From Siderastrea siderea (Eukaryota > Cnidaria > Anthozoa > Scleractinia > Rhizangiidae), in the NCBI GenBank assembly GCA_964030785.1, contig OZ034975.1, forward strand, positions 3,118,855-3,182,854: a stretch of 64,000 nucleotides of DNA, in the 5' to 3' direction. The notes under the pieces are model-generated. The model was not told the DNA's origin, made no database searches, and saw nothing but the letters and a program-made list of their open reading frames with translations. Position numbers and translations under genes: made by a program. This document shows positions 1 through 64,000 of the stretch, one piece after another (position 1 is the first letter of the stretch; each line of letters starts with the position of its first letter).

Positions 1-220
1 AGCCGTAGAAACATCACGAATTTTATCAATATGGAGATTAAAGTCACCAGCAATTAGTAACGACCCAGACTTGATATCATATTGTTCAAGAAGTGAGCTA
101 AATTCCTCCATGAAATAATTCATTGAACTGTTCGTAGAAGACAAAGGTGGGCGATAGATGCCTAAAATATAAACATCCTTTGACAACATCTTCATTTGCA
201 TTCCGATGGCTATGTTGGCT
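1..220 (-). pseudogene. LINE endonuclease-domain fragment
   Basis: On the minus strand one frame stays open to the window edge and reads like the middle of an apurinic-type (EEP) endonuclease of a non-LTR retrotransposon: an YILGIYRPP strand, then LLIAGDFNLHID, the GDFN metal/catalytic signature of this fold. There is no start or reverse transcriptase inside the window; the rest would lie to the left. A related stretch (228-322) recurs at 2088-2190, so more than one copy of the family landed here. The domain call is from motifs; the clade is not determined. Confidence 0.6.
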
Positions 221-227
221 ATGGTAT

Positions 228-322
228 GTTGCCAGTTCATAATCCAGACAAATAGGATAAACTGAGCAGAAGTACGGTATAGTTCTTGTACTAAACATAT
301 GAGGAATACGCAAGGACATAAT
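228..322. repeat. Direct repeat, copy 1 (with 2088-2190)
   Basis: This stretch and 2088-2190 share a long near-identical run beginning tatgttgcca and ending in an acaaggacat block, with a small insertion in the second copy. Copy 1 abuts the LINE endonuclease scrap, so both are probably pieces of one retrotransposon family. Confidence 0.6.
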
Positions 323-2087
323 TTATGTTATGCCTGATCACGAACGATACAGAAACAGGGGGTTCCAAGATTTTAGGAAAGTGGGGTCGTCACTCAGCGC
401 CCGTTCTCATGGGAGGTCCGGGAGCGAGGTACACGAGAAAATTTTGAAAAGATGGATTGTGAAATAAGGCTTTTTAAAAACTTCATTGCCTCTATTTTCG
501 ACTTCACAAAGGTGGGTGGGGTCAACCCCCTCAACCCTTCCCATGGATCCGACCCTGAGAAAGAAATAAAATCAGAGAGTAATCAAAGTCAAATTGGTTA
601 TAGAGAAAAATTATACCTGAACACGTTTGTCCATCTCCGCTGAACGCTTGTTCCAGGAGAAATAAAAGTGGCCGGGCGGTGTTTACACATGTTGCATTTT
701 CATTGCAGTCCTCAAAATGGCAGCCACGACTGCAATGAAATTTTAGTTCTCAATTTAGGTATAGTGGAACTCAGTGAATACTTGGACCGACCGACCATAC
801 AAATTTGGCCGTCTTCTTGAGCAGGTCGTTTTGAACAGGGTAGCGTATGTCAGCCCAAGAAACAGAAAAAGGCGAAAAAAAAACAAGTGGACAAAACATC
901 ATTGAAACTAACGAAATACAGTGTACAGTTATCAGTGTACCACTTGCAAAAGATCATTTGACTTTTTCGCTCTTCAAAACATTGTAAATACATGCACACC
1001 ACCCAACAGAGAGTAGCAATTGAGCCTAACTGTTTCATCGACGTTGTATCATCGGGGGTAAGTTCAATTGACGAGAAAGTGTGAGAGTCCATAAATTTAA
1101 AGCAATCATCGGTCGCTTTGCACTGATACTTGCCTCAGTTGGTGTCTTTGCAGAATAGTGAAACATGAGTGATAAAACGAGCGATGTCGTCGGCTGACTG
1201 GACCACGGGCGCGTGAAAAACGGACTTTGAGAAAATCTAGTCGTTGATCATGAACTGGGTCTTAAGAAAGGAAAATGTTTCAGAGGAAAATGGTTTCAAA
1301 AACTCGTCCTAACAGTGTTATGCTTGTGAGCCTGAGAGAAGCTCCCAAACAAAAGTGATGGGGATGTTCGTTCATACATTTTCCCTGGAGGAGCTTTTTT
1401 TTGACGCTTAATTACAGTGTTTGAATATCCGAATCAGATTTATAACAACTTAAATCCTAAAAAGGGACAAAGTAAAAACTTTTAATGAAGGGAAAAAAGA
1501 AAAAGAAAAGAGAGGAAAACGCAAAGTAAGAGTGCCAGAAAATCTAATAAAAAATCCAGTGAAGTGAAAAAGGAACTGTTTTGATTTAAAGTAACTAACG
1601 TTCTTTGCAAACCTTACACGACGAATTTCTAACCGTGTAGTGTAAAGTCCGTTCTTGCGATGCATGTATCAAGTGTGAATGTCAGAACGCTTGCAAAACT
1701 TTCCACTAGCTGGACTTGCTTCATGTACCATCACAACGTATTGCCCCAAACACTAAGGCAATAAAAATAAAAGGAACTCTAAAGGTACCAGAATTTAGTT
1801 TGTACGCGTTGCTTGAATTTATTTTTACCCCCTGCGAGTAGAATTCTAGTATGGTTAGTTTAGTCTTATAAACACCCTGTACGGTACCAAACCAAAAGCT
1901 ATCATCCCTAAAAAGTGTGGCGAACTGACCTGTGTCACTTTTATGCGAGAGTAGTTCCTGGAAGTTGTAAGGCTGTGTTTCAATTGCAAAAGCGTAATCC
2001 AGACAAGCGCTGGAGGCAACGGAACCGACTGACCACATATCGAACTAAACCTGACAGACGATCAAAAACACTAGATAACAAATAACT
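323..2087. other. No recognisable gene
   Basis: Only short ORFs without domain signatures or convincing splice borders are present. The region is AT-rich with no clear tandem structure. I see nothing I can name. Confidence 0.5.
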
Positions 2088-2349
2088 GTATGTTGCCAGC
2101 TCATAATCCAGACAGATAGGATAAACTGAGCACAAGTACCGTATAGTTCTTGTACAGGCTCAGCGTATGAGGAATACACAAGGACATCTTACAGTGTTTA
2201 ATAGAAGATTTCTTCGATCATCAAATATTTTTAATGTTTAGCTTTATAGATAGTTTCCGTTTTTAACCTTTTTATTCTATATATTATATAATTAACTTTT
2301 TATTGTGAAGCGTCATGAGCAAGTAGTGATAATAGCCCTATTTTAATAA

Positions 2350-2382
<33 letters not shown>

Positions 2383-2400
2383 GTTATTATTATTTTGAAA
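2088..2400 (+). mobile_element. LINE fragment and retroposon-like 3' tail with (TTA)n
   Basis: The left part (2088-2190) repeats 228-322. The right part ends with the arrangement seen at many LINE/SINE 3' ends: a tattgtgaagcg...gataatagccct block running into a pure (TTA)n tract at about 2349-2392. Tail type is from general knowledge of CR1/L2-like elements; no coding part is attached. Confidence 0.45.
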
Positions 2401-3189
2401 TTGATTAGTTAAACAAAGCAAAACTTCTTTAGCAGTTAAATGTTATTTCTTTAGTAAACGCGAGCTTCGAATTCATGGCAAGAATTTCACTTGAAAAACA
2501 ACTTTGTACGTGTCTTAGACTTTGTACACGTGCACTTATGAACTGAGAAAGCCTTTGAATGTGCTGGACTTAAAAGATATATTATATTTTGAGATGTCAC
2601 AATTATGCTTTTCAGCGTGATATCCATATGCTTATCTTTTCCAGTTGCAGTGATATGGATTTAGCCACTAAATCATAAACCAAAAACTGAGCGCTCTACT
2701 TTTATTGTACTGGGATCACTGATAAGCTAAACGTTCTTTCCAGACCGGTTCTGCGAGGAAGATAAATATTTAAAACTCTTAACAAATGACGACATACGAA
2801 ACTAACGAAATACGAAAACTAAGGAAACAATAAAACTAAAGGTAATACAACAACGTACCTTACCGGTGATATCGCTAACATTTAAACTGAAATGGACGAG
2901 TAGAAAAAGCAAACCTTGATCTAAAAGACTTCGACAACGTACAACTGACAACTAACTATGTAAATGACTAAAGAAACTTGTAAAACGAATAGGTGACAGA
3001 AAATATTAACATATCTAATTATAAACGAAAACCTATACGCAAAAATGAAAAAGAAAATAAAAATGAAAAAAAAATTGAAAGATTTTAACCCAAAAAAAAC
3101 GCGTAATGTGCGCTAACAATGGGTTTCTTTCAGCGTGGCATTGATATGCTTTTAATGTTAAATGTAGCATGCTTATTTTTCTATCAAAG
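2401..3189. other. No recognisable gene
   Basis: AT-rich sequence upstream of the EAR-repeat gene. An acceptor-like pyrimidine/AG (tttttctatcaaag at about 3176-3189) closes this stretch and may be the 3' splice site of the following exon. Nothing else is identifiable. Confidence 0.4.
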
Positions 3190-4231
3190 ATTGTGCCAAT
3201 AGTTTGCACGGCTTCCAAAAGTATCAAGATTTACCAACCAGAGGAGCTGAGGCTGCTAAACAGTTCAGCATCAATGGAAGTCTGTTTCTCGCCTTCGCCA
3301 ACTATCTTGGTGATACTAAGCGCTTCAACACAGACTCCTTTATCTACAAACTGAACACTTCAACTGGAAGGCTCTTCCTCTACCAGACCATAGACACTAC
3401 CGGAGCATATGACATCGAAAATTTTACGATCTCTGATAAACATTACCTCGCCGTTGCTAATCATTATAATGGAGCTACAGTCCAACTGAACTCTGTTATT
3501 TACCAGTGGAATGGACACCAGTTTGTTACTTTACAAAACATTTCAACAAATTCAGCAACAAGCTTTAATTTTTTTGAAATGATACAGGAAATGTTTCTCG
3601 CCGTTACGAATGCGTGGGCAAAGTCGGCAGTCATCTACAAATGGAAGGACAACCAGTTTGAAACGTTGCAAGCACGTCGTTTGTAATAAACAATGAGACT
3701 TTCATTGCTTTTGCCAACTGGGAAAACTCCCAGCTGGAGAATGCTGCCAACTCCACTGTATTCAAGTGGTCAGGAAACAGCTTTGTCAAACTGCAGTCTC
3801 TTCAGACGTATGGAGCAGGAGACGTGAAATCCTTCAACATCAACGGTGACACATTCCTCGCCTTTGCCAACGAGTACAATGGACGTAATTATAACATCGA
3901 CTCGTTCATTTACAAGTGGGATGGCAGCAAGTTCGTCCTGTTTCAGTCTATCCCCACTCGTGGAACTTTCGCCTGGAATCCATTTGTCATGTGCGGTCAA
4001 ACGTTCCTGGATGTGGCTAATTACAAGGATGACAGTCAGGGACGCAACACAAAGTCTGTTATTTACCGGTACTCTGGACAACAGTTCATTCAGTACCAAG
4101 AGATATCAAGTCAGGGAGGGAGGGATATGACATCACTTGAATACAATGGTCACACCTATCTGGCAGTTGCAAATTCGCAGAACAATGATGGGAAATACAA
4201 CATCAACAGCACGCTGTATAAATGGATCTAA
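3190..4231 (+). pseudogene. EAR/EPTP seven-repeat propeller gene, frame broken
   Basis: Seven consecutive repeats of about 45-50 residues are visible, each following the EAR (EPTP) pattern: F-x-x-(Y/L)Q-x-(I/L)-x-T-x-G..., then (T/Y)(F/Y)LA(F/V)AN, then S-x-(I/V)YKW. Seven repeats is the blade number of the EPTP beta-propeller of LGI1, TSPEAR and ADGRV1, which act as extracellular binding domains. Repeats 1-3 lie in one frame (TTG-initiated at 3204, stop about 3684) and repeats 4-7 in another (to TAA at 4229). The break falls near 3675-3690, where part of repeat 4's first strand is also missing, so a short deletion looks more likely than a simple base error. The first residues probably come from an upstream exon through the acceptor-like site at 3189; no signal peptide or LamG domain is seen. 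It could be a recent pseudogene or a gene with an assembly gap. Confidence 0.75.
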
Positions 4232-5154
4232 AATTGACTTGTAATAGAACAAAGCTAGCAAGATGGAGTTCCTTACCAACGAAATCACAACGAACACACT
4301 AATAAAGCTAAAAGGGCAAATGCTTCTTTTGGAAAGAGAACTGACGACAACAAGACTTTTCGAGGACTGATTATTTAAAATACACGTCGAGCGTTTTTAA
4401 CAAGTAGAAACTCACATTGAGGAAGACAGTGAAACACTCTCACTTTGAACAGTGTACAGGAAGAATGAACGGTACCTTTTATTACATCGCAAACTGTCTT
4501 AGAAGGTGAAGCTAATAAGGCAACACTATCTTAGGCGATTTAGTTATGCCAAGACACGCTGTTGTAGATTATTTAAAACTTTTAAGTTTTAAAAAAGTTC
4601 TTCGACAAAATAGCAGTGACAAACGCAACCGAATTATACGAGGGTAAAATACTAATAGTATAATTTGCATAAAAAGTTAATCCAAATTATCAGTGGTTAT
4701 CGCGGCCGTAATTGGTGGGGACCATGTTGGGCACTCGGTGGTAGTTTTATGGCGTGAAAATCAAACCACATGAAAAATTTTTTCAATGAAAACAACTTAT
4801 TGGTACATTGTTTAGCAGTTTAGTTACTTTCAAGTAGCAACATGAAATAACTAAAGTGTGGGTTTGTCTACAAACGTGTTTCTCAGCTTTTTTAAATTAA
4901 CATTTTTTGTTTGCATGTTCAATTTTACAAACGCTTTTTCCCACACCTAAAGGCATCGGAACGGATTAGAGAATCCAAGGAGAATCGCAAGAATCTTATA
5001 AAAATTGGAATTCGTTTTCTAACAGTTTGTGTTCATATTAAAAGCTTAAGTTCTCTTTCGCAGTACAGACTTGGTGCTCGGTTATTATAGTAGTACATTT
5101 ATTTAATGTTTGAGACCAGGGTGCATTTTTCGTAAAGAAAAAGTTAATACGCTA
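4232..5154. other. No recognisable gene (3' flank of EAR gene)
   Basis: AT-rich flank; an aataaag near 4301 could serve as a polyadenylation signal for the EAR gene. No domains or repeats were recognised. Confidence 0.35.
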
Positions 5155-5350
5155 GTTAAACACGTAAAGGTGTCATTGTAAAAGCACAAACATTTCGGGC
5201 ATAGCCCTTCTTCAGTGTGGAGAAAAATGCGCATTGCAATTGCGCCATACTTAAAAACCTAACTGAAAAAAGTGCACGTAAAGCGCACACTGAAGAAGAG
5301 CTATGCTGAAACGTTTGTGTTAAAAACAATGACACCTTTACGTGTTCAAC
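5155..5350. mobile_element. Hairpin MITE
   Basis: Imperfect inverted arms of about 60 bp: the left arm (5155-5222) reads cacgtaaaggtgtcattg..., and the right arm (5284-5350) is its reverse complement, including the cttcttcagtg block. No coding content. This is a foldback-type non-autonomous DNA element. Confidence 0.65.
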
Positions 5351-5479
5351 TAGCTTATGAACTCTTTCTTTGTTATTGGTGTCACGCATCAACTGAGCTT
5401 TGTCTCTTCCTTTCTGCATTTTTCGTAGCTTTTAATAAGGGTCGTAATAAGGTACATCAGGAGCTTATGGGCTCCTGGA

Positions 5480-5755
5480 ACATGGGATCGGGCATCAAAT
5501 GAATGGGAGCTGATCGGTGGGGCGAGTTTAGGGATCAGAGGGGTGGGATCAGGGATCAAAGGGGTGCGATCGGGGAATGGCGGGTTGGTATCAGGGATTA
5601 TATTAGCGGGTTGAATTCAGGGATCGGAGGAATGGGTTCAGGGATCAAAGGGGTGGGATCAGGGATAGAGGGGTGGAAGGTGGAATCAGGGATCAGAGGG
5701 GTGGGATCAGGGATCAGAGAGGTGGGATCAGGGATTAGAGGGGTGGGACCTTGAC
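5480..5755 (+). repeat. G-rich minisatellite (gggatcag/ggggtggg)
   Basis: Irregular tandem copies of an approximately 20-bp unit, ggggtgggatcagggatcag, with variants. Several GGGG runs per unit make the plus strand a G-quadruplex candidate. The ORF through it (5503-5754, low-complexity Gly/Ser/Ile) is a by-product of the repeat. Confidence 0.75.
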
Positions 5756-5884
5756 GCTATTTGGGTATCAGTCTAATCGGATCGGAATTTTCAAAGGGGG
5801 AAATAGGGTCATTGACAAGACATACTTCATTACAATGTTAAAGTTAACAAATCTCCCAGAATATACACTTGGTCAAAATATTGT

Positions 5885-7292
5885 GATCAGTGTACATCAT
5901 AAACGTAAGTGTTGCGAGAGCCGCAAAAACATTGTCGGTATTAAAGAGGTTAATGGTGGGGGACAGGAGAGCGGGAGTATCAGGGATAAAAGGGGTCGGA
6001 AATCGGGGAAGTATGGGAAAGGAGACGGGAGGAGATTGCATTTGTGAGAGGGCAAGAAGCGTGAAAAACATGACAATATTGCAATAGGAAAAGAACAAAC
6101 AGGCGCTATCCGCCCTAACGGAAAAGGAGGAACTTGACTGAAGGATCCAGGGAGTGAGAGTCTTATGCACCCTCTCCTCCAAGTCCATTTTTATCATTGC
6201 TACAATTTTATTGATGATGATTCTTAACTTACAGTAATCACAACAGATTAAGTTCAGAAGTAGTCACATATATGAGTTGTTTGAGAACCCTCAAAAGATT
6301 ATAATTATTATGGATCAAGGTACAGAAGTGCTACTAGCAGGTGCAGGAATCTTAGAAGTAGTATGCACCTATAAACACTTCTGTCAGAATTTGATAAGTC
6401 GCATTTATGAGCTGTTTAAAACTTGTTATAGCGTTTAGTCTGTAAGGAGTTACATTTTTTCGTAGCTGCATGTAGAATGCTAGTTAATTAACCAATCGAA
6501 TATCAAGGTTTAAAATCGTTATTAGCTGGTGCAGAACTCTGCACAGTAGTTCACACTGCTGTTGCACTTTGGTGCAACTGAAGTGGTTACCCTGTATAAA
6601 TATTTTTAATTATTATTATTGTTATTAGTCGTATAAATAAGCTATTTGAGAACTGTAACATTATCTATAAACGTGAAAAAAGTCCTAGCTACACGTATAA
6701 TGCTGCTTAACAATGCTAGATTGACTGAAATAAAGTTGTTAAACTTATCAACTGGCTACTTTATTTTCATGGACCGTAAAAGAACAACAGAGAGGAATTT
6801 AACAAGCACCTATCCAGGTACAAGGTCCATGCTGCAAACACTTTTGATAGAACATCTGGACAACATATTTCTTCAATAACAAAACAAAAACTCTCGTGTT
6901 TATTACGAGTAAGATGGGGTAAATAAAGGACAGTCAAATTTACAAATAATAACTCGTAGGTCGGTCGGGGACCAATATAAAGGCGATTAATTCTCCCAGA
7001 TTCTCTTAAAAGGTAACAAATTCGTAGATTGGACAGTTGAACAAAATTTGGTTACACGTTCTTCTGGTTACCATGTGCACATCTTATTTACACGGAGAAA
7101 AGTGATCCAAAAATTCATTCAGAACAACAGAGTTCTAAGAGAAGGGGAACGATCTAGAGGCACCACACCCAAACATTCCAAGAAATAGCTTATTTCTGGG
7201 AGTCTAAGTTCCTCGGGCAACTGATCCCCACCTTTCTACCACGTGATGAGAATCGGTCCAATTTATCACAGGTCCCGCAGTTTCATTAGTAT
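5885..7292. repeat. Dispersed repeat family R, copy A
   Basis: Matches copy C (30060-32040) and, from about 6636, copy B (10258-11640). Shared landmarks are a ggaaatcggggaagtatggg block, a gagaactgta block, the ccgtaaaagaacaacagagaggaa block, ggacagtc...tcggtcgg, and a ctttctaccacgtgatgagaat end. No intact ORF is preserved between copies, so it looks like a non-coding repeat (DNA transposon or LINE remnant). Copy A ends just before the LINE at 7330. Confidence 0.65.
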
Positions 7293-7380
7293 TACAGTAT
7301 TGCAAAGGCCCCTTAAAACTTAATTATTAATTTCTTACTTAATTAAAATAACTAAAAGAGATTACAACCATTTCTTATTT

Positions 7381-7947
7381 TTAACCATTCAGAGAGGTAG
7401 CCATTGTAACTAGTTTGTCTCTCTGTTCAAAGCGTGACGAGATGAACGAAATTAATTGAATATTTATAAAATAATCAGTACAATTCATAAGATGTGACAA
7501 TAAGGTCTCATGTGATAATAGTCGTAGAAATGGGATTTTAGGTTCTATTTTAGAAAAGAACCTGTCTCTTATCGAAGAATAGCTCGGGCAATCTAGTAAA
7601 AAATGAGTTTCATCTTCAATTTTGTTACAATTGCAGAGACTACATAACCTCTCATCACGAGGTATTTTGTCGTATCTACCTGTTTCAATCCGAAGTTTAT
7701 GACTGCTAATTCTCAGTTTTACTAATGATTTTCTAGATGGGTTCTTTCTTGTTAGATCTAGGTAGGCAGAAAGGCTATAATTCTTTTTGAACGTGTAATA
7801 AAAACTAAGTTTTTGCGAATGTTGAAGGGTTTGGTTCCAGTAAGAGATATATTTCTTTTTCATGAGATCTACATATTGTTTGATTTTACTTTCATTCAAT
7901 GAATTACAATTAAAGTCACAGAAATTGTAATAGTCAGTCATTTTCAT
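7381..7947 (-). pseudogene. LINE ORF C-terminal zinc-knuckle region
   Basis: The minus-strand ORF contains RLCSLCNCNKIEDETHFLLDC, a C-x2-C...H-x4-C cluster that ends many LINE ORF2 proteins downstream of the RT (sometimes annotated zf-RVT). It is separated from the RT by about 200 bp in which no single frame is open. It belongs to the same element as the RT at 8152-9282. Confidence 0.65.
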
Positions 7948-8151
7948 GAGACTAGAGTAAAAACTATTATGACCGTTATAATGAAGGTCAATCGATATTT
8001 TTAAAGATTGTTTGACTATAGAGCTTTCTTCCTTTTCTCGGACGTAGTTTAAGTAATTATCTTTTTATTTATATCAATGATCTAAGGGAATTTACCCAGT
8101 TCAGCTCTACATGTAATATTGGAAACCTTGTTATGAACTTCTAAATGACGT

Positions 8152-9282
8152 TTACAGAATTGTAAATGAGTTTTTTTCAATTGCGGAACTGTCCCACGAC
8201 TTAAAAACTGATTTCGCAAAGGCACCCCAAACTTCACTATTGTAGGTTAAAATTGGTGAGATCATTGAGTCAAAAATTTTACACACAAGAGAAGGTTTCA
8301 GTTTATTAAAATCAGTGTGCCGTCGTAGACCAAAGAAAGCATGAAGAGCTTTTTGTCGAAGGTGTTCAAGCGAAAGCGTAAAATTTCCGGAAGACGAGAT
8401 GCGAGTCCCTAGGTAGGTATAGTTTTGGCCAATGTCTATCATTTCACTGCCTATGTGAAAAACATAATCACGCTTTGTTGTGCATCGTTGAAAAATCATT
8501 ACCTTGGTTTTCTTGGGATTTATTCTTAGCATCCGAGAGTTGCAATATGAGGATAACTCGTTTAGGCAATTTTGCAATCCTACTTTTGATCGTGATAATA
8601 TAATTAAGTCGTCTGCATAAAAAAGAGAGTTGAGTTTGGTGCCATTTGGTAGCACGAACGGATCAGATAGAATGTTGTTAAACGAGAAAGCTAAATCATT
8701 GACGTATAGGTTAAAGAGCAAAGGACTTGAAATGCAGCATTGGCGCACACCTCTGGCGTATTGAAAAGATCGCGTTTGGCTATTTCCAATTCTAACAGAG
8801 GAGGTAGAATTCGAATATAAACTTTTAATTACATTATAGAAGTTTCCTCGGATATTGATTTTTAACAGCTTATATAGAAGTCCATCATGCCAGACCGAAT
8901 CAAATGCTTTCCTAAAGTCCACAAAACATGCATATACTTTCGTTTGGTGACAATTGACATATTTGTCTATTAACGTTCGTAGTGTAAGAACATGGTCTGC
9001 TGTTCGATTATTTGCTAGAAAACCAATTTGAGATTTATGAAGTATGTCAAGCGACTGAACGTGTTCAAGAAGTCTTTGATTAAGAATGGAACAAAATAGT
9101 TTACCAAGACAACTAGAAATACATATTCCCCGACAATTTGAGGGATCATTTTTAGTCCCACGTTTAAAGATTGGTATAATAAGGCCACCGCACCATGTTT
9201 GAGGCATAGTGCCCGAGCTAAGAACTGCATTAAATAATTTCAAATAAACAGGCATTAACTGGTTTAAGCTGGATTTGATCAT
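8152..9282 (-). pseudogene. LINE reverse transcriptase
   Basis: RNA-dependent DNA polymerase of a non-LTR element. Visible RT blocks are IPIFKRGTKNDPSNCRGI (block 1/2), ACFVDFRKAFDSVWHDGL (motif A, catalytic Asp), RGVRQCCISSPLLFNLYVND (motif B; the usual QGC/QGD is altered to QCC), LFYADDLIIL (motif C, YADD) and LRINPKKTKVMIF (motif D). The catalytic box is retained but the ORF is cut off from its endonuclease and C-terminal parts by frame breaks. The altered motif B is a point of decay. Confidence 0.85.
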
Positions 9283-10258
9283 TTCGTTTTTGATTTTGCT
9301 GAAAACGGAGATTTATTGTTTTTGAGTTTTTTGGCCGTTGTGCGTATTTCAAGTTCGGTTATTAGGTAGTCCAAAGAATGCGAATGTGTTGTTGCATCAT
9401 CTAGACTTCGTAACTCATTAATAACCGCTTCTTGGTGTAAATTAAGGGGTTCGTTAGAGTGTAGTGATTGGAAATGAGAAATCCAATTTTCTTCTGAAAT
9501 TGGTGGGATGCTAGTTTCCTTCACAGAATCATCCATTGATTTTAAACAGTTCCAAAAGTTTCGGCTGTCCGAATTATCTACTGTATTTTCAAGTTCCGAA
9601 ATCTTAGTCTGATAATATTCATTTTTCTTCCGTGTTAGAAGGCTTTTGTACTGTTTTAAGACTGTATGATATCCTTTCCGAAGGGTAATATTAAGTGGAT
9701 CTCTGTGTTTTAGATTAGCAAGTTTTCTCAATTCGTGTCTCTTAAGACGACATTCTTTATCAAACCATTTTTTGTTAGAAGATGATTTGATATGTCGTTT
9801 CTTAACGACCCTAATTTTTAAACAACGTTTTGCAGTTGTAATAAGAATATTTTCTACTGCATCTAGAGAGGTGTTAACATTCCTGTCTGGCCTGTTATCA
9901 ATAAGGAAATCATGTAGCATTCTCTGTATTTCTCTTGACTGCAGTGCGGTTCTAAATTTAAGTGAGGAATCTCTTTCCCAAATAAACTGTTTAGGTAAAC
10001 GTACTAATGTATCGTTGATGTTTGTTGTGGCTGAGTGATCATTAACCGTATTGACATTAAGCCATGTCATTATGGGACTGTGATCTGATAAACTCAACGG
10101 TTCTCTAACAATGAAATTTGCGATATGGCGGAATAAATCTTGATCCCATATTGCATAATCAACAATACTAACTCCTGATTTGCCATGAAATGTGGGTCTT
10201 CCCAATGAATCGCCACTAGTTCTATCATTCAGAATCCTCAGATCTGCACTCCTACAGA
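9279..10258 (-). pseudogene. LINE endonuclease C-terminus plus linker
   Basis: Residues near the start read GRPTFHGKSGVSIVDYAI and then LSLSDHSPI, the D-x-x-(I/V)-(S/T) and SDH motifs that close the EEP endonuclease fold. A basic linker (KKRHIKSSSNKKWFDKEC, the commonly conserved WFD/EC block between EN and RT) follows. The frame continues open upstream of the TTG-initiated ORF to about 10258. It ends at 9279 in an A-rich stretch where the reading resumes one frame over in the RT, overlapping it by 4 nt: a single-base indel in an A-run. Confidence 0.75.
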
Positions 10259-11640
10259 TTGTGAGTTATTCGAGAACTGTAGCTTTACGTATAGTCTAAT
10301 ACTGCTAATTGACAATGCTAGATTGAATGAAACAAAGTTGTTAAACTTATTAACCGGCTATTTTATTTTCATGGTCCGTAAAAGAACAGCAGAGAGGAAT
10401 TTAACAAGCACCAACCCAAGTACCAAGGTCCATGTTGCAAACACCGTCTTCTGATAACACAGTTGGACGACAAATGTCTTCAATGACAGAAGAAACTCTC
10501 TGCGTTTATTACGAGTGAGATGGGGTAAATAAAGGACAGTCGAAATTTACAAATCATAACCCAAATACACGGCTTGGTCGGTCGGAGACCTTTATAACGG
10601 CGATTAATCCTCCCAGACTCTCTCATAGGGTAACAAACTGGTGGACTGGACAAGTAAACAAAATTTTCATATCCGTTTTTCTGGTTACCATGTGCTTATT
10701 TTATTTACACGAAGAAAAGTGATCCAAAAATTCATTCACAACGACGGATTTCTACAGTGTTCTAAGAGAAGGGGAAAGATCTATAGGCACCAAACCCAAT
10801 ATTCTAAGAAATAGCTCATTTCTGGGGGTCTTAGTTCCCCCGGCAACTGACCTTCATCTTTCTACCACGTGATGAGAATCTGGATCCAATTTACCACGGG
10901 TCCCGCAGTTTCATTTGTAGGCTGATTTATCAAGGTTGTTTTCTTTGACTCCCTCCATATGTCCTTTCCTTTGTTGTCTATGAAAACTTGGTTGGAGTGT
11001 TGGAGGCGCAGTTGATCCTTCTGGAACTGTGAGTGGACATGCTGTCGCTTTTTACCGTTGGCCAAAAATTCTGGTATGGGAACAACCGAACGAGATGTTG
11101 CTGACACTATGGAGTGTGCCATGACACACGTAACGCCATAATTCCGCCATAATTTTGCAATACAAAATTCAGGGAAATAAGAAATCCTTCACTTTAAGCC
11201 TAAAACTTTAGGCCATTAGAGCTTTTTACGATGGACCGCCGTACAAAAGTAAGAATCTGTCAGCAAGCGGTTTTTCCTGCCATAATTCGGTTCAGAGAGG
11301 GAAGAAGAGCGCGTGTCGAGTGTCCTCGCGCGGTAATCAACTTTTGCGTGTACTTGCATGTTTCTCTTGCTGCATCAAATAAACCAGGCAAACGAAGACA
11401 TTTCGTCACTTCACAGTTTTAAAGGCAGAGGTTCTAAAGGAAGGCACACTCGGACAATTCTCTTGGGAAAAATTGCAACCCATAACCTTTGTAATACAGG
11501 TGCAAGCGCTCTATCAAATGTTAAGGTATATTTCTCAGTTTATTTTATCTCAAAAAGCATTAAATAAAACAGCATTTAATGCTGTGAATATTACAATAAC
11601 GAGCAAACTACCTGAAGAAGAATAAATGCTGTCCTTAATT
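10258..11640. repeat. Dispersed repeat family R, copy B
   Basis: Closely similar to copy C (30700-32040) over its whole length, including the gagaactgtagctttac start, the caccgtcttctgataacac block, the ctttctaccacgtgatgag block and the ccgccgtacaaaagtaagaa block. The last 450 bp (11190-11640) also occur as a separate copy at 16965-17410, where they start a longer duplicated segment. Confidence 0.7.
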
Positions 11641-11689
11641 TCTTTTTGTTCTCTAGAGACAAATTTACGTCACGAAATGTGCTTCTAAC

Positions 11690-12130
11690 TTTTCAAAGCT
11701 ACTGAGCAGTACTTTGCTGTGAGGCTGTTTATTATGCTGTACCAGGTGATTCTAACTTTTGAGTCTGTGGATGAAATTCTAAAGTGTGACCATTCAAATG
11801 AAAGCTACTGAGCAGTACTTTCCTGTGGTACTGTTTATTATGCTGTACAAGGTGGTTCTAACTTCTGAGTCTGTGGATGTATCCAAACGTGTTACCATTC
11901 AAATGAAAGCTACTGAGCAGTACTTTCCTGTGGTGCTGTTTATTATGCTGTACAAGGTGGTTCTAACTTCTGAGTCTGTGGATGTATCCAAACGTGTTAC
12001 CATTCAAATGAAAGCTACTGAGCAGTACTTTCCCGTGGTGTTGTTTATTATGCTGTACAAGTCTCAGTCTGCTATGAATGAAATCCTAAAGCGTGATTAT
12101 TCAAATGAAAGCTACTGAGCAGTACTTTAC
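11690..12130 (+). repeat. 108-bp minisatellite, forward array 1
   Basis: About four tandem units containing gaaagctactgagcagtact, ctgtttattatgctgtacaa and tctgagtctgtggatg. The period of 108 bp is a multiple of three, so a 110-residue ORF runs through it encoding three 36-residue repeats; I regard that ORF as a by-product. The same unit occurs at 17460-17890 (same strand) and 13490-14345 (opposite strand). Confidence 0.85.
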
Positions 12131-12583
12131 CGTGGCATCATTTGTATCTTTAGATTTCGTACAAAAAGAATGTTTTCTTTTTCTAAGGTTTCAAAATGGA
12201 AACTCCTGATACTAAACGATTAAAATTCATAAAACTGCAAAACATTAGGAAATATTTTCTTGTTGTCATTTGCCTTTGAGTCTTCCACTGGATAGCTGCC
12301 GTGTGGTTCTTTTGAGTTTCTGTAAGTTTTCTACAACATTTTCGTTTTGTGGGTCCAACTTCAATGCCTTTTTATAATATTTGCCGGCTTGATCGTGTTT
12401 TCCTCATCTGTGATACAACACTCCTGTCAGAAAACAACAAAGAATCAGTCAGGTACAGAACGTGTGCAGCCCTCAGTACATGCTGAAAAGACCTTAACCT
12501 GGTTTATGTTGCATGCATCAACTAGGATTCCTATAACAGATTAGATTTAAGTGTTTTCTTTGTTGATCATCTGTGTAATTGAA

Positions 12584-12645
12584 TTGAGTAAATAAATAAA
12601 TAAATAAATAAATAAACAAATAAACAAAATAAATAAATAAATAAA
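12584..12645. repeat. (AAAT)n microsatellite
   Basis: Near-pure tandem aaat/aaac tetranucleotides followed by a C-rich run. Lies in the intron of the TMTC4-like gene in the first copy only; the second copy (about 18370) lacks it. Confidence 0.85.
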
Positions 12646-13175
12646 AACTCCCCCCCTTCCCCACCGCCAATGGTGGATGGGATGCTAGTCCATCAAAGAG
12701 GGGCATGCAACCCACCCATTATGCCAAAGGATTCCCTTGTGCGACCTTTAAGTGTCTTGGGTGTTTCTTGGTGTTATGGAAGCTATTGTTGGTTAGCTGT
12801 TGTCTCTCAGTCTGGGTATTGTTTATTGTTTTTCGAATCCTTTGTTTTCCGTCATTTTGGTGATCATAACATCCACAGCACCAAGAAACTGCCCTTAGAA
12901 AAAGGTGTTAATTAGTCTTTGACCGAGTAATTCACAAAAGAGAGCAGAAAACTCTGTAAATACCTTCAAAGATAATTATACGGGGGAACACATCCCCTCT
13001 TGGGAGGGGTGGGTGGGACTAGAAGATTCAAAATTAGACCAGTTAAATTCTCACCTAAATTACCATAAATTTCTGCAGAATTTGGGTTCAGCTTCAAAGC
13101 TTTAAGGAAGTGCTTCTCGGCCTCCTATGAAACAAGTTACAATCGTTACAATCTGTTCATATGTACTTAATTTTT

Positions 13176-13262
13176 TCATCAATCAATCAATCAATCAATT
13201 GCTCGATCGATCAATCAATCAACCGACCAATCAATCAATCAGTTAATTAATTGATCAATAAA
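13176..13262. repeat. (TCAA)n microsatellite
   Basis: Tandem tcaa/tcga tetranucleotides with interruptions, in the intron between the two upstream TMTC4-like exons. Confidence 0.85.
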
Positions 13263-13489
13263 GAAATAAATCTCTTTTTAACCACAGTGCTAACTGAACT
13301 GAGGATATTAAACAGAAAAAAATGATTAATTTTTACAAAAACTATCGAACATTGATGTATGCAAAGTGGATGTAGATTACCAGTAAGTTTCACACAAGTA
13401 ACTTCACGTGAGGAATTGGAAAGCTCAGTTAACACAAGAAAATTAAACATAAAATTTCTTGAATTTCAGTTTGCAAGAAAGTAAAAACA

Positions 13490-14345
13490 AAAATGCACCA
13501 TGATAGGAAAGTACTGCTCAATAGCTTTTAATTAAATGGTCATACTTAGGGTTCCATACACAGACTCAAAAGTTAGAACCACCTTGTACAACGTAATAAA
13601 CAGCACCACAGGAAAGTACTGCTCAGTAGCTTTCATATGAATGGTCACACTTTAGGATTTCACCCACAGACTCAAAGGTTAGAACCACCTTGTACAATAA
13701 TTAAAATAAACAGCACCACAGCAAAGTACCGCTCAGTAGCTTTCATTTGATGTTTACACTTTAGGATTTCATCCACAGACTCAAAAGTTAGTCTGTGGGT
13801 GAATTTCAGTTCTTGAATTTCAGTTTGCAAGAAAGTAAAAACAAAAATGCACCATGATAGGAAAGTACTGCTCAATAGCTTTTAATTAAATGGTCATACT
13901 TAGGGTTCCATACACAGACTCAAAAGTTAGAACCACCTTGTACAACGTAATAAACAGCACCACAGGAAAGTACTGCTCAGTAGCTTTCATATGAATGGTC
14001 ACACTTTAGGATTTCACCCACAGACTCAAAGGTTAGAACCACCTTGTACAATAATTAAAAGAAACAGCACCACAGGAAAGTACCGCTCAGTAGCTTTCAT
14101 TTGATGTTTACACTTTAGGATTTCATCCACAGACTCAAAAGTTAGAATCACTTTGTACAGCATAATAAACAGCACCACAGGAAAGTATTGCTCGGTAGCG
14201 TTTATTTGAATGGTCACACTTTTGGATTTTATCCACAAACTCAAAAGTTAGAATGAACCACCTCATACAGCATAATAAACAGCACCACGCGTTTGCTTAT
14301 AAGCTTTCATTTGAATGGTCACACTTGAAAATTTCATCCACAGAC
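13490..14345 (-). repeat. 108-bp minisatellite, inverted array
   Basis: Seven to eight units of the same minisatellite as 11690-12130, reverse complemented. A sub-block of about 350 bp beginning cttgaatttcagtttgcaag occurs twice (about 13458 and 13811), so the array also grew by a higher-order duplication. It lies within the intron between the exons at 13124 and 14638. Confidence 0.85.
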
Positions 14346-14904
14346 TCAAAATTTCTAAAGACCATGAACTGTGGTTTTGCTCTGGGGTGCAAGGATCCTT
14401 AGTTAATCCTTTAACCCCCAAGAGTGACCAGCATGTAATTTCTCCTTTCAATATCACTACATGACCAAACATACAGGTCATGAGAATTACAGAAATGATC
14501 ACCAAGGATGGAAGTCTTGATGTTCAAACAAACTCTCCCAACATGTATCATAAGAAATATCAAGAGAACAGTGAGGAGAATACACATGTTGATATTGGGG
14601 TTTAAAGGGTCAACTTTGTGACAACATAATTATGTACCGGAAACTCATCCTTCTGTCCAAGCATGTTGGCGAGGTTGAAGTAAACTGCTGGCTCATTAGG
14701 AATGTGGTCCTTGGCTTCTCTGATGACAGATATCGCTGCATCTCTCTTACGTGACGGCAAAAAGTGGCCATGCGTTAACTTAAGTGTAAATTGGGCCATA
14801 ACAGGACACCTGCATGTCTGTGGCTATAGACTCAGAAGGCAGTCTCTCATAAGTCTTCTAAGGTGGTGGAGTGTGATGTGAGAATGGTGCAATCTCAAAT
14901 GGGG

Positions 14905-16325
14905 AGCTAGTGAAAATGCAGGTTACATGGATCCATTAGAACCAAGAACTAAAGGATCCATTATTCGGAGTAGAGCTAGATGGTACGAATTGGGGGAAAA
15001 ATGTAATAAATACTTTTTTAACTTAGAAAAAAGAAGTTATGAAAAAAGACATACAACAAAATTGAAGACACCTGAGGGTATCACTGCAGAGGATCCAAAG
15101 GTTATACTAACTGTTATGAAAAATGTTTACAACCAGCTTTACACCTCTCAAAACCAGCCATCAGAAACTAGACAATGAAAAGCAAAACCTTTGCGAAGGT
15201 CCGATAACCGCAGAAGAATGCCTTGCTGCACTCAAGACCTTTCAACATAATAAGACTCCGGGCACGGATGGTTTAACTGCAGAATTCTATCCCCGCTTTT
15301 GGAACGACATCTCTGGCCCTTTAATTGGCTGCCTCAATCATGGTGCCCTACTAGGGGAGCTTTCTATCTCTCAGAGGCAAGGAATCATCTCCTAGATCCC
15401 GAAAAAGAAAAAAGGTCCAACACTGCTTAAAAACTGGCACCCTATCTCTCTTTTAAATACAGACGTACTATAAATTGGCAACCAAATGCATCGTAATGCG
15501 GTTAGAGAAGGTACTTCCTCATCTGATCGAAAGTGATCAAACTGGCTACATCAAAGGTAGATTCATCGGCAAGAACATCCGCCTAATTTCAGATATAATT
15601 AAACAACATGAAAGTAAGGAGGGAATGATACTCTTCCTAGACTCTGAAAAGGCCTTTGACTCGTTAGAATGGGATTATCTTTTTAAAGTGCTTGAAATTA
15701 TGAACTTTGGTCCAAGATTCCTCAACTGGATTCATACTTTTTACTCCAATATTTCTAGTTGTGTCGTTAATAATGTCTACTCGTCAGAATTTTTTTCTTT
15801 ACAAAGGGGTGTAAGACAGGGGTGTCCTCTTTCAGGATTGCTCTTTGTTCTCGCAGTAGAACCTCTCGCCCACGAAATAGAATCAATGAATCAATCAAAG
15901 GTCTTGAAAATGGAAATAAGATCACTAAACTCAGCTTGTACGCCAATGATACCACCGCTTTCATTCGCAACGACTCATCTGCGGCGTCCTTATTTACTCT
16001 TCTTGATCAATTCAGTGACCTTTCTGGCTTGAAAATTAATTGTCAAAAACTGAGGGTTTGCGGCTTGGTTCTTGGAAGAGTAGATTAGGCAAAGACGAAC
16101 CTTTTGGTATTTCGTGACTGAAACAATACGGTACTGCTCTTGGAATTGCATTCCCTTATGACGTTCACGTTGGGAACAAACTAAATTTTGACGAGCGACT
16201 CGCTAAACATAAAAAAGTCTTAAATACATGGTCAAGCAGACATCTAACGATCTTAGGCAGGATAGCCATTGTCAAAAATGTAGCACTTGCCAAACTTATT
16301 TATAGCTGCTCCGTCCCTTACCGAA
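14905..16325 (+). pseudogene. L1/Tx1-like reverse transcriptase fragment
   Basis: Plus-strand RT pieces run through several frames: RARWYELGEKCNKYFFNLEK (pre-RT block typical of L1/Tx1 ORF2), TPGTDGLTAEFY (block 1), DQTGYIKGRFIGKNIRLI (block 2), MILFLDSEKAFDSLEWDYL (motif A), LQRGVRQGCPLSGLLFVLAVEPLA (motif B, read in pieces), LSLYANDTTAFI (motif C) and a C-terminal GRIAIVKNVALAKLIYSC (about 16258-16310). The catalytic YADD is YAND here, which would abolish activity, and there is an in-frame stop near 15393 plus shifts near 15180, 15470 and 15880. Truncated at both ends; the hairpin satellite starts immediately downstream. Confidence 0.85.
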
Positions 16326-16329
16326 ATTA

Positions 16330-16680
16330 GAGCACTATTAGTATACATTTGTATACAAAGAGTATACACAGTATGTACTGCATTGCCTTGGTGTACATAT
16401 TTAGTATACATCAAATATACATCAAGCAAGATTTGGCCTTGGCAGTGCAAATTGATGTATACCATTTGTATACATCAATGTCATTGATGTATACTATGAG
16501 TATACATCACTGCCTTGAAGCAGCAATGATGTATACACAAAGTATGCTTCAGGGTCTTCAAGCAGCACTGATGTATACAAAAAGTATACATCAGTGCTGC
16601 ATGGAGGCCAAGATGTAAAGACACAGCTTCATTGACACTTTGACGCATACTTTTTGTATACTTTGCATCCTCTAAATATT
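16330..16680. repeat. Array of constant-loop hairpins (TGATGTATAC)
   Basis: Repeated inverted arms around gtatac separated by five-base loops: 16451-16479 (12-bp arms), 16485-16509 (10-bp arms), 16562-16600 (17-bp perfect arms, AAAAA loop) and weaker ones near 16340-16420 and 16520-16550. The ORFs reading MYTKSIHQ-type peptides in both strands are by-products of these palindromes. Confidence 0.85.
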
Positions 16681-16964
16681 TTCTATATATACCTTGCTTG
16701 GTCACCATAACATGTAAATGTGATGTCTAAATGTCATAAAAAAAAGCTGGAAAATTTATTATCTTCGCACCAGCCCTATGAATAAAGCTCACTGTCATTT
16801 TGTAATGTCAATAAGATTTATTGCAAAGTCCTTAACCATTTCACTCCTAGACCAAGTTACTATGAGAGGGTTTGTCATTCTTACTTTTGAGTCCATTTAC
16901 AAAAATAATCCTATGTTGTTACCACTCAAATGAAACCTCTTTGGAAGAACTTGTACATGGTCCT
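16681..16964. other. No recognisable gene
   Basis: Short AT-rich spacer with no motif I can name; it precedes the second copy of the duplicated segment. Confidence 0.4.
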
Positions 16965-17459
16965 ATTAAGAAATCCTTCACTTTAAGCCATTAGAACTTT
17001 TCACTATGGGCCGCCGTACAAAAGTAAGAATCTGTCAGCAAGCAGTTTTGCCTGCCATAATTCGGTTCAGAGAGGGAAGAAGAGCGCGTGTCGAGTGTCC
17101 TCGCGCGGTAGTCGACTTTTGCGTGTACTTGCATGTTTCTCTTGCTGCATCAAATAAACCAGGCAAACAACGAGATTTAGTCACTTCACAGTTTTAAAAG
17201 AAGACGTTCTAAAGGAAGGATCACTCAGACAATTCTCTTGGGAAAAATTACAACCCATAACCTTTGTTATACAGATGCAAGCGCTCTATCAAATGATAAG
17301 GTTTATTTCTCAGTTTATTTTATCTCAAAAAGCATTAAATAAAACAGCATTAAATGCTGTGAATATTAAAATAACGAGCAAACTACTTGAAGAAGAATAA
17401 ATGCTGTCCTTAATTTCGTTTTGTTCTCTAGAGACAAGTTTACGTCACGAAATGTGCTT

Positions 17460-17890
17460 CTAACTTTTCAAAGCTACTGAGACGCTGTTTATTATGCTGT
17501 ACGAGGTGATTCTAACTTTTGAAACTGTGGATGAAATCCTAACGTGTGACCATTCAAATGAAAGCTACTGAGCAGTACTTTCCTGTGGTACTGTTTATTA
17601 TGCTGTACAAGGTGGTTCTAACTTCTGAGTCTGTGGATGTATCCAGCCGTGTAACCATTCAAATGAAAGCTACTGAGCAGTACTTTCCTGTGGTACTGTT
17701 TATTATGCTGTACAAGGTGGTTCTAACTTCTGAGTCTGTGGATGTATCCAAACGTGTGACCATTCAAATGAAAGCTACTGAGCAGTTCTTTCCCGTGGTG
17801 CTGTTTATTATGCTGTACAAGTCTCAGTCTGCTATGAATGAAATCCTAAAGCGTGATTATTCAAATGTAAGCTACTGAGCAGTACTTTAC
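17460..17890 (+). repeat. 108-bp minisatellite, forward array 2
   Basis: About four units, matching the array at 11690-12130 unit by unit; part of the segmental duplication. Confidence 0.85.
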
Positions 17891-18025
17891 CGTGTCATCA
17901 TTTGTATCTTTGGATTTCGTACAAAAAGAATGTTTTCTTTTTCTAAGGTTTCAAAATGGAAACTCCTGATACTGAACGATTAAAATTCATAAAACTGCAA
18001 AACATTAGAAAATATTTTCTTGCTG

Positions 18026-19072
18026 TCATTTGCCTTTGAGTCTTCCACTGGACAGCTGCCGTGTGGTTCTTTTGAGTTTACGTTTCTGTAAGTTTTCTAA
18101 AACATTTTCGTTTTGTGGGTCCAACTTCAATGCCTTTTTATAATATTTGCCGGCTTGATCGTATTTTCCCCATCTATGATACAACACTCCTGTCAGAAAA
18201 CAACAAAGAATCAGTCAGGTACAGAAAGTGTGCAGCCCTCAGTACATGCTGAAAACTAATAACAAGAAAGAGAAAAAAATGCATAGAGTGACTGGAGTCA
18301 CAGGAAACCCATGCTGTCAGGGTATAAACTCAGGCTTCTGTTGCATGCATTAACAACGATTACTATAATAAAGTTACCCCCTTCCCCACCCCCAAAGGTG
18401 CACGGGATGTTAGTCCATCAAAGATCAACCCAACATTTTGGTAAGTTTCCCTTACAGTTTGCTGGTAGCCATTTTTGCTCCTAGATTTTCAGATGGTCTG
18501 AGCTCAGAAATACCTCTCACCCGCTTCTCTGCCAGAGAAACAGGCCAGGATAGGGACTGACGACATGGAGTTACATTTGTCCAGGAAAAACAATTAAAAA
18601 CACCACTGAAGAGATCGCAGAGGTTCCGGGTTGCATAAAACACCTACCTTAAGCGGGTGAAGTGGGGTTATGCAACCAATCCCTCATGCCAAAGGACTCT
18701 CTTGTGCAACCTTTAAGCGTCTTTTAGAATTGGTGTTTCTTGGTGTTACGGAAACTATTGTTGGTTAGCTATTGTCTTTCGGTATGGGTATTGTTTATTG
18801 TCTTTTGAATCTTTTGTTTTACGTCATTTGGCGATCGTAACATCCACAGCACCAAGAAACTGCCCTTAGAAAAAAGTGTTAATTAGTCTTTGACTGAGTA
18901 ATTCACAAAAGAGAGAAGAATACTTTCAAAGATAATTATACGAAGGAGAACATCCCCTCTTGGGAGGGGTGGGTGGAATTAGAGGATTTAAATAAGTCAA
19001 GTGAAATTCTTACCCAGATTGACATAAATCTCTGCAGAATTAGGGGTCAGGAAGGAAGTGTCTCTCGCACTC
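18026..19072 (-). pseudogene. TMTC4-like TPR exons, second copy
   Basis: Terminal exon 18189-18026 is open: it keeps the Trp codon (18170-18172) that is a stop in the first copy, reading LYHRWGKYDQAGKYYKKALK, and has two extra codons near its end. The penultimate exon (19072-19014) keeps both splice borders but is 11 bp shorter than in copy 1, losing the middle of the HFLKALKLNP helix and shifting frame into a stop. No exon equivalent to 14745-14638 was found to its right. So each copy holds the part the other has lost. Family role as for 12266-14745. Confidence 0.7.
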
Positions 19073-19090
19073 CTTCCTTTAAAAACAAGT

Positions 19091-19904
19091 TAACATCTGT
19101 CCAGTTTTACTTACTATAAGTTTACGGTGGTTTTCCTCTATCGGCAAAATTTTACGCACTACAGGCGTGAATAACTGGTTTTGCGTGCGTAAGTCGCAAA
19201 TAAAAAGCTAAAAAAACAAAGCCAGTTAATTTTTCGATCCTGTGTACATTAAGAGGAAATCCATCTTTAGGCGGATATTCGTATAAAAATTACATTTGTC
19301 TTGGTAAAATAACCTGCAACTGAAAATTAATGCTACGGTCAAACATTTGTTGTTAGAATTCTTATCGAAGTTCTTCAGTTTTTTGTTCTGTTTTACGAAC
19401 GAATCTTCTCAGGTATTAGATATTAGCCTGTCTCTGCCTGTCAACCAAAATAAAACACAGCTCATTCCAGAAAAATCGGCGGAGCATCACGGTATATCAA
19501 TGAAACTTTTACGCCCTTTTCGTCCTTACTTTTTTTCGGGCGAACTAACGTATAAAAATTTTGAAACTTAAAGAAACATTACATCAACGCTGAACATCTA
19601 AAAGGTTTCAGAAAAATTCAGATCTTTCGTTTTTCACTTAACAAACATTGTTGCTTGAGTGTTATTCATCAGTGTATATCATAAACACAAGCTTAAACGC
19701 GTTCCAAACTAAAATGCGTTTTTCCAAACTTACGATTTTCTTACTATTTTCCGTTGAGAATTGGGATATTCCTCGACGCCTCTACCGTATTCATTGTAAA
19801 TCGTATATTCTCAGCAACAACCAAACTGGTTCAGTAAAGAATGCTTATAATTGAACAACACAATTTTCCATTCAGTATAAAGTGTGCCTTACAGTACTGC
19901 TCTT
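19091..19904. other. No recognisable gene; short anchor repeat
   Basis: No coding signature. A 32-bp block (19696-19727, aacgcgttccaaactaaaat...) is repeated in reverse complement with one mismatch at 30098-30129, outside the second palindromic satellite. Confidence 0.45.
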
Positions 19905-20715
19905 GCCAATAGGATGCAGAAATTCTGCATCTTGTTCAGTGGCTAAATAATACACTGCACTGAGTTGAGATGCAGAAATTCTGCATTTGATAAAATGAAT
20001 AAAAATAAGCAAAAACTACACTTAATAAGCAGTGAATACTAATGGGATGCAGAAATTCTGCATGTTGCTCAGTGGCTAAACAAAATACTCAAATCCACTG
20101 CACTGAGCTGAGATGCAGAAATTCTGAATTTGGTAAAAATGAATCAAAATCAGAAACTATACTTATTAAGCATTGAATACCAATGGGATGCAGAAATTCT
20201 GCAAACTATACAAATTCACTGCACTGAGCTAAGATGCAGAAATACTGCGCTTGATAAAATGAATACAACTTAGCAAAAACTATACTTATTAAGCGGTGAA
20301 TACCAATAGGATGCAGAAATTCTGCATCTTCTTCAGTGGCTTAATACACTCAAATTCACTGCACTGAGCTAAGATGCAGAAATTCTGTGCCTGCTAAAAT
20401 GAACAAAAATCAGCAAAAACTATACAAATTCACTGCACTGAACTAAGATGCAGAAATACTGCGCTTGATAAAATGAATACAACTCAGCAATAACTATACC
20501 TATTAAGCAGTGAATACCAAAGGATGCAGAAATTCTGCATCTTGTTCAGTGGCTTAATACACTCAAATTCACTGCACTGAGCTAAGATGCAGAAATTCTG
20601 CAGTTGGTTTTACAAATAAATTCAGCAAAAAGTTATCAAGCAGTGAATACAGGATGCAAAATTCTGCATTCAGTTCAATGGCTTAAAATACTTAAATTCA
20701 CTGAACTCAGATACA
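19905..20715. repeat. Palindromic-core satellite, array 1
   Basis: Twelve copies of the 17-bp near-palindrome ATGCAGAAATTCTGCAT (or a one- to two-base variant) spaced alternately about 60 and 75 bp, giving a dimeric unit near 135 bp. One linker contains tcagtggctta...cactgcactgag, the other aaaatgaat...cttattaagcagtgaatac. The central A fixes the strand of each core; all are in the A-orientation. Confidence 0.9.
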
Positions 20716-20743
20716 TGTAAGTTGCAAAAAACGGTGCCCCTGG

Positions 20744-20796
20744 CCCAACCTCGTTCCCAGGGTGGAGAAGAGAGACCTTGGGAATGAGGTTGATCT
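20744..20796. mobile_element. Short hairpin repeat (AACCTCGTTCCCAGGG)
   Basis: Left arm aacctcgttcccagg and right arm ccttgggaatgaggtt flank a 13-base purine loop: a tiny foldback MITE. Confidence 0.55.
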
Positions 20797-21354
20797 GCGC
20801 CCATGAATAAAATAAATAAAAGGGATAATGCTCAAAATGTCACCTACAGTATAATTTATATTTAATTATCAAATGACATGCAGTTAATAAAACCAATTTT
20901 TTGTCTTTGATTGAAACTTTTCTTCATAACATGTAAAAAAGGGGCAAAATCCATGGAGTTTGGAAACAACAGAACATGCAAACAAGATTGTACCTGCTTA
21001 CATGGATATAAAACGTCTAACGTAGCAACAACATGTTATGCAGGTTGAAAAGAGATGCGAAAAAATTATGCACCCTGCCTTTTGCAATAATAATAACGAT
21101 AAAAAAAATTAATGTAAACCGCTCTAAGGAAAATATCAAACTGTGGTTGTAACAATATTTTTGATGGTAGCCCAAACCATAAGAGAAATTCAAATGTGGC
21201 CAAAATCTGTGCAACTAGCCCCATGAAACAAGGTGAAACTGGAATAGCATTAATATTAATCTTACTGACAAGACCTACATGTATGAAACATGTCCTACTC
21301 TCTGAATATCCATTTAAGTTCAAAATCCAAGATACATGTACAGTGTAACATACA
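20797..21354. other. No recognisable gene
   Basis: AT-rich sequence without tandem structure, splice-bordered exons or domain hits that I can recognise. Confidence 0.4.
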
Positions 21355-22068
21355 GGGACCAGTTGCATAAAACTTAAGGTCGGCATACACGAGGGGACTA
21401 GTCGCAGGGACTTGTTGCAGCGACTAGTCTCCTGTAATGTTTACACGATGGGACTAGTTGCGCAGACAAGGCCCTTGAAGGGTTTACACGTGGGGACCTG
21501 TTAACAGCAAAATAGTAAAATTCAGGGTGCTCTTACTGAAATTCGCCAAAATGTGAAGACGAAAAATGGAGCAGTCCTCAACAGTAAAACTGAATTTAGT
21601 AAATTAACCGCAAAACATTACAGTAATTCGGCTCAATAAAACCGCACACTGTTCATCCATAAGTCTATGTGTGTTTGTCATTTGTAATTTCAATAAAGTT
21701 TTTTCTCTAGTATCCTATATTGCTGATACAGAAGTAAAAAGGCGACTGTTTGATCAAGACTCCCAATACAGACAAAAAAATTATTCTCCAGGCCAACTGG
21801 GAAAAAAAATTTAAAAGATCCAACGAAATATTTTCATTCAGTCGCAGGGACTTGTCCCATGAAGAGTTCACACGAACAGACCAAGCGTAGTTTGTGGGAC
21901 TAGTCCCACGAATTCAAACCAGTTTGAATTCGTGGGACTAGTCGCAGGGACTAGTCCCCTCGTGTGTGCTGACTTTTAACATCGGATGAAACAGCTAATG
22001 TCTGACGTTAGGCCCAGTCAAACTCCTATATTTTAATGCCAGACATTAGGTTTTCTGCAACTGGCCCC
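21355..22068. mobile_element. Outer MITE (GGGACCAGTTGCATAAAA ends)
   Basis: Left end gggaccagttgcataaaac; right end is the reverse complement of ggggccagttgcagaaaacc. The body is interrupted by a second MITE at 21378-21975; without it the element would be about 115 bp. No coding capacity. Confidence 0.65.
21378..21975. mobile_element. Inner MITE flanked by TTAA
   Basis: Flanked by TTAA at 21374-21377 and 21976-21979. Left end ggtcggcatacacgagggga and right end (reverse complement) aagtcagcacacacgagggg form inverted repeats, with further gggactagtcgcaggga motifs repeated subterminally in both orientations. The TTAA target suggests mobilisation by a piggyBac- or Kolobok-type transposase (inference). 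Confidence 0.65.
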
Positions 22069-23118
22069 CAATCAGTATAATACACTATGAGTTTTGTACA
22101 TGTAACTAAATAAAAGTTCTGAGGGTTTTTAAATATATTATTTATACTTATACTATGTACTGGTGTATGTTGGCCTCGTAAAATCTGTCGTCATATCAGA
22201 GGTGTAGAGAGACTGGTATACATTGTAATCTTGCATGCTTCTCTAGCCTGTTTTAGGTTAACAATATAAGAGAGACATTATTAATTCATTTTCTTATATT
22301 CAGTACTTGAAATTTAAATATCTATTTAAATATCTATATCTAATTTATTGTATCTTGATCTGAAGTTAAAACAGAAAAACATAACTATAGATTGTTTCAT
22401 TTCACCCATGATAAAATAAAAAAGACAAAAATCTTGCATGCACACCACACCTCCAAGGCAATTTGATAGCCAGTGCATCTTTACCATTATTGGGGAGTTT
22501 ACACAAACATGACAACAGCAGCACTGGAAACGTTACCAGTTATAAAGAGTTTATGTGATCTTTTAAACATTATTGTAGTGATTCTAACTTGCTACACTTG
22601 TCAAATGTGGCATTTAAATTGCTTGTGAATTCAAGTCCTCCATAAAATGTCACATTAGGTAATTTCGTGTTTTTTGGACATGTAGTTATGTAGAGGATAG
22701 CAAGGAAATGATTGTACCTAAAAGTGTGATGCACATGCAGAGTTGTTTTTTTGCTCATTAAAGCTCCCTATTTTCACTTGGAATAGAATTCTGTCAAACA
22801 AACCATTCAAACAGCACTGGCTGTATGTGTCAGCCCAGTCAAACTGTTATAGAGTTGTGGGCAGGCTGTGAGTGGAGTAGCAGGCAACACAGGGTTGCTT
22901 TTCTGTGATTTTAATATTGTTAAGGTTAAGTTTTGAGTAGGCAGTAAATATTCCAAGTGAATCAAATATTTTTAAAAAAGTTTATTTTCTCTCTTCCCTT
23001 CAGTGTCTTGGGCCTCCTCGCGGGCGGCGATATTCAGGGACTACTTGTAGTGTAGGCTAACCAATCAACCCAGCTACTCCCATTACACTGAGAAACATGT
23101 ACTTTCAAAAGTTCAGTG
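22069..23118. other. No recognisable gene
   Basis: AT-rich, with no domain or repeat signature. A GC-richer patch at 23000-23080 (cctcctcgcgggcggcg) is not assignable. Confidence 0.4.
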
Positions 23119-23366
23119 AGCTTAAAGGAACTATGTCACGGCGTTTTCATTCATTTTTCTGATCTGACAAAATTATTTTCTCATTAACGGAAACCTCAAA
23201 ATAATAGTTTCCTAAGGTAGAAAAACACCAAAGAAGTAATAATTAACCAAAACTAAACAAGGATGGTTACGACTGAGGGAGATTAAGACGGATTACGAAT
23301 GACAAACTTGAAAAAACTTGCCAGCTTTTTCAAGTTGCGTTATCCGTGACGTAGCTCCTTTAAGCT
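23119..23366. mobile_element. MITE (AGCTTAAAGGA(A/G)CTA(T/C)GTCACGG)
   Basis: Terminal inverted repeats of about 23 bp at 23119-23141 and 23344-23366, differing at two positions; body about 200 bp without coding potential. Confidence 0.65.
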
Positions 23367-24810
23367 TATGTTCATGAACGCTGGGATCTTTGTGAACATT
23401 CCATATAACCGATTCAAACAGAGAAAACGCAAACACCGCCGCTGAACTGTTTGTAATATGTCGCTGTTGTATAAATACTGCAGTTAGAATCAAACACTTA
23501 AACACCTACCATTTAGAACACTCCATTAGGCCAGTTAGAGCTGCTGTCACGAGTTCTGCTGCTTTGAAGAATTCAAATCATGGTATCCATGAAGAAGCGT
23601 CCCTCAGATTAACGCAGTGACCTTTATGGTAAGTCTAATCGCGCTCGTGTACGTCGAGAGAAAAGAAAAACGATGTAAAACACAATGTTCTTGACAAATA
23701 AACGAGAGGACAAAATGTGAGCGAATCGAGGAACCAACACAGTACATTGAACCAGGCACAGAAAATCGAATGGCGCGTCTTCTCAAACGGAAATTAAAGG
23801 ATCCTAGTCAGGCACGCCTTTGTTATTGTTTTGATCTGAAATTTGCGATCAAATTACTCGTCGAACGTGACAAAACGTCAACAGTTCAACGGGTAAAAAT
23901 ATAAATTGTAGCCTGAAGCTGAAATATCTTCGCTTGTTTTTGATTTTGGTGCCAGTAAAGGGGGCTTTCGATTATTTTCAGTGCATTTTGGCGGCTGTCC
24001 AAAAACCTAGAACTCACGGAATGTTTGTGTTCGTAAGCCGGCCAGCCTCCCAGTCCGCCTGCCCAAAAGCAAACTGTATTCAGCGAGCGCTCGCGGAATA
24101 TGATTTACAAGCGAATCTAGAATCATAAAGGTTTGGAATCTTGTTTAATTGGGTATTCTTGACTTTTCCATCACCATAAAACACAAAAGGCGAATGCACG
24201 GAGGGCAGAAATGTTTCCAAAACTCACTCGATCACGCCGCTCTAACCACCGCTCCGAACTGCATTTAGTTGTAATTAGCACTACATAAAGCGAGAACATT
24301 TCACATTCCTTTCAAACAGAAGAAACTCTTTTGTTAATAGCTTTTATTTTCTTTGTTATCATCGCAAAGGATGGATATTCATTTCAATTTTCAAAATACA
24401 TGAATTGCCATGAAAACAAAATGTACTGCAGCTAGCTAAGGTGACGACTGCGGCTAACAGATCTGATTTACAAAGATTCTGTTCGCAAACCATTCTTTCT
24501 CCTCCTTTTCTGGAATTCCAGGGATTAGTTTATGGAAAAAATCGAAGTGTTGTTCTTAGGCATCGAAGGCTTTGAAGCTGTCGCTTTAGTGTCGCTACCG
24601 GCACTGCAGAGCGAGTCCCGTCGTCACATTTAGAAGACCAAAACATTTCAGGGCGTGAAGAACGCGCACCGTAATGTAGTAAAATGTCGGCGAATAAGCT
24701 TGACCAGCGTTTCAATCTATTGGATATCTTTTGCTTGACTAATGCAATAACCAAGAAGGTCCTTGAATAATGACTTCTTTCATAAGCTTGACTGTTTTGG
24801 TACTGCTCTA
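23367..24810. other. No recognisable gene
   Basis: Several short ORFs (for example 23934-24128 plus, 24530-24754 minus) carry no recognisable motif and no convincing splice partners. Nothing can be named. Confidence 0.4.
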
Positions 24811-24945
24811 AGGTGCGGGATTGCAGAAAAACGCCTCACACTCATTTGCATCTCATTGGATAACAAAAGAATAACAAAAGAGCACATTTGTTATATGCCT
24901 CGTTCTTTTAAACTCTGAATTAATTTTCCGCAATCCCGCACCTCA
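24811..24945. mobile_element. Small MITE (AGGTGCGGGATTGC)
   Basis: Inverted arms aaggtgcgggattgcagaaaa (left) and the reverse complement of ttttccgcaatcccgcacct (right) flank about 90 bp of AT-rich sequence. Confidence 0.6.
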
Positions 24946-26077
24946 CTCTGGTACTGCCACGCGAAGGAGGGCATAAACCCCTTAGAGTCCTGGCGTTGTC
25001 TCACACATTTCACGGGAAAAATAGCAAACAACACCAAAATAACCAGGCAGATGTAACCACTATTAATTTTTTAAGGCCAAAAAAGTGAATGAAGGGCCAA
25101 ACTGGCCGTATTGGCGCGGATGTAGCCGGATTTCAATTCACTGTGAAAAAATCCTGATTTTAGATGGCATAGAAAATTTCGGATTTCTCACTCGATGCGC
25201 GCAGAGCACTGTGGGTGACTAGGATCCTTTAATGTGTCATCCATAAAATACTTGAACCAATCAAATCATCTTCTGATATTCAAAACGTCCAATCACCTTT
25301 CCTGTAAACCTGAGAGCAACCTAGGAACGAGGCTGCCCCGTGAGGTTGGGAGGAAATTCGTTAGGAATCTTTCCATTTCGGCGGCCTGAGTGGAAATCGA
25401 GAACGGAAGTTCTTCCAAATTCCTATTTTCAACGGTAGCAATCCTGAGGAGGAGGATTTCGACAAAGACACTGCTCGCATCAATTCGATATGAAGCAAAT
25501 ATTCAACTTTGGCTTGTCTTATTCAAGGACAAACTTATGATGAGTTTGTTCCACAAACGTTGTCTACATGAATTGCAGACATCAACTTCGTTGTCAGTCC
25601 AGTTGAGTTTTTATAGCTCAGGCACAGGAGTGTGGCCTGTTCAAATGCTAATGTGGTAAATGAAAGGTAAGAGTCTGCTTTCAATCTGTTTAAATGAAGA
25701 TTTAATTTACTCTGTTCGATAATAATAATTATGCGCCGATCAATGGACGTCCTCTATTTTATAGCTGGAATGTTTGTTTGTTTGTTATTTTTTTCCCATG
25801 TACTTGTAAGTCATGTGATATTACTCAAGAACTATTTCTTTCTAATTCCGTCTTCTTTACAGGTATATGTATACACGGTTTATGAAAAGACAAAGAGCAA
25901 TTGCCCTAGTCTGTAGATTGCTAGATTGAGAAAGTTAATATCAGACGACCTTCAGTGTACAGAAGTCTCTTGGAATACCCCCCCCCCCTCCCTCCCTTTC
26001 CCTGTGCACATATCAAGTACATGGGTGGTAAGTGCCAAATTTACACCCAGCAAAACAAAAAAAAAACAGTGTATATT
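24946..26077. other. No confident gene
   Basis: A stretch at 25390-25670 keeps one 89-codon frame and ends at a possible donor (aaaggtaag), but the protein has no motif and the competing frame has stops, so I do not call it. A C-run lies at 25978-25990. Confidence 0.35.
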
Positions 26078-26243
26078 AAAACAGTGAAGGGGTGCGTGGA
26101 ATAAGGCCCTAAGTGACTTCTAATCTAATGTCAAATTCTCCCTTTGATTAATTTTACAAACAGACACAAGGAAAGGGTTGAAAGGAGAATTTACCAGTTA
26201 ATCAGAAGTCACTTGGGACTTTATTCCAGGCACCCCTTCAGTT
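26078..26243. mobile_element. MITE with 60-bp inverted arms
   Basis: Left arm cagtgaaggggtgcgtggaa...caagtgacttc-like and right arm reverse complementary, including ggagaatttacc at the inner end. Arms of about 60 bp in a 166-bp element make it almost entirely hairpin. Confidence 0.65.
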
Positions 26244-27583
26244 ATTAGATTTAGTTATTGTGATATCCTGTTTTGGCCTTGGCTAGTAACACTTACAGAG
26301 ACCTTGATTATTCCACTGTATGATCACAAAAACCTCATTCAATAATTTTTTATTCATGGATTTTATATATTTATTTACTGATTAGCATGCTACAGTTTAT
26401 AGTGGTGGTCAGGTTTGAAAGGCCTTGTCACATAAAGAGTGAAGAAATATGCCACCAAACCATGCCCTACTCCTTTTGTTTTGGGAGATACAACTCTGAA
26501 TCCCTCTCTGATGTCTAGAACATTCAGAACAGGCGAGCAACATTTTTACTCACAGTCCCTGAGAATAATATGAATAATTCCCACTAAAAAAAAAATTAAT
26601 AGTTCTTTGGGAGGGGCATTTGAAAAATTTTTTGGCAAAGGGGCAGGAGGGGGCAGGAATTTTATACAAGCCCCGACATCAAAAGTTCAAATAAATGCTT
26701 AAGAGTCAGGAGGGATGGATGTTAAAGTTCTGAATTGTTCCGCACATTACACTAGCCCTTTTCCCCTGTGGCATCCTTGAGGAAATGCTTTGGGTTCGGT
26801 TTACTTTGGGTTTTGATTAACTTCCCGGTTGCAGTTACTCACTGATACATTTTAAATTTTCAAGGGTAAGTTCCTAGTGAACAGTACAACTGCATCACAT
26901 ATAGTTGTCATACAAGGGCACCGTGTTACAGAATGGGATATGCTCATTGTTTATGATATCTATATTGGCAATAATAAAAAGCAGCTTGAGCATCAGTTTC
27001 AAAGCAGGCAAAAAAATAATAACAATAAATAACAAAAAACATACAGACAAAAACAAAACAAAAATACACTGGCAAACAATCCCCTACATAGGGCTGTAAT
27101 GCTTCAACTCAGAATAAAGTTAACAGTGAGGAAAATTTAGGCACAGTGGTGGATGTATTAGGCACAATTCATGCCCTGGTTATCTTGTGCTTTGATGACA
27201 AGTTAAATGGCTTTAAGGGGTTACCAATTCACAACACATGAAAAAGCTGACTACTGTAAGCAAAAATGGCTTACAGCCTGTAAGTATCATAATGGCCAAG
27301 GTTGGCCCTCTCCTCAACCTCCTCATTATAATACATTAATTGTCTGTCTTTTTTCTTTCTTCTGTCACAGCGTATACTATCGGGCTCCTGAAACTGTACA
27401 TTTTGGGCCAAAAATGTTACTGAGGCTTAACGCAGTGCTTCCTGGTGTGTGGGCACAGTCTCGTTTGGTTTGATCAGTGGCGAGGTATACATGAATTACG
27501 TCAGTGTATTCTAAGAAATACAAATAAATCAGCGAAAGGATTTGCTTTTACTTCATGATTTGTGCCAGACCATGGCACATTTT
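26244..27583. other. No recognisable gene
   Basis: AT-rich with an A-rich tract near 27010-27065. No domains or repeats were recognised. Confidence 0.4.
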
Positions 27584-27616
27584 ACATTTCATGTCTGTGA
27601 CACAGACATGAAATGT
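27584..27616. repeat. 33-bp perfect palindrome
   Basis: Sixteen-base arms (acatttcatgtctgtg and its reverse complement) around a single central base. An adjacent smaller palindrome (gtgccagaccatggcac) lies just upstream. Confidence 0.85.
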
Positions 27617-27636
27617 ATGTAGTAAGGCCTACTTCC

Positions 27637-27773
27637 GTACAGGGTGTACACCTGTAAGTCACCTATTTGCTGAACTTAGCAGATTTCTTCCATTTTATTT
27701 CAAAAATCGTTACTGCTGCATGAATATACACCTAGCTGACCAGGGCTCAAATAGGTACATACACCCTGTATCA
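27637..27773. mobile_element. Small MITE (TACAGGGTGTA ends)
   Basis: Left arm gtacagggtgtacacctg...cacctatttg and right arm caaataggtacatacaccctgtat are inverted repeats around about 80 bp. Confidence 0.55.
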
Positions 27774-27978
27774 GCAATAATTAAGCAGCAAATAATATTT
27801 TTTCCTTATAATTATTGCATTTTACGAAGGAAAGGATGTAAAATTTTTCCAGAAATTACTTCAAAATTAATAATCTGTACATGTAAATTTTCATTGTTTT
27901 GACTTCTTCCTCTAGCTCGAATCATGTTTCTACAGGTACGAAAGGCAGCATTTTTGCATTTTTCTGACCAAGTATTCT

Positions 27979-28783
27979 AGGAACCATTCATTTTTTATGG
28001 GGTAGGGGGGGGCTGGTGGGATTTGTTGGGTACCTGTAAAATATAATGACCCCCCCTCTACATTAGAAATTCTTCACCTGGCCCCCCCTTGTAGTCCTAA
28101 ATATTTGAGATGACCCCCCACCCCCCCCCAAAAAAAATAAAAAGGAAAAAAGGGAAAAGTGATAAAGTAAATCTAAAACTTATCAAGCTTAAATGAAACA
28201 GTCAATTTTAACACTCAAGTCCTGCAGGAGTAAATGTCTTTATTGACATGCACTAAAGGTAATTTTCTGGTAGGGGTTCCAGGGGTATCTTCCCCTGGAA
28301 AATTTGAAAATCTAGAGATGCTCTAATGCAATTTGGTGTGTTCTGAAGTAAATAAAGACAATTAAGGCCGGTTTAAACCACTAATTTGGACACTGTTATC
28401 AGTTGTTTTAGAATCAGACCAGCAGAGACCAAAAAAGAGTTGACATTCCCCTTGCTGTATTTTGTAATGAAACAGTTGGTGGGGTAGAGTTGCCGTTGGG
28501 TGTATAATAAAGTAGGGGGGCTCTAGGGCATTCTCCCCCAGGAAAATTTGAATTTTCAGAACCTTAGAATCGCTATTGTTGGCCTTCTGGCACTGATGTT
28601 TGCATTATTACGGATGCTGTCACTACTAAACTTAAAGGAAATTTTTGGTGACCCCTCCACCCCTTCACACACCATATTTTCCGGCTGACCCCCCCCCCCC
28701 CCTTTGAAGCCATATTTTTTTTGCATGGCCCCCCCTCAAATCCCACCAGCACCCCCTACCTCATAAAAAATGAATGGTCCCTA
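27979..28783. mobile_element. MITE with 45-bp TIRs (GGGACCATTCATTTTTTATG)
   Basis: Left end ggaaccattcattttttatg...ggctggtgggattt and right end reverse complementary with few mismatches. The interior is C/G-run rich on opposite strands and has repeated ttccaggggtatcttcccc-type blocks; no ORF. Directly abuts the second palindromic satellite. Confidence 0.75.
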
Positions 28784-28839
28784 ACTTGTCTACCTACAGT
28801 GTAGGTGCCGAAATATTTTGCATCCATTTTTTCAAGCCA

Positions 28840-29790
28840 CTAGGTTAAGTTGCAGAATTTCTGTTTCATTGATTTGTTGTGGATACATGTACAATAGCGA
28901 ATTAAGCGGAAGATAAGATTGTGTAGAATTTTTTGGATCAAAATTTTTCAAGCCACTTACAGTTATGAGTATATTAGTTGAGATGCAGAATTTCTGCATC
29001 ATTCATTTGTTGTCGGGACAGTACTAAACTACAGCTGTAAGCGGAAAAAAAGGTTGTGCAGATTTTCTGCATCCAAATTTTTCAAGCCACTGATTTGAGA
29101 TGCAGAATTTCTGCATTATTCATTTGTTGTAGAAATCGTAGTGAATTAAGTGGAAAAAAAGTCATGCAGAATTTCTGCATCCACAGTTTTCAAGCCACCG
29201 ATACGGATTTGAGATGCAGAATTTCTGCATCATTCATTTGTTGTAGATAAGGTAGTGAATTAAGCGGAAAATAAGGTCATGTAGAATTTCTGCATCCACA
29301 GTTTTCAAGCCACCGATTTGAGATGCAGAATTTCTGCATCATTCATTTGTTGTAGATAAGGTTAGTGGATTAAGTAGAAAAAGGGTCATGCAGAATTTCT
29401 GCGTCCACAGTTTTCAAGCCACCGATTTGAGATGCAGAATTTCTGCATCATTCATTTGTTGTAGATAAGGTAGTGAATTAAGCGGAAAATAAGGTCATGT
29501 AGAATTTCTGCATCCACAGTTTTCAAGCCACCGATTTGAGGTGCAGAATTTCTGCAACATTCATTTGTTGTAGATAAGGTAGAGAATTAAGCGCAGAAAA
29601 GGTCATGCAGAATTTCTGCATCCACAGTTTTCAAGCCACCGAATTGAGATGCAGAATTTCTGTATCATCCATTTGTTGTCAGTACAGTAGTGAATCACGC
29701 GAAAAATAAGGCTGTGCAGAATTTCTGCATTCAACGTCTTCAAACCACCCGGCGAAGTTGCAGAATTTCTGCATCATTCATTTGCTTTAG
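28840..29790. repeat. Palindromic-core satellite, array 2 (inverted)
   Basis: About seventeen copies of ATGCAGAATTTCTGCAT, the reverse complement of the core at 19905-20715, spaced alternately about 65 and 45 bp (dimeric unit near 109 bp). Linkers (ttcatttgttgtagataaggtagtgaattaa; acagttttcaagccaccgat) are diverged reverse-complement relatives of those in array 1 (cttaattcact, ggtggctt, aaatgaat). Confidence 0.9.
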
Positions 29791-30059
29791 AGTTACTCTT
29801 CTAGAGTTTATCTGCAGCTGTTAGGCCTTTGGATGAGACTACCTTTGCTATGCTGCAATTTTACAGGTCATTTTTTGTCTCCATCCATTTCGCTCAATTT
29901 TAACTGTAGATTTTTACTGTAAAATTGTGTTCAGAATAAACGTGGTTAATTACAACAACAGTTAAAAAATGTGATTTCGTCGTGTTAACAGGGTATTACT
30001 CGAACTAATGGTTTGTTTGCAGTCGAGTATCGTACATTTCTGGCGGAAATCGCATTTTA

Positions 30060-32040
30060 TTCCGTGCGAAATTGGGCTTTATGACGGAATTTTGGAGTTG
30101 GAAAGACGCATTTTAGTTTGGAACGCGTTCTTAGCGAGAACAGCAAAAACTTTGTCGGTAAGAGGTTAGTGGAGGGGGACCGGGAAGCGGGAGTGTCAGG
30201 GATAAAGAGGGGGCGGAAATCGGGGAAGTATGGGACAGAAGCCGGGATGATATAGCATTTGCAAGAGGGTGAGAAGCATGAGAAATTTTGCAATATTTCA
30301 TGCATAGTATTTTGCAATGGGAAAAGAACAAACAGGCGTTTCATTGCTACGGTTTCACTGATACTGCTTCTTTAAAACTTGCAGTGATCACAGATTGGTT
30401 CACAAGTAGTCACATACATGAGCAGTTTAAAAACCTTAAAACATTATTTTACATTAATTTTTCGTAGCTACATGTAAAAGCCTAGTTAACGGTTATTATC
30501 ATAGATCGAGGTTCAGAACCGCAACAAGCAGGTGAAGGAATCTTAGAAGTACTACACATATATAAGGAGACATTCACATAACACATAATTGGGCATGTAG
30601 AATGCTAGTTAATTAACAATCGAATACCAAGGCTTAAAATCGTTATTAGTTGGTGCAGAAGTCTGAGCAGTAGTTCACACTCCTGTTAGACTTTGATGAA
30701 TCAGATAAATGAGCTTTTTGAGAACTGTAGCTTTACATACAATGTTGTTAACTGACAATGCTAGATTGACTGAAAAAGTTGTTATACTTACCAGCTATTT
30801 TATTTTCATGTTCCGTAAAAGAACAGCAGAGAGGAATTTAACAAGCACCAACCAAAGTACCAAGGTCCATGTTGCAAACACCGTCTTCTGATAACACAGT
30901 TGGACGACAAATGTCTTCAATGACAGAAAAAACTCGCTGCGTTTATTACGAGTGAGATGGGGTAAATAAAGGACAGTCGAAATTTACAAATAATAACCCA
31001 AATACACGGCTTGGTCGGTCAGAGACCTTTATAACGGCGATTAATTCTCCCAGACTCTCTCAAAGGGTAACAAACTGGTAGACTGGACAAGTGAACAAAA
31101 TTTTCATATCCGTTTTTCTAGTTACCATGTGCTTATTTTATTTACACGAAGAAAAGTGATCCAAAAATTCATTCACAACGACAGATTACTACATTGTTCT
31201 AAGAGAAGGGGAAAGATCTATGGGCAGGAAACCCAATATTCCAAGAAATAGCTCATTTCTGGGGGTCTTAGTTCGCCGGGCAACTGACCTTCATCTTTCT
31301 ACCACGTGATGAGAATCTGGATCCAATTTATCACGGGTTCTGCAGTTTCATTTGTAGGCTCATTTTTCAGGTTGTGATTTATCCAGGTTGTCCTCTTTGA
31401 CTCCCTCCATATGTCCTTTCCTGTGTTGTCTATGAAAACGTCTGGGTGTTCGAGACGCAGTTGATCCTTCTTAAACTGTGAGTGGACATGCTGTCGTCTT
31501 TTACCGTTGGCCGAAAACTCTGGTATGCGAACAACCGAACAAGATGTTGCTGACATTATGGAGTGTGCCTTGACATTTGTGACGCGATGATTTTGCAATA
31601 CGAAATTCAGGGAAATAAGAAATCCTTTACTTTAAACCTAAAACTTAAGTCCATTAGACCTTTTAATGATAGGCCGCCGTACAAAAGTAAGAATCTGTCA
31701 GCAAGTGGATTTGCCTGCCATAATTCGGTTCAGAGAGGGAAGAAGAGCGCGTGTACATGTCGAGCGTCCACGCGCGGTAGTCGACTTTTACGTGTACTTG
31801 CGTGTTTCTCCGCTCACTTGACTTTTAATCTTAGCCAAGGTCGGGCTGCATCAAATAAACCAAGCAAGTGACGAGATTTAGTCACTTCACAATTTTAAAA
31901 GAAGAGGTTCTAAAGAAAGACACACTCAGACAATTCTTTTCGAAAAAATTAGAACCCATGACCTTAGAAATACAGGTGAAAGCCCTCTACCAAATGTTGA
32001 GATATGTTGCTCAGTTTATTTTATCTCAAAAAACATTTAA
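30060..32040. repeat. Dispersed repeat family R, copy C
   Basis: The longest copy: its left part (30060-30350) matches copy A at 5885-6180, the middle (30700-31590) matches copies A and B, and the right part (31616-32040) matches 11190-11640 and 16965-17410. No conserved ORF. Its length suggests the real unit is about 2 kb. Confidence 0.7.
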
Positions 32041-32502
32041 GGGTGGATTCATTTGCGGCATACCCGTATACTTGTCGCATTCTTAACGCGCACCCTGTTG
32101 TAAATAAACGTGTCGATAACCCCCAGAAAACTACCCGTGCGAAACGCCTATTGTTTTCAGCTTGAAAACAATTATGTTCAACGTCAGGGTGAAAAGTAAG
32201 GAAAACGTCAAAAATTCTATTTCTTGAGTGGTTTGCTTGGCTTTCAATGCTGTGGAGCGTGATACCCTATGATAATTTTAGTTAGTTGTGGTGGAAGTAG
32301 CAATAAGAATGTGGCAGGCACAGGTAGAGGGGAAGACGGAATAATGGTACAAAGGGAAGATGACGATGTCCTTTTTTGCTATTTGTCAAGGGGAAATATT
32401 CAAGATTTAAGGGCAAGATACACCGCTGCCAAGAAACACGTCGAATAATAACGCTTTCTTAAAAAATGGCGGGCCCAAATAAACTCCTGATTCACAGAAA
32501 TG
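32041..32502. other. No recognisable gene
   Basis: Unique-looking sequence between repeat R and a hairpin MITE; nothing identified. Confidence 0.4.
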
Positions 32503-32909
32503 CCTACCCTAATAGCAGAGGTTTTTATCTTGCCGTTTCTTTTTCGTAGACTTTTTATGGCTGTCTTTACCGTTGTTGTTTTCTTCCACCACGAGAAAAA
32601 CCTCTGCCACGATACAATTCCTTTCCCTGTTGAGCAAGGTTAGCTCTGTCGTTACTACAGAAATGACTAACTTAAGACGCGTATCTTGTCTGTGACTGGC
32701 CAACCTTTCCCCGCGCGGTGTAGTTTGACTGACAGGCAGGTTTTAAGTTAGTTCTTTCTGTAGTAACGACAGAGCATGCTTTACAGGGAAAGGAATCGTA
32801 TCACGCCAGAGGTTTTTCTCGCGGTGGAAGAAACCAAAAACGGTAAGGACAGCCGTAAAAAGACCACGAAAAAGAAGGGGCAGGATAAAAAATCTCTGCT
32901 AGCAGGGTA
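32503..32909. mobile_element. Long-arm hairpin MITE
   Basis: Arms of about 175-185 bp (32503-32680 and 32735-32909) are reverse complements with modest divergence; landmarks are taccctaatagcagag versus ctctgctagcagggta, and ggcagaggtttttctcg-type blocks. The loop is about 55 bp. Confidence 0.75.
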
Positions 32910-33059
32910 AGAAATGCCAGGTTCACCATGCCAAATTTAGACGACGGTATTGAGTTTCTTTACAACTGATTGTCTTCTTTTCCAGTGCAGCAAGATTAAA
33001 ACCATCTTTAAAAATAGCAAAACGACCAACAATAACAAAGCAATCATATTAAGTTTGGG

Positions 33060-33275
33060 GAAGATACCAAGCATAAAGATTTCACATTATGGGATTACAC
33101 GTTACAGTACAAACATGATAATTCAAAACAAAGGCAAAATCCATATTCAATCAGAGTCAATGTGGTCACTCGGAATGGTACAAAAAGGCCGTCACTTGCA
33201 AACTGTACCAAGCATAAAGATCTCACACTATGAGATATAATGTGTAAACATGATAATTCAAAACAAAGAAAATTT
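33060..33275. repeat. Short direct repeats
   Basis: A block containing accaagcataaagat(t/c)tcaca, then aacatgataattcaaaacaa, occurs at 33068-33132 and again at 33208-33268. Confidence 0.65.
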
Positions 33276-33935
33276 ATTAGAATCTTGATCAGTTGCGGGC
33301 CCTCAGAAATTAGCCACAAATATTACTTTTGAAGTCCCTAAGAAAATGTCATCAAGAACGGGGGAATTCGCCCAAACGTAGGCAAGAATATTTGGATATA
33401 TCAAAGCTTAAGCATAAGCTTTACGTTTTACAGTTTACACCATACCTTGGCAATCACAAAAGCAACCATCAATGGCGTCCAAACTTGACTCGATGAAGCT
33501 TGATTAATGGCAGAAAAACATTCCAACCGATCGTTAATCCGCTGTAAGAAGATTGTATGCATCTATGCAGAGACCGTGAAGCAAGAAGAAGGAATAGTTC
33601 ACAAGCCATCTCTCCAAAGCGACAGAAATTTATCCCTCAAATGCTGAATGCTACCGAAGGTCGTTGAAACAGGCGCCAAAATTGCGAAAAGCACATTGCG
33701 CATGATCAATTCGTACCCAAGGTCACTCGGCCAAACCGGAAACGACGAGAACCGCTCTAATAATAAAATTTGGTGGTACATCACGAAAATAGCAACATCA
33801 GTACTCTAAATCTACAACAAATTTGCTCGACTAAAACTTGCGGTAAATGAATTTTTTTGTCCAGTGCTAGATTTATTCAAACTGAGTTGTTTCAACTCAC
33901 TATGTTGGGTAGAATTGTCTTGTGTCAATTTACAG
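33276..33935. other. No confident gene
   Basis: A minus-strand ORF at 33599-33784 has hydrophobic stretches but no motif, and no splice-consistent partner could be established. Confidence 0.35.
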
Positions 33936-34460
33936 AGATTTCATAATGCCCTGCTTGTACCAATTTACAGAGGTTTTATGATGCCCTGTTTGCGTCAATT
34001 AACAGACATTTTATGATGCCCGGTTTGCGTCACTTTACGGAGATTTTATGATGCCCTGCTTGCGTCAATTTACAGAGATTTCATAATGCCCTGTTTGTGT
34101 CAATTTACAGAGAATTTATGCGTCAGTTTACAGAGATTGCGTTTTGAAAATTCAGTGCAGCTCTTTTTTACTGACGTTTTAGACGATAAAATAACCATAG
34201 AAAATTATTGTAAATGTTAGATTTACAAGCATTCTTCAGAGATTTTGTGAAGTCTGTAATTTTTTTATTTTTGCGGCTTATTTCAGCAGTTAAAATTACA
34301 ATCATTTTATAAAGATTCTAGAAAGAAAACAACGCAAAAACTGTATGAAATGTCTGCAAAAGTGATTTTACAAACATTTTGTATTTCATTTCTTATAAAA
34401 TGTCTGTAAATTTAGGATTTACAGACATTTCATTAAGTCTGTAAATGGTCCAGATTTTCC
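33936..34460 (+). repeat. Minisatellite TTTACAGAGATTT(T/C)AT(A/G)ATGCCC
   Basis: About six units of 39-41 bp at 33936-34140, each with a caatttacagagatt block and an atgatgccctg block. Related ttacagacatttt / aaatgtctgtaaat motifs continue in both orientations to 34450, so the array sits in a larger element with inverted ends. Confidence 0.7.
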
Positions 34461-34569
34461 AGTGTAAGTCCGAATAATTCTTACTTTGACATATCTTATT
34501 GCACTTCGATGCATCAACAAGTGTGGAACTAAGTAAAGAATTTAGGCAACGGGAAATAGTCCGTACAGT

Positions 34570-35390
34570 CCTCACCTTGTCAGAGTATTGTACAGTTCCA
34601 CACATCGAGAAGTGTGGAAACAAATAATAAATAAAATAAATACATTGGAATTTGCTGTGGCACCTGCACAGAGTGGCTCTTCGTGTACTGATTCCAGATG
34701 GAATTTGGAAATGTTGGTTTTTGTGGAGGTAGGAATACCGGAGAACCCGGAGAAAAACCCTCAGAGCAAGGGCGAGAACCAACAACAAATTCAACCCACC
34801 TATGACACCGGGACCCGGGCCACATTGGTGGGAGGCGAGTGCTCTCACCACTGCGCCATCCCTGGCCTGAAACAAATAAAACAAAGAATGACAGGGGTTT
34901 TAGACACAGTGAAAAAGTCAGCATAATTGATTAGTACTTTGACAGAGTATTCTACACTCCCGCACATCGACAAGTGTAAAAACTAAATAAAACCTAACCA
35001 CGCTAAGCGTCCAGACATTTCGAAACATAGGCAAGCAATGAGCACAGAGCCGATGACGTTTTGTTGCACCATATGGTGAAATTTATCAAAACAACCTATG
35101 GGTTATACACCTCCGCTTGCTCCCACCCTATCGCCTCAAACTCCCCCCCCCCCCCCCCCCCGTCAACAAAAAAGACTTGCAGTTAACCAAAATAAAACCG
35201 GGTAACGAGCAGCGTGACTACGCGACAGCTAATTATAGCGTGGCATTAAAATAATGCAAGAAGTGAATAAAGCACTTCGTTTTCCTTTCTTCAAAGTCAA
35301 CATAAACTAAAGCAACTATACTTAAACTCACTTTCCAAAAATACTGCATGCACAATTAAGGCGAAGATCAGAAGAAAATAAACTACAGCC
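34570..35390. repeat. Direct repeat flanking repeat E, left copy
   Basis: Matches 37470-38085 over most of its length (taaaacctaaccacgctaag, gtgaaatttatc, agttaaccaaaataaaaccg blocks). Together with the E element between, this looks like a roughly 2.8-kb direct duplication. Contains a SINE and a C-run at 35139-35161. Confidence 0.65.
34690..34872 (-). mobile_element. tRNA-derived SINE, copy 1
   Basis: On the minus strand it begins gggatggcgcagtggtgaga, a Pol III A-box-like head, followed by gcctcccaccaatgtggccc and a degenerate B box. The body carries the ctccgggttctcc...ccaaatt-type segment seen in SINEs of cnidarians. Long ORFs through it on both strands are spurious. Confidence 0.7.
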
Positions 35391-37450
35391 ATTTCTTACG
35401 GAATTTTCATCGTACACTTATTCTTTACTTTGACTAGCCATTTTAATAATAGTTTTGAGTACGGTGTTTGAGGACTATCCGTAGAAAATTTATCGTCTTT
35501 GATTACTATTTTTAATTTTCGTTTTCCTTTTAATACCGATTTTGATTGAAATTTTTTTACTTTGATTTTCAAACATTCTCCCTACGATTAATTTGGCTAG
35601 ATTTTTGATTTCTAAATTGATTTTGTTATTTCTAAAATTTGTCTGTTTGATTTCTCAAATGAAATTGTGTCTTCCGAAATTTGCCCTTTTGATTTAATTT
35701 TGCTTGATTTCTCAAGTGTGGTTTTGGTTTCCAAATTTGCCCCAAAATTTTCCGTTTGATTATTTTGTGCGATTTTTGATTTCTCAAATGGGGTTTTGAT
35801 TTCCCAAATGGGTATTTTGGTTTTCAAAATAAGGTAATTGATATTGACGTGTAAAGACTCCACTTGACAGCCAAATAAATTTTAGCCGACCTCATTTGAT
35901 AGAAGGAAGATTGTAGCCCGTGAAAAAGAAGGCGTGATTGCGAAGCCATCGTCTGAATCATCCACGGCATACGTTTGCGTGCGTTAGGAGCGTCTGTTCG
36001 AGATAGATTGAAAGGCTCTTTTAAATACTTCAACTTTACCAAAAAAGCTACCTTTAAAAAAATCATCTCTGACCTCAATCGCAAAGGTTTGCAAGATGCA
36101 ATAGTTCACTTCACTGGCCCCTCAAAAAAGCCGCAGTTCTTCGAAAGTGGAACCAAAACCTCTTTTGTGTCGCTAAGAGAATATGATATTAGAAGCCATC
36201 CAAGTTTTCGATCAGATAGGGAAACGTTGCACATGTCTGGCACTGACTGGCAGAAAACAAGTGGTTTTCCCGCGGGATGGTCCCTGTAATGCACTATACG
36301 GGGAGGCTCCACCCGAAAGGCGAGGAGGGGGTACATTTTTAGGCTGGAGCTGTATAAAAGGGTAGGGATTTCAGGAGTTGAAGTATCAGAAAGGGGTAGG
36401 GAAAACCGTCATTTACCGTCACACAAAGATTGGCTCAGTTTAGGTATTATGTAGGTTATATACGGATAACATAAAAGCTTTCCTTAAAAATTGAAGTACG
36501 GTATCGAAAAGGGGTTGGGAAAAACTGTCATATAGGCTTTTAAAAAGGCCTTTCAAAATATCTCGAACAGAAGTACCTAACGCACGCAAACCTATGCAAT
36601 GGATGATTCAGACAATGGCCTTGAAACTACGCCTTCTCTATCACGGGCTTCCATCTTCCTTTAAATTTCTTTATACGTCAATCACCCAACTTTTAAAATC
36701 AAAAGTCCCCGGCATTTTCGGAAATCAAAACCCCACTTAAGAAGTAAAACATCCATTTCGGCAATCAAAAATCCATTTACGAAATTAAGTACAATTTTAG
36801 AAGTAAAAAAGCCAAAAAAATCTCGCCAAATAAATCATACGGAGAATTTCTTAAAATCAATATTTAAAAAATTATATAAAATCAAAAACGGTATTTAAAG
36901 AAAAACAAAAGCTAAAAAATAATGAAAGATTATAATCTTCAAACACACGCTTGGCCGTAAAGATACACTGATCCAACACTTTATATTATTTGAGATCAGT
37001 TAAAGAACCGAAATCAATTTTGTATAAAAAAAAATATTAAAATAATTTTGGACATCACCAAAAAAACTGGTCGTATACTGGACACCCTAGCTCGAAACTT
37101 AGTGAAAACTATTAATTCCTTTTTCCTACCAAAAATTGTATCTAATTAGAAATTCGATAAGGCTCTGAACACTTGAGCTCTTCAATACTAATAACGCCAG
37201 GTCTCTTGAGTTTTCCTCGAAAATATCGCATATAACAGACCCTCATTTGAACAACGGTAATTTCACTGGGCAGTGCGAAACGTCAAATTTACTCCTCGAC
37301 ATATTACTCATCTAAGCAGAACGGTGCCTTCTACAAGTCTCCGTTAAGCATTAAGGCCATTAAACAACAAATCGGAAACTGAGATAATAAACCTTTTTGG
37401 GACTGCATAGTTTTTCACCAATTTCTAAGTGTGACACGAATTTTTAAGTT
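35390..37450. mobile_element. Repeat E, copy 1 (long inverted arms)
   Basis: Inverted arms: 35466-36030 and 36525-36955 match in reverse complement (gcatacgtttgcgtgcgtta, gcctttcaaaatatctcgaa, tttgatttctcaaatg-rich parts). Between them lie ggctccacccgaaaggcg, tataaaag and two gggtagggaaaaccgtcat repeats. ORFs at 35975-36289 and 36106-36336 have no recognised domain. The same element occurs at 40330-41858 plus 49163-49860. Confidence 0.75.
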
Positions 37451-37469
37451 GAAGTTTTTTTGGTCGGAT

Positions 37470-38085
37470 ACTGGGCAACATATGGCGGAATGGCAAGGAT
37501 TGAGTGGACCGGGAATCGAACCCAGGCCACGTTGATGGGAGGCGACTGCGCTCACCTCTGCGCCATCCCTGCTTCCCGAAACAAATAAAACAAAGAATGA
37601 CTGGGGTTTTAGACACAGCAAAAAAAAAGAGTCGGCATAATTGATTATTCCATTGTCAGAGTATTCTACACTTCTGCACATCGACAAGTGTAAAACTAAA
37701 TAAAACCTAACCACGCTAAGCGTCCAGACATTTTGAAACATAGGCACGCAATGCGCGCAGGGCCGATGACGTTTTGTTTCACAATATGGTGAAATTTATC
37801 ATGGGTTATACATCTCCGCTTGCTCTTACCCTATCGCCTCAACCCCACCTCTCCTCCCCCCCCAAAAAAAAATGACTTGCAGTTAACCAAAATAAAACCG
37901 GGTAACGAGCAGTGTGACTACGTGAGAGTTAATTATAGCGTGGCATTTAAATTACACGCGAAGTAAATAAATTTCTTCGTTGCCCTTTTTTTGGAAGTCA
38001 ACATAAACTAAAGCATGTATTACTTGAACTCACTTACGAAAAATACTGCATGCGTAATTTAGGCCAAGATCAGAAGCTGAAACTA
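37470..38085. repeat. Direct repeat flanking repeat E, right copy
   Basis: Same sequence as 34570-35390 with indels; the C-run of the left copy is shorter here. Confidence 0.65.
37503..37574 (-). mobile_element. tRNA-derived SINE head, copy 2
   Basis: The minus strand has an A box (tggcgcagaggtgagcgc) and an intact B box (gggttcgattcccggtc, plus-strand 37507-37523) about 30 bp apart, the split promoter of tRNA-type SINEs. It does not fold into a full tRNA with paired acceptor stem that I can see, so it is not called a tRNA gene. Confidence 0.75.
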
Positions 38086-39214
38086 AACACGACAGTTGTT
38101 GCAGAGATAATGGACAATTTTACTTCAAAAAATAAACGCTGTAGTTGTTGCAGAGATCATGGACAGTCGCCTTTCGATAGGGTTTCGTACGTTCCTCATG
38201 ATTTGCCTTACACGTGTCTCGCGTTACTTCGTTTATATTTCTCGGCTTTCAGTCCACCAGTGACCACCGTAGGTTCTTCGTATTTGAAGCATTATTTGTT
38301 TGTCAAAAGAGCAATCTTTCATGAAATGTAGGTTCCCTGTATCCAGATATATATTATCTTATCTTTTTCTGTAAACTGAAGCCTTCACGTAAATGCTTTC
38401 TCGCTTTGTTGCCAAGTCTTGCTTTGTTGCGTGCCTCTTTGTTTACATTTCTTAATTGAGATGTGACTGCTAGTTAATTCCCATTGTATTTTCCCACGGT
38501 GAAATCTATTTTTAGGGAAAAGCTCACGTCTTAGCTTATAGCCGAATAAATACGGGATGACAAAATTCGCTGCTTTCTCGGCTTCAAACACTACAAAAAT
38601 GTTTAAGTTTAACTCGTTATTTCAAAACCTGCTCGTTTCTCAGTCTCAGTAAACATTTGTCTTATATTCTTGTCTCATATTCGAATTGACTCAGACAAGC
38701 TGGTTGGAAATAAAATATTCTCCTACTAAAAGCGGGAATTCGCGAAGTAATTCTGCGTTCATCGCGGCCCTGAGTCCGTCTTGTGTAAATATAATTTTTG
38801 ATTTTTTTGTTGGGGAAATTTGTATCACGTTGCAGCACTTGTATCACTTCAACGCAGATAAAATCCTGGCAAACCTCAAACCACAAAACAGCCTTTTCGA
38901 AGCAAAAATTAAATAGTACTGCCTCCCTGCCCCCTGGCTGCGAAGCAATGCAAACACTTCAAAGCCCGGAGAAGTTACTCTCATCTGTAAGACGTGTGGG
39001 ATTGTGTCGCTGATAAGATCAGGGCCTCAGTGTCTCGGCGGCACACCCCCTAACATCTTACATAGTACTCCCCGGCAAGACAGTATATCGTGTACCAGCG
39101 TCATTATTCTTTTAGGGTCTAGCATTAGCCTCTGACCTCACTGACGTGTCGTGTCGTCATCGGCTGAAAACGCTCGGGATTCCATCTGAAGGTCAATTGT
39201 AACAGCCAGTCAGA
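38086..39214. other. No recognisable gene; upstream of exon at 39215
   Basis: A nearly identical 14-bp motif ctgtagttgttgcagagat is repeated around 38095 and 38140. No domain is recognised. If the exon at 39215 is a first exon, its promoter lies in the last few hundred bases. Confidence 0.4.
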
Positions 39215-39461
39215 ATGCAACGACCTTCAACGCCCTTCCTCGATACCCTAGCCTTAAGGGACTGGGTCCGACTAATAAAGAAGGTTTCTAAAAAATCTGG
39301 GGAGTCTTTCACCCTATTGGACGTAAATCGAATCGCGCCAGTGAAGACCCGCCAAAGCAAGTTTACTCTGTTTCTTAATCTTGTCATTTCTGTAATAGCA
39401 CTGGTTTTAGTGATTCTCGTTATTGGCAGCAAAATTGGCCCGAAGTGTTTTTGCAAAGAAG
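39215..39461 (+). CDS. Putative first exon of a single-pass (type II) membrane protein
   Basis: An ATG-initiated 82-codon frame ends at a consensus donor (aag|gtatgt, GT at 39462). The peptide has a basic, soluble N-terminus of about 50 residues without a signal peptide, then a strongly hydrophobic segment (FTLFLNLVISVIALVLVILV, residues about 50-69), then GSKIGPKCFCKEG. That is the topology of a type II membrane protein whose Cys-containing ectodomain would continue in later exons. Downstream exons were not identified in the window. No family is recognised; it could be a chance ORF, but the combination of TM segment, codon flow and donor is better than background. Confidence 0.45.
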
Positions 39462-39480
39462 GTATGTGTCGTTAGGGGCG

Positions 39481-40329
39481 AGCTGTGATTTCTTAAAATA
39501 GATGAAATGGCTCTCAAAGTTAAACTGGCCAATAAGTCATTTTATTGCGAGCGGTTCTAGCCCGGTCCTGGCACAAAAACACTAGCTAAATGGTACGTAT
39601 ACGTTACAGTTCGTTGCCCAGTATCCGACCACTTCAAATTGGAAAGGATCAATCTCCCCTTATTCGGGAGAAACAGGTCTGAAATTTGGCCCTGACATAA
39701 CAAATTTACTTGCAAATATAACGTAAAAATTTTGACATTTTCATTTTAGTATCCGTTGCACAGTTGAAATTTTTGGAAAGCGCATACGTTGCCAAGTATC
39801 CGTACACCGGGCCCAGTATCCGACCATGGCAATAATTTTGTTATCCATAGAACATTTCAAAACCCAAAGGACATCTACTGATCTTTTAAGATTACTCAAG
39901 TAGTTAGGTGTTCGCATCGGAAAGCCAAAGAAAAGTTAACATAATTTTTTAAAGCTAAACGAAAATCGTTAAGATATGAATAAGTAAGATTCTAGTCTTG
40001 TCACCAAATTTAACGAAGATTTCGAAAACAGTGGGGATTTTAGAAGAAGCTTGAGTCTTCCACGTACCTTGTAAAAAACCCAAAGGCGTAGTGTACGAAC
40101 CCGAAACAGAATTTTAGTGGTGCTCGATATGCCAGAGTTTCCTTTTCCATTGGGAATCCTCGACTATTTTTGTTGTTTCTACAGTGGAAACCAAAATGTT
40201 TCAAAATTAGATGACTTTGAAGTGCTCCGAATACTCCGACGTGACTTGGATCAAATTTTTGTGATCTTATGTTAAACGTGACATTCCTAACTGACAAACA
40301 CACGGAAAATAGTTTGCCTTGAATAATAT
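39481..40329. other. No recognisable gene
   Basis: Contains two short related blocks (gttgcccagtatccgacca at about 39614 and gcccagtatccgaccatgg at about 39810), also echoed at the right edge of repeat E. Nothing coding is recognised. Confidence 0.4.
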
Positions 40330-41858
40330 AACTACAGCCACTTTTTACGGAATTTTCATCGTACACTTATTCTTTACTTTGACTAGCCGTTTTAATAACA
40401 GTTTTGAGTACGATGCTTGAGGACTATCCTTGGAAAATTTATCGTCTTTGATTATGTTTTTTTCTGTTTTTGTTTCCTTTTAATACCGATTTTGATTTAA
40501 ATTTTTATTTTGATTATCAAAAAATTCTCCGTACGATTCATTTGGCGAGATTCTTTATTTCTAAATTGATTTTTTGATTTCTAAAATTTGTCTGTTTGAT
40601 TTCTCAAATGGAATCTTGTCTTCCAAAATTTGCCGTTTTGATTTCTCAAATGGAAATTTTGATTTCCAGAATTTGCCCGCTTGATTTCTCAAGTGTGTTT
40701 GTGATTTCCAAAATTTGCGTCGTTTGATATCTCAAATGAAATGTTGATTCCAAAAAATTTCCGTTCGATTTATTTTGTGCGATTTTTGATTGCTCAAGTG
40801 AGGTTTTGATTTCCAAAGTTTGTCCGTTTGATTTCGCAAATGGATTTTTTAATTTTTAAAATAGATGTTTGATTTCTCAAATGGGGTTTTGATTCCCCAA
40901 ATGGGACTTTTGGTTTCCAAAATAAGGTAATTGATATTGACGTATGAAAACTCCACTTGACAGCCAAACTCCAGCCGATCTCATTTCCTAGAAGGAAGAT
41001 TGCAGCCCGTCTACAGAAGGCGTAATGTCGAGGCCATTGTCTAAATCATCCACCGCATACGTTTGCGTGCATTAGGGGCATCTGTTCGAGATATTTTGAA
41101 AGGCTCTTTTAAATACCTCAAGGTACCCGTAAAAAATCATTACTGAGCTCAATTCAAAACGTTTCATAGATGCAATAGTTCACTTCACTGGCCCCTCAAA
41201 AACGCCGCAGTTCTTCGAAAGTGGAACCAAAACCTCTTTTGTGTCGCTAAGAGAATATGATATTAGAAGTCATCCAAGTCTTCAATCAGCTAGGGAAACG
41301 TCACACATGTCTGGCACTGACTGGCAGAAAACAAGTGGCTTTCCCATGGGATAGTCCCTGTTATGCACTATACGGGGAGGCTCCACCCGAAAGGCGGGGA
41401 AGGGGTCTATTTTTAGGCAAGAGGTATATAAAAAGGTGGGGATTTCTGGAGTTGGAGTATCGAAAAGGGGTAGGGAAAACCGTCATTTACCGTCACACAC
41501 AGATTGGCTCAGTTTAGGTATTATGTAGTTTATATACGGATAACATAAAAGCTTTCCTTAAAAATTGAAGTACGGCATCGAAAAGGGGTTGGGAAAAACT
41601 GTCATTTAGGTTTTTAAATAGGCCTTTCAAAATATCTCGAACAGACGCACCTAACGCACGCAAACCTATGCCGGCAATGGATGATCCAGACAATAGTCTC
41701 GAAACTACGCCTTCTCTATCACGGGCTTTCATCTTCCTTTAAATTTCTTTATACGTCAATTACCTCATTTTCAAAATCAAAAGTCCTATTTTCGGAAATC
41801 AAAACCCCACTTAAGAACTCAAACATCCATTTTGGTAATCAAAAATCCATTTGCGAAA
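40330..41858. mobile_element. Repeat E, copy 2, left part
   Basis: Collinear with 35390-36790 of copy 1, including both inverted arms and the ggctccacccgaaaggcg / gggtagggaaaaccgtcat centre. It is broken at 41858-41862 by the TTAA transposon and resumes at 49163 exactly where copy 1 continues. Confidence 0.8.
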
Positions 41859-41862
41859 TTAA
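41859..41862. repeat. TTAA target-site duplication, left
   Basis: TTAA preceding the transposon end; its partner is 49159-49162. The uninterrupted paralogue (repeat E copy 1, about 36786) has a single TTAA at this position. Confidence 0.8.
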
Positions 41863-42455
41863 TAGCGGTTTGCTGTAAGAACCGACTAAGGGTATGCAAG
41901 ATAAAAAAATCCGATTTTCTCAAAATCCGCCAGGATAAAGGCTTTGGTGAACTAGTTCTAAAAATATAAGTTTCGGGTCGTTTAGATTTTTATTTATTTT
42001 TTAGTGAATATTTTCGTATTTTGCCCTTCGCGGCAGTCAAAATCAACGCCAAAATCGGGACTTTTCCGGAAGTTCCCGTTCAAATATCGAAAGCGTCCTA
42101 AAAATGATTAACCCGGGGAGTTAAAAGATCTTTTTTCCTCTGTTTATTAGCAGTGTCAAAGTTTCATGAAAAGCAAACTTGAATTTTTTACGAAATTTTA
42201 AAATTTATACCCAACAACGGTCGTTACCGACAACCCAATTTAGGCTAATTTCAAGGCTCAAAAAAGCACTCTGGTACATGGCTTTACACAACGAGACTAT
42301 GCTCCGGGAAAGAACAATCACTTCAACTAAACATCGGCCAAAAAACATTTTGGGACAAATGAAACGGCGAATTTTGAGAGCGCTTTGAAAACAGGCTACT
42401 TGAGTGATATGAGCGACCCTATGACCTTTCATGTCAACGGAAATCAACGCACAGC

Positions 42456-44619
42456 CGGCAGCACTTTTCCACGGGTGGCGGGTGGCGGGTGGCGGGTGGC
42501 CGGTGGCGGGTGGCGGGTGACGGGTGACGGGTGACAGGTGACGGGTGACGGGTGACGGGTAACGGGTGGCGGATGAAAAAAAGAAAACCGCCTTTGTTCC
42601 CTTAACTTACAACGTGACGTTAATGTTTTCTGATTTTTGTCATTTATGTTTTCCTTTTTCCTCGGAGGTATTACCGGATCAGCATTTCGTTTCAACATTA
42701 CGTTAATGTTTTTTTGTTTTTATTTTTTTATTTTTTCCCTTTTCCCCGGGGATATTACAGACATTTAACTAATCCATTCTATAACTGAAGGGGTAGTGGT
42801 TGGCGGGACGTGGGTGATCATATTTCACCAGGTCGTAATAAGATCTGCTCGACGCTGTATATTCTCGTGCAAGTCGCACGAAGGCAAGTCTGGAATGTTT
42901 GTTGATGACTGCGCTCTTTGAGAGATCATGAGTTTCGACTACGAGGTAAGCTTTGTAAATGCATTGCCATTTAGTCAAAGAATTGTCGGATTAACGCTTA
43001 ATGCTTTTTTTATCACTTTCTGCCTTTGGCTGCACTGTTAGAGAAGTGGTCAAAACTATTGTACTCAGACAGAACCCACCACTCTGTAAAAAGACAAGTG
43101 GTCTCTTCATGTACCCCGCCCCCTTCCCCACCTAAAAGGTGGTGTCTTTCGATGTCTTGTTTATATAGCCCCCACTCTATCAGGAGTAGAAACTAAGAAA
43201 AAGATTCAAACCTCCTTGTGCCATTTCTCCAGCAATGTAAGCTTCATGCACACCTAATATGAAAGTCTAATACATAATATTTTCTCCTTCAACAGAACGT
43301 TTTCTATTGAAAAAAATATATTCTGTGCATTTTGGTTGGGGCGCGTCTTAAAATGTCATTGATTCTCTTCATGAAACAAAAATAAGCATTTTTAAACATC
43401 GATCGAGACAATATTGTATTTAAAGTTCAGCTTGTTTTATTTTTACAGCATATTTTTGATAACAGGAAACCTTCGTGGGATGTTTCATATTGTGGCTTAG
43501 TAGTGATAGATTTATTTAAAGAACGCAAGGCCAAATTGTAACATTAAAATTTCTTCGTGTGGTAAATAGCGAAATCTGCCTATCGAAGACTATAAGAAAA
43601 AAAAAACATGACATGGTCCGATGCATACAGCTATTTCATCAAACGTTTTCCGGTAAAAGCTTAAGGCTTAAAGGCAAGACCGTAGGGTGTTCTGGGTATT
43701 CAGAAAATGCACAAGCTAAGGTGTATTTTTGCACGTGAGCAATGCACGAATGTCGCATGGCTTTGAGTTTTGAAAATTTTGAAAACGTGCAAATCCGCGT
43801 TTGTGATGTCTATAGATCGTTTAGTATTCAGCACGTGCAGTTCCTCTCTTCTAATCACACTACCTTTCGGGTCTTATCTTTAAGCTTAGGTTTGACAACG
43901 TTAATTAAAATAGCTGTATGGCGGATGTAAGGTTTGTTAAAGGAACACTTGTAAAGAAAGTTGTGAATATCGATGTAGTATATATCAGACGTTTTGTTGA
44001 AAGGACACGGCTTGCATCGCCGCTTGATATCTGAATACTTAATGATTTAAAGTTTTTGTAATTTAATTTCACTTGATATTGTGATAATATTTGATCGGTC
44101 CATAGTTTTTGTGAATATTGATGTAGCAATATACATATATCAGGCGTTTTGTTGAAAGGACACGGCTTGCATCGCCGCTTGATATCTGAATACTTAATGA
44201 TTTAAAGTTTTTGTAATTTAATTTCACTTGATATTGTGATAATATTTGATCGGTCCATAGTTTTTGTGAATATTGATGTAGCAATATACATATATCAGAC
44301 GTTTTGTTGAAAGGACACGGCTTGCATCGCCGCTTGCTATCTGAATACTTAATGATTTATTTTTGTGATAATATTTGATCGGTCCATCATGATAGTTTTT
44401 GTCATTTATCTGGCAACTTTATATTTTGTAGGCCAATTTCTGAATATAACATTTCAAATTGAAATTGAACTTTTTGATGTCTCATTTATTTTCACCCGTC
44501 ACCCGTTACCCGCCACCCGCCACCCGCCACCCGTCACCCGCCACCCGTCACCCGTCACCCGCCACCCGTCACCCACCACCCGTCACCCGCCACCCGCCAC
44601 CCGTGGAAAAGTGCTGCCG
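42456..44619. mobile_element. Nested 2.16-kb element with heptamer-array ends
   Basis: Ends CGGCAGCACTTTTCCACGGG and its reverse complement, each running into about 100-110 bp of tandem GGGTGGC/GGGTGAC heptamers (42475-42573 and, inverted, 44496-44602). It is flanked by a 9-bp duplication, acgcacagc (42447-42455) and acacacagc (44620-44628); the other arm of the host transposon has the site once. A 9-bp TSD with long subterminal arrays fits Mutator-like elements (inference). No transposase is recognised inside. Confidence 0.8.
43950..44400 (+). repeat. Tandem repeat of about 157 bp
   Basis: Nearly three copies of a unit containing tatatcagacgttttgttga, cacggcttgcatcgccgctt and ttgatcggtccatagttttt, inside the nested element. 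ORFs here (43905-44129 and 44069-44284, minus) are the same repeat peptide. Confidence 0.85.
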
Positions 44620-45277
44620 ACACACAGCAGCTCTTAAAATGTGACTTTCCTTCGCCAGAATACGAGTTTGCCTGTTTTTCTAGAATGTTTTCAAGTAGAG
44701 GAAACCAGGATTTTGAATTTGGAGGCCGTTGTTCCCAATATTGAGCGATGTTGGGCAATTTAGAGAAGTATGTTATGAAATTGACCTACTTTGTTTATCA
44801 CCGAGTTATACATTCAAAGTCTGTTTACAACATGAATGCGGAATCAATAACGAAGTAAAAAACCGATTTATGAAATGTTTAGGAAATAACTCTTACCTAA
44901 TTAAGTGAGGTTTTCCTGGCTGGAAACTGCAACTTTCATCGACATAGCGAGATCGCCGAGCCATGTTGCACGTGAGTTGTCAAATGTTTCTACAGTGCGG
45001 CCGAGGTTCCGGCCCTATGTTAACGATTAACCAGATTTTAGGCCCGCATAGCGTGCAGTCGGAAACAACACTATGGTGGCGAACACTTGTGCTTGATAGG
45101 GAAAAAAGTAGGGGAAAAAGGAAAAAGAGAGCTTTTATTACATATATACTTATTATTATATATATTTTTTACGTCCAAACCGGTGACACGTACTACTAAG
45201 CAAGTTCTCCCAATGTCGGTGACTTGAGAATTAGAGCCTTATAGTGCTAGCCCGCTTGCAGACGTCTCCTATTTCCT

Positions 45278-45897
45278 TTGCTTCACAGATGTCTTTCTCC
45301 CTTGCTCGTCTTCGATGATACAGCAGCCGCACCCGTAGACAAGACTTTTCATGCTGTCTTTCTCATGGATGTCGCACAGGTTCGAGTTGTCATATGGGAG
45401 GCTGTGAAAAATTTAATTTTATACTTAAAAAGGTACTTCATCCAGTACAATCTGGCAGGTATCACAGAGATTTTCTTACTTAATATCTCCCGTTTGGGCA
45501 GCGGTACCTCTGCCTGTCCCTGGAAAAATGCTGAATACCCCGCATATCATCAGGACAATGATTCTCAACAAGAGAGCATGCTTACCGGTAGGAAACAGAT
45601 TTTACTGCATTCAGCACAGCAACCATATTAAGACCCTTGCCCACGTGCATTGCAAGAGCGAAAAACAAAAACAAAAGCAAAAACTGCCCGTGTCATCAAG
45701 ACTACATCACGAGAGAGCTCTGCTGTATAACTCAAGAGATCAAGAATCCCACGATCGACACCGCTATCCTACTACGTGAGTACGCTGGGTGCTATCAACT
45801 GCTGTGTAGCATCATGTACTCTAAAGAAGGTCAATACCTGAACGGGCGTCTGCAGAGTGGATTTCGGCGACCCAGAAAGAGAAAAAGGGGCTTGTGA
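45278..45897 (+). other. Unassigned ORF cluster in TTAA transposon core
   Basis: Three overlapping plus-strand frames (45278-45631, 45528-45779, 45637-45897) are open longer than the surroundings. The last has a C-P-C...CC cluster and a basic RRPRKRKRGL end. They could be remnants of one frame-shifted transposase ORF, but I recognise no catalytic motif, so I only flag the coding-like density. Confidence 0.3.
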
Positions 45898-45921
45898 CAT
45901 AGAGGTAGACACTATCGAAAC

Positions 45922-46421
45922 CCTAGCCTGCGTAGCAAGCGTTTACGTAGCCCTAGGGTTTTTCGTAAGTTCGAAGCATTTTTCGCTTTTTGGCCGCGCG
46001 AAAATTAGGGCGAGCGCAAAAGAAGTCGGAGAAGGGGCAGGAGAAGGGAGGAAAGAAAACGCTTGCCCGCAAAAGCCCACGATTTTGAAAAACCGAGTGC
46101 TTCGTTTCTGCAGTTCGTGGGCTTGACTTACGTGGACCATGTTTTGATTTTGACAAAAGTAAATTTGTAACATCTGGTGATCTGTGATTTGTTGCTTTAT
46201 TGACAAGCTGTCACGCTATGAATTCACCCAACCTTGAGTGCTAAAGGGGCGTTTTACAAACTTTTGCGGGCAGGCGTTTCCTTTTTTTGCCTTTCCTCCC
46301 CTCCCCCTCCCCGCTCCCGGTTCCTTTTTTTTTGCGCTCGCCTTAATTTGGCGCGGCCAAAACGCGAAATGCCTCAAAAAGGCGGAAAAGTCTACGGAAG
46401 TGCTTGCTACGCAGGCTATCG
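45922..46421. mobile_element. hAT-like MITE (AGCCTGCGTAGCAAGCG)
   Basis: Ends agcctgcgtagcaagcg and its reverse complement; the flanks atcgaaac and atcggaac could be an 8-bp target duplication, as in hAT elements. Further internal inverted matches (gcgcggccaaaa, cttttgcgggca) extend the arms to about 170 bp. Confidence 0.65.
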
Positions 46422-47828
46422 GAACTCACGAACTTAGACACATGAATGGTTGTCACGATTTACAAATAGCTTGAAACTGTCACTTGCAACTTCCTCAAGT
46501 AAATTCGACGGTGTAAACATGCTAAACAATCTTGAGTTCAACAGTTTGGAGAGCGAGCGTTTGACGTCGGGAAAAGGAAGCATATCAGCAAATCAAAATT
46601 GAAGATGAAAAATACTGGCCTAATTTTTTCACTGAATCATTTGCCGTGAAAAAGAGACTACTAATCAAAGTTGAGACCACTTTCCCAAAAAAGTATTAGG
46701 AGCAAGTGAGGCAACGGATAACGGCAGTTTTTTTTCGGGGGGGGGGGCGCAACAAACTAGGTACAGGCAAGAACTTGACAGATATTCGAGTTGATAAAGA
46801 AGCAGATAGGTCGAGGTTGTTCTCCAAGTACTAGTTCCTCACTGCACGATGGATAAGTTGTTCTCGTTCTCTTCAAGAATAATTTATAAGCTGCGTCACT
46901 CTGATAGGCGAATTGGCTTTTTACTTCGTGGTAAGCGTTTTTAAAAGTGATAGTGTTGCGCTAGAGAAGCAAAAGTTCTATACCCGATAGATTGTTTTAG
47001 ATCAAGCTTGCACAGTTATAGCACGCCATCGCTTACAACACTGACCTGAACTTGTGCGACTTGCATAAGAAATGCAGCGTGAAAATGCGAAGTTAAGCAT
47101 ACCCATGCTTAGGACTGTTTTTTAGTATTTTGGCTTGGGCAGATGTATTTCTCGCATAGCGTAAGGTGCAATATCTTTCTTCCTTAGCGGGCATTAGACC
47201 TTCTAATCAAAGACCCTAACCAAAGAACTGAATAAAATGCGGCCAAGTCCATTGTTGAGTTATGCAACCAAGGGTAGGGGGAAGGGGGTAAGGACAGTAG
47301 AACAGTAGAAAAGTACCGGACGAAACACTTAAACTTTAAAACCTGTGTGACATGCATAGGGAAGGCAGCAAGAAAAGGCTGAGAACAGCCGTGCTAAAGG
47401 CTGTTTGTGAGTATTATGGCTTGTGCACATATGTATCCCATGCAAGGCAGAAATCACAGCACCTTCTGCTGTGTCGAGGGAAGTGGCTGCTGTTTCATCG
47501 AAAACTAGAGAAAGACACTGAATTGTGTGTTTTCATGTGTTTTATTTACTAAAAGTATGTTTCACTAAGAATGGGAGTTTGAAGAGCCTTCTGGAGCGAA
47601 TGGAATTGAACGAATGTTGTGTGTTTACTGCGCTTCAGACGCTTGTTCAACAAGACTCTAACCTTTCATACTACAACGCTAAATTTTAGCGTGCTCCCTT
47701 TGGTCCAAATCGATCACGTGACGCGATACTGTCTCTCCTCAGTAGCACCTATCAACGCATATTGGCAATTCTCGCTCAAGATTTAGCGTTGAACGATAAA
47801 AACAATAGAGGGATTCTGTCTCAGGCCC
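46422..47828. other. TTAA transposon core, no recognised gene
   Basis: Only short ORFs; a G-run lies at 46737-46747. No domain is recognised. Confidence 0.4.
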
Positions 47829-47948
47829 TATGTGTGATAGGTTCCCTGGAAAATTTGATGTGCAAACTGCATATAAGCCCTCGAACTACTTTCTTGGGCT
47901 AATATTTGTTGCAAACATCAAATTTCCTCGAACAACCTATCACACGGT
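47829..47948. repeat. Hairpin at inner edge of right TIR
   Basis: Arms tgtgtgataggttcc...aaatttgatg and catcaaattt...aacctatcacac form an inverted repeat of about 35 bp around 45 bp, just inside the right TIR. Confidence 0.65.
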
Positions 47949-49158
47949 AGTGCCATCAACAGAAGAACTCTATTGTTTAAATAGGCCACCGACGTTGGGT
48001 GAACTTGCTTAGTAGTACGTGTCACCGGTTTGGACGTAAAAAATATATATAATAATAAGTATATATGTAATAAAAGCTCTCTTTTTCCTTTTTTCCCCTA
48101 TTTTTTGCTTATCAAGCACAGCGTTCGCCACCATAGTGTTGTTTCCGACGGCACGCTATGCGGGCCTAAAATCTGGTTAATCGTTAACGTAGGGAACTTC
48201 GGCCGCACTGTAGAAACATTTGACAACTCACGTGCAACATGGCTCGGCGATCTCGCTACCTGTTTTGCAATGAAAGTTGCAGTTTCCAGCCAGGAAAAAC
48301 TCACTTAATTAGGTAAGAGTTATTTCCTAAACATTTCATGAATCGGTTTTTTACTTCGTTATTGATTCCGCATTCATGTTGTAAAATTCGGTGATAAACA
48401 AAGTAGGTCAATTTCATAGCATACTTCTCTAAATTGCCCAACATCGTTCAATATTGGGAACAAAGGCCTCCAAATTCAAAATCCTGGTTTCCTCTACTTG
48501 AAAAAATTCTAGAAAAACAAGCAAACTCGTATTCTGGCGAAGGAAAGTCACATTTTAAGAGCTGCTGTGTGTCGATTTCCGTTGACATGAAAGGTCAAAG
48601 GGTCGCTCATATCACTCAAGTAGCCTGTTTTCAAAGCGCTCTCAAAATTCGCCGTTTCATTTGTCCCAAACTGTTTTTCGGCCGATGTTTAGTTGAAGTG
48701 ATTGTTCTTTCCCGGAGCATAGTCTCGTTGTGTAAAGCCATGTACCAGAGTGCTTTTTTTGAGCCTTGAATTTAGCCTAAATTGGGTTGTCCGTAACGAC
48801 CGTTGTTGGGTATAAATTATAAAATTTCGTAAAAAATTCAAGTTTGCTTTTCATGAAACTTTGACACTGCTAATAAACAGAAGAAACAAGATCTTTTAAC
48901 TCCCCGGGTTAATCTTTTTTAGGACGCTTTCGATATTTGAACAGGAGCTTCCGGAAAAGTCCCGATTTTGGCGTTGATTTTGACTGCCGCGAAGGACAAA
49001 ATAAGAAAATATTCACTAAAAAATAAATAAAAATCTAAACGACCCGAAACTTATATTTTTAGAACTAGTTCACCAAAGCCTTTATCCTGGCAGATTTTGA
49101 GAAAATCGGATTTTTTTTATCTTGCATACCCTTAGTCGGTTCTTACAGCAAACCGCTC

Positions 49159-49162
49159 TTAA
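49159..49162. repeat. TTAA target-site duplication, right
   Basis: Second copy of the TTAA that flanks the 7.3-kb transposon. Confidence 0.8.
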
Positions 49163-49860
49163 GAAGACAAATTTTAGAAATAAAAAAATCAATTGAAAAA
49201 TCAAAATCTCGCCAAATCATACAGCGAATTTTTTGAAATCAACATTTAAAATATATATAAAATCAAAAACGGTACTTAAAGAAAAAGAAAAACAGAAAAA
49301 TAATCAAAGACGATAAATTTTCTAATGATACTCCTCAAACACACACTTGGCCATAAAGATACACTGATCAAACACTTTATATTATTTGAGATCAGTTGAA
49401 GTACCGAAATTAATTTTGTGTAAAAGTTTTAAAATAATTTTGGACATCAACAAAAAAACTGGTTGGATACTGGACACCCTAGTTCGAAACTTAGTGAAAA
49501 CTATTAATTCTTTTTTTCCTACAAAAAAATTGAATCTAGTTAGAAATTTGATAAGGCTCTGAACACTTGATCTCTTCTGATCAGTTCTAATAACGCCAGG
49601 TCTCTTGATTTTTCCTCGAAAATATCCCATGTAAATGACCCTCATTTGAACAACAGTAATTTCACTGAGCAGTGGAAAACGTCAAATTTACTCCTCGACA
49701 TTTTACTCATCTAAACAAAACGGCGCCTTCTACAAGTCTCCGTTAAGCATTAAGGCCATTAAACAACCAATCGGAAGCTGACATAATGTACTTTTTCGGA
49801 CTACGTAGTTTTTCACCAACCTCTAAGTGCGACACGAAATATTAAGTTGAAGTTTTATTG
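49163..49860. mobile_element. Repeat E, copy 2, right part
   Basis: Resumes collinearity with copy 1 (36790-37450), including the aaaatcaaaaacggta block and the actggacaccctag block, and ends near gtcggata. Confidence 0.8.
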
Positions 49861-50039
49861 GTCGGATATATTTTCATTTTTCATTTATTTCATTTATTTT
49901 TTTTTTTGCCCTTTTTTTTTCAAATTGATTACAAAAGGTATTGTAGATTAAATTATACTTGGGCAGGAGCTCTCAGTAAACCCTTTAGGGCTTTACGAGG
50001 AGAGCCCCTGGACAAGTTTACAATAATTATATTTTGAAC
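49861..50039. other. T-rich spacer
   Basis: Poly-T rich stretch (about 49866-49922) followed by unassigned sequence. Confidence 0.4.
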
Positions 50040-50495
50040 ACCGTATTTACTCGAATAAGCGCCGCCCCCGATTAAGCGCCGCCCTCGAATAAGCGCCGCA
50101 TTTGGGACAAAAAAATTGAATAACCGCCGCGGCCCAAAATGCGGCGCTTATACGAGGAATTCCGTATAACTAAAAAACCATTACCTGACAAAGCAACTCT
50201 CAAACAGCATTGAAAATTTCTTTTCATCAAAAGCTGTGTTCTCCGGTTCAACGTGATTATATTTCACCGCTCACCCATTAAGTTCTCTATCCAGAATTCT
50301 TGCAATACGTAGTTCTGTTGTGAAGGCCGTGAACTTTGCCGGCACAACAACCCCAACTTTTCTCTTCCTTTTTCCACTTACTTGTGCAAGTAGTCTGTTT
50401 TCAGCGTTTGCTTCAAGAAAGTTTTTTTACTCGCGTCCAATTTTGAGGCGCGAAAAATCAATAAGCGCCGCGGCGCTTATTCGAGTAAATACGGT
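50040..50495. mobile_element. MITE (ACCGTATTTACTCGAATAAG)
   Basis: Ends accgtatttactcgaataag and the exact reverse complement at 50476-50495, continuing into repeated aagcgccgc units on both sides. This end sequence is, from general knowledge, widespread among invertebrate MITEs. The interior has no gene. Confidence 0.8.
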
Positions 50496-50783
50496 ACACA
50501 TGTCTGGTATATGTCAGTTTAGTATATAGATTACAGTTCTCTTTTTGCTACGTTTTATACAGTGGTATTGATTGAAATCTAAATATTTCCATTTGAGGAG
50601 AAAATGAGTTTTAATTTTTTTTTCCTGAATAAGCTAAATGTTCTAATTTCTTTGATAGATTTTGGCAAATTATTCCATACTAAAATTCCTTTGTATTTCA
50701 CTGAGTGTTTTGGTAGTTAGTGCGCGCTTGAATTTTGTGAATGTTAGAGGATGATCTTCTGTTGTATTGGTGAATTTCCTTGT
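50496..50783. other. No recognisable gene
   Basis: AT-rich, probably the 3' untranslated part of the minus-strand LINE that follows. Confidence 0.35.
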
Positions 50784-52272
50784 TCAAACAAAAGAAATTG
50801 TTGAAAGATGATGGTAGCATATTATTAAAGGATTATTAAAGTAACGAAACATAAACAAAGCAATGGCTGCATTGTTTATGTCATCTAGAGGTAAAATTGA
50901 TAATTCTTTGAAAAGAGGACTAGTACGATCTGTAAATTTTGAAAATGTTATTATTCTTATTATTTTCTTGTGTAATCTTCTTATTGGTTGTAATCTTGTT
51001 GTGTGCGTATTTCCCCACGCGATGTTACCGTAACTTAGACACGGATAAATTAGTGCATAATATAGACCTTGCATGACAATGCGAGCACAAATCAGCATAG
51101 CCTCCCACGCGCATAAGTCAGTCAAAAAGTTCGTAATTTACATAAATAGAAATATTTCTAAACTGCCCTTACAGATTTTTCTTTTAAATTGATTGCCGTT
51201 AGAATAATAATTCTTTTTGATGTTCCAGCAAGTTTTAGGCTGAACAAACATTTCGTTTATTCGATAAGAAGGCTGAATCTTGGCTGGGTTTCAGTCGTTA
51301 TTAATTTTCAACAAGCAACAGTTTTATTTTGTTTTTCCTGGTCTATTTCACGGTTATTCACGTGCAATGAATATTTATACATGCTGCGCTTGTGTCCTCT
51401 CGTGCATTTATAATTCCTTCTCATAATAATAAAAAATTTTCGTCTTCTGAGCTTCTTCCTGGAGACTCTTTCAATTAGTCTTTAAATACGGATTGCATAC
51501 ATGTTAACGCCCACGATGGCATTTAACTGGGGCCGAAAAATAACGAGAAACAAGCTCAGAAGACGAATATTTCTTTTTATTAAATAGAATAAATAGAATA
51601 TTAAAAAGAATAAACGAAAGTATTTTAGAGCTCCTGTGAATGTCATTACTGTATAACAGAAATAGATAACGTTCTAGAACTCCACATAAGGTACTCCACA
51701 TAAGATTGTTTGTTTTCCAGATAATACGTTATTATATTTTACAATCCGACTTCTATTAGTAAGGTAGTTTTTAAACCACTCAAGGGCAATCCCTCTTATC
51801 CCATAATGCTCTAGTCTTCCAATAAGTATTGAGTGATTTACAGTGTCAAATGCTTTGTATAGGTCAAGAAACATACCAACAGTAAATTCATTGTTTTCTA
51901 TCGCTTCTGTGATTTTTGTAGTCAGAGTAGTTATTGCCATCTCAGTTGAATAATTCTTACGAAACCCATATTGTTCGTTATATAGTATCCTATTTTCTTC
52001 AATAAAGTTTATAAGTCGTTTGTACATTAGTTTTTCTAATAGTTTAGATAACATGGGAGAACAGCTTGGTCTATATATATTGGTGTAATCAGGGAAAATT
52101 TAAGTTGCTCTGGAATTATGCCACTTGAAAGGTATCTGTTGTAAATGATTTTTAGTGGGTACTTGATTAAATGTGCTACTTTACGTATGACTTTAGGTTG
52201 TAGATCATCAAAGCCACAGCTTTTATTTGGGTTTAATTTAATTAATTCTCTTTCTACTTCGTCTTCTGTCAC
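50784..52272 (-). pseudogene. Decayed non-LTR reverse transcriptase
   Basis: Minus-strand pieces of a LINE ORF2: 52272-52036 (LNPNKSCGFDDLQPKVIRKV, RT block 1), 52054-51674 (EQYGFRKNYSTEMAI, block 2; MFLDLYKAFDTVNHSIL, motif A; ending in CGVP of motif B) and 51125-50784 (LIYPCLSYGNIAWGNT, thumb/C-terminal block). The segment that should hold motif C (YADD) is missing. Its place is taken by about 550 bp with a small hairpin (gtcttctgagctt / aagctcagaagac, about 51441-51566), so an insertion with deletion removed the catalytic core. CR1/Jockey-like by motif style. Confidence 0.8.
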
Positions 52273-52570
52273 GGGTGTAATAAAAAAACTCTCACTTATA
52301 TTTCTACCTAACTATGTTTTGAACGACTTAGCAGATTCTGGTATGGTTTTTGCTAAATTTGGACCAATATTTAATATATAGATTTAGCCAAACCTAAAAG
52401 CGGAGCCCCCCTTTTTGTTTTGTTTGTTTGTTTGATTGTTTATTGCTGGCAGTTATTAAGAGGCTGTCTCCCTAAGAGTGTTCCACTCGATCTCGGACTC
52501 AAAACTAGATTTCCTTCAAATTTCTACCACAAATACTACTATCTATCCCTACTACTAAAATGTAATTGAA
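52273..52570. other. Left junction of the Maverick element
   Basis: Between the LINE remnant and the first polymerase codons. No terminal inverted repeat or target duplication of a Maverick is visible, so the element was truncated or rearranged here. Confidence 0.4.
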
Positions 52571-54004
52571 ATGCTCCGCGGATGTGTTGAGCGGGGTGTG
52601 GAGCTTTACAGCCCGTGCAAAGAAGCATATGAGATGTTGAAAGAAGCTGTTGTCGGAGGCCCAAACCTTGTTTTCACAAGATACCATGAAGTTGGAGTCA
52701 CGAAGATAAAGTCTCATCGAATAGCAGAACCCCGTCTTTGCAAAAATATCTTAGGTTACGACGCCAATGCTTTGTACTTGTCAACCATGCTCAGAGACAT
52801 GCCTTGCGGAAAGGGAAGGGTCGTTCACTATAACTACCAAACCGCCGCTCCCATACTAACACAAAGGCTCAAAGATGGAAAATGGTTCGGATTCGCGGAA
52901 GTAGACATAGAGATCCCAAAAACCCTGTGGCCAAAATTTGAGGAGATGTGCCCGTTCTTCTACAACAAAGAGGTGCCTGTTGAAGCTGTGCCTCAGCATA
53001 TGCTTGACTACCTAAAACGAACTAAGTGGAACCGCGGAGACGGAAAGAAGTTAGTGGGAGCATTGTCTGCAAAGAAGATATTATTATACGCTCCTCTACT
53101 TAGATGGTATCTTGAGCATGGAGCAGTGATCACAAATGTTTATCGGACGATTGACTATCAACCAACAAAAATATTCACATGGTTTGTAGAGGTTTGTAGA
53201 AGCTCGTAGAACTGGAGATAAAGATAAAAGTAAAACGCTGTTGGCCGAGGTGTTCAAGCTGTTAGGAAATAGCGGGTACGATAAACTGATCGAAGCCTTG
53301 GAGCGGCAAACAAACATCATTTACACCAAAGACGAAAAGGTAGTTGACAGAGCTTTGCGAAGCACATATTTCACTGATCTTGACAGATTGGGCAGGCGTA
53401 TGAGCTGGAAAGCCGAAAACCTCGGATCACAATAAGAAGACCATTTCAGGTAGGAATAGCTGTATATCAACTGGCAAAACTTCGAATGCTTGAATTCTAT
53501 TATGACTTTCTTGACAGATATTTTGACAGAAGAGATTTCGAATTGATTCAGATGGACACAGACAGCAATTACATGGCAATCAGCGGAGAAAAATTGGAAG
53601 ACATCATCAAACCAGAGCCGCAAACAGAATTTGAGGCAAAAAAGCAAGAGTGGTTAGCTTGGGACAAGTGGAGCAGTCGGACTCCTGGGCTCTTTAAACT
53701 CGAGTGTGAAGGCAGCAGAATGATTGCACTCTGCTCAAAATGTTATTTCGTCGACGAATCTGAGGGCGAAAAAAAGAAGTTTAGCACAAAAGGGATGTCG
53801 AAGAAGCAAAACGAGATAACCTGGCAGCGTTTCAAGAAAGCTTTGGAAGGCAGCAAGGACATAGCAACTAACAGAGGTTTCAGGATGCGGGACGGGCAGA
53901 TGGTCACTTACGAGCAGCAGAAGCTGGGGTTGAGCGCTTACTATGACAAACGCTGGGTATTGGAAGACGGTATTCACACAGAACTGATCGAGTTTCATAG
54001 TTAG
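52571..54004 (+). pseudogene. Protein-primed B-family DNA polymerase, C-terminal part
   Basis: Replicative polymerase of the element. Motif A is GYDANALYLSTM (catalytic Asp codon at 52760), motif B KLLGNSGYDKL (in the middle frame, about 53250-53285; the usual YG is YD), and motif C IQMDTDSNYMAI (Asp codons from 53555). The exonuclease domain and the N-terminal half are missing: the reading starts about 60 codons before motif A, right of a stop. Two frame breaks split the rest, near 53190 (inside a short gtttgtagag direct repeat) and near 53400. The stop at 54002-54004 overlaps the stop of the convergent integrase gene. Palm-domain layout matches pPolB of Polintons; this copy cannot make an active enzyme. 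Confidence 0.9.
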
Positions 54005-55002
54005 ATTGCCGGTGGTAGCTGTGTATCTGGAGGGACAACCAAAAGCTCTTCGCGGACAAACCCGCGTTTTGGTCCGTCAAACAAATAATAGAGAACCGGT
54101 GCATTTGGTTTTATCATAATCTTTTCAATCTCGTAAACTTTCAGAGACCAGATTGGGTCGGTAGCTCTTCGGCGTCCACCTTCAAGTTCACCGGGTTGAT
54201 AGAGATAGCGAACACTTAAACCGGAGGGGAGCTTCTTTTCGTTTACACCAACAGGTCTCAAATAAGGGGTCGAGGGTTTGGATGGAACATTTTTCTCTTT
54301 GATGGTCTCAACAGGTTTCTGACCGGTCAGTCGAGTGACTTCTTTATTCAAAGCTGAAATAACAGCGGGCAGTCGGGCCACCCATTCAGTCGATCTTTTG
54401 TCGTCTGGGAGGCGCATTTCAACCCCATATTGGTGTCCAAACAGTCTTTCAGCTAGGGTGCGGTTGAATCTTTCAACGATAGCTTGATCACGGTGAATAT
54501 CCACACGGCCGCGTCTAACCTCGACATTATGTTTCGAAAGCAGTTGATTCACAGCGCCCATAAACTCACGACCAGGATCGACCTGAAGCAGTTTCGGCCA
54601 CTTCAAAGGACCACGACTATAAATCCGTTCCAGAGCAGCTGCGACTTCTTTGGCCTCTTTTGTGGTCAACGGTTCGGCCTCTTTGTATCGAGAGGCCACA
54701 TCTACCACTGTGAGAGCATATTTGAAAGTTTTACGGGAGCGTGGTGGGCGATCGTGTGGGAGATACAGAAGATCGGCTTGGTGAACTTTGTTTGGAACAG
54801 GAACATCAAATTTCGGTCTTGGAATGTAACGTGGGGCTGGTAAATAAACCTGCCAAAGAGCTTGCTTCATCAACCAGTTTCGAGCCACACCTTCCGAGAC
54901 TTTCGCTGCCTGGGCTAATTTCTTAATCGCTGCAAACCCTTTCCAATACCCTTGCGGGCTGTGATAAATTTTTGACAACTTATTGAAAATGCGCGCGCTC
55001 AT
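54001..55002 (-). CDS. Maverick DDE (RVE-type) integrase
   Basis: A 333-residue open frame. The RNase H-like core has D77 (HQADLLYL), D142 (LLQVDPGREF) and E177 (AIVERFNRTL), a D,D-34-E arrangement of the retroviral/Polinton integrase family that inserts the element into the host genome. Residues 20-50 (FAAIKKLAQAAKVSEGVARNW) look like a helix-turn-helix; the C-terminal 80 residues (YLYQPGELEG..., VYEIEKIMIK) form the beta-rich tail seen after the catalytic core. The ATG at 55002 is 25 bp from the ATG of the divergent zinc-ribbon gene, implying a shared bidirectional promoter (gtataccatacaca). No lesion is seen. Confidence 0.92.
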   Translation of the reverse strand: MSARIFNKLSKIYHSPQGYWKGFAAIKKLAQAAKVSEGVARNWLMKQALWQVYLPAPRYIPRPKFDVPVPNKVHQADLLYLPHDRPPRSRKTFKYALTVVDVASRYKEAEPLTTKEAKEVAAALERIYSRGPLKWPKLLQVDPGREFMGAVNQLLSKHNVEVRRGRVDIHRDQAIVERFNRTLAERLFGHQYGVEMRLPDDKRSTEWVARLPAVISALNKEVTRLTGQKPVETIKEKNVPSKPSTPYLRPVGVNEKKLPSGLSVRYLYQPGELEGGRRRATDPIWSLKVYEIEKIMIKPNAPVLYYLFDGPKRGFVREELLVVPPDTQLPPAI

Positions 55003-55027
55003 TGTATACCATACACAATAAAAAAAA

Positions 55028-55618
55028 ATGGACGACCCATTTGGTTGTTTGCAAGGTGTGAAAAATTCGTCGAAAATAATTCAAGAAATATTGCAAAAAA
55101 GAAATGAATTACACTTATGCCCATTAACAAATAGGATTAATCGTTGTCCTTCATGCAAGGAGCAACTAGTTTATGTGGTGAATGAGTTCTGTCGTGAATG
55201 CCCAAAATGTGGTAGAGTGTTTGAATGTGATGATGATGAACAGTTCCAAGAAGAAAATCGGGGAAGAAGTTCCACTGCGCCTCCTACGAATAATTTTCAT
55301 TTAAAAAATGTTTTTCGGAAATGGAACATTGACAAAATGTTTTCTTCCAGCGAGGTCGCTTTTGTAAGTAATGTTATTGCTCAATTTCAGGGGATAACCG
55401 GCAAGTCAGTGAACTACCCCTGTTTGAAATGGTACCTTCTGAATGTTGGCCCCACGAAAAAGAAATTATGGAATCTATTTTTCATCACCTTCCTAAAACT
55501 TTTGCAAGCAGGCGTCGCGCAAAACAGGAGTGTGAAAAGTGGTGGTGGTCAAACAATTAAGGTTCTTCATACACATTTTCATATTTGCCAGTTTTTGGAT
55601 TTTTCACCAGACGCATGA
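55028..55618 (+). pseudogene. Zinc-ribbon protein, probable frame break in C-terminus
   Basis: Residues 40-64 carry two CxxC pairs (RCPSCKEQLVY and CRECPKCGRVFE), a zinc ribbon of the kind found in transcription factors, followed by an acidic DDDEQFQEE stretch. This layout is reminiscent of viral late transcription factors, but I cannot assign a family. The ATG frame runs to 55618, which would overlap the convergent gene by 60 bp. From about 55372 the +2 frame is also open, has a more protein-like composition (a basic RRRAK then Trp-rich end) and stops at 55558-55560, exactly overlapping the stop of the minus gene. So the true end is probably there and a frame shift lies near 55365-55400. A gtaagt...ttcag pair sits there but is only 28 bp apart, too short for a normal animal intron. 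Confidence 0.6.
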
Positions 55619-55742
55619 CAGTACCTTTTTTTGGATGAGTCCAAAATTTCTTGCTTGTGACACCAGTTGGTCCCGTGAAAGCATTTTTCGCAATATCACC
55701 TTTCCAATACCGATCGAATACAGGTTTTGTGGAAGGAATCAT
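55557..55742 (-). CDS. Small ORF / shifted C-terminus of PLA2-like protein
   Basis: 61 codons from an ATG embedded in a nine-A run at the end of the PLA2-like frame, ending in a basic, Gly/Lys-rich tail (KTGKYENVYEEP). It could be an independent small gene translated by reinitiation or, more simply, the last 60 residues of the PLA2-like protein separated by slippage in the A-run (55743-55752). Stops overlap with the convergent zinc-ribbon gene. Confidence 0.55.
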   Translation of the reverse strand: MIPSTKPVFDRYWKGDIAKNAFTGPTGVTSKKFWTHPKKGTVMRLVKNPKTGKYENVYEEP

Positions 55743-56538
55743 TTTTTTTTGTCGAAGTTTCAGCTAATTTTATTGCATCCAACGGTTTATCCAAAACACC
55801 AGTCCCCTTTTGTTGTTTCAAACCTAACCCTAACTTTTGTTTAGCATTGATTGTATGTCTTGCAGCCGCATGACCCCACTGTCTTTGTTTGTAAGGAACT
55901 GCGTCAAGAGCCTTCACCATTTTTTTGTCCGCTTTATGTTTACATTTTTTGAGATTTTCACCATATTTTTCTTCACGGTTGGAACAAACATCATAATCAA
56001 CATCATGTTGCATAGCAATCGCATCTGTTGCACCTGTCGGTTTCTGATATATTTCCAGAATTTCACCCGTTTCTGGATTGTAGTTCACCTGCTTTTCAAG
56101 AGGATTGTATGGCCCTGTATAATTATGCCCCGGTAATGTCCAACCCTGTTTTGGTTTGGGAAATTTTCCTATTGCTGCATGTATATCAAACCCAGCCCCA
56201 TCTAAATCAGGTCTGTCCGTTTTGTAGCGTCTATTTGGTCGAATTTTTTTTGAAAGTTGATCTAACATTTCACTACCAACTTTTTCAATGACTGGGCGGG
56301 TTTTGTCAAGAGTGTAATTTATTGCTTTCTTTTGCAGTTTTGGGTCTCTCATTGCTTCAGAAGCGTAATATCTTCCAGCTTCAACACTTTTTTTCGCAAG
56401 ATATGGGATTCCTTTTGTAATGGCTAGATCACCCACCGCCATGGCAACGTCGCCAAATATACCACTGCCCTCCGCGTGGGAGGGCTCACCTAGTTTCCCG
56501 GCATAAAACGTGTTTTTGTTATTCCGCAACTAGCGCAT
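55696..56538 (-). pseudogene. Phospholipase A2-like capsid protein, nonsense near start
   Basis: The protein carries a parvovirus/adintovirus-style secreted-PLA2 core: calcium-loop-like GHNYTGPYNP (residues 134-143 of the open frame) and the catalytic helix MQHDVDYD with His175-Asp176. In parvoviruses this activity opens endosomal membranes during entry. The N-terminal 60 residues are Gly/Ala-rich with amphipathic helices. The likely ATG (56536-56538) is followed two codons later by TAG (56530-56532), after which the frame is open. At the other end an A-run shifts the frame into the 61-residue ORF. So two lesions bracket an intact catalytic core. It is first in a minus-strand run leading to the capsid genes. 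Confidence 0.8.
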
Positions 56539-56649
56539 TTTACCTTTAAGAGTTTTCGATTGTTTTTTATGATTACAATCTTTTCACTTCCCTACACATT
56601 GGGCGTGTGTCGCTTTTCTTTCACGCAGTACACTTCCATTGTATATATT
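56530..56649. other. AT-rich spacer between PLA2-like gene and protease
   Basis: About 110 bp without ORF; contains tgtatatatttta near 56641, which fits the AT-rich motif seen before other genes. Confidence 0.4.
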
Positions 56650-57096
56650 TTATGAAAAATAATTTTTCACTATTTCCTCGTTTTGAAGTAAATCGTTGGA
56701 GAACACTTTCAAAATATCGGCAAAACTTGTTCCTTTGTTTCTTTCGTTTAAAAAGAGAAGGCAGTAGTAACCACATCTCACACTTTGTTCCCATTGAATT
56801 TGGTTATCATTTCTGAAAAAATGTGTCATCCCGTGTATTGACATTTCTTGTTCCCATTCTAAAGGTGGTGGAAAACCAAATGAATCGAAATACTCGTAAG
56901 TACCTTTGTCTTTGGCAGACCAACAACATACCCAATGAGTTCCCAAACTTCCAAAATCATCTAAATTTTTAATACCTGGGGAATGAAACAAGAGTTTTAC
57001 TTCATTTCTGCTGAAAATACCTTTTATTGGAATTCGTAAAAAGTTGCACCATTTTCTGAGGTTAATGTTGGATAGAGGTTTATCTTCAAATTTCAG
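56650..57096 (-). pseudogene. Adenain-type cysteine protease, start codon lost
   Basis: Maturation protease that cleaves capsid precursors. The catalytic set is visible: GTHWVCCW (His), EYFDSFGF (Asp in the position of adenain Glu), Q...SVRCGYYCLLFL (oxyanion Gln and nucleophile Cys). The open frame extends upstream of the first TTG through KFEDKPLSNINLRKWCNFL (a typical family N-terminus) to a stop that belongs to the pX-like gene, but has no ATG; a CTG at 57094-57096 stands where one is expected, so the start appears mutated. Counting from it, His is 54 and Asp 71, the adenain spacing, and Cys 108. Length of 148 codons is short for the family. Confidence 0.85.
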
Positions 57097-57102
57097 TTTT
57101 TT

Positions 57103-57795
57103 TTAATAATAATCATCCCAAGTTCCCAAAAAAGGTGGAGGTCGAATTTGCATTCCTTTACCTTTAGGAGGTGGTGGTAAAGGTGGTGCTCGTCGTGGTC
57201 GTGAGCGTGGTGGTTGAGTTTGCAAACCTTTTCCGATTATTTTTCGGACTAAATCAATGGCCAAAGGTACTCCGATAGACGCTAACATACCAAGAAAACC
57301 ACTATACTGTGCTGAACCGCCTCCTTTTACTAAACCTTTTCCAACAAGATATTGTTCTGCCGTTTTTTTCTGAGTAGGAGTCATTTGCTGGACAAGTTTA
57401 TAAAGCTCAATTTCCTTCGGCCCAAAACCCTTTCCGAATATCTTTTTCAGCACCTTTTCAGCGCCGAAACTCAAACCTGCACTTGCTAATGCCCCAAGGG
57501 CTGGCTTTATCAAAGGTCGTGCCAAACCTAGCATAGCAGAAAACAAACTTCCACCACGCTGCGCAGTATTTTGAATCTGGGTCTGGCTTAATTTTATTTC
57601 CAGTCCTTTACCTGCTGCTGAGGTTTTTTTCAGTCGCGAGATTTGAGTAGCAGTGAGAAGTATTTCGTCACCACGTCCAATTTGATCTGGCTTAACTCTC
57701 AGAGTAACAGCTGTCTTCGAAACATAAGCTTTTTGAAGTTTCTTTTTCTGTCCATCAGTCAGTGCAATTTTATATGGATGATAAGTTGTGCTCAT
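57103..57795 (-). CDS. pX-like minor capsid / membrane-active protein
   Basis: 230 residues. Two Gly-rich amphipathic or hydrophobic stretches, RGGSLFSAMLGLARPLIKPA...LASAGLSFGAEKVL (about 80-125) and YSGFLGMLASIGVPLAIDLV (about 165-185), each followed by a basic GKG patch, then an Arg/Pro-rich tail (RPRRAPPLPPPPKGKG) ending GTWDDYY. This is the layout of adenovirus late proteins X/VI-like products of Mavericks and adintoviruses, thought to coat DNA or disrupt membranes. The frame is intact. Ends 7 bp before the protease reading. An ATATAATATAC box lies about 10 bp before the ATG. Confidence 0.75.
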   Translation of the reverse strand: MSTTYHPYKIALTDGQKKKLQKAYVSKTAVTLRVKPDQIGRGDEILLTATQISRLKKTSAAGKGLEIKLSQTQIQNTAQRGGSLFSAMLGLARPLIKPALGALASAGLSFGAEKVLKKIFGKGFGPKEIELYKLVQQMTPTQKKTAEQYLVGKGLVKGGGSAQYSGFLGMLASIGVPLAIDLVRKIIGKGLQTQPPRSRPRRAPPLPPPPKGKGMQIRPPPFLGTWDDYY

Positions 57796-59093
57796 CGTGT
57801 GTATATTATATTCAAATTTTTTTTTGTCAAGACGACGACAAGCTCATTACCAATTTGCTTCAACACAAATTCTTGTTCATTCAAAACCGCGGCGAAGATC
57901 ATATAATCTTGAGCGTTAGCGGCTTCGTTAAGTCTGTAATGAAATTCGAGCTTTTTGGGATCGTCTGTCAAACCTTCTTTGGTATTTCGCAGATCGAAGT
58001 AGATAACTGGGTATAACAACTCAAAATAGGAAAGCGGCAGCTGAACGCCGGTGTTATAGTCATTCTTTCTGTATCTGAAATTGATCAAATCATTCAAAAT
58101 TCTTATTTTAAAATCATAGTCATATTCAAGCTCAGGATAAAAATCTGTGCCGTACTGAAGACGGCAAGTGTCCAATTTTGCTGTGTTATCACCATCGACA
58201 TCGAATGTGTCAACGATGTAAGGGTTGTATTCGTGATTATTTTGTTTCCGAGTTTGTTGAATGAATACAAAAACATGCTTGGGGTTTTTTACCCCAGGTG
58301 TAATCAACCACCTACCATTCGCATCCCTGCGGGCGCTGCTCTGTGTCAAATTTTCTTGCAGGTATTTCCATTGGGTTGGCTTCAAGAAATTTTCATTGAC
58401 CAGGGTTTGTCCTTTGCCAGTGAAATGTAATTGTGGAACCCACAACTCAAATTTACGGACAATAATTCTTCGAGCTGTTCCATCGTTTTGCCAAATCATT
58501 TCTTCATCGTCTTGCAGAGTAATTTCAAACTCAAAATGTATCGGTGGCATCAACCTGTCGGAAAGACTTTCGAAGAAGGAGTATCTGTTCAAAGGGATGA
58601 TGGTATGAACTGTTTTGCCTTGATGTGATAGAAGCGCCCTTGACCGAATTCCAAGGTTCGTCGCAGTGGCTGCTGCAGTCACAGTGGTGTTGTCATTGTC
58701 AAGATACCAAAAATGGTTTTTTGCCACGCTTCTCGAAAAATCGTCCGAAAAGTCAAGCAGGTTTTTGATGAAAACAACCTTGTGGATATTGTCTGCCTCG
58801 TATAATTTTTTTCCAGATGATTTAACGGTCAAATTTTTGATCAATGAGAAAGAACCGTTGATCGGAGCCGATCGAGTGTCAGCAGCAATATCGCCTCCGT
58901 TTGCTTTTGCTTCAAAGTCGAAATCGACGCGGAAATAAGCGTTGTACCAATCATAAAAATTGTCCCGGTCTTTCAAGTTAAATTTGTAGCCCGACTTGTT
59001 TTGAGTTTGGTTATTCCCAGGGAAAGTGAGCGCAGTGTCCAAATCAACTCGAATGTATGTAGTCTTCTCGAGGTATGGTGGAGTTCTGAACAT
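57792..59093 (-). CDS. Major capsid protein candidate (double jelly roll)
   Basis: 433 residues, intact, and the largest beta-rich protein in the block. The N-terminus (TTYIRVDLDTALTFPGNN) is strand-rich; an internal IIPLNRYSFFESLSDRLMPP followed by IHFEFEITLQDDEEMIW fits the boundary region between the two jelly rolls of Polinton/adintovirus hexons, and a second strand-rich half (VRKFELWVPQLHF ... FELLYPVIYFDLRN) follows. Position between pX-like and penton-type genes matches the usual cluster. The stop overlaps the start region of the pX-like gene by 4 nt. TTAATATAAAC sits about 18 nt before the ATG. The call rests on pattern and synteny. Confidence 0.8.
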   Translation of the reverse strand: MFRTPPYLEKTTYIRVDLDTALTFPGNNQTQNKSGYKFNLKDRDNFYDWYNAYFRVDFDFEAKANGGDIAADTRSAPINGSFSLIKNLTVKSSGKKLYEADNIHKVVFIKNLLDFSDDFSRSVAKNHFWYLDNDNTTVTAAATATNLGIRSRALLSHQGKTVHTIIPLNRYSFFESLSDRLMPPIHFEFEITLQDDEEMIWQNDGTARRIIVRKFELWVPQLHFTGKGQTLVNENFLKPTQWKYLQENLTQSSARRDANGRWLITPGVKNPKHVFVFIQQTRKQNNHEYNPYIVDTFDVDGDNTAKLDTCRLQYGTDFYPELEYDYDFKIRILNDLINFRYRKNDYNTGVQLPLSYFELLYPVIYFDLRNTKEGLTDDPKKLEFHYRLNEAANAQDYMIFAAVLNEQEFVLKQIGNELVVVLTKKNLNIIYTR

Positions 59094-59134
59094 CTTGACA
59101 AGAGTTTATATTAAGAGAGAAAAAATTTCTTTGA

Positions 59135-59272
59135 TTAAATTTCGTTTGCCAAAATTTGATTCAATTTCACAAGTGCGTCATCTGATTTTTTAGGCATTTG
59201 GTTTTGCAAAATATTTGTAAGTTTCTTTTTTGCATCCTGCGATACCATTTTTTGTTTTCGTAGTTCTTGCAT
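59135..59272 (-). CDS. 45-residue coiled ORF between MCP and penton genes
   Basis: A short frame from ATG at 59272 to TAA at 59135, composed of Gln/Lys/Leu-rich helices (LRKQKMVSQDAKKKLTNILQ, then DDALVKLNQILANE) and ending 42 bp before the MCP start. The frame has a stop just upstream of its ATG. It overlaps the degenerate tail of the penton reading in another frame. It may be an intact microprotein gene or the surviving 3' end of a gene whose start was deleted together with the penton C-terminus. Confidence 0.4.
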   Translation of the reverse strand: MQELRKQKMVSQDAKKKLTNILQNQMPKKSDDALVKLNQILANEI

Positions 59273-59878
59273 TTGCTAACATGAAGATCTGATGTTGAGA
59301 AACTGTATAACACATCGCTTGGAACATTGTTTGTTCGGCGTGTGATAAGATCGCAGTGCAAATACACCCAATCAACACCTCTTGTGATATTAGGAACTTT
59401 TCTTCCGACAACATCTCCACTCAAGATACTTTTACCATAACCAAGCAATTCAGAGAAATTTCCTTGCGACAAGTCAAGCTCATAATCGTTATCTATCAAA
59501 GTCACAACCCTATAAATTGACATATCGAAATATATATTAAAAATGAAATCACTGTCTTTGTCTTTCGGGTCTACTTTACCGGTGTGTTGCTGAATAAAAC
59601 GCTTTGATTTTTTTGCAATCATACATTCCGTTTGGAAAAGTTAAGGTCTTCCACGCTTCAGTTTTTTTTCTCCAGCGAATTTTGTTGTTATTATAATGAG
59701 AATCGATATTATTCCATGAATAACTCATTGTGACAAGTCTGTTTAGCGCGGCTTTAAAGTTTCCTGAACCCAAGCCGATAGGGGGATAAAAATTCACTGT
59801 AAAGTCGTGTGAAACATTCCGTTCTCCACCTCTTTCTAGTTTTGCAAGGCTCGAGTCAAGAAGTATATCAAAGCTCAT
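59167..59878 (-). pseudogene. Penton-type minor capsid protein, frame-broken
   Basis: N-terminal part 59878-59600 (SHDFTVNFYPPIGLGSGNFK, ALNRLVTMSYSW) and C-terminal part about 59615-59167 (YELDLSQGNFSELLGYGKSI; VPNITRGVDWVYLHCDLITR; VLYSFSTSDLHVS) are in frames offset by one base, with the break near 59600-59615. The pattern is that of the single-jelly-roll minor capsid (penton base) of Mavericks, which forms the five-fold vertices. After the SFSTSDLHVS strand the usual final strands (about 40 residues) are missing and the reading becomes low-complexity, so a C-terminal deletion is also likely. The ATG at 59878 is preceded by ATTATATAAAA. Confidence 0.75.
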
Positions 59879-59926
59879 TATTGTTTTATATAATTAGTAA
59901 TAATTTTTTCTTTTCCTTTTCATTTA

Positions 59927-60928
59927 TTATACTGAGTTCAACAAGTGAATCAAGCAGAAAAATACCTGTTTTTTAAGTTTTATCGAGTTGTTTCCTGCTT
60001 TTATTGATCCTAAACTTAAATGAAGTTGGTCGATTATTTTTTCAGCTTCATCAGAGAAGCCACTTCCTTCGGTTTCCCCCCAATCCTGTTCAGAATAGTC
60101 ATCTTCATTGTCCGAATACTCAACATAAGGTCTTCGGCTCATGACAGCTTTTTCAAGAGGAGTTTTGGTGATTTCTCTTTTTTCCGGTTTTTCAGGTGGT
60201 TTTAATTTCATCTTCCCTTCTTGTAATTGTGTCAATAAAGGCTGTTTTCTTTTAAGTAGCTTTTCTGTATGTTCTCGATGTGCTTTAATAGTTTCGAGTT
60301 TGTATTCCTCTTCTTTTAGTTTTTCTATATCATATCCGTAATATTTTGATTCCTTACTTTTTACTTTGTAAGTTGGGTCATCTCCATATCTGGAAAGTAT
60401 AGTTCTTACATTTCTAAGCCGGTTTGATATTTCTTTTTTTGTTTCATCTTTGGAAGTTCCTGGCATAACAGTTTCTTCCATCAAAGGTGGAGGTGGTAAT
60501 GGAAGATCATCAAATTCTTGATATGGGGGTGGTTGTGATGTTGGTACTCTAGGTGTTGTGGTTGTTGTGGGTGTTGTTGGTGGTGATGATGCTGGAGTTG
60601 GTGCATCCGGTCTGAATTCATCACCAAAAGGGTTGGTTCTGTCAAATTCATCCATGCTGTAATCAGGACCTTCCTGCTCTTCTTCTTCTTCTTCTTCTTC
60701 TTCTTCTTCTTCTTCTTCTTCTTCTTCTTCTTCTTCTTCTTCTTCTACTACAGTGGCGCTGCTCTTTTCATCAAGTCTTTTTGTAATTGGTTTAAAAAAC
60801 TCCTCTCCTGAAAGCTTACCAAACTCTTTGTTAATTTCATCCATTCTAAATTTTTGGTGAATTTCTTCTGTTTGCTGATCAACCGCCGACTTTTCTTCAG
60901 CCAACTGACGCCATTTTTTCACTGACAT
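59927..60928 (-). CDS. Acidic, proline-rich coiled protein with poly-Glu tract
   Basis: 333 residues from the ATG at 60928; the longer frame from 60997 would run into the divergent ATPase gene and lacks the upstream TATATA box, so I chose the internal start (MSVKKWRQLAEE). Order: helical N-terminus, a run of about 30 Glu encoded by a (CTT)n microsatellite on the plus strand (about 60680-60746), Pro/Thr-rich spacer (PPTTPTTTTTPRVPTSQPPP), a PPPY-like QPPPYQEF, a lysine-rich coiled coil (about 190-265), and an acidic tail. PPxY is a motif that recruits Nedd4-type ligases in enveloped viruses, though its role here is unknown. No family is recognised; the position suggests a virion or assembly (scaffold-like) protein. 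Confidence 0.7.
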   Translation of the reverse strand: MSVKKWRQLAEEKSAVDQQTEEIHQKFRMDEINKEFGKLSGEEFFKPITKRLDEKSSATVVEEEEEEEEEEEEEEEEEEEEEEEQEGPDYSMDEFDRTNPFGDEFRPDAPTPASSPPTTPTTTTTPRVPTSQPPPYQEFDDLPLPPPPLMEETVMPGTSKDETKKEISNRLRNVRTILSRYGDDPTYKVKSKESKYYGYDIEKLKEEEYKLETIKAHREHTEKLLKRKQPLLTQLQEGKMKLKPPEKPEKREITKTPLEKAVMSRRPYVEYSDNEDDYSEQDWGETEGSGFSDEAEKIIDQLHLSLGSIKAGNNSIKLKKQVFFCLIHLLNSV

Positions 60929-60962
60929 ATTTCCAGCGTGAATATATAGAAGCGAAAAAAAA
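60929..60962. promoter_or_regulatory. Bidirectional promoter with TATATA
   Basis: Only 34 bp separate two divergent ATGs. It contains gaatatatag, so one AT-rich box would serve both the acidic protein (minus) and the ATPase (plus), with very short leaders. Confidence 0.5.
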
Positions 60963-61583
60963 ATGAAGCTTTTGAATCCTGACCAAGGTTCTTCCAAGAA
61001 TAACTACAAGCAAGGCCATCCTTGCATGCCAGCAGATGTTTTCCGGATGCTAATTTGTGGACTTAGTAATTCTGGCAAAACAAACATATTAATGAATATG
61101 ATTTATTTTTTGTTGGAGTTTGATAAAATCTACTTATTTTCAAAAAACCTGCACCAGAACAAATACCAGACTCTTTTGCAGGACTTTGCTGAACAAATAA
61201 ACCCCACGGTTGGTTATGAGGTTATTGAGGCTTATGGTGATGAAATCATTCCACTCGAAGATCTTCCGGTGGAGAACCAAAAAATTGTTGTTTTTGATGA
61301 TCTTGTTTGTGAAAGCAACCAAAACAGCATCATTAATTATTTCATCAACGGGCGGCACAGAAACTGCTGCGTTGTTTACCTCACTCAAACCTTCTACAAG
61401 GTGCCGAAAAACATCCGTGATAACTGCAGCCATTTTTGTATTTTAAATTTTCGTCCAAGAGAAAACAAACGGATTGCAGATGAGCTAGGTGTGGATTGTG
61501 ATATTTTAGAACGCGCCACCGATGAAGAGTATTCTTTCTTTTACTATGACAAACCCCGAAAATTAATGAAAAAAAAATTTTGA
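60963..61583 (+). CDS. A32-like genome-packaging ATPase (FtsK/HerA)
   Basis: 206 residues, intact. Walker A is MLICGLSNSGKTN (residues 29-41, Lys39/Thr40), Walker B KIVVFDDL (107-114, Asp112/Asp113), and the sensor strand VVYLTQTFYKVPKNIRDNC has Gln142. This is the poxvirus A32-type branch of FtsK/HerA motors that drives viral DNA into preformed capsids, a Maverick hallmark. Starts 34 bp from the divergent acidic-protein gene and is followed after 12 bp by the fibre gene on the same strand. Confidence 0.93.
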   Translation: MKLLNPDQGSSKNNYKQGHPCMPADVFRMLICGLSNSGKTNILMNMIYFLLEFDKIYLFSKNLHQNKYQTLLQDFAEQINPTVGYEVIEAYGDEIIPLEDLPVENQKIVVFDDLVCESNQNSIINYFINGRHRNCCVVYLTQTFYKVPKNIRDNCSHFCILNFRPRENKRIADELGVDCDILERATDEEYSFFYYDKPRKLMKKKF

Positions 61584-61595
61584 TGAAGATATATA

Positions 61596-63397
61596 ATGGG
61601 GTATATTAACAGCCAAATAAGTGGAACTAACCAAACGATGAGTGAAAGTGAAAAAGTGGGTCCTCCTGGCCCAGGAGGTCCTCCTGGCCCCGAGGGTCCT
61701 CCTGGGCCGAAGGGTGATAAAGGCCCAGCGGGACCACAAGGTCCTTATGGACCGAGGGGTGAAAAAGGTGCCACGGGTCCACAAGGTCAGAAGGGGACAC
61801 AAGGACCACAGGGTTTAAAGGCGATAAAGGCAATAAAGGCGATAAAGGTGATAAAGGTGATAAAGGTGATAAAGGTGATAAAGGTGATAAAGGTGATCGT
61901 GGACCTCAGGGTAGTGCAAGCGGTTCTGCTGATATTGACATGCAAAATAAGTACGATATTTTGCGATTAAAAAGCAATCCTTATCCTATCCACGGTGATC
62001 TGTCAAAGGTAATAAACTATCAGGACACGAGAAATATCTTTCTTTCAAAAAAGGAAGGCGGGAAAATGGAAGCAAGCATTGATATGAATAATAATTCACT
62101 TTTCAACGTAAAAGACCCAGAACAGGTAGATCAAGCCACAAACAAAAAATATGTCGATAATCAGCTTGTTAAAAAACTGGATACAGAAACGGATATTGAT
62201 ATGAAAAATAATTCGATTATCAATCTTGATCTTCCATCAAAACCAAGAGACGCCGCATGTGTCGAATTTGTTAACAACAGAATTGATGCCATAACACACA
62301 CAAAGTTTCTCAGGTTTGATGGCACTAACAGAATGACTGGAGACCTAAATTTAAATAACAATAAAATTGTCAACTTACACACCGATGGCAAAGATCTGAA
62401 ATCTGCAGTTAATGTTGATTTTATGCAAAGTGAAATAACATCTTTGTCAGATTTTGTCAATCAAAAAATTCGTGAATCCCATATCACTAGCTCGACACAA
62501 AAAAGGGACGCCTTCAGATACTTGATGGAAGACACTGATGAATCTTCGAGTGAAAACAACATCGAGGTTTTGGGTATCAACGATTTTCCTGATTCTGCAC
62601 ATCAAATAACTAAAAAAGCTTACTCTCTCAAACTCCTGTTTGAAAAAGGCTCACCCAACCAATACCGGTCACGCCTCGGTTTTAACCTATATAAACTTCC
62701 GGTCGGTTACTATACTATGGTTGTTGAATGGTTTCCACCAAAAATGAATGAGGTGAGTGTAACACCACAAGCCACGACTATTTCGATTTCTAATCATACA
62801 ACCAAAACATTCGAGAAGTACACCAAAACGGTTATCCATTTTCACAGATGGAGTAGCTCACCCCCGCAATACCTATATCTCGATCTGCACGGTACGGTCC
62901 GTAATCCATCATTAATGACAATTGGTCATCTAATTGTTTATGGTGTTAAAGAAACAATTTCAAACGTTGATCCAAGTGTCTATGACACCGCTTTTGTTAT
63001 TGAAAATGAAAAAATGGTAATGCAAACAGATTTGTCTTTAAACGGACATAATTTGAGTGGTTCAGTTCATCGCATAAATGGTTTTGTAGATACGAAACAG
63101 GGTTTTAGATTTTTATTAAATGGTTGTGATGAAATAATTATGAATCAGAATAATTTAATAAAAAAAATGAAATTAATACATTCAAGCCAAAAAAGTGAAT
63201 ATACACCTATTTCCTTACAGATAAAGCATACAACCCCCTCATCATCACATATTGGAAAAATTTTTAGTTCAACCGAAACAACTAAAACACAGACAATTTC
63301 TATTAATCAAATGTTTCCGTATTGTTGTACAATGCTCATAGATTTGAATTCGCCTGCAAAAGATGAAAAAATCTTGATGTTGCTTGAATATATATAG
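61596..63397 (+). pseudogene. Collagen-stalk fibre with phage-tail-fibre-like repeats, one frameshift
   Basis: An ATG at 61596 leads, after about 28 residues, into Gly-X-Y triplets ([20 protein letters not shown]...). Near 61818 the frame slips by one base and the GDK triplets continue in the other frame, which runs open to 63397. After the collagen tract come three or four repeats of the form (I/L)D-M/L-NNNxIxNLxxPxxxxDAxxxxYVDN (ASIDMNNNSLFNVKDPEQVD; TDIDMKNNSIINLDLP; GDLNLNNNKIVNL), like the shaft repeats of phage tail fibres. A beta-rich head follows (about 230 residues: KLPVGYYTMVVEWFPPKM; VIHFHRWSSSPPQYLYLDLH; LIVYGVKE). A trimeric receptor-binding spike is the natural reading (inference). 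The break may be a real lesion or a base-call problem in a purine run. Confidence 0.8.
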
Positions 63398-63431
63398 TAT
63401 CACAAACATTTTTTTTATATTATATAGCATA

Positions 63432-63890
63432 ATGCAGAATATATATGAATTCAACCATATCGATCAGACACTTTCTAAAGAGAAAGTTAAAATTCTGAAA
63501 GATTTATATGCGTATTACCACAAGAAACATTATGGTTATGAAAAGCTGTACCGCAGTTTTCGACGAAAAAATTTTGTTTGTAATCTTTCAGCTGGCAAAT
63601 TAATTATTAGTGCCGCAGTTGCCGGAGGAATTACGTTGAACCCTGCTGTCATGGCAACTTTAACTGGTGTTGGTCTTGTTTTAAAAGCAGTCGCTAGCCT
63701 GAAGAAATATGATAAGAAAACAGAACAAGCAAATTTTGCCCGTATCGAATACCAGAAAATTCTTGATGAGATTCGCTTTTACCTCAGAGGTGAAGCTTTC
63801 AACGAGGTTTTTCTTGATAGATTGAAAATGATAGATAATTTCGTCACTGATCATTGTATGGAGTATGAAAAAACATTCGCTCCGTTGTAG
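63432..63890 (+). CDS. Small hydrophobic-hairpin protein
   Basis: 152 residues from the ATG at 63432, which follows a tatattatata box; the longer frame from 63384 would overlap the fibre stop and adds a low-complexity leader, so I prefer this start. A basic N-terminal helix region (KKHYGYEKLYRSFRRKNF) is followed by a Gly/Ala-rich hydrophobic segment (SAAVAGGITLNPAVMATLTG, about residues 55-80) and a charged C-terminal helix bundle. One hairpin-like membrane segment between soluble helices recalls SLATT-type proteins, but no family can be claimed. Frame intact. Confidence 0.6.
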   Translation: MQNIYEFNHIDQTLSKEKVKILKDLYAYYHKKHYGYEKLYRSFRRKNFVCNLSAGKLIISAAVAGGITLNPAVMATLTGVGLVLKAVASLKKYDKKTEQANFARIEYQKILDEIRFYLRGEAFNEVFLDRLKMIDNFVTDHCMEYEKTFAPL

Positions 63891-64000
63891 ATTTTCAAAG
63901 TAATTATATACGCTTACAAAATGATTGCAACTTTGCAAGCTATTTGTTATTTGGTTATTTTTGAACTTCTTTCACCGCCAGAAATAAAACAAATACGATT
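63891..64000. other. Right edge, element continues
   Basis: No terminal inverted repeat is seen before the window ends, so the Maverick probably continues to the right. Confidence 0.4.

What the first reader, a model, noticed from the sequence alone, without database searches (positions are those of the whole stretch)
52571..64000. A largely complete endogenous Maverick/adintovirus-like element with an unusual virion gene set
Polymerase, integrase, protease, A32-like ATPase, penton-type and MCP-type genes place it with Mavericks/adintoviruses (motifs seen). On top of the core it carries a PLA2-like protein, a collagen-stalk fibre, a zinc-ribbon protein, an acidic PPxY-containing protein and a hydrophobic-hairpin protein. 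Several genes are intact, which suggests recent integration or recent activity in this lineage.
Basis: partly seen in the sequence, partly recalled or inferred. Interest (0 to 1): 0.9.

Follow-up and report, generated by a model that had tools for sequence, protein, structure and literature searches.

The report
Decayed Polinton provirus with hairpin-ended kin
The stretch is a damaged copy of a virus-like Polinton that sits in many copies in what is probably a stony-coral genome; such elements are already known in corals, but most of the close relatives examined end in long, co-evolving DNA palindromes that appear to change together with the polymerase gene.

Summary

This copy is a fossil: the left arm with half of PolB is gone and six genes are broken. 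Six of seven independent relatives with both ends have 98.9-99.5% identical TIRs, so the family, not this copy, was recently active. Coral polintoviruses are prior art (Stephens 2024, seen only as a citation).

Two features look new to me: (1) 14 of 15 type-A ends are a ~182-bp palindrome whose arms covary between elements (16 of 84 pairs changed on both sides, 0 of 500 shuffles); (2) PolB type and TIR type agree at 11 of 11 readable loci, only two of them type B, although integrase (93-95%) and MCP (83-93%) stay similar in DNA, so PolB and its origin may swap as a cassette. Hairpin-based replication is inferred.

The parts
52574..54004 (+). C-terminal half of type-A PolB in at least three frame pieces (52559-53209, about 53200-53435, 53486-54004); motifs YDANALYLS and DTDS (recalled as PolB motifs); N-terminal half absent: pseudogene
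   Evidence: PF03175 7.6e-5, below Pfam's cut-off; homology to five copies begins at 52574-52577; frames; left arms of three copies not found in the window
54001..55002 (-). integrase, 333 aa, frame intact, D77-D142-34-E177
   Evidence: rve 4.6e-10; 92.9-95.4% DNA identity to 8 copies, longest match each; median dN/dS 0.23
55028..55618 (+). zinc-ribbon protein (ribbon by cysteine pattern only); frame lost after about residue 144
   Evidence: comparison with copies; no Pfam or NCBIfam family
55696..56529 (-). parvovirus-type PLA2-like protein with HDxxY; frame lost after residue 262
   Evidence: PF08398 3.5e-9; copies read on in another frame
56650..57102 (-). protease frame, adenain-like by motif only; no ATG near its start
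   Evidence: PF00770 E 0.088 on a 113-aa piece, below cut-off; no hit for the 150-aa frame; 76.7-91.3% aa identity, best stretch per copy, in 8 of 8 copies
57103..57795 (-). 230-aa protein with glycine-rich hydrophobic stretch and proline-rich tail (pVI/pX-like minor capsid by recall only)
   Evidence: found at 8 of 8 copies, in part only at several
57792..59093 (-). major capsid protein, 433 aa, double jelly roll; runs on past the usual NELVVV-type end
59167..59878 (-). penton base remnant: one frame shift, and the C-terminal third lost in a deletion of about 0.4 kb
   Evidence: penton-to-MCP start distance 785 nt here, 1181-1219 nt in 6 of 7 copies measured, 963 nt in the other; fold of an intact relative
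59927..60928 (-). acidic protein with PPPY motif (residue 132 of 332) and a 23-residue acidic run; tail frame-shifted
   Evidence: a similar protein is fused to the MCP in a gene model of Oculina patagonica, P0086
60963..61583 (+). A32/FtsK-like packaging ATPase, intact
   Evidence: PF04665 2.2e-14
61596..63397 (+). fibre: collagen stalk, phage-tail-fibre-like repeats, head; frame break near 61.8 kb
   Evidence: PF01391 5.2e-10, phrog tail-fibre hits from 7e-4, 948 relatives of the head frame, frames
63384..63890 (+). hydrophobic-hairpin protein, SLATT_1-like below cut-off, frame open
   Evidence: NCBIfam 4.3e-5, 23.5 bits of 41 needed; 2 of 2 relatives tested also match weakly; median dN/dS 0.20

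Best explanation
A decayed provirus of a high-copy polintovirus family in a cnidarian, probably stony-coral, genome. Inferred life cycle: a 16-20 kb linear DNA virus is copied by its PolB from terminal origins, packaged by the A32-type ATPase into a capsid of double-jelly-roll MCP and penton with a trimeric collagen-stalk fibre, matured by a cysteine protease, and leaves the endosome with a parvovirus-type PLA2. The integrase inserts the genome with a 5-bp target duplication. In the type-A lineage nearly every end examined is a ~182-bp palindrome kept self-complementary within each element, so a folded hairpin or cruciform end probably forms during replication or end repair; PolB and this end appear to be exchanged together against the integrase and virion block. 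Shown: genes, predicted folds, order, TIRs, target duplications, palindromes, covariation, PolB-TIR agreement. Inferred: virions, functions, the hairpin step, the swap as an event.
Against: No particle or transcript data. MCP and penton have no sequence match to solved structures beyond one E 0.45 hit judged chance. The window's own end lacks the palindrome, as does one type-A end, C3c. Both ends of an element carry the palindrome in the same orientation in 6 of 6 elements, which rolling-hairpin replication would not by itself predict. Number of further pair types was not above shuffles (144 of 500), and the shuffles do not allow for relatedness. Only two type-B loci were found; one supplied the type-B reference, and for the other (C11a) only the far end was read. 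The protease rests on motifs alone, and no PolB terminal-protein or OTU-like domain was detected by Pfam.
Confidence: 0.85

Rival explanations
1. The terminal palindromes play no part in replication: one ancestral fold-back duplication arose, and arms stay alike by gene conversion or template switching in the host genome.
For: Both ends are in the same orientation in 6 of 6 elements; the type-B element C1a lacks a palindrome and still inserted with a perfect 5-bp duplication; C11b arms differ more (83-84%), its 3' arm resembling that of C14a.
Against: Both-side changes at 16 of 84 pairs differ between elements but mostly match within them; in five of six elements the two ends differ at only 1-2 positions (7 in C6a), so the arms were alike before insertion.
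Confidence: 0.45
2. This copy itself is a recent or still active integration.
For: Six frames are open, including integrase, MCP and ATPase.
Against: Left arm and half of PolB missing; PolB, penton, fibre, zinc-ribbon, PLA2 and PPxY frames broken; own terminal repeat eroded; closest MCP copy only 87% in protein.
Confidence: 0.05
3. Host-domesticated capsid locus kept for antiviral or other host function.
For: MCP, ATPase and hairpin frames are open; dN/dS below 1.
Against: Disabled partner genes beside it; many copies with mosaic decay; low dN/dS is expected from selection on the virus before insertion.
Confidence: 0.05
4. A strict adintovirus (same family as the turtle and midge references) rather than a separate cnidarian polintovirus lineage.
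For: A Stylophora coral adintovirus is named in PMC11071308 (passages); an Adintovirus sp. capsid and a MELD virus protein are among the 50 BFVD hits shown.
Against: PMC10120064 reports cnidarian MCPs as the only metazoan MCPs outside the main Maverick-Polinton cluster (passages); those structural hits share only 10-12% identity.
Confidence: 0.35

Closest known systems
Polintoviruses of stony corals (Stephens et al. 2024, Virus Evolution veae039; not held, seen only as a citation and one sentence in PMC12220804)
   Same: Endogenous Polintons in coral genomes, by title and citing sentence
   Different: Cannot compare in detail; whether palindromic ends or PolB-TIR swaps are reported there is unknown to me
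Maverick/Polinton elements of vertebrates (PMC8097293, passages)
   Same: TIRs with an (AGT)2 end motif as reported there; PolB, integrase and capsid genes (recalled)
   Different: 5-bp instead of 6-bp target duplications; long terminal palindromes; fibre with collagen stalk
Stylophora coral adintovirus/Polinton (PMC11071308, passages and section 11)
   Same: Coral Polinton
   Different: There the terminal protein is a separate gene; not determined here
Mavirus and other virophages (PMC8547959, passages)
   Same: Penton fold closest to mavirus; 5-6 bp duplications cited for mavirus and Polintons
   Different: Animal host (inferred); MCP scores higher against PBCV-1 and Faustovirus MCPs than against mavirus
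Parvovirus ends and VP1 PLA2 (recalled; PF08398 hit)
   Same: Terminal palindrome plus PLA2-like domain
   Different: Polinton gene set with PolB; no flip/flop seen

Membership tests
Polinton/Maverick | family B DNA polymerase | tested here: met
   PF03175 in relative L018 8.5e-12, above cut-off; window piece 7.6e-5, just below it
Polinton/Maverick | retroviral-type integrase with DDE triad | tested here: met
   rve 4.6e-10, D-D-34-E
Polinton/Maverick | DJR major capsid protein and jelly-roll penton | tested here: met
   for the window MCP; for the penton of an intact relative
Polinton/Maverick | packaging ATPase | tested here: met
   PF04665 2.2e-14
Polinton/Maverick | adenain-type cysteine protease | tested here: inconclusive
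   motif only; Pfam C5 E 0.088 below cut-off on a piece, no hit for the longer frame
Polinton/Maverick | terminal inverted repeats | tested here: met
   8 of 10 relative flank pairs; the window copy itself has lost one end
Polinton/Maverick | 6-bp target duplication (5-6 bp for mavirus and Polintons in PMC8547959) | tested here: inconclusive
   5 bp at 7 of 7 independent insertions; 6 bp matches 0-2 of 6
Adintovirus (definition in PMC11071296, passages) | hexon recognisable by BLASTP against reference adintoviruses | not tested
   reference sequences not available here
Adintovirus (definition in PMC11071296, passages) | PolB with N-terminal OTU-like domain | tested here: inconclusive
   no Pfam hit for it in the 7 relative PolB frames scanned
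Adintovirus (definition in PMC11071296, passages) | integrase with C-terminal chromodomain | tested here: inconclusive
   no Pfam chromodomain hit in the 333-aa integrase
Parvovirus-like hairpin telomeres (recalled) | terminal palindrome that can fold on itself | tested here: met
   14 of 15 type-A ends of relatives; not the window's own end
Parvovirus-like hairpin telomeres (recalled) | flip and flop orientations of the palindrome | tested here: not met
   6 of 6 elements have both ends in the same orientation

The most novel reading that the evidence does not exclude
A lineage of animal polintoviruses ends its genome in ~182-bp hairpin telomeres that are re-templated each replication cycle, and PolB plus this telomere form a replication cassette that moves as a unit between viruses sharing integrase and virion genes.
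Probability: 0.3. Interest if true: 0.75.

Novelty: new variant of a known kind. Interest (0 to 1): 0.5.

Why it matters
Coral polintoviruses are known, so this copy alone is ordinary. How Polintons replicate and end their genomes is, to my knowledge, not shown experimentally. Covarying terminal palindromes, and an origin that appears to travel with its polymerase, would make the end structure directly testable. They would also bear on how parvovirus-like and Polinton-like replication came to mix (bidnaviruses, recalled).

Tried and rejected
No relative was found in IMG/VR with ATPase, MCP, MCP alignment or integrase (the tool notes that records near the window's own genome may be left out). 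No solved-structure sequence match for MCP, integrase, penton profile or fibre profile (a single E 0.45 hit in 56 was judged chance), and only weak AAV VP1 matches (0.27 and up) for the PLA2 protein. Zinc ribbon: no family. PADLOC gave no convincing hit for the hairpin protein (3 proteins, one E 0.049). TIR-A pattern not in the window. Literature: adintovirus+collagen, Polinton+5-bp target site (0 papers), Polinton+palindrome/hairpin (142 papers, 15 listed, listing only) showed nothing on palindromic Polinton ends. This covers only the held library; Stephens 2024 and Starrett 2021 were not readable. Selections and rows dropped: the alignments took 53 of the 120 listed MCP relatives, 49 of 120 penton relatives and 36 of 120 fibre relatives; C6c was dropped as a duplicate of C6a (same flanks); C3c was left out of the covariation set because it has no palindrome; in dN/dS only the best tblastn stretch per copy was used, without gap or stop codons (no stretch fell under the 60-codon floor). 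A copy count with other genes or with the TIR, and a genome-wide count of solo palindromes, could not be done.
Full report

HOST AND COPY NUMBER. The window is C10:3118855-3182854 of an 831-Mb assembly of 402 contigs; the MCP has 97 matches, its own included (a lower bound; 97 of 3,079 first-look candidates were scored), the nearest at 87% protein identity. The protein database holds 1,192 relatives; of the 120 listed, one bears an organism name, the coral Oculina patagonica. Stony coral is therefore an inference.

CO-OCCURRENCE. Eight other copies were fetched as 10-kb pieces around the MCP. The order PolB+, INT-, ZnR+, PLA2-, PRO-, pX-, MCP-, PEN-, PPxY-, ATPase+, fibre+, hairpin+ is kept in 8 of 8 as far as each piece reaches. 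Integrase to penton were found in all eight. PolB was seen in five (once at only 24% identity, L016); L012 and L017 end within the integrase and L014 shows none beyond it. PPxY, ATPase and fibre were found in seven: in L015 nothing was recognised for 3.7 kb beyond the penton. The hairpin gene was found in five. Two extra ORFs lie right of the window (L009:479-904 +, 1226-1723 -), without Pfam hits.

BOUNDARIES AND DECAY. Homology to five copies begins at 52574-52577, inside PolB. The left arms of three copies find no match elsewhere in the window, and 52450-52577 is a different repeat also found at L031:621-748. The right terminus is L009:1976, ending ACTACT. PolB is in several frames. The penton has a frame shift and a deletion (penton-to-MCP start distance 785 nt against 1181-1219 in 6 of 7 copies measured, 963 in the other). 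The fibre changes frame in the collagen region, where natural ribosomal slippage was not tested. Zinc-ribbon, PLA2 and PPxY lose frame late, and the MCP runs past the usual end. This is a fossil.

ENDS OF RELATIVES. Of ten flank pairs examined, eight show TIRs: C6a 95.1%, C3a 98.9, C3b 99.1, C5a 99.5, C1a 99.5, C1b 99.5, C11b 99.1 and C6c 95.6; C6c is a duplicate of C6a. C11a and C14a gave no full-length pair. TIR arms are identical at insertion if made by terminal replication (inference), so about 1% difference means recent insertion. Target duplications are 5 bp: 6 perfect and one 4 of 5, over 7 independent insertions. A held paper gives 5-6 bp for mavirus and Polintons (PMC8547959, passages) and another 6 bp for vertebrate Mavericks (PMC8097293, passages), so this is within range.

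TWO REPLICATION TYPES. C1a and C11a carry a different PolB (C1a with an Endonuclease VII domain, 9e-8; C11a 75-87% identical to C1a in three stretches), while their integrases are 94.5 and 94.9% and their MCPs 91.9 and 91.3% identical to the window's in DNA. Both have a different end (TIR-B; C11a read at the far end only) that shares with TIR-A the first nine bases and otherwise only chance-length matches. Where both types could be read, they agree at 11 of 11 loci: 9 A/A (C6a, C3a, C3b, C5a, C1b, C11b, C14a, C3c, C5b) and 2 B/B. Two of the 11 (C6a, C1a) supplied the PolB references. Chance agreement given 9 and 2 is 1 in 55 (my arithmetic), so the link is suggestive, not proven; C1c and C7a have PolB-A but no end was found in the piece, and C6b has no readable PolB. 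PMC11071296 (passages) reports mixed hexon/PolB pairings in adintoviruses, so polymerase exchange itself is known.

PALINDROMES. The first 181-187 bases of 14 of 15 type-A ends are 83-93% self-complementary; C3c is not, nor are 3 of 3 type-B ends, nor the window's own end. One end folds as a nearly perfect stem of about 84 pairs, -90.9 kcal/mol, z -25.6. On an alignment of 8 elements (C3b far end, polymerase-side ends of the other seven), 97.0% of cells pair and 16 of 84 pairs changed on both sides against 8.2 in shuffles (0 of 500 as high); slid registers give 0-2. 'Further pair types' was not above shuffles (144 of 500). The shuffles do not allow for relatedness, and the structure came from one of the eight sequences, which favours the paired-cells measure. 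Within-element arm identity of the outer 45 nt is 83-98%; between elements it averages 83% (5' against 3' arm) and 87% (5' against 5' arm). Both ends of an element keep the same orientation in 6 of 6 (1-7 against 13-30 differences), which speaks against classical flip/flop.

SELECTION AND MOSAICISM. Median pairwise dN/dS, window against 8 copies, is 0.20 (hairpin), 0.22 (protease, PLA2), 0.23 (integrase), 0.35-0.47 (230-aa, PPxY, ATPase, MCP, fibre, penton piece) and 0.65 (zinc ribbon, inflated by its lost frame). For one pair (window against C6a), dS ranges from 0.15 (integrase) to 0.96 (PPxY), which suggests recombination between viruses; rate differences were not excluded.

PRIOR ART. PMC12220804 (passages) says that endogenous PLVs are known in stony corals, citing Stephens 2024, and describes collagen and phage-like fibres in PLVs. 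PMC10120064 (passages) reports cnidarian MCPs as outliers. PMC11071308 (passages and section 11) describes a Stylophora Polinton. So the element is a known kind; the covarying terminal palindromes and the PolB-TIR agreement are the part for which I found no report in the searches listed.

Noticed in passing
window 63384-63890: The conserved hydrophobic-hairpin protein weakly matches the SLATT_1 family of NCBIfam (23.5 bits, 41 needed; two-TM effectors by recall); 2 of 2 relatives tested do too.
   Followed up: partly
P0121-P0240 (fibre relatives): The fibre head is conserved while stalks differ between collagen (Pfam-marked) and non-collagen, phage-fibre-like forms such as P0150.
   Followed up: partly
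window 44618-48574: Inverted repeats (66-195 bp arms, 94-98% complementary, spanning about 4 kb): a probable DNA transposon with long TIRs; next to it 155-bp tandem repeats seen from 44000, where the scan began, and a 7-bp minisatellite.
   Followed up: no
window 51674-52099, 8152-9312, 15457-16032: Frames that look like reverse transcriptases of non-LTR retrotransposons; only the first was tested (RVT_1 1.4e-13), and it lies near the broken left edge of the element.
   Followed up: no
window 3168-4231: Open frames with repeats resembling EPTP repeats (recalled, not tested), used only as a hint to the host.
   Followed up: no
L009:1977-2127: A foldback repeat (outer arms 97% complementary) abuts the right terminus of the element.
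   Followed up: no
L022: Copy C11a has long minisatellite-like arrays (repeating VGSFDMVGPFEP-like in translation) on its polymerase side.
   Followed up: no
G000 C6:33158568 and C6:33347014: C6a and C6c share flanks and target duplication: one insertion duplicated about 188 kb apart.
   Followed up: yes
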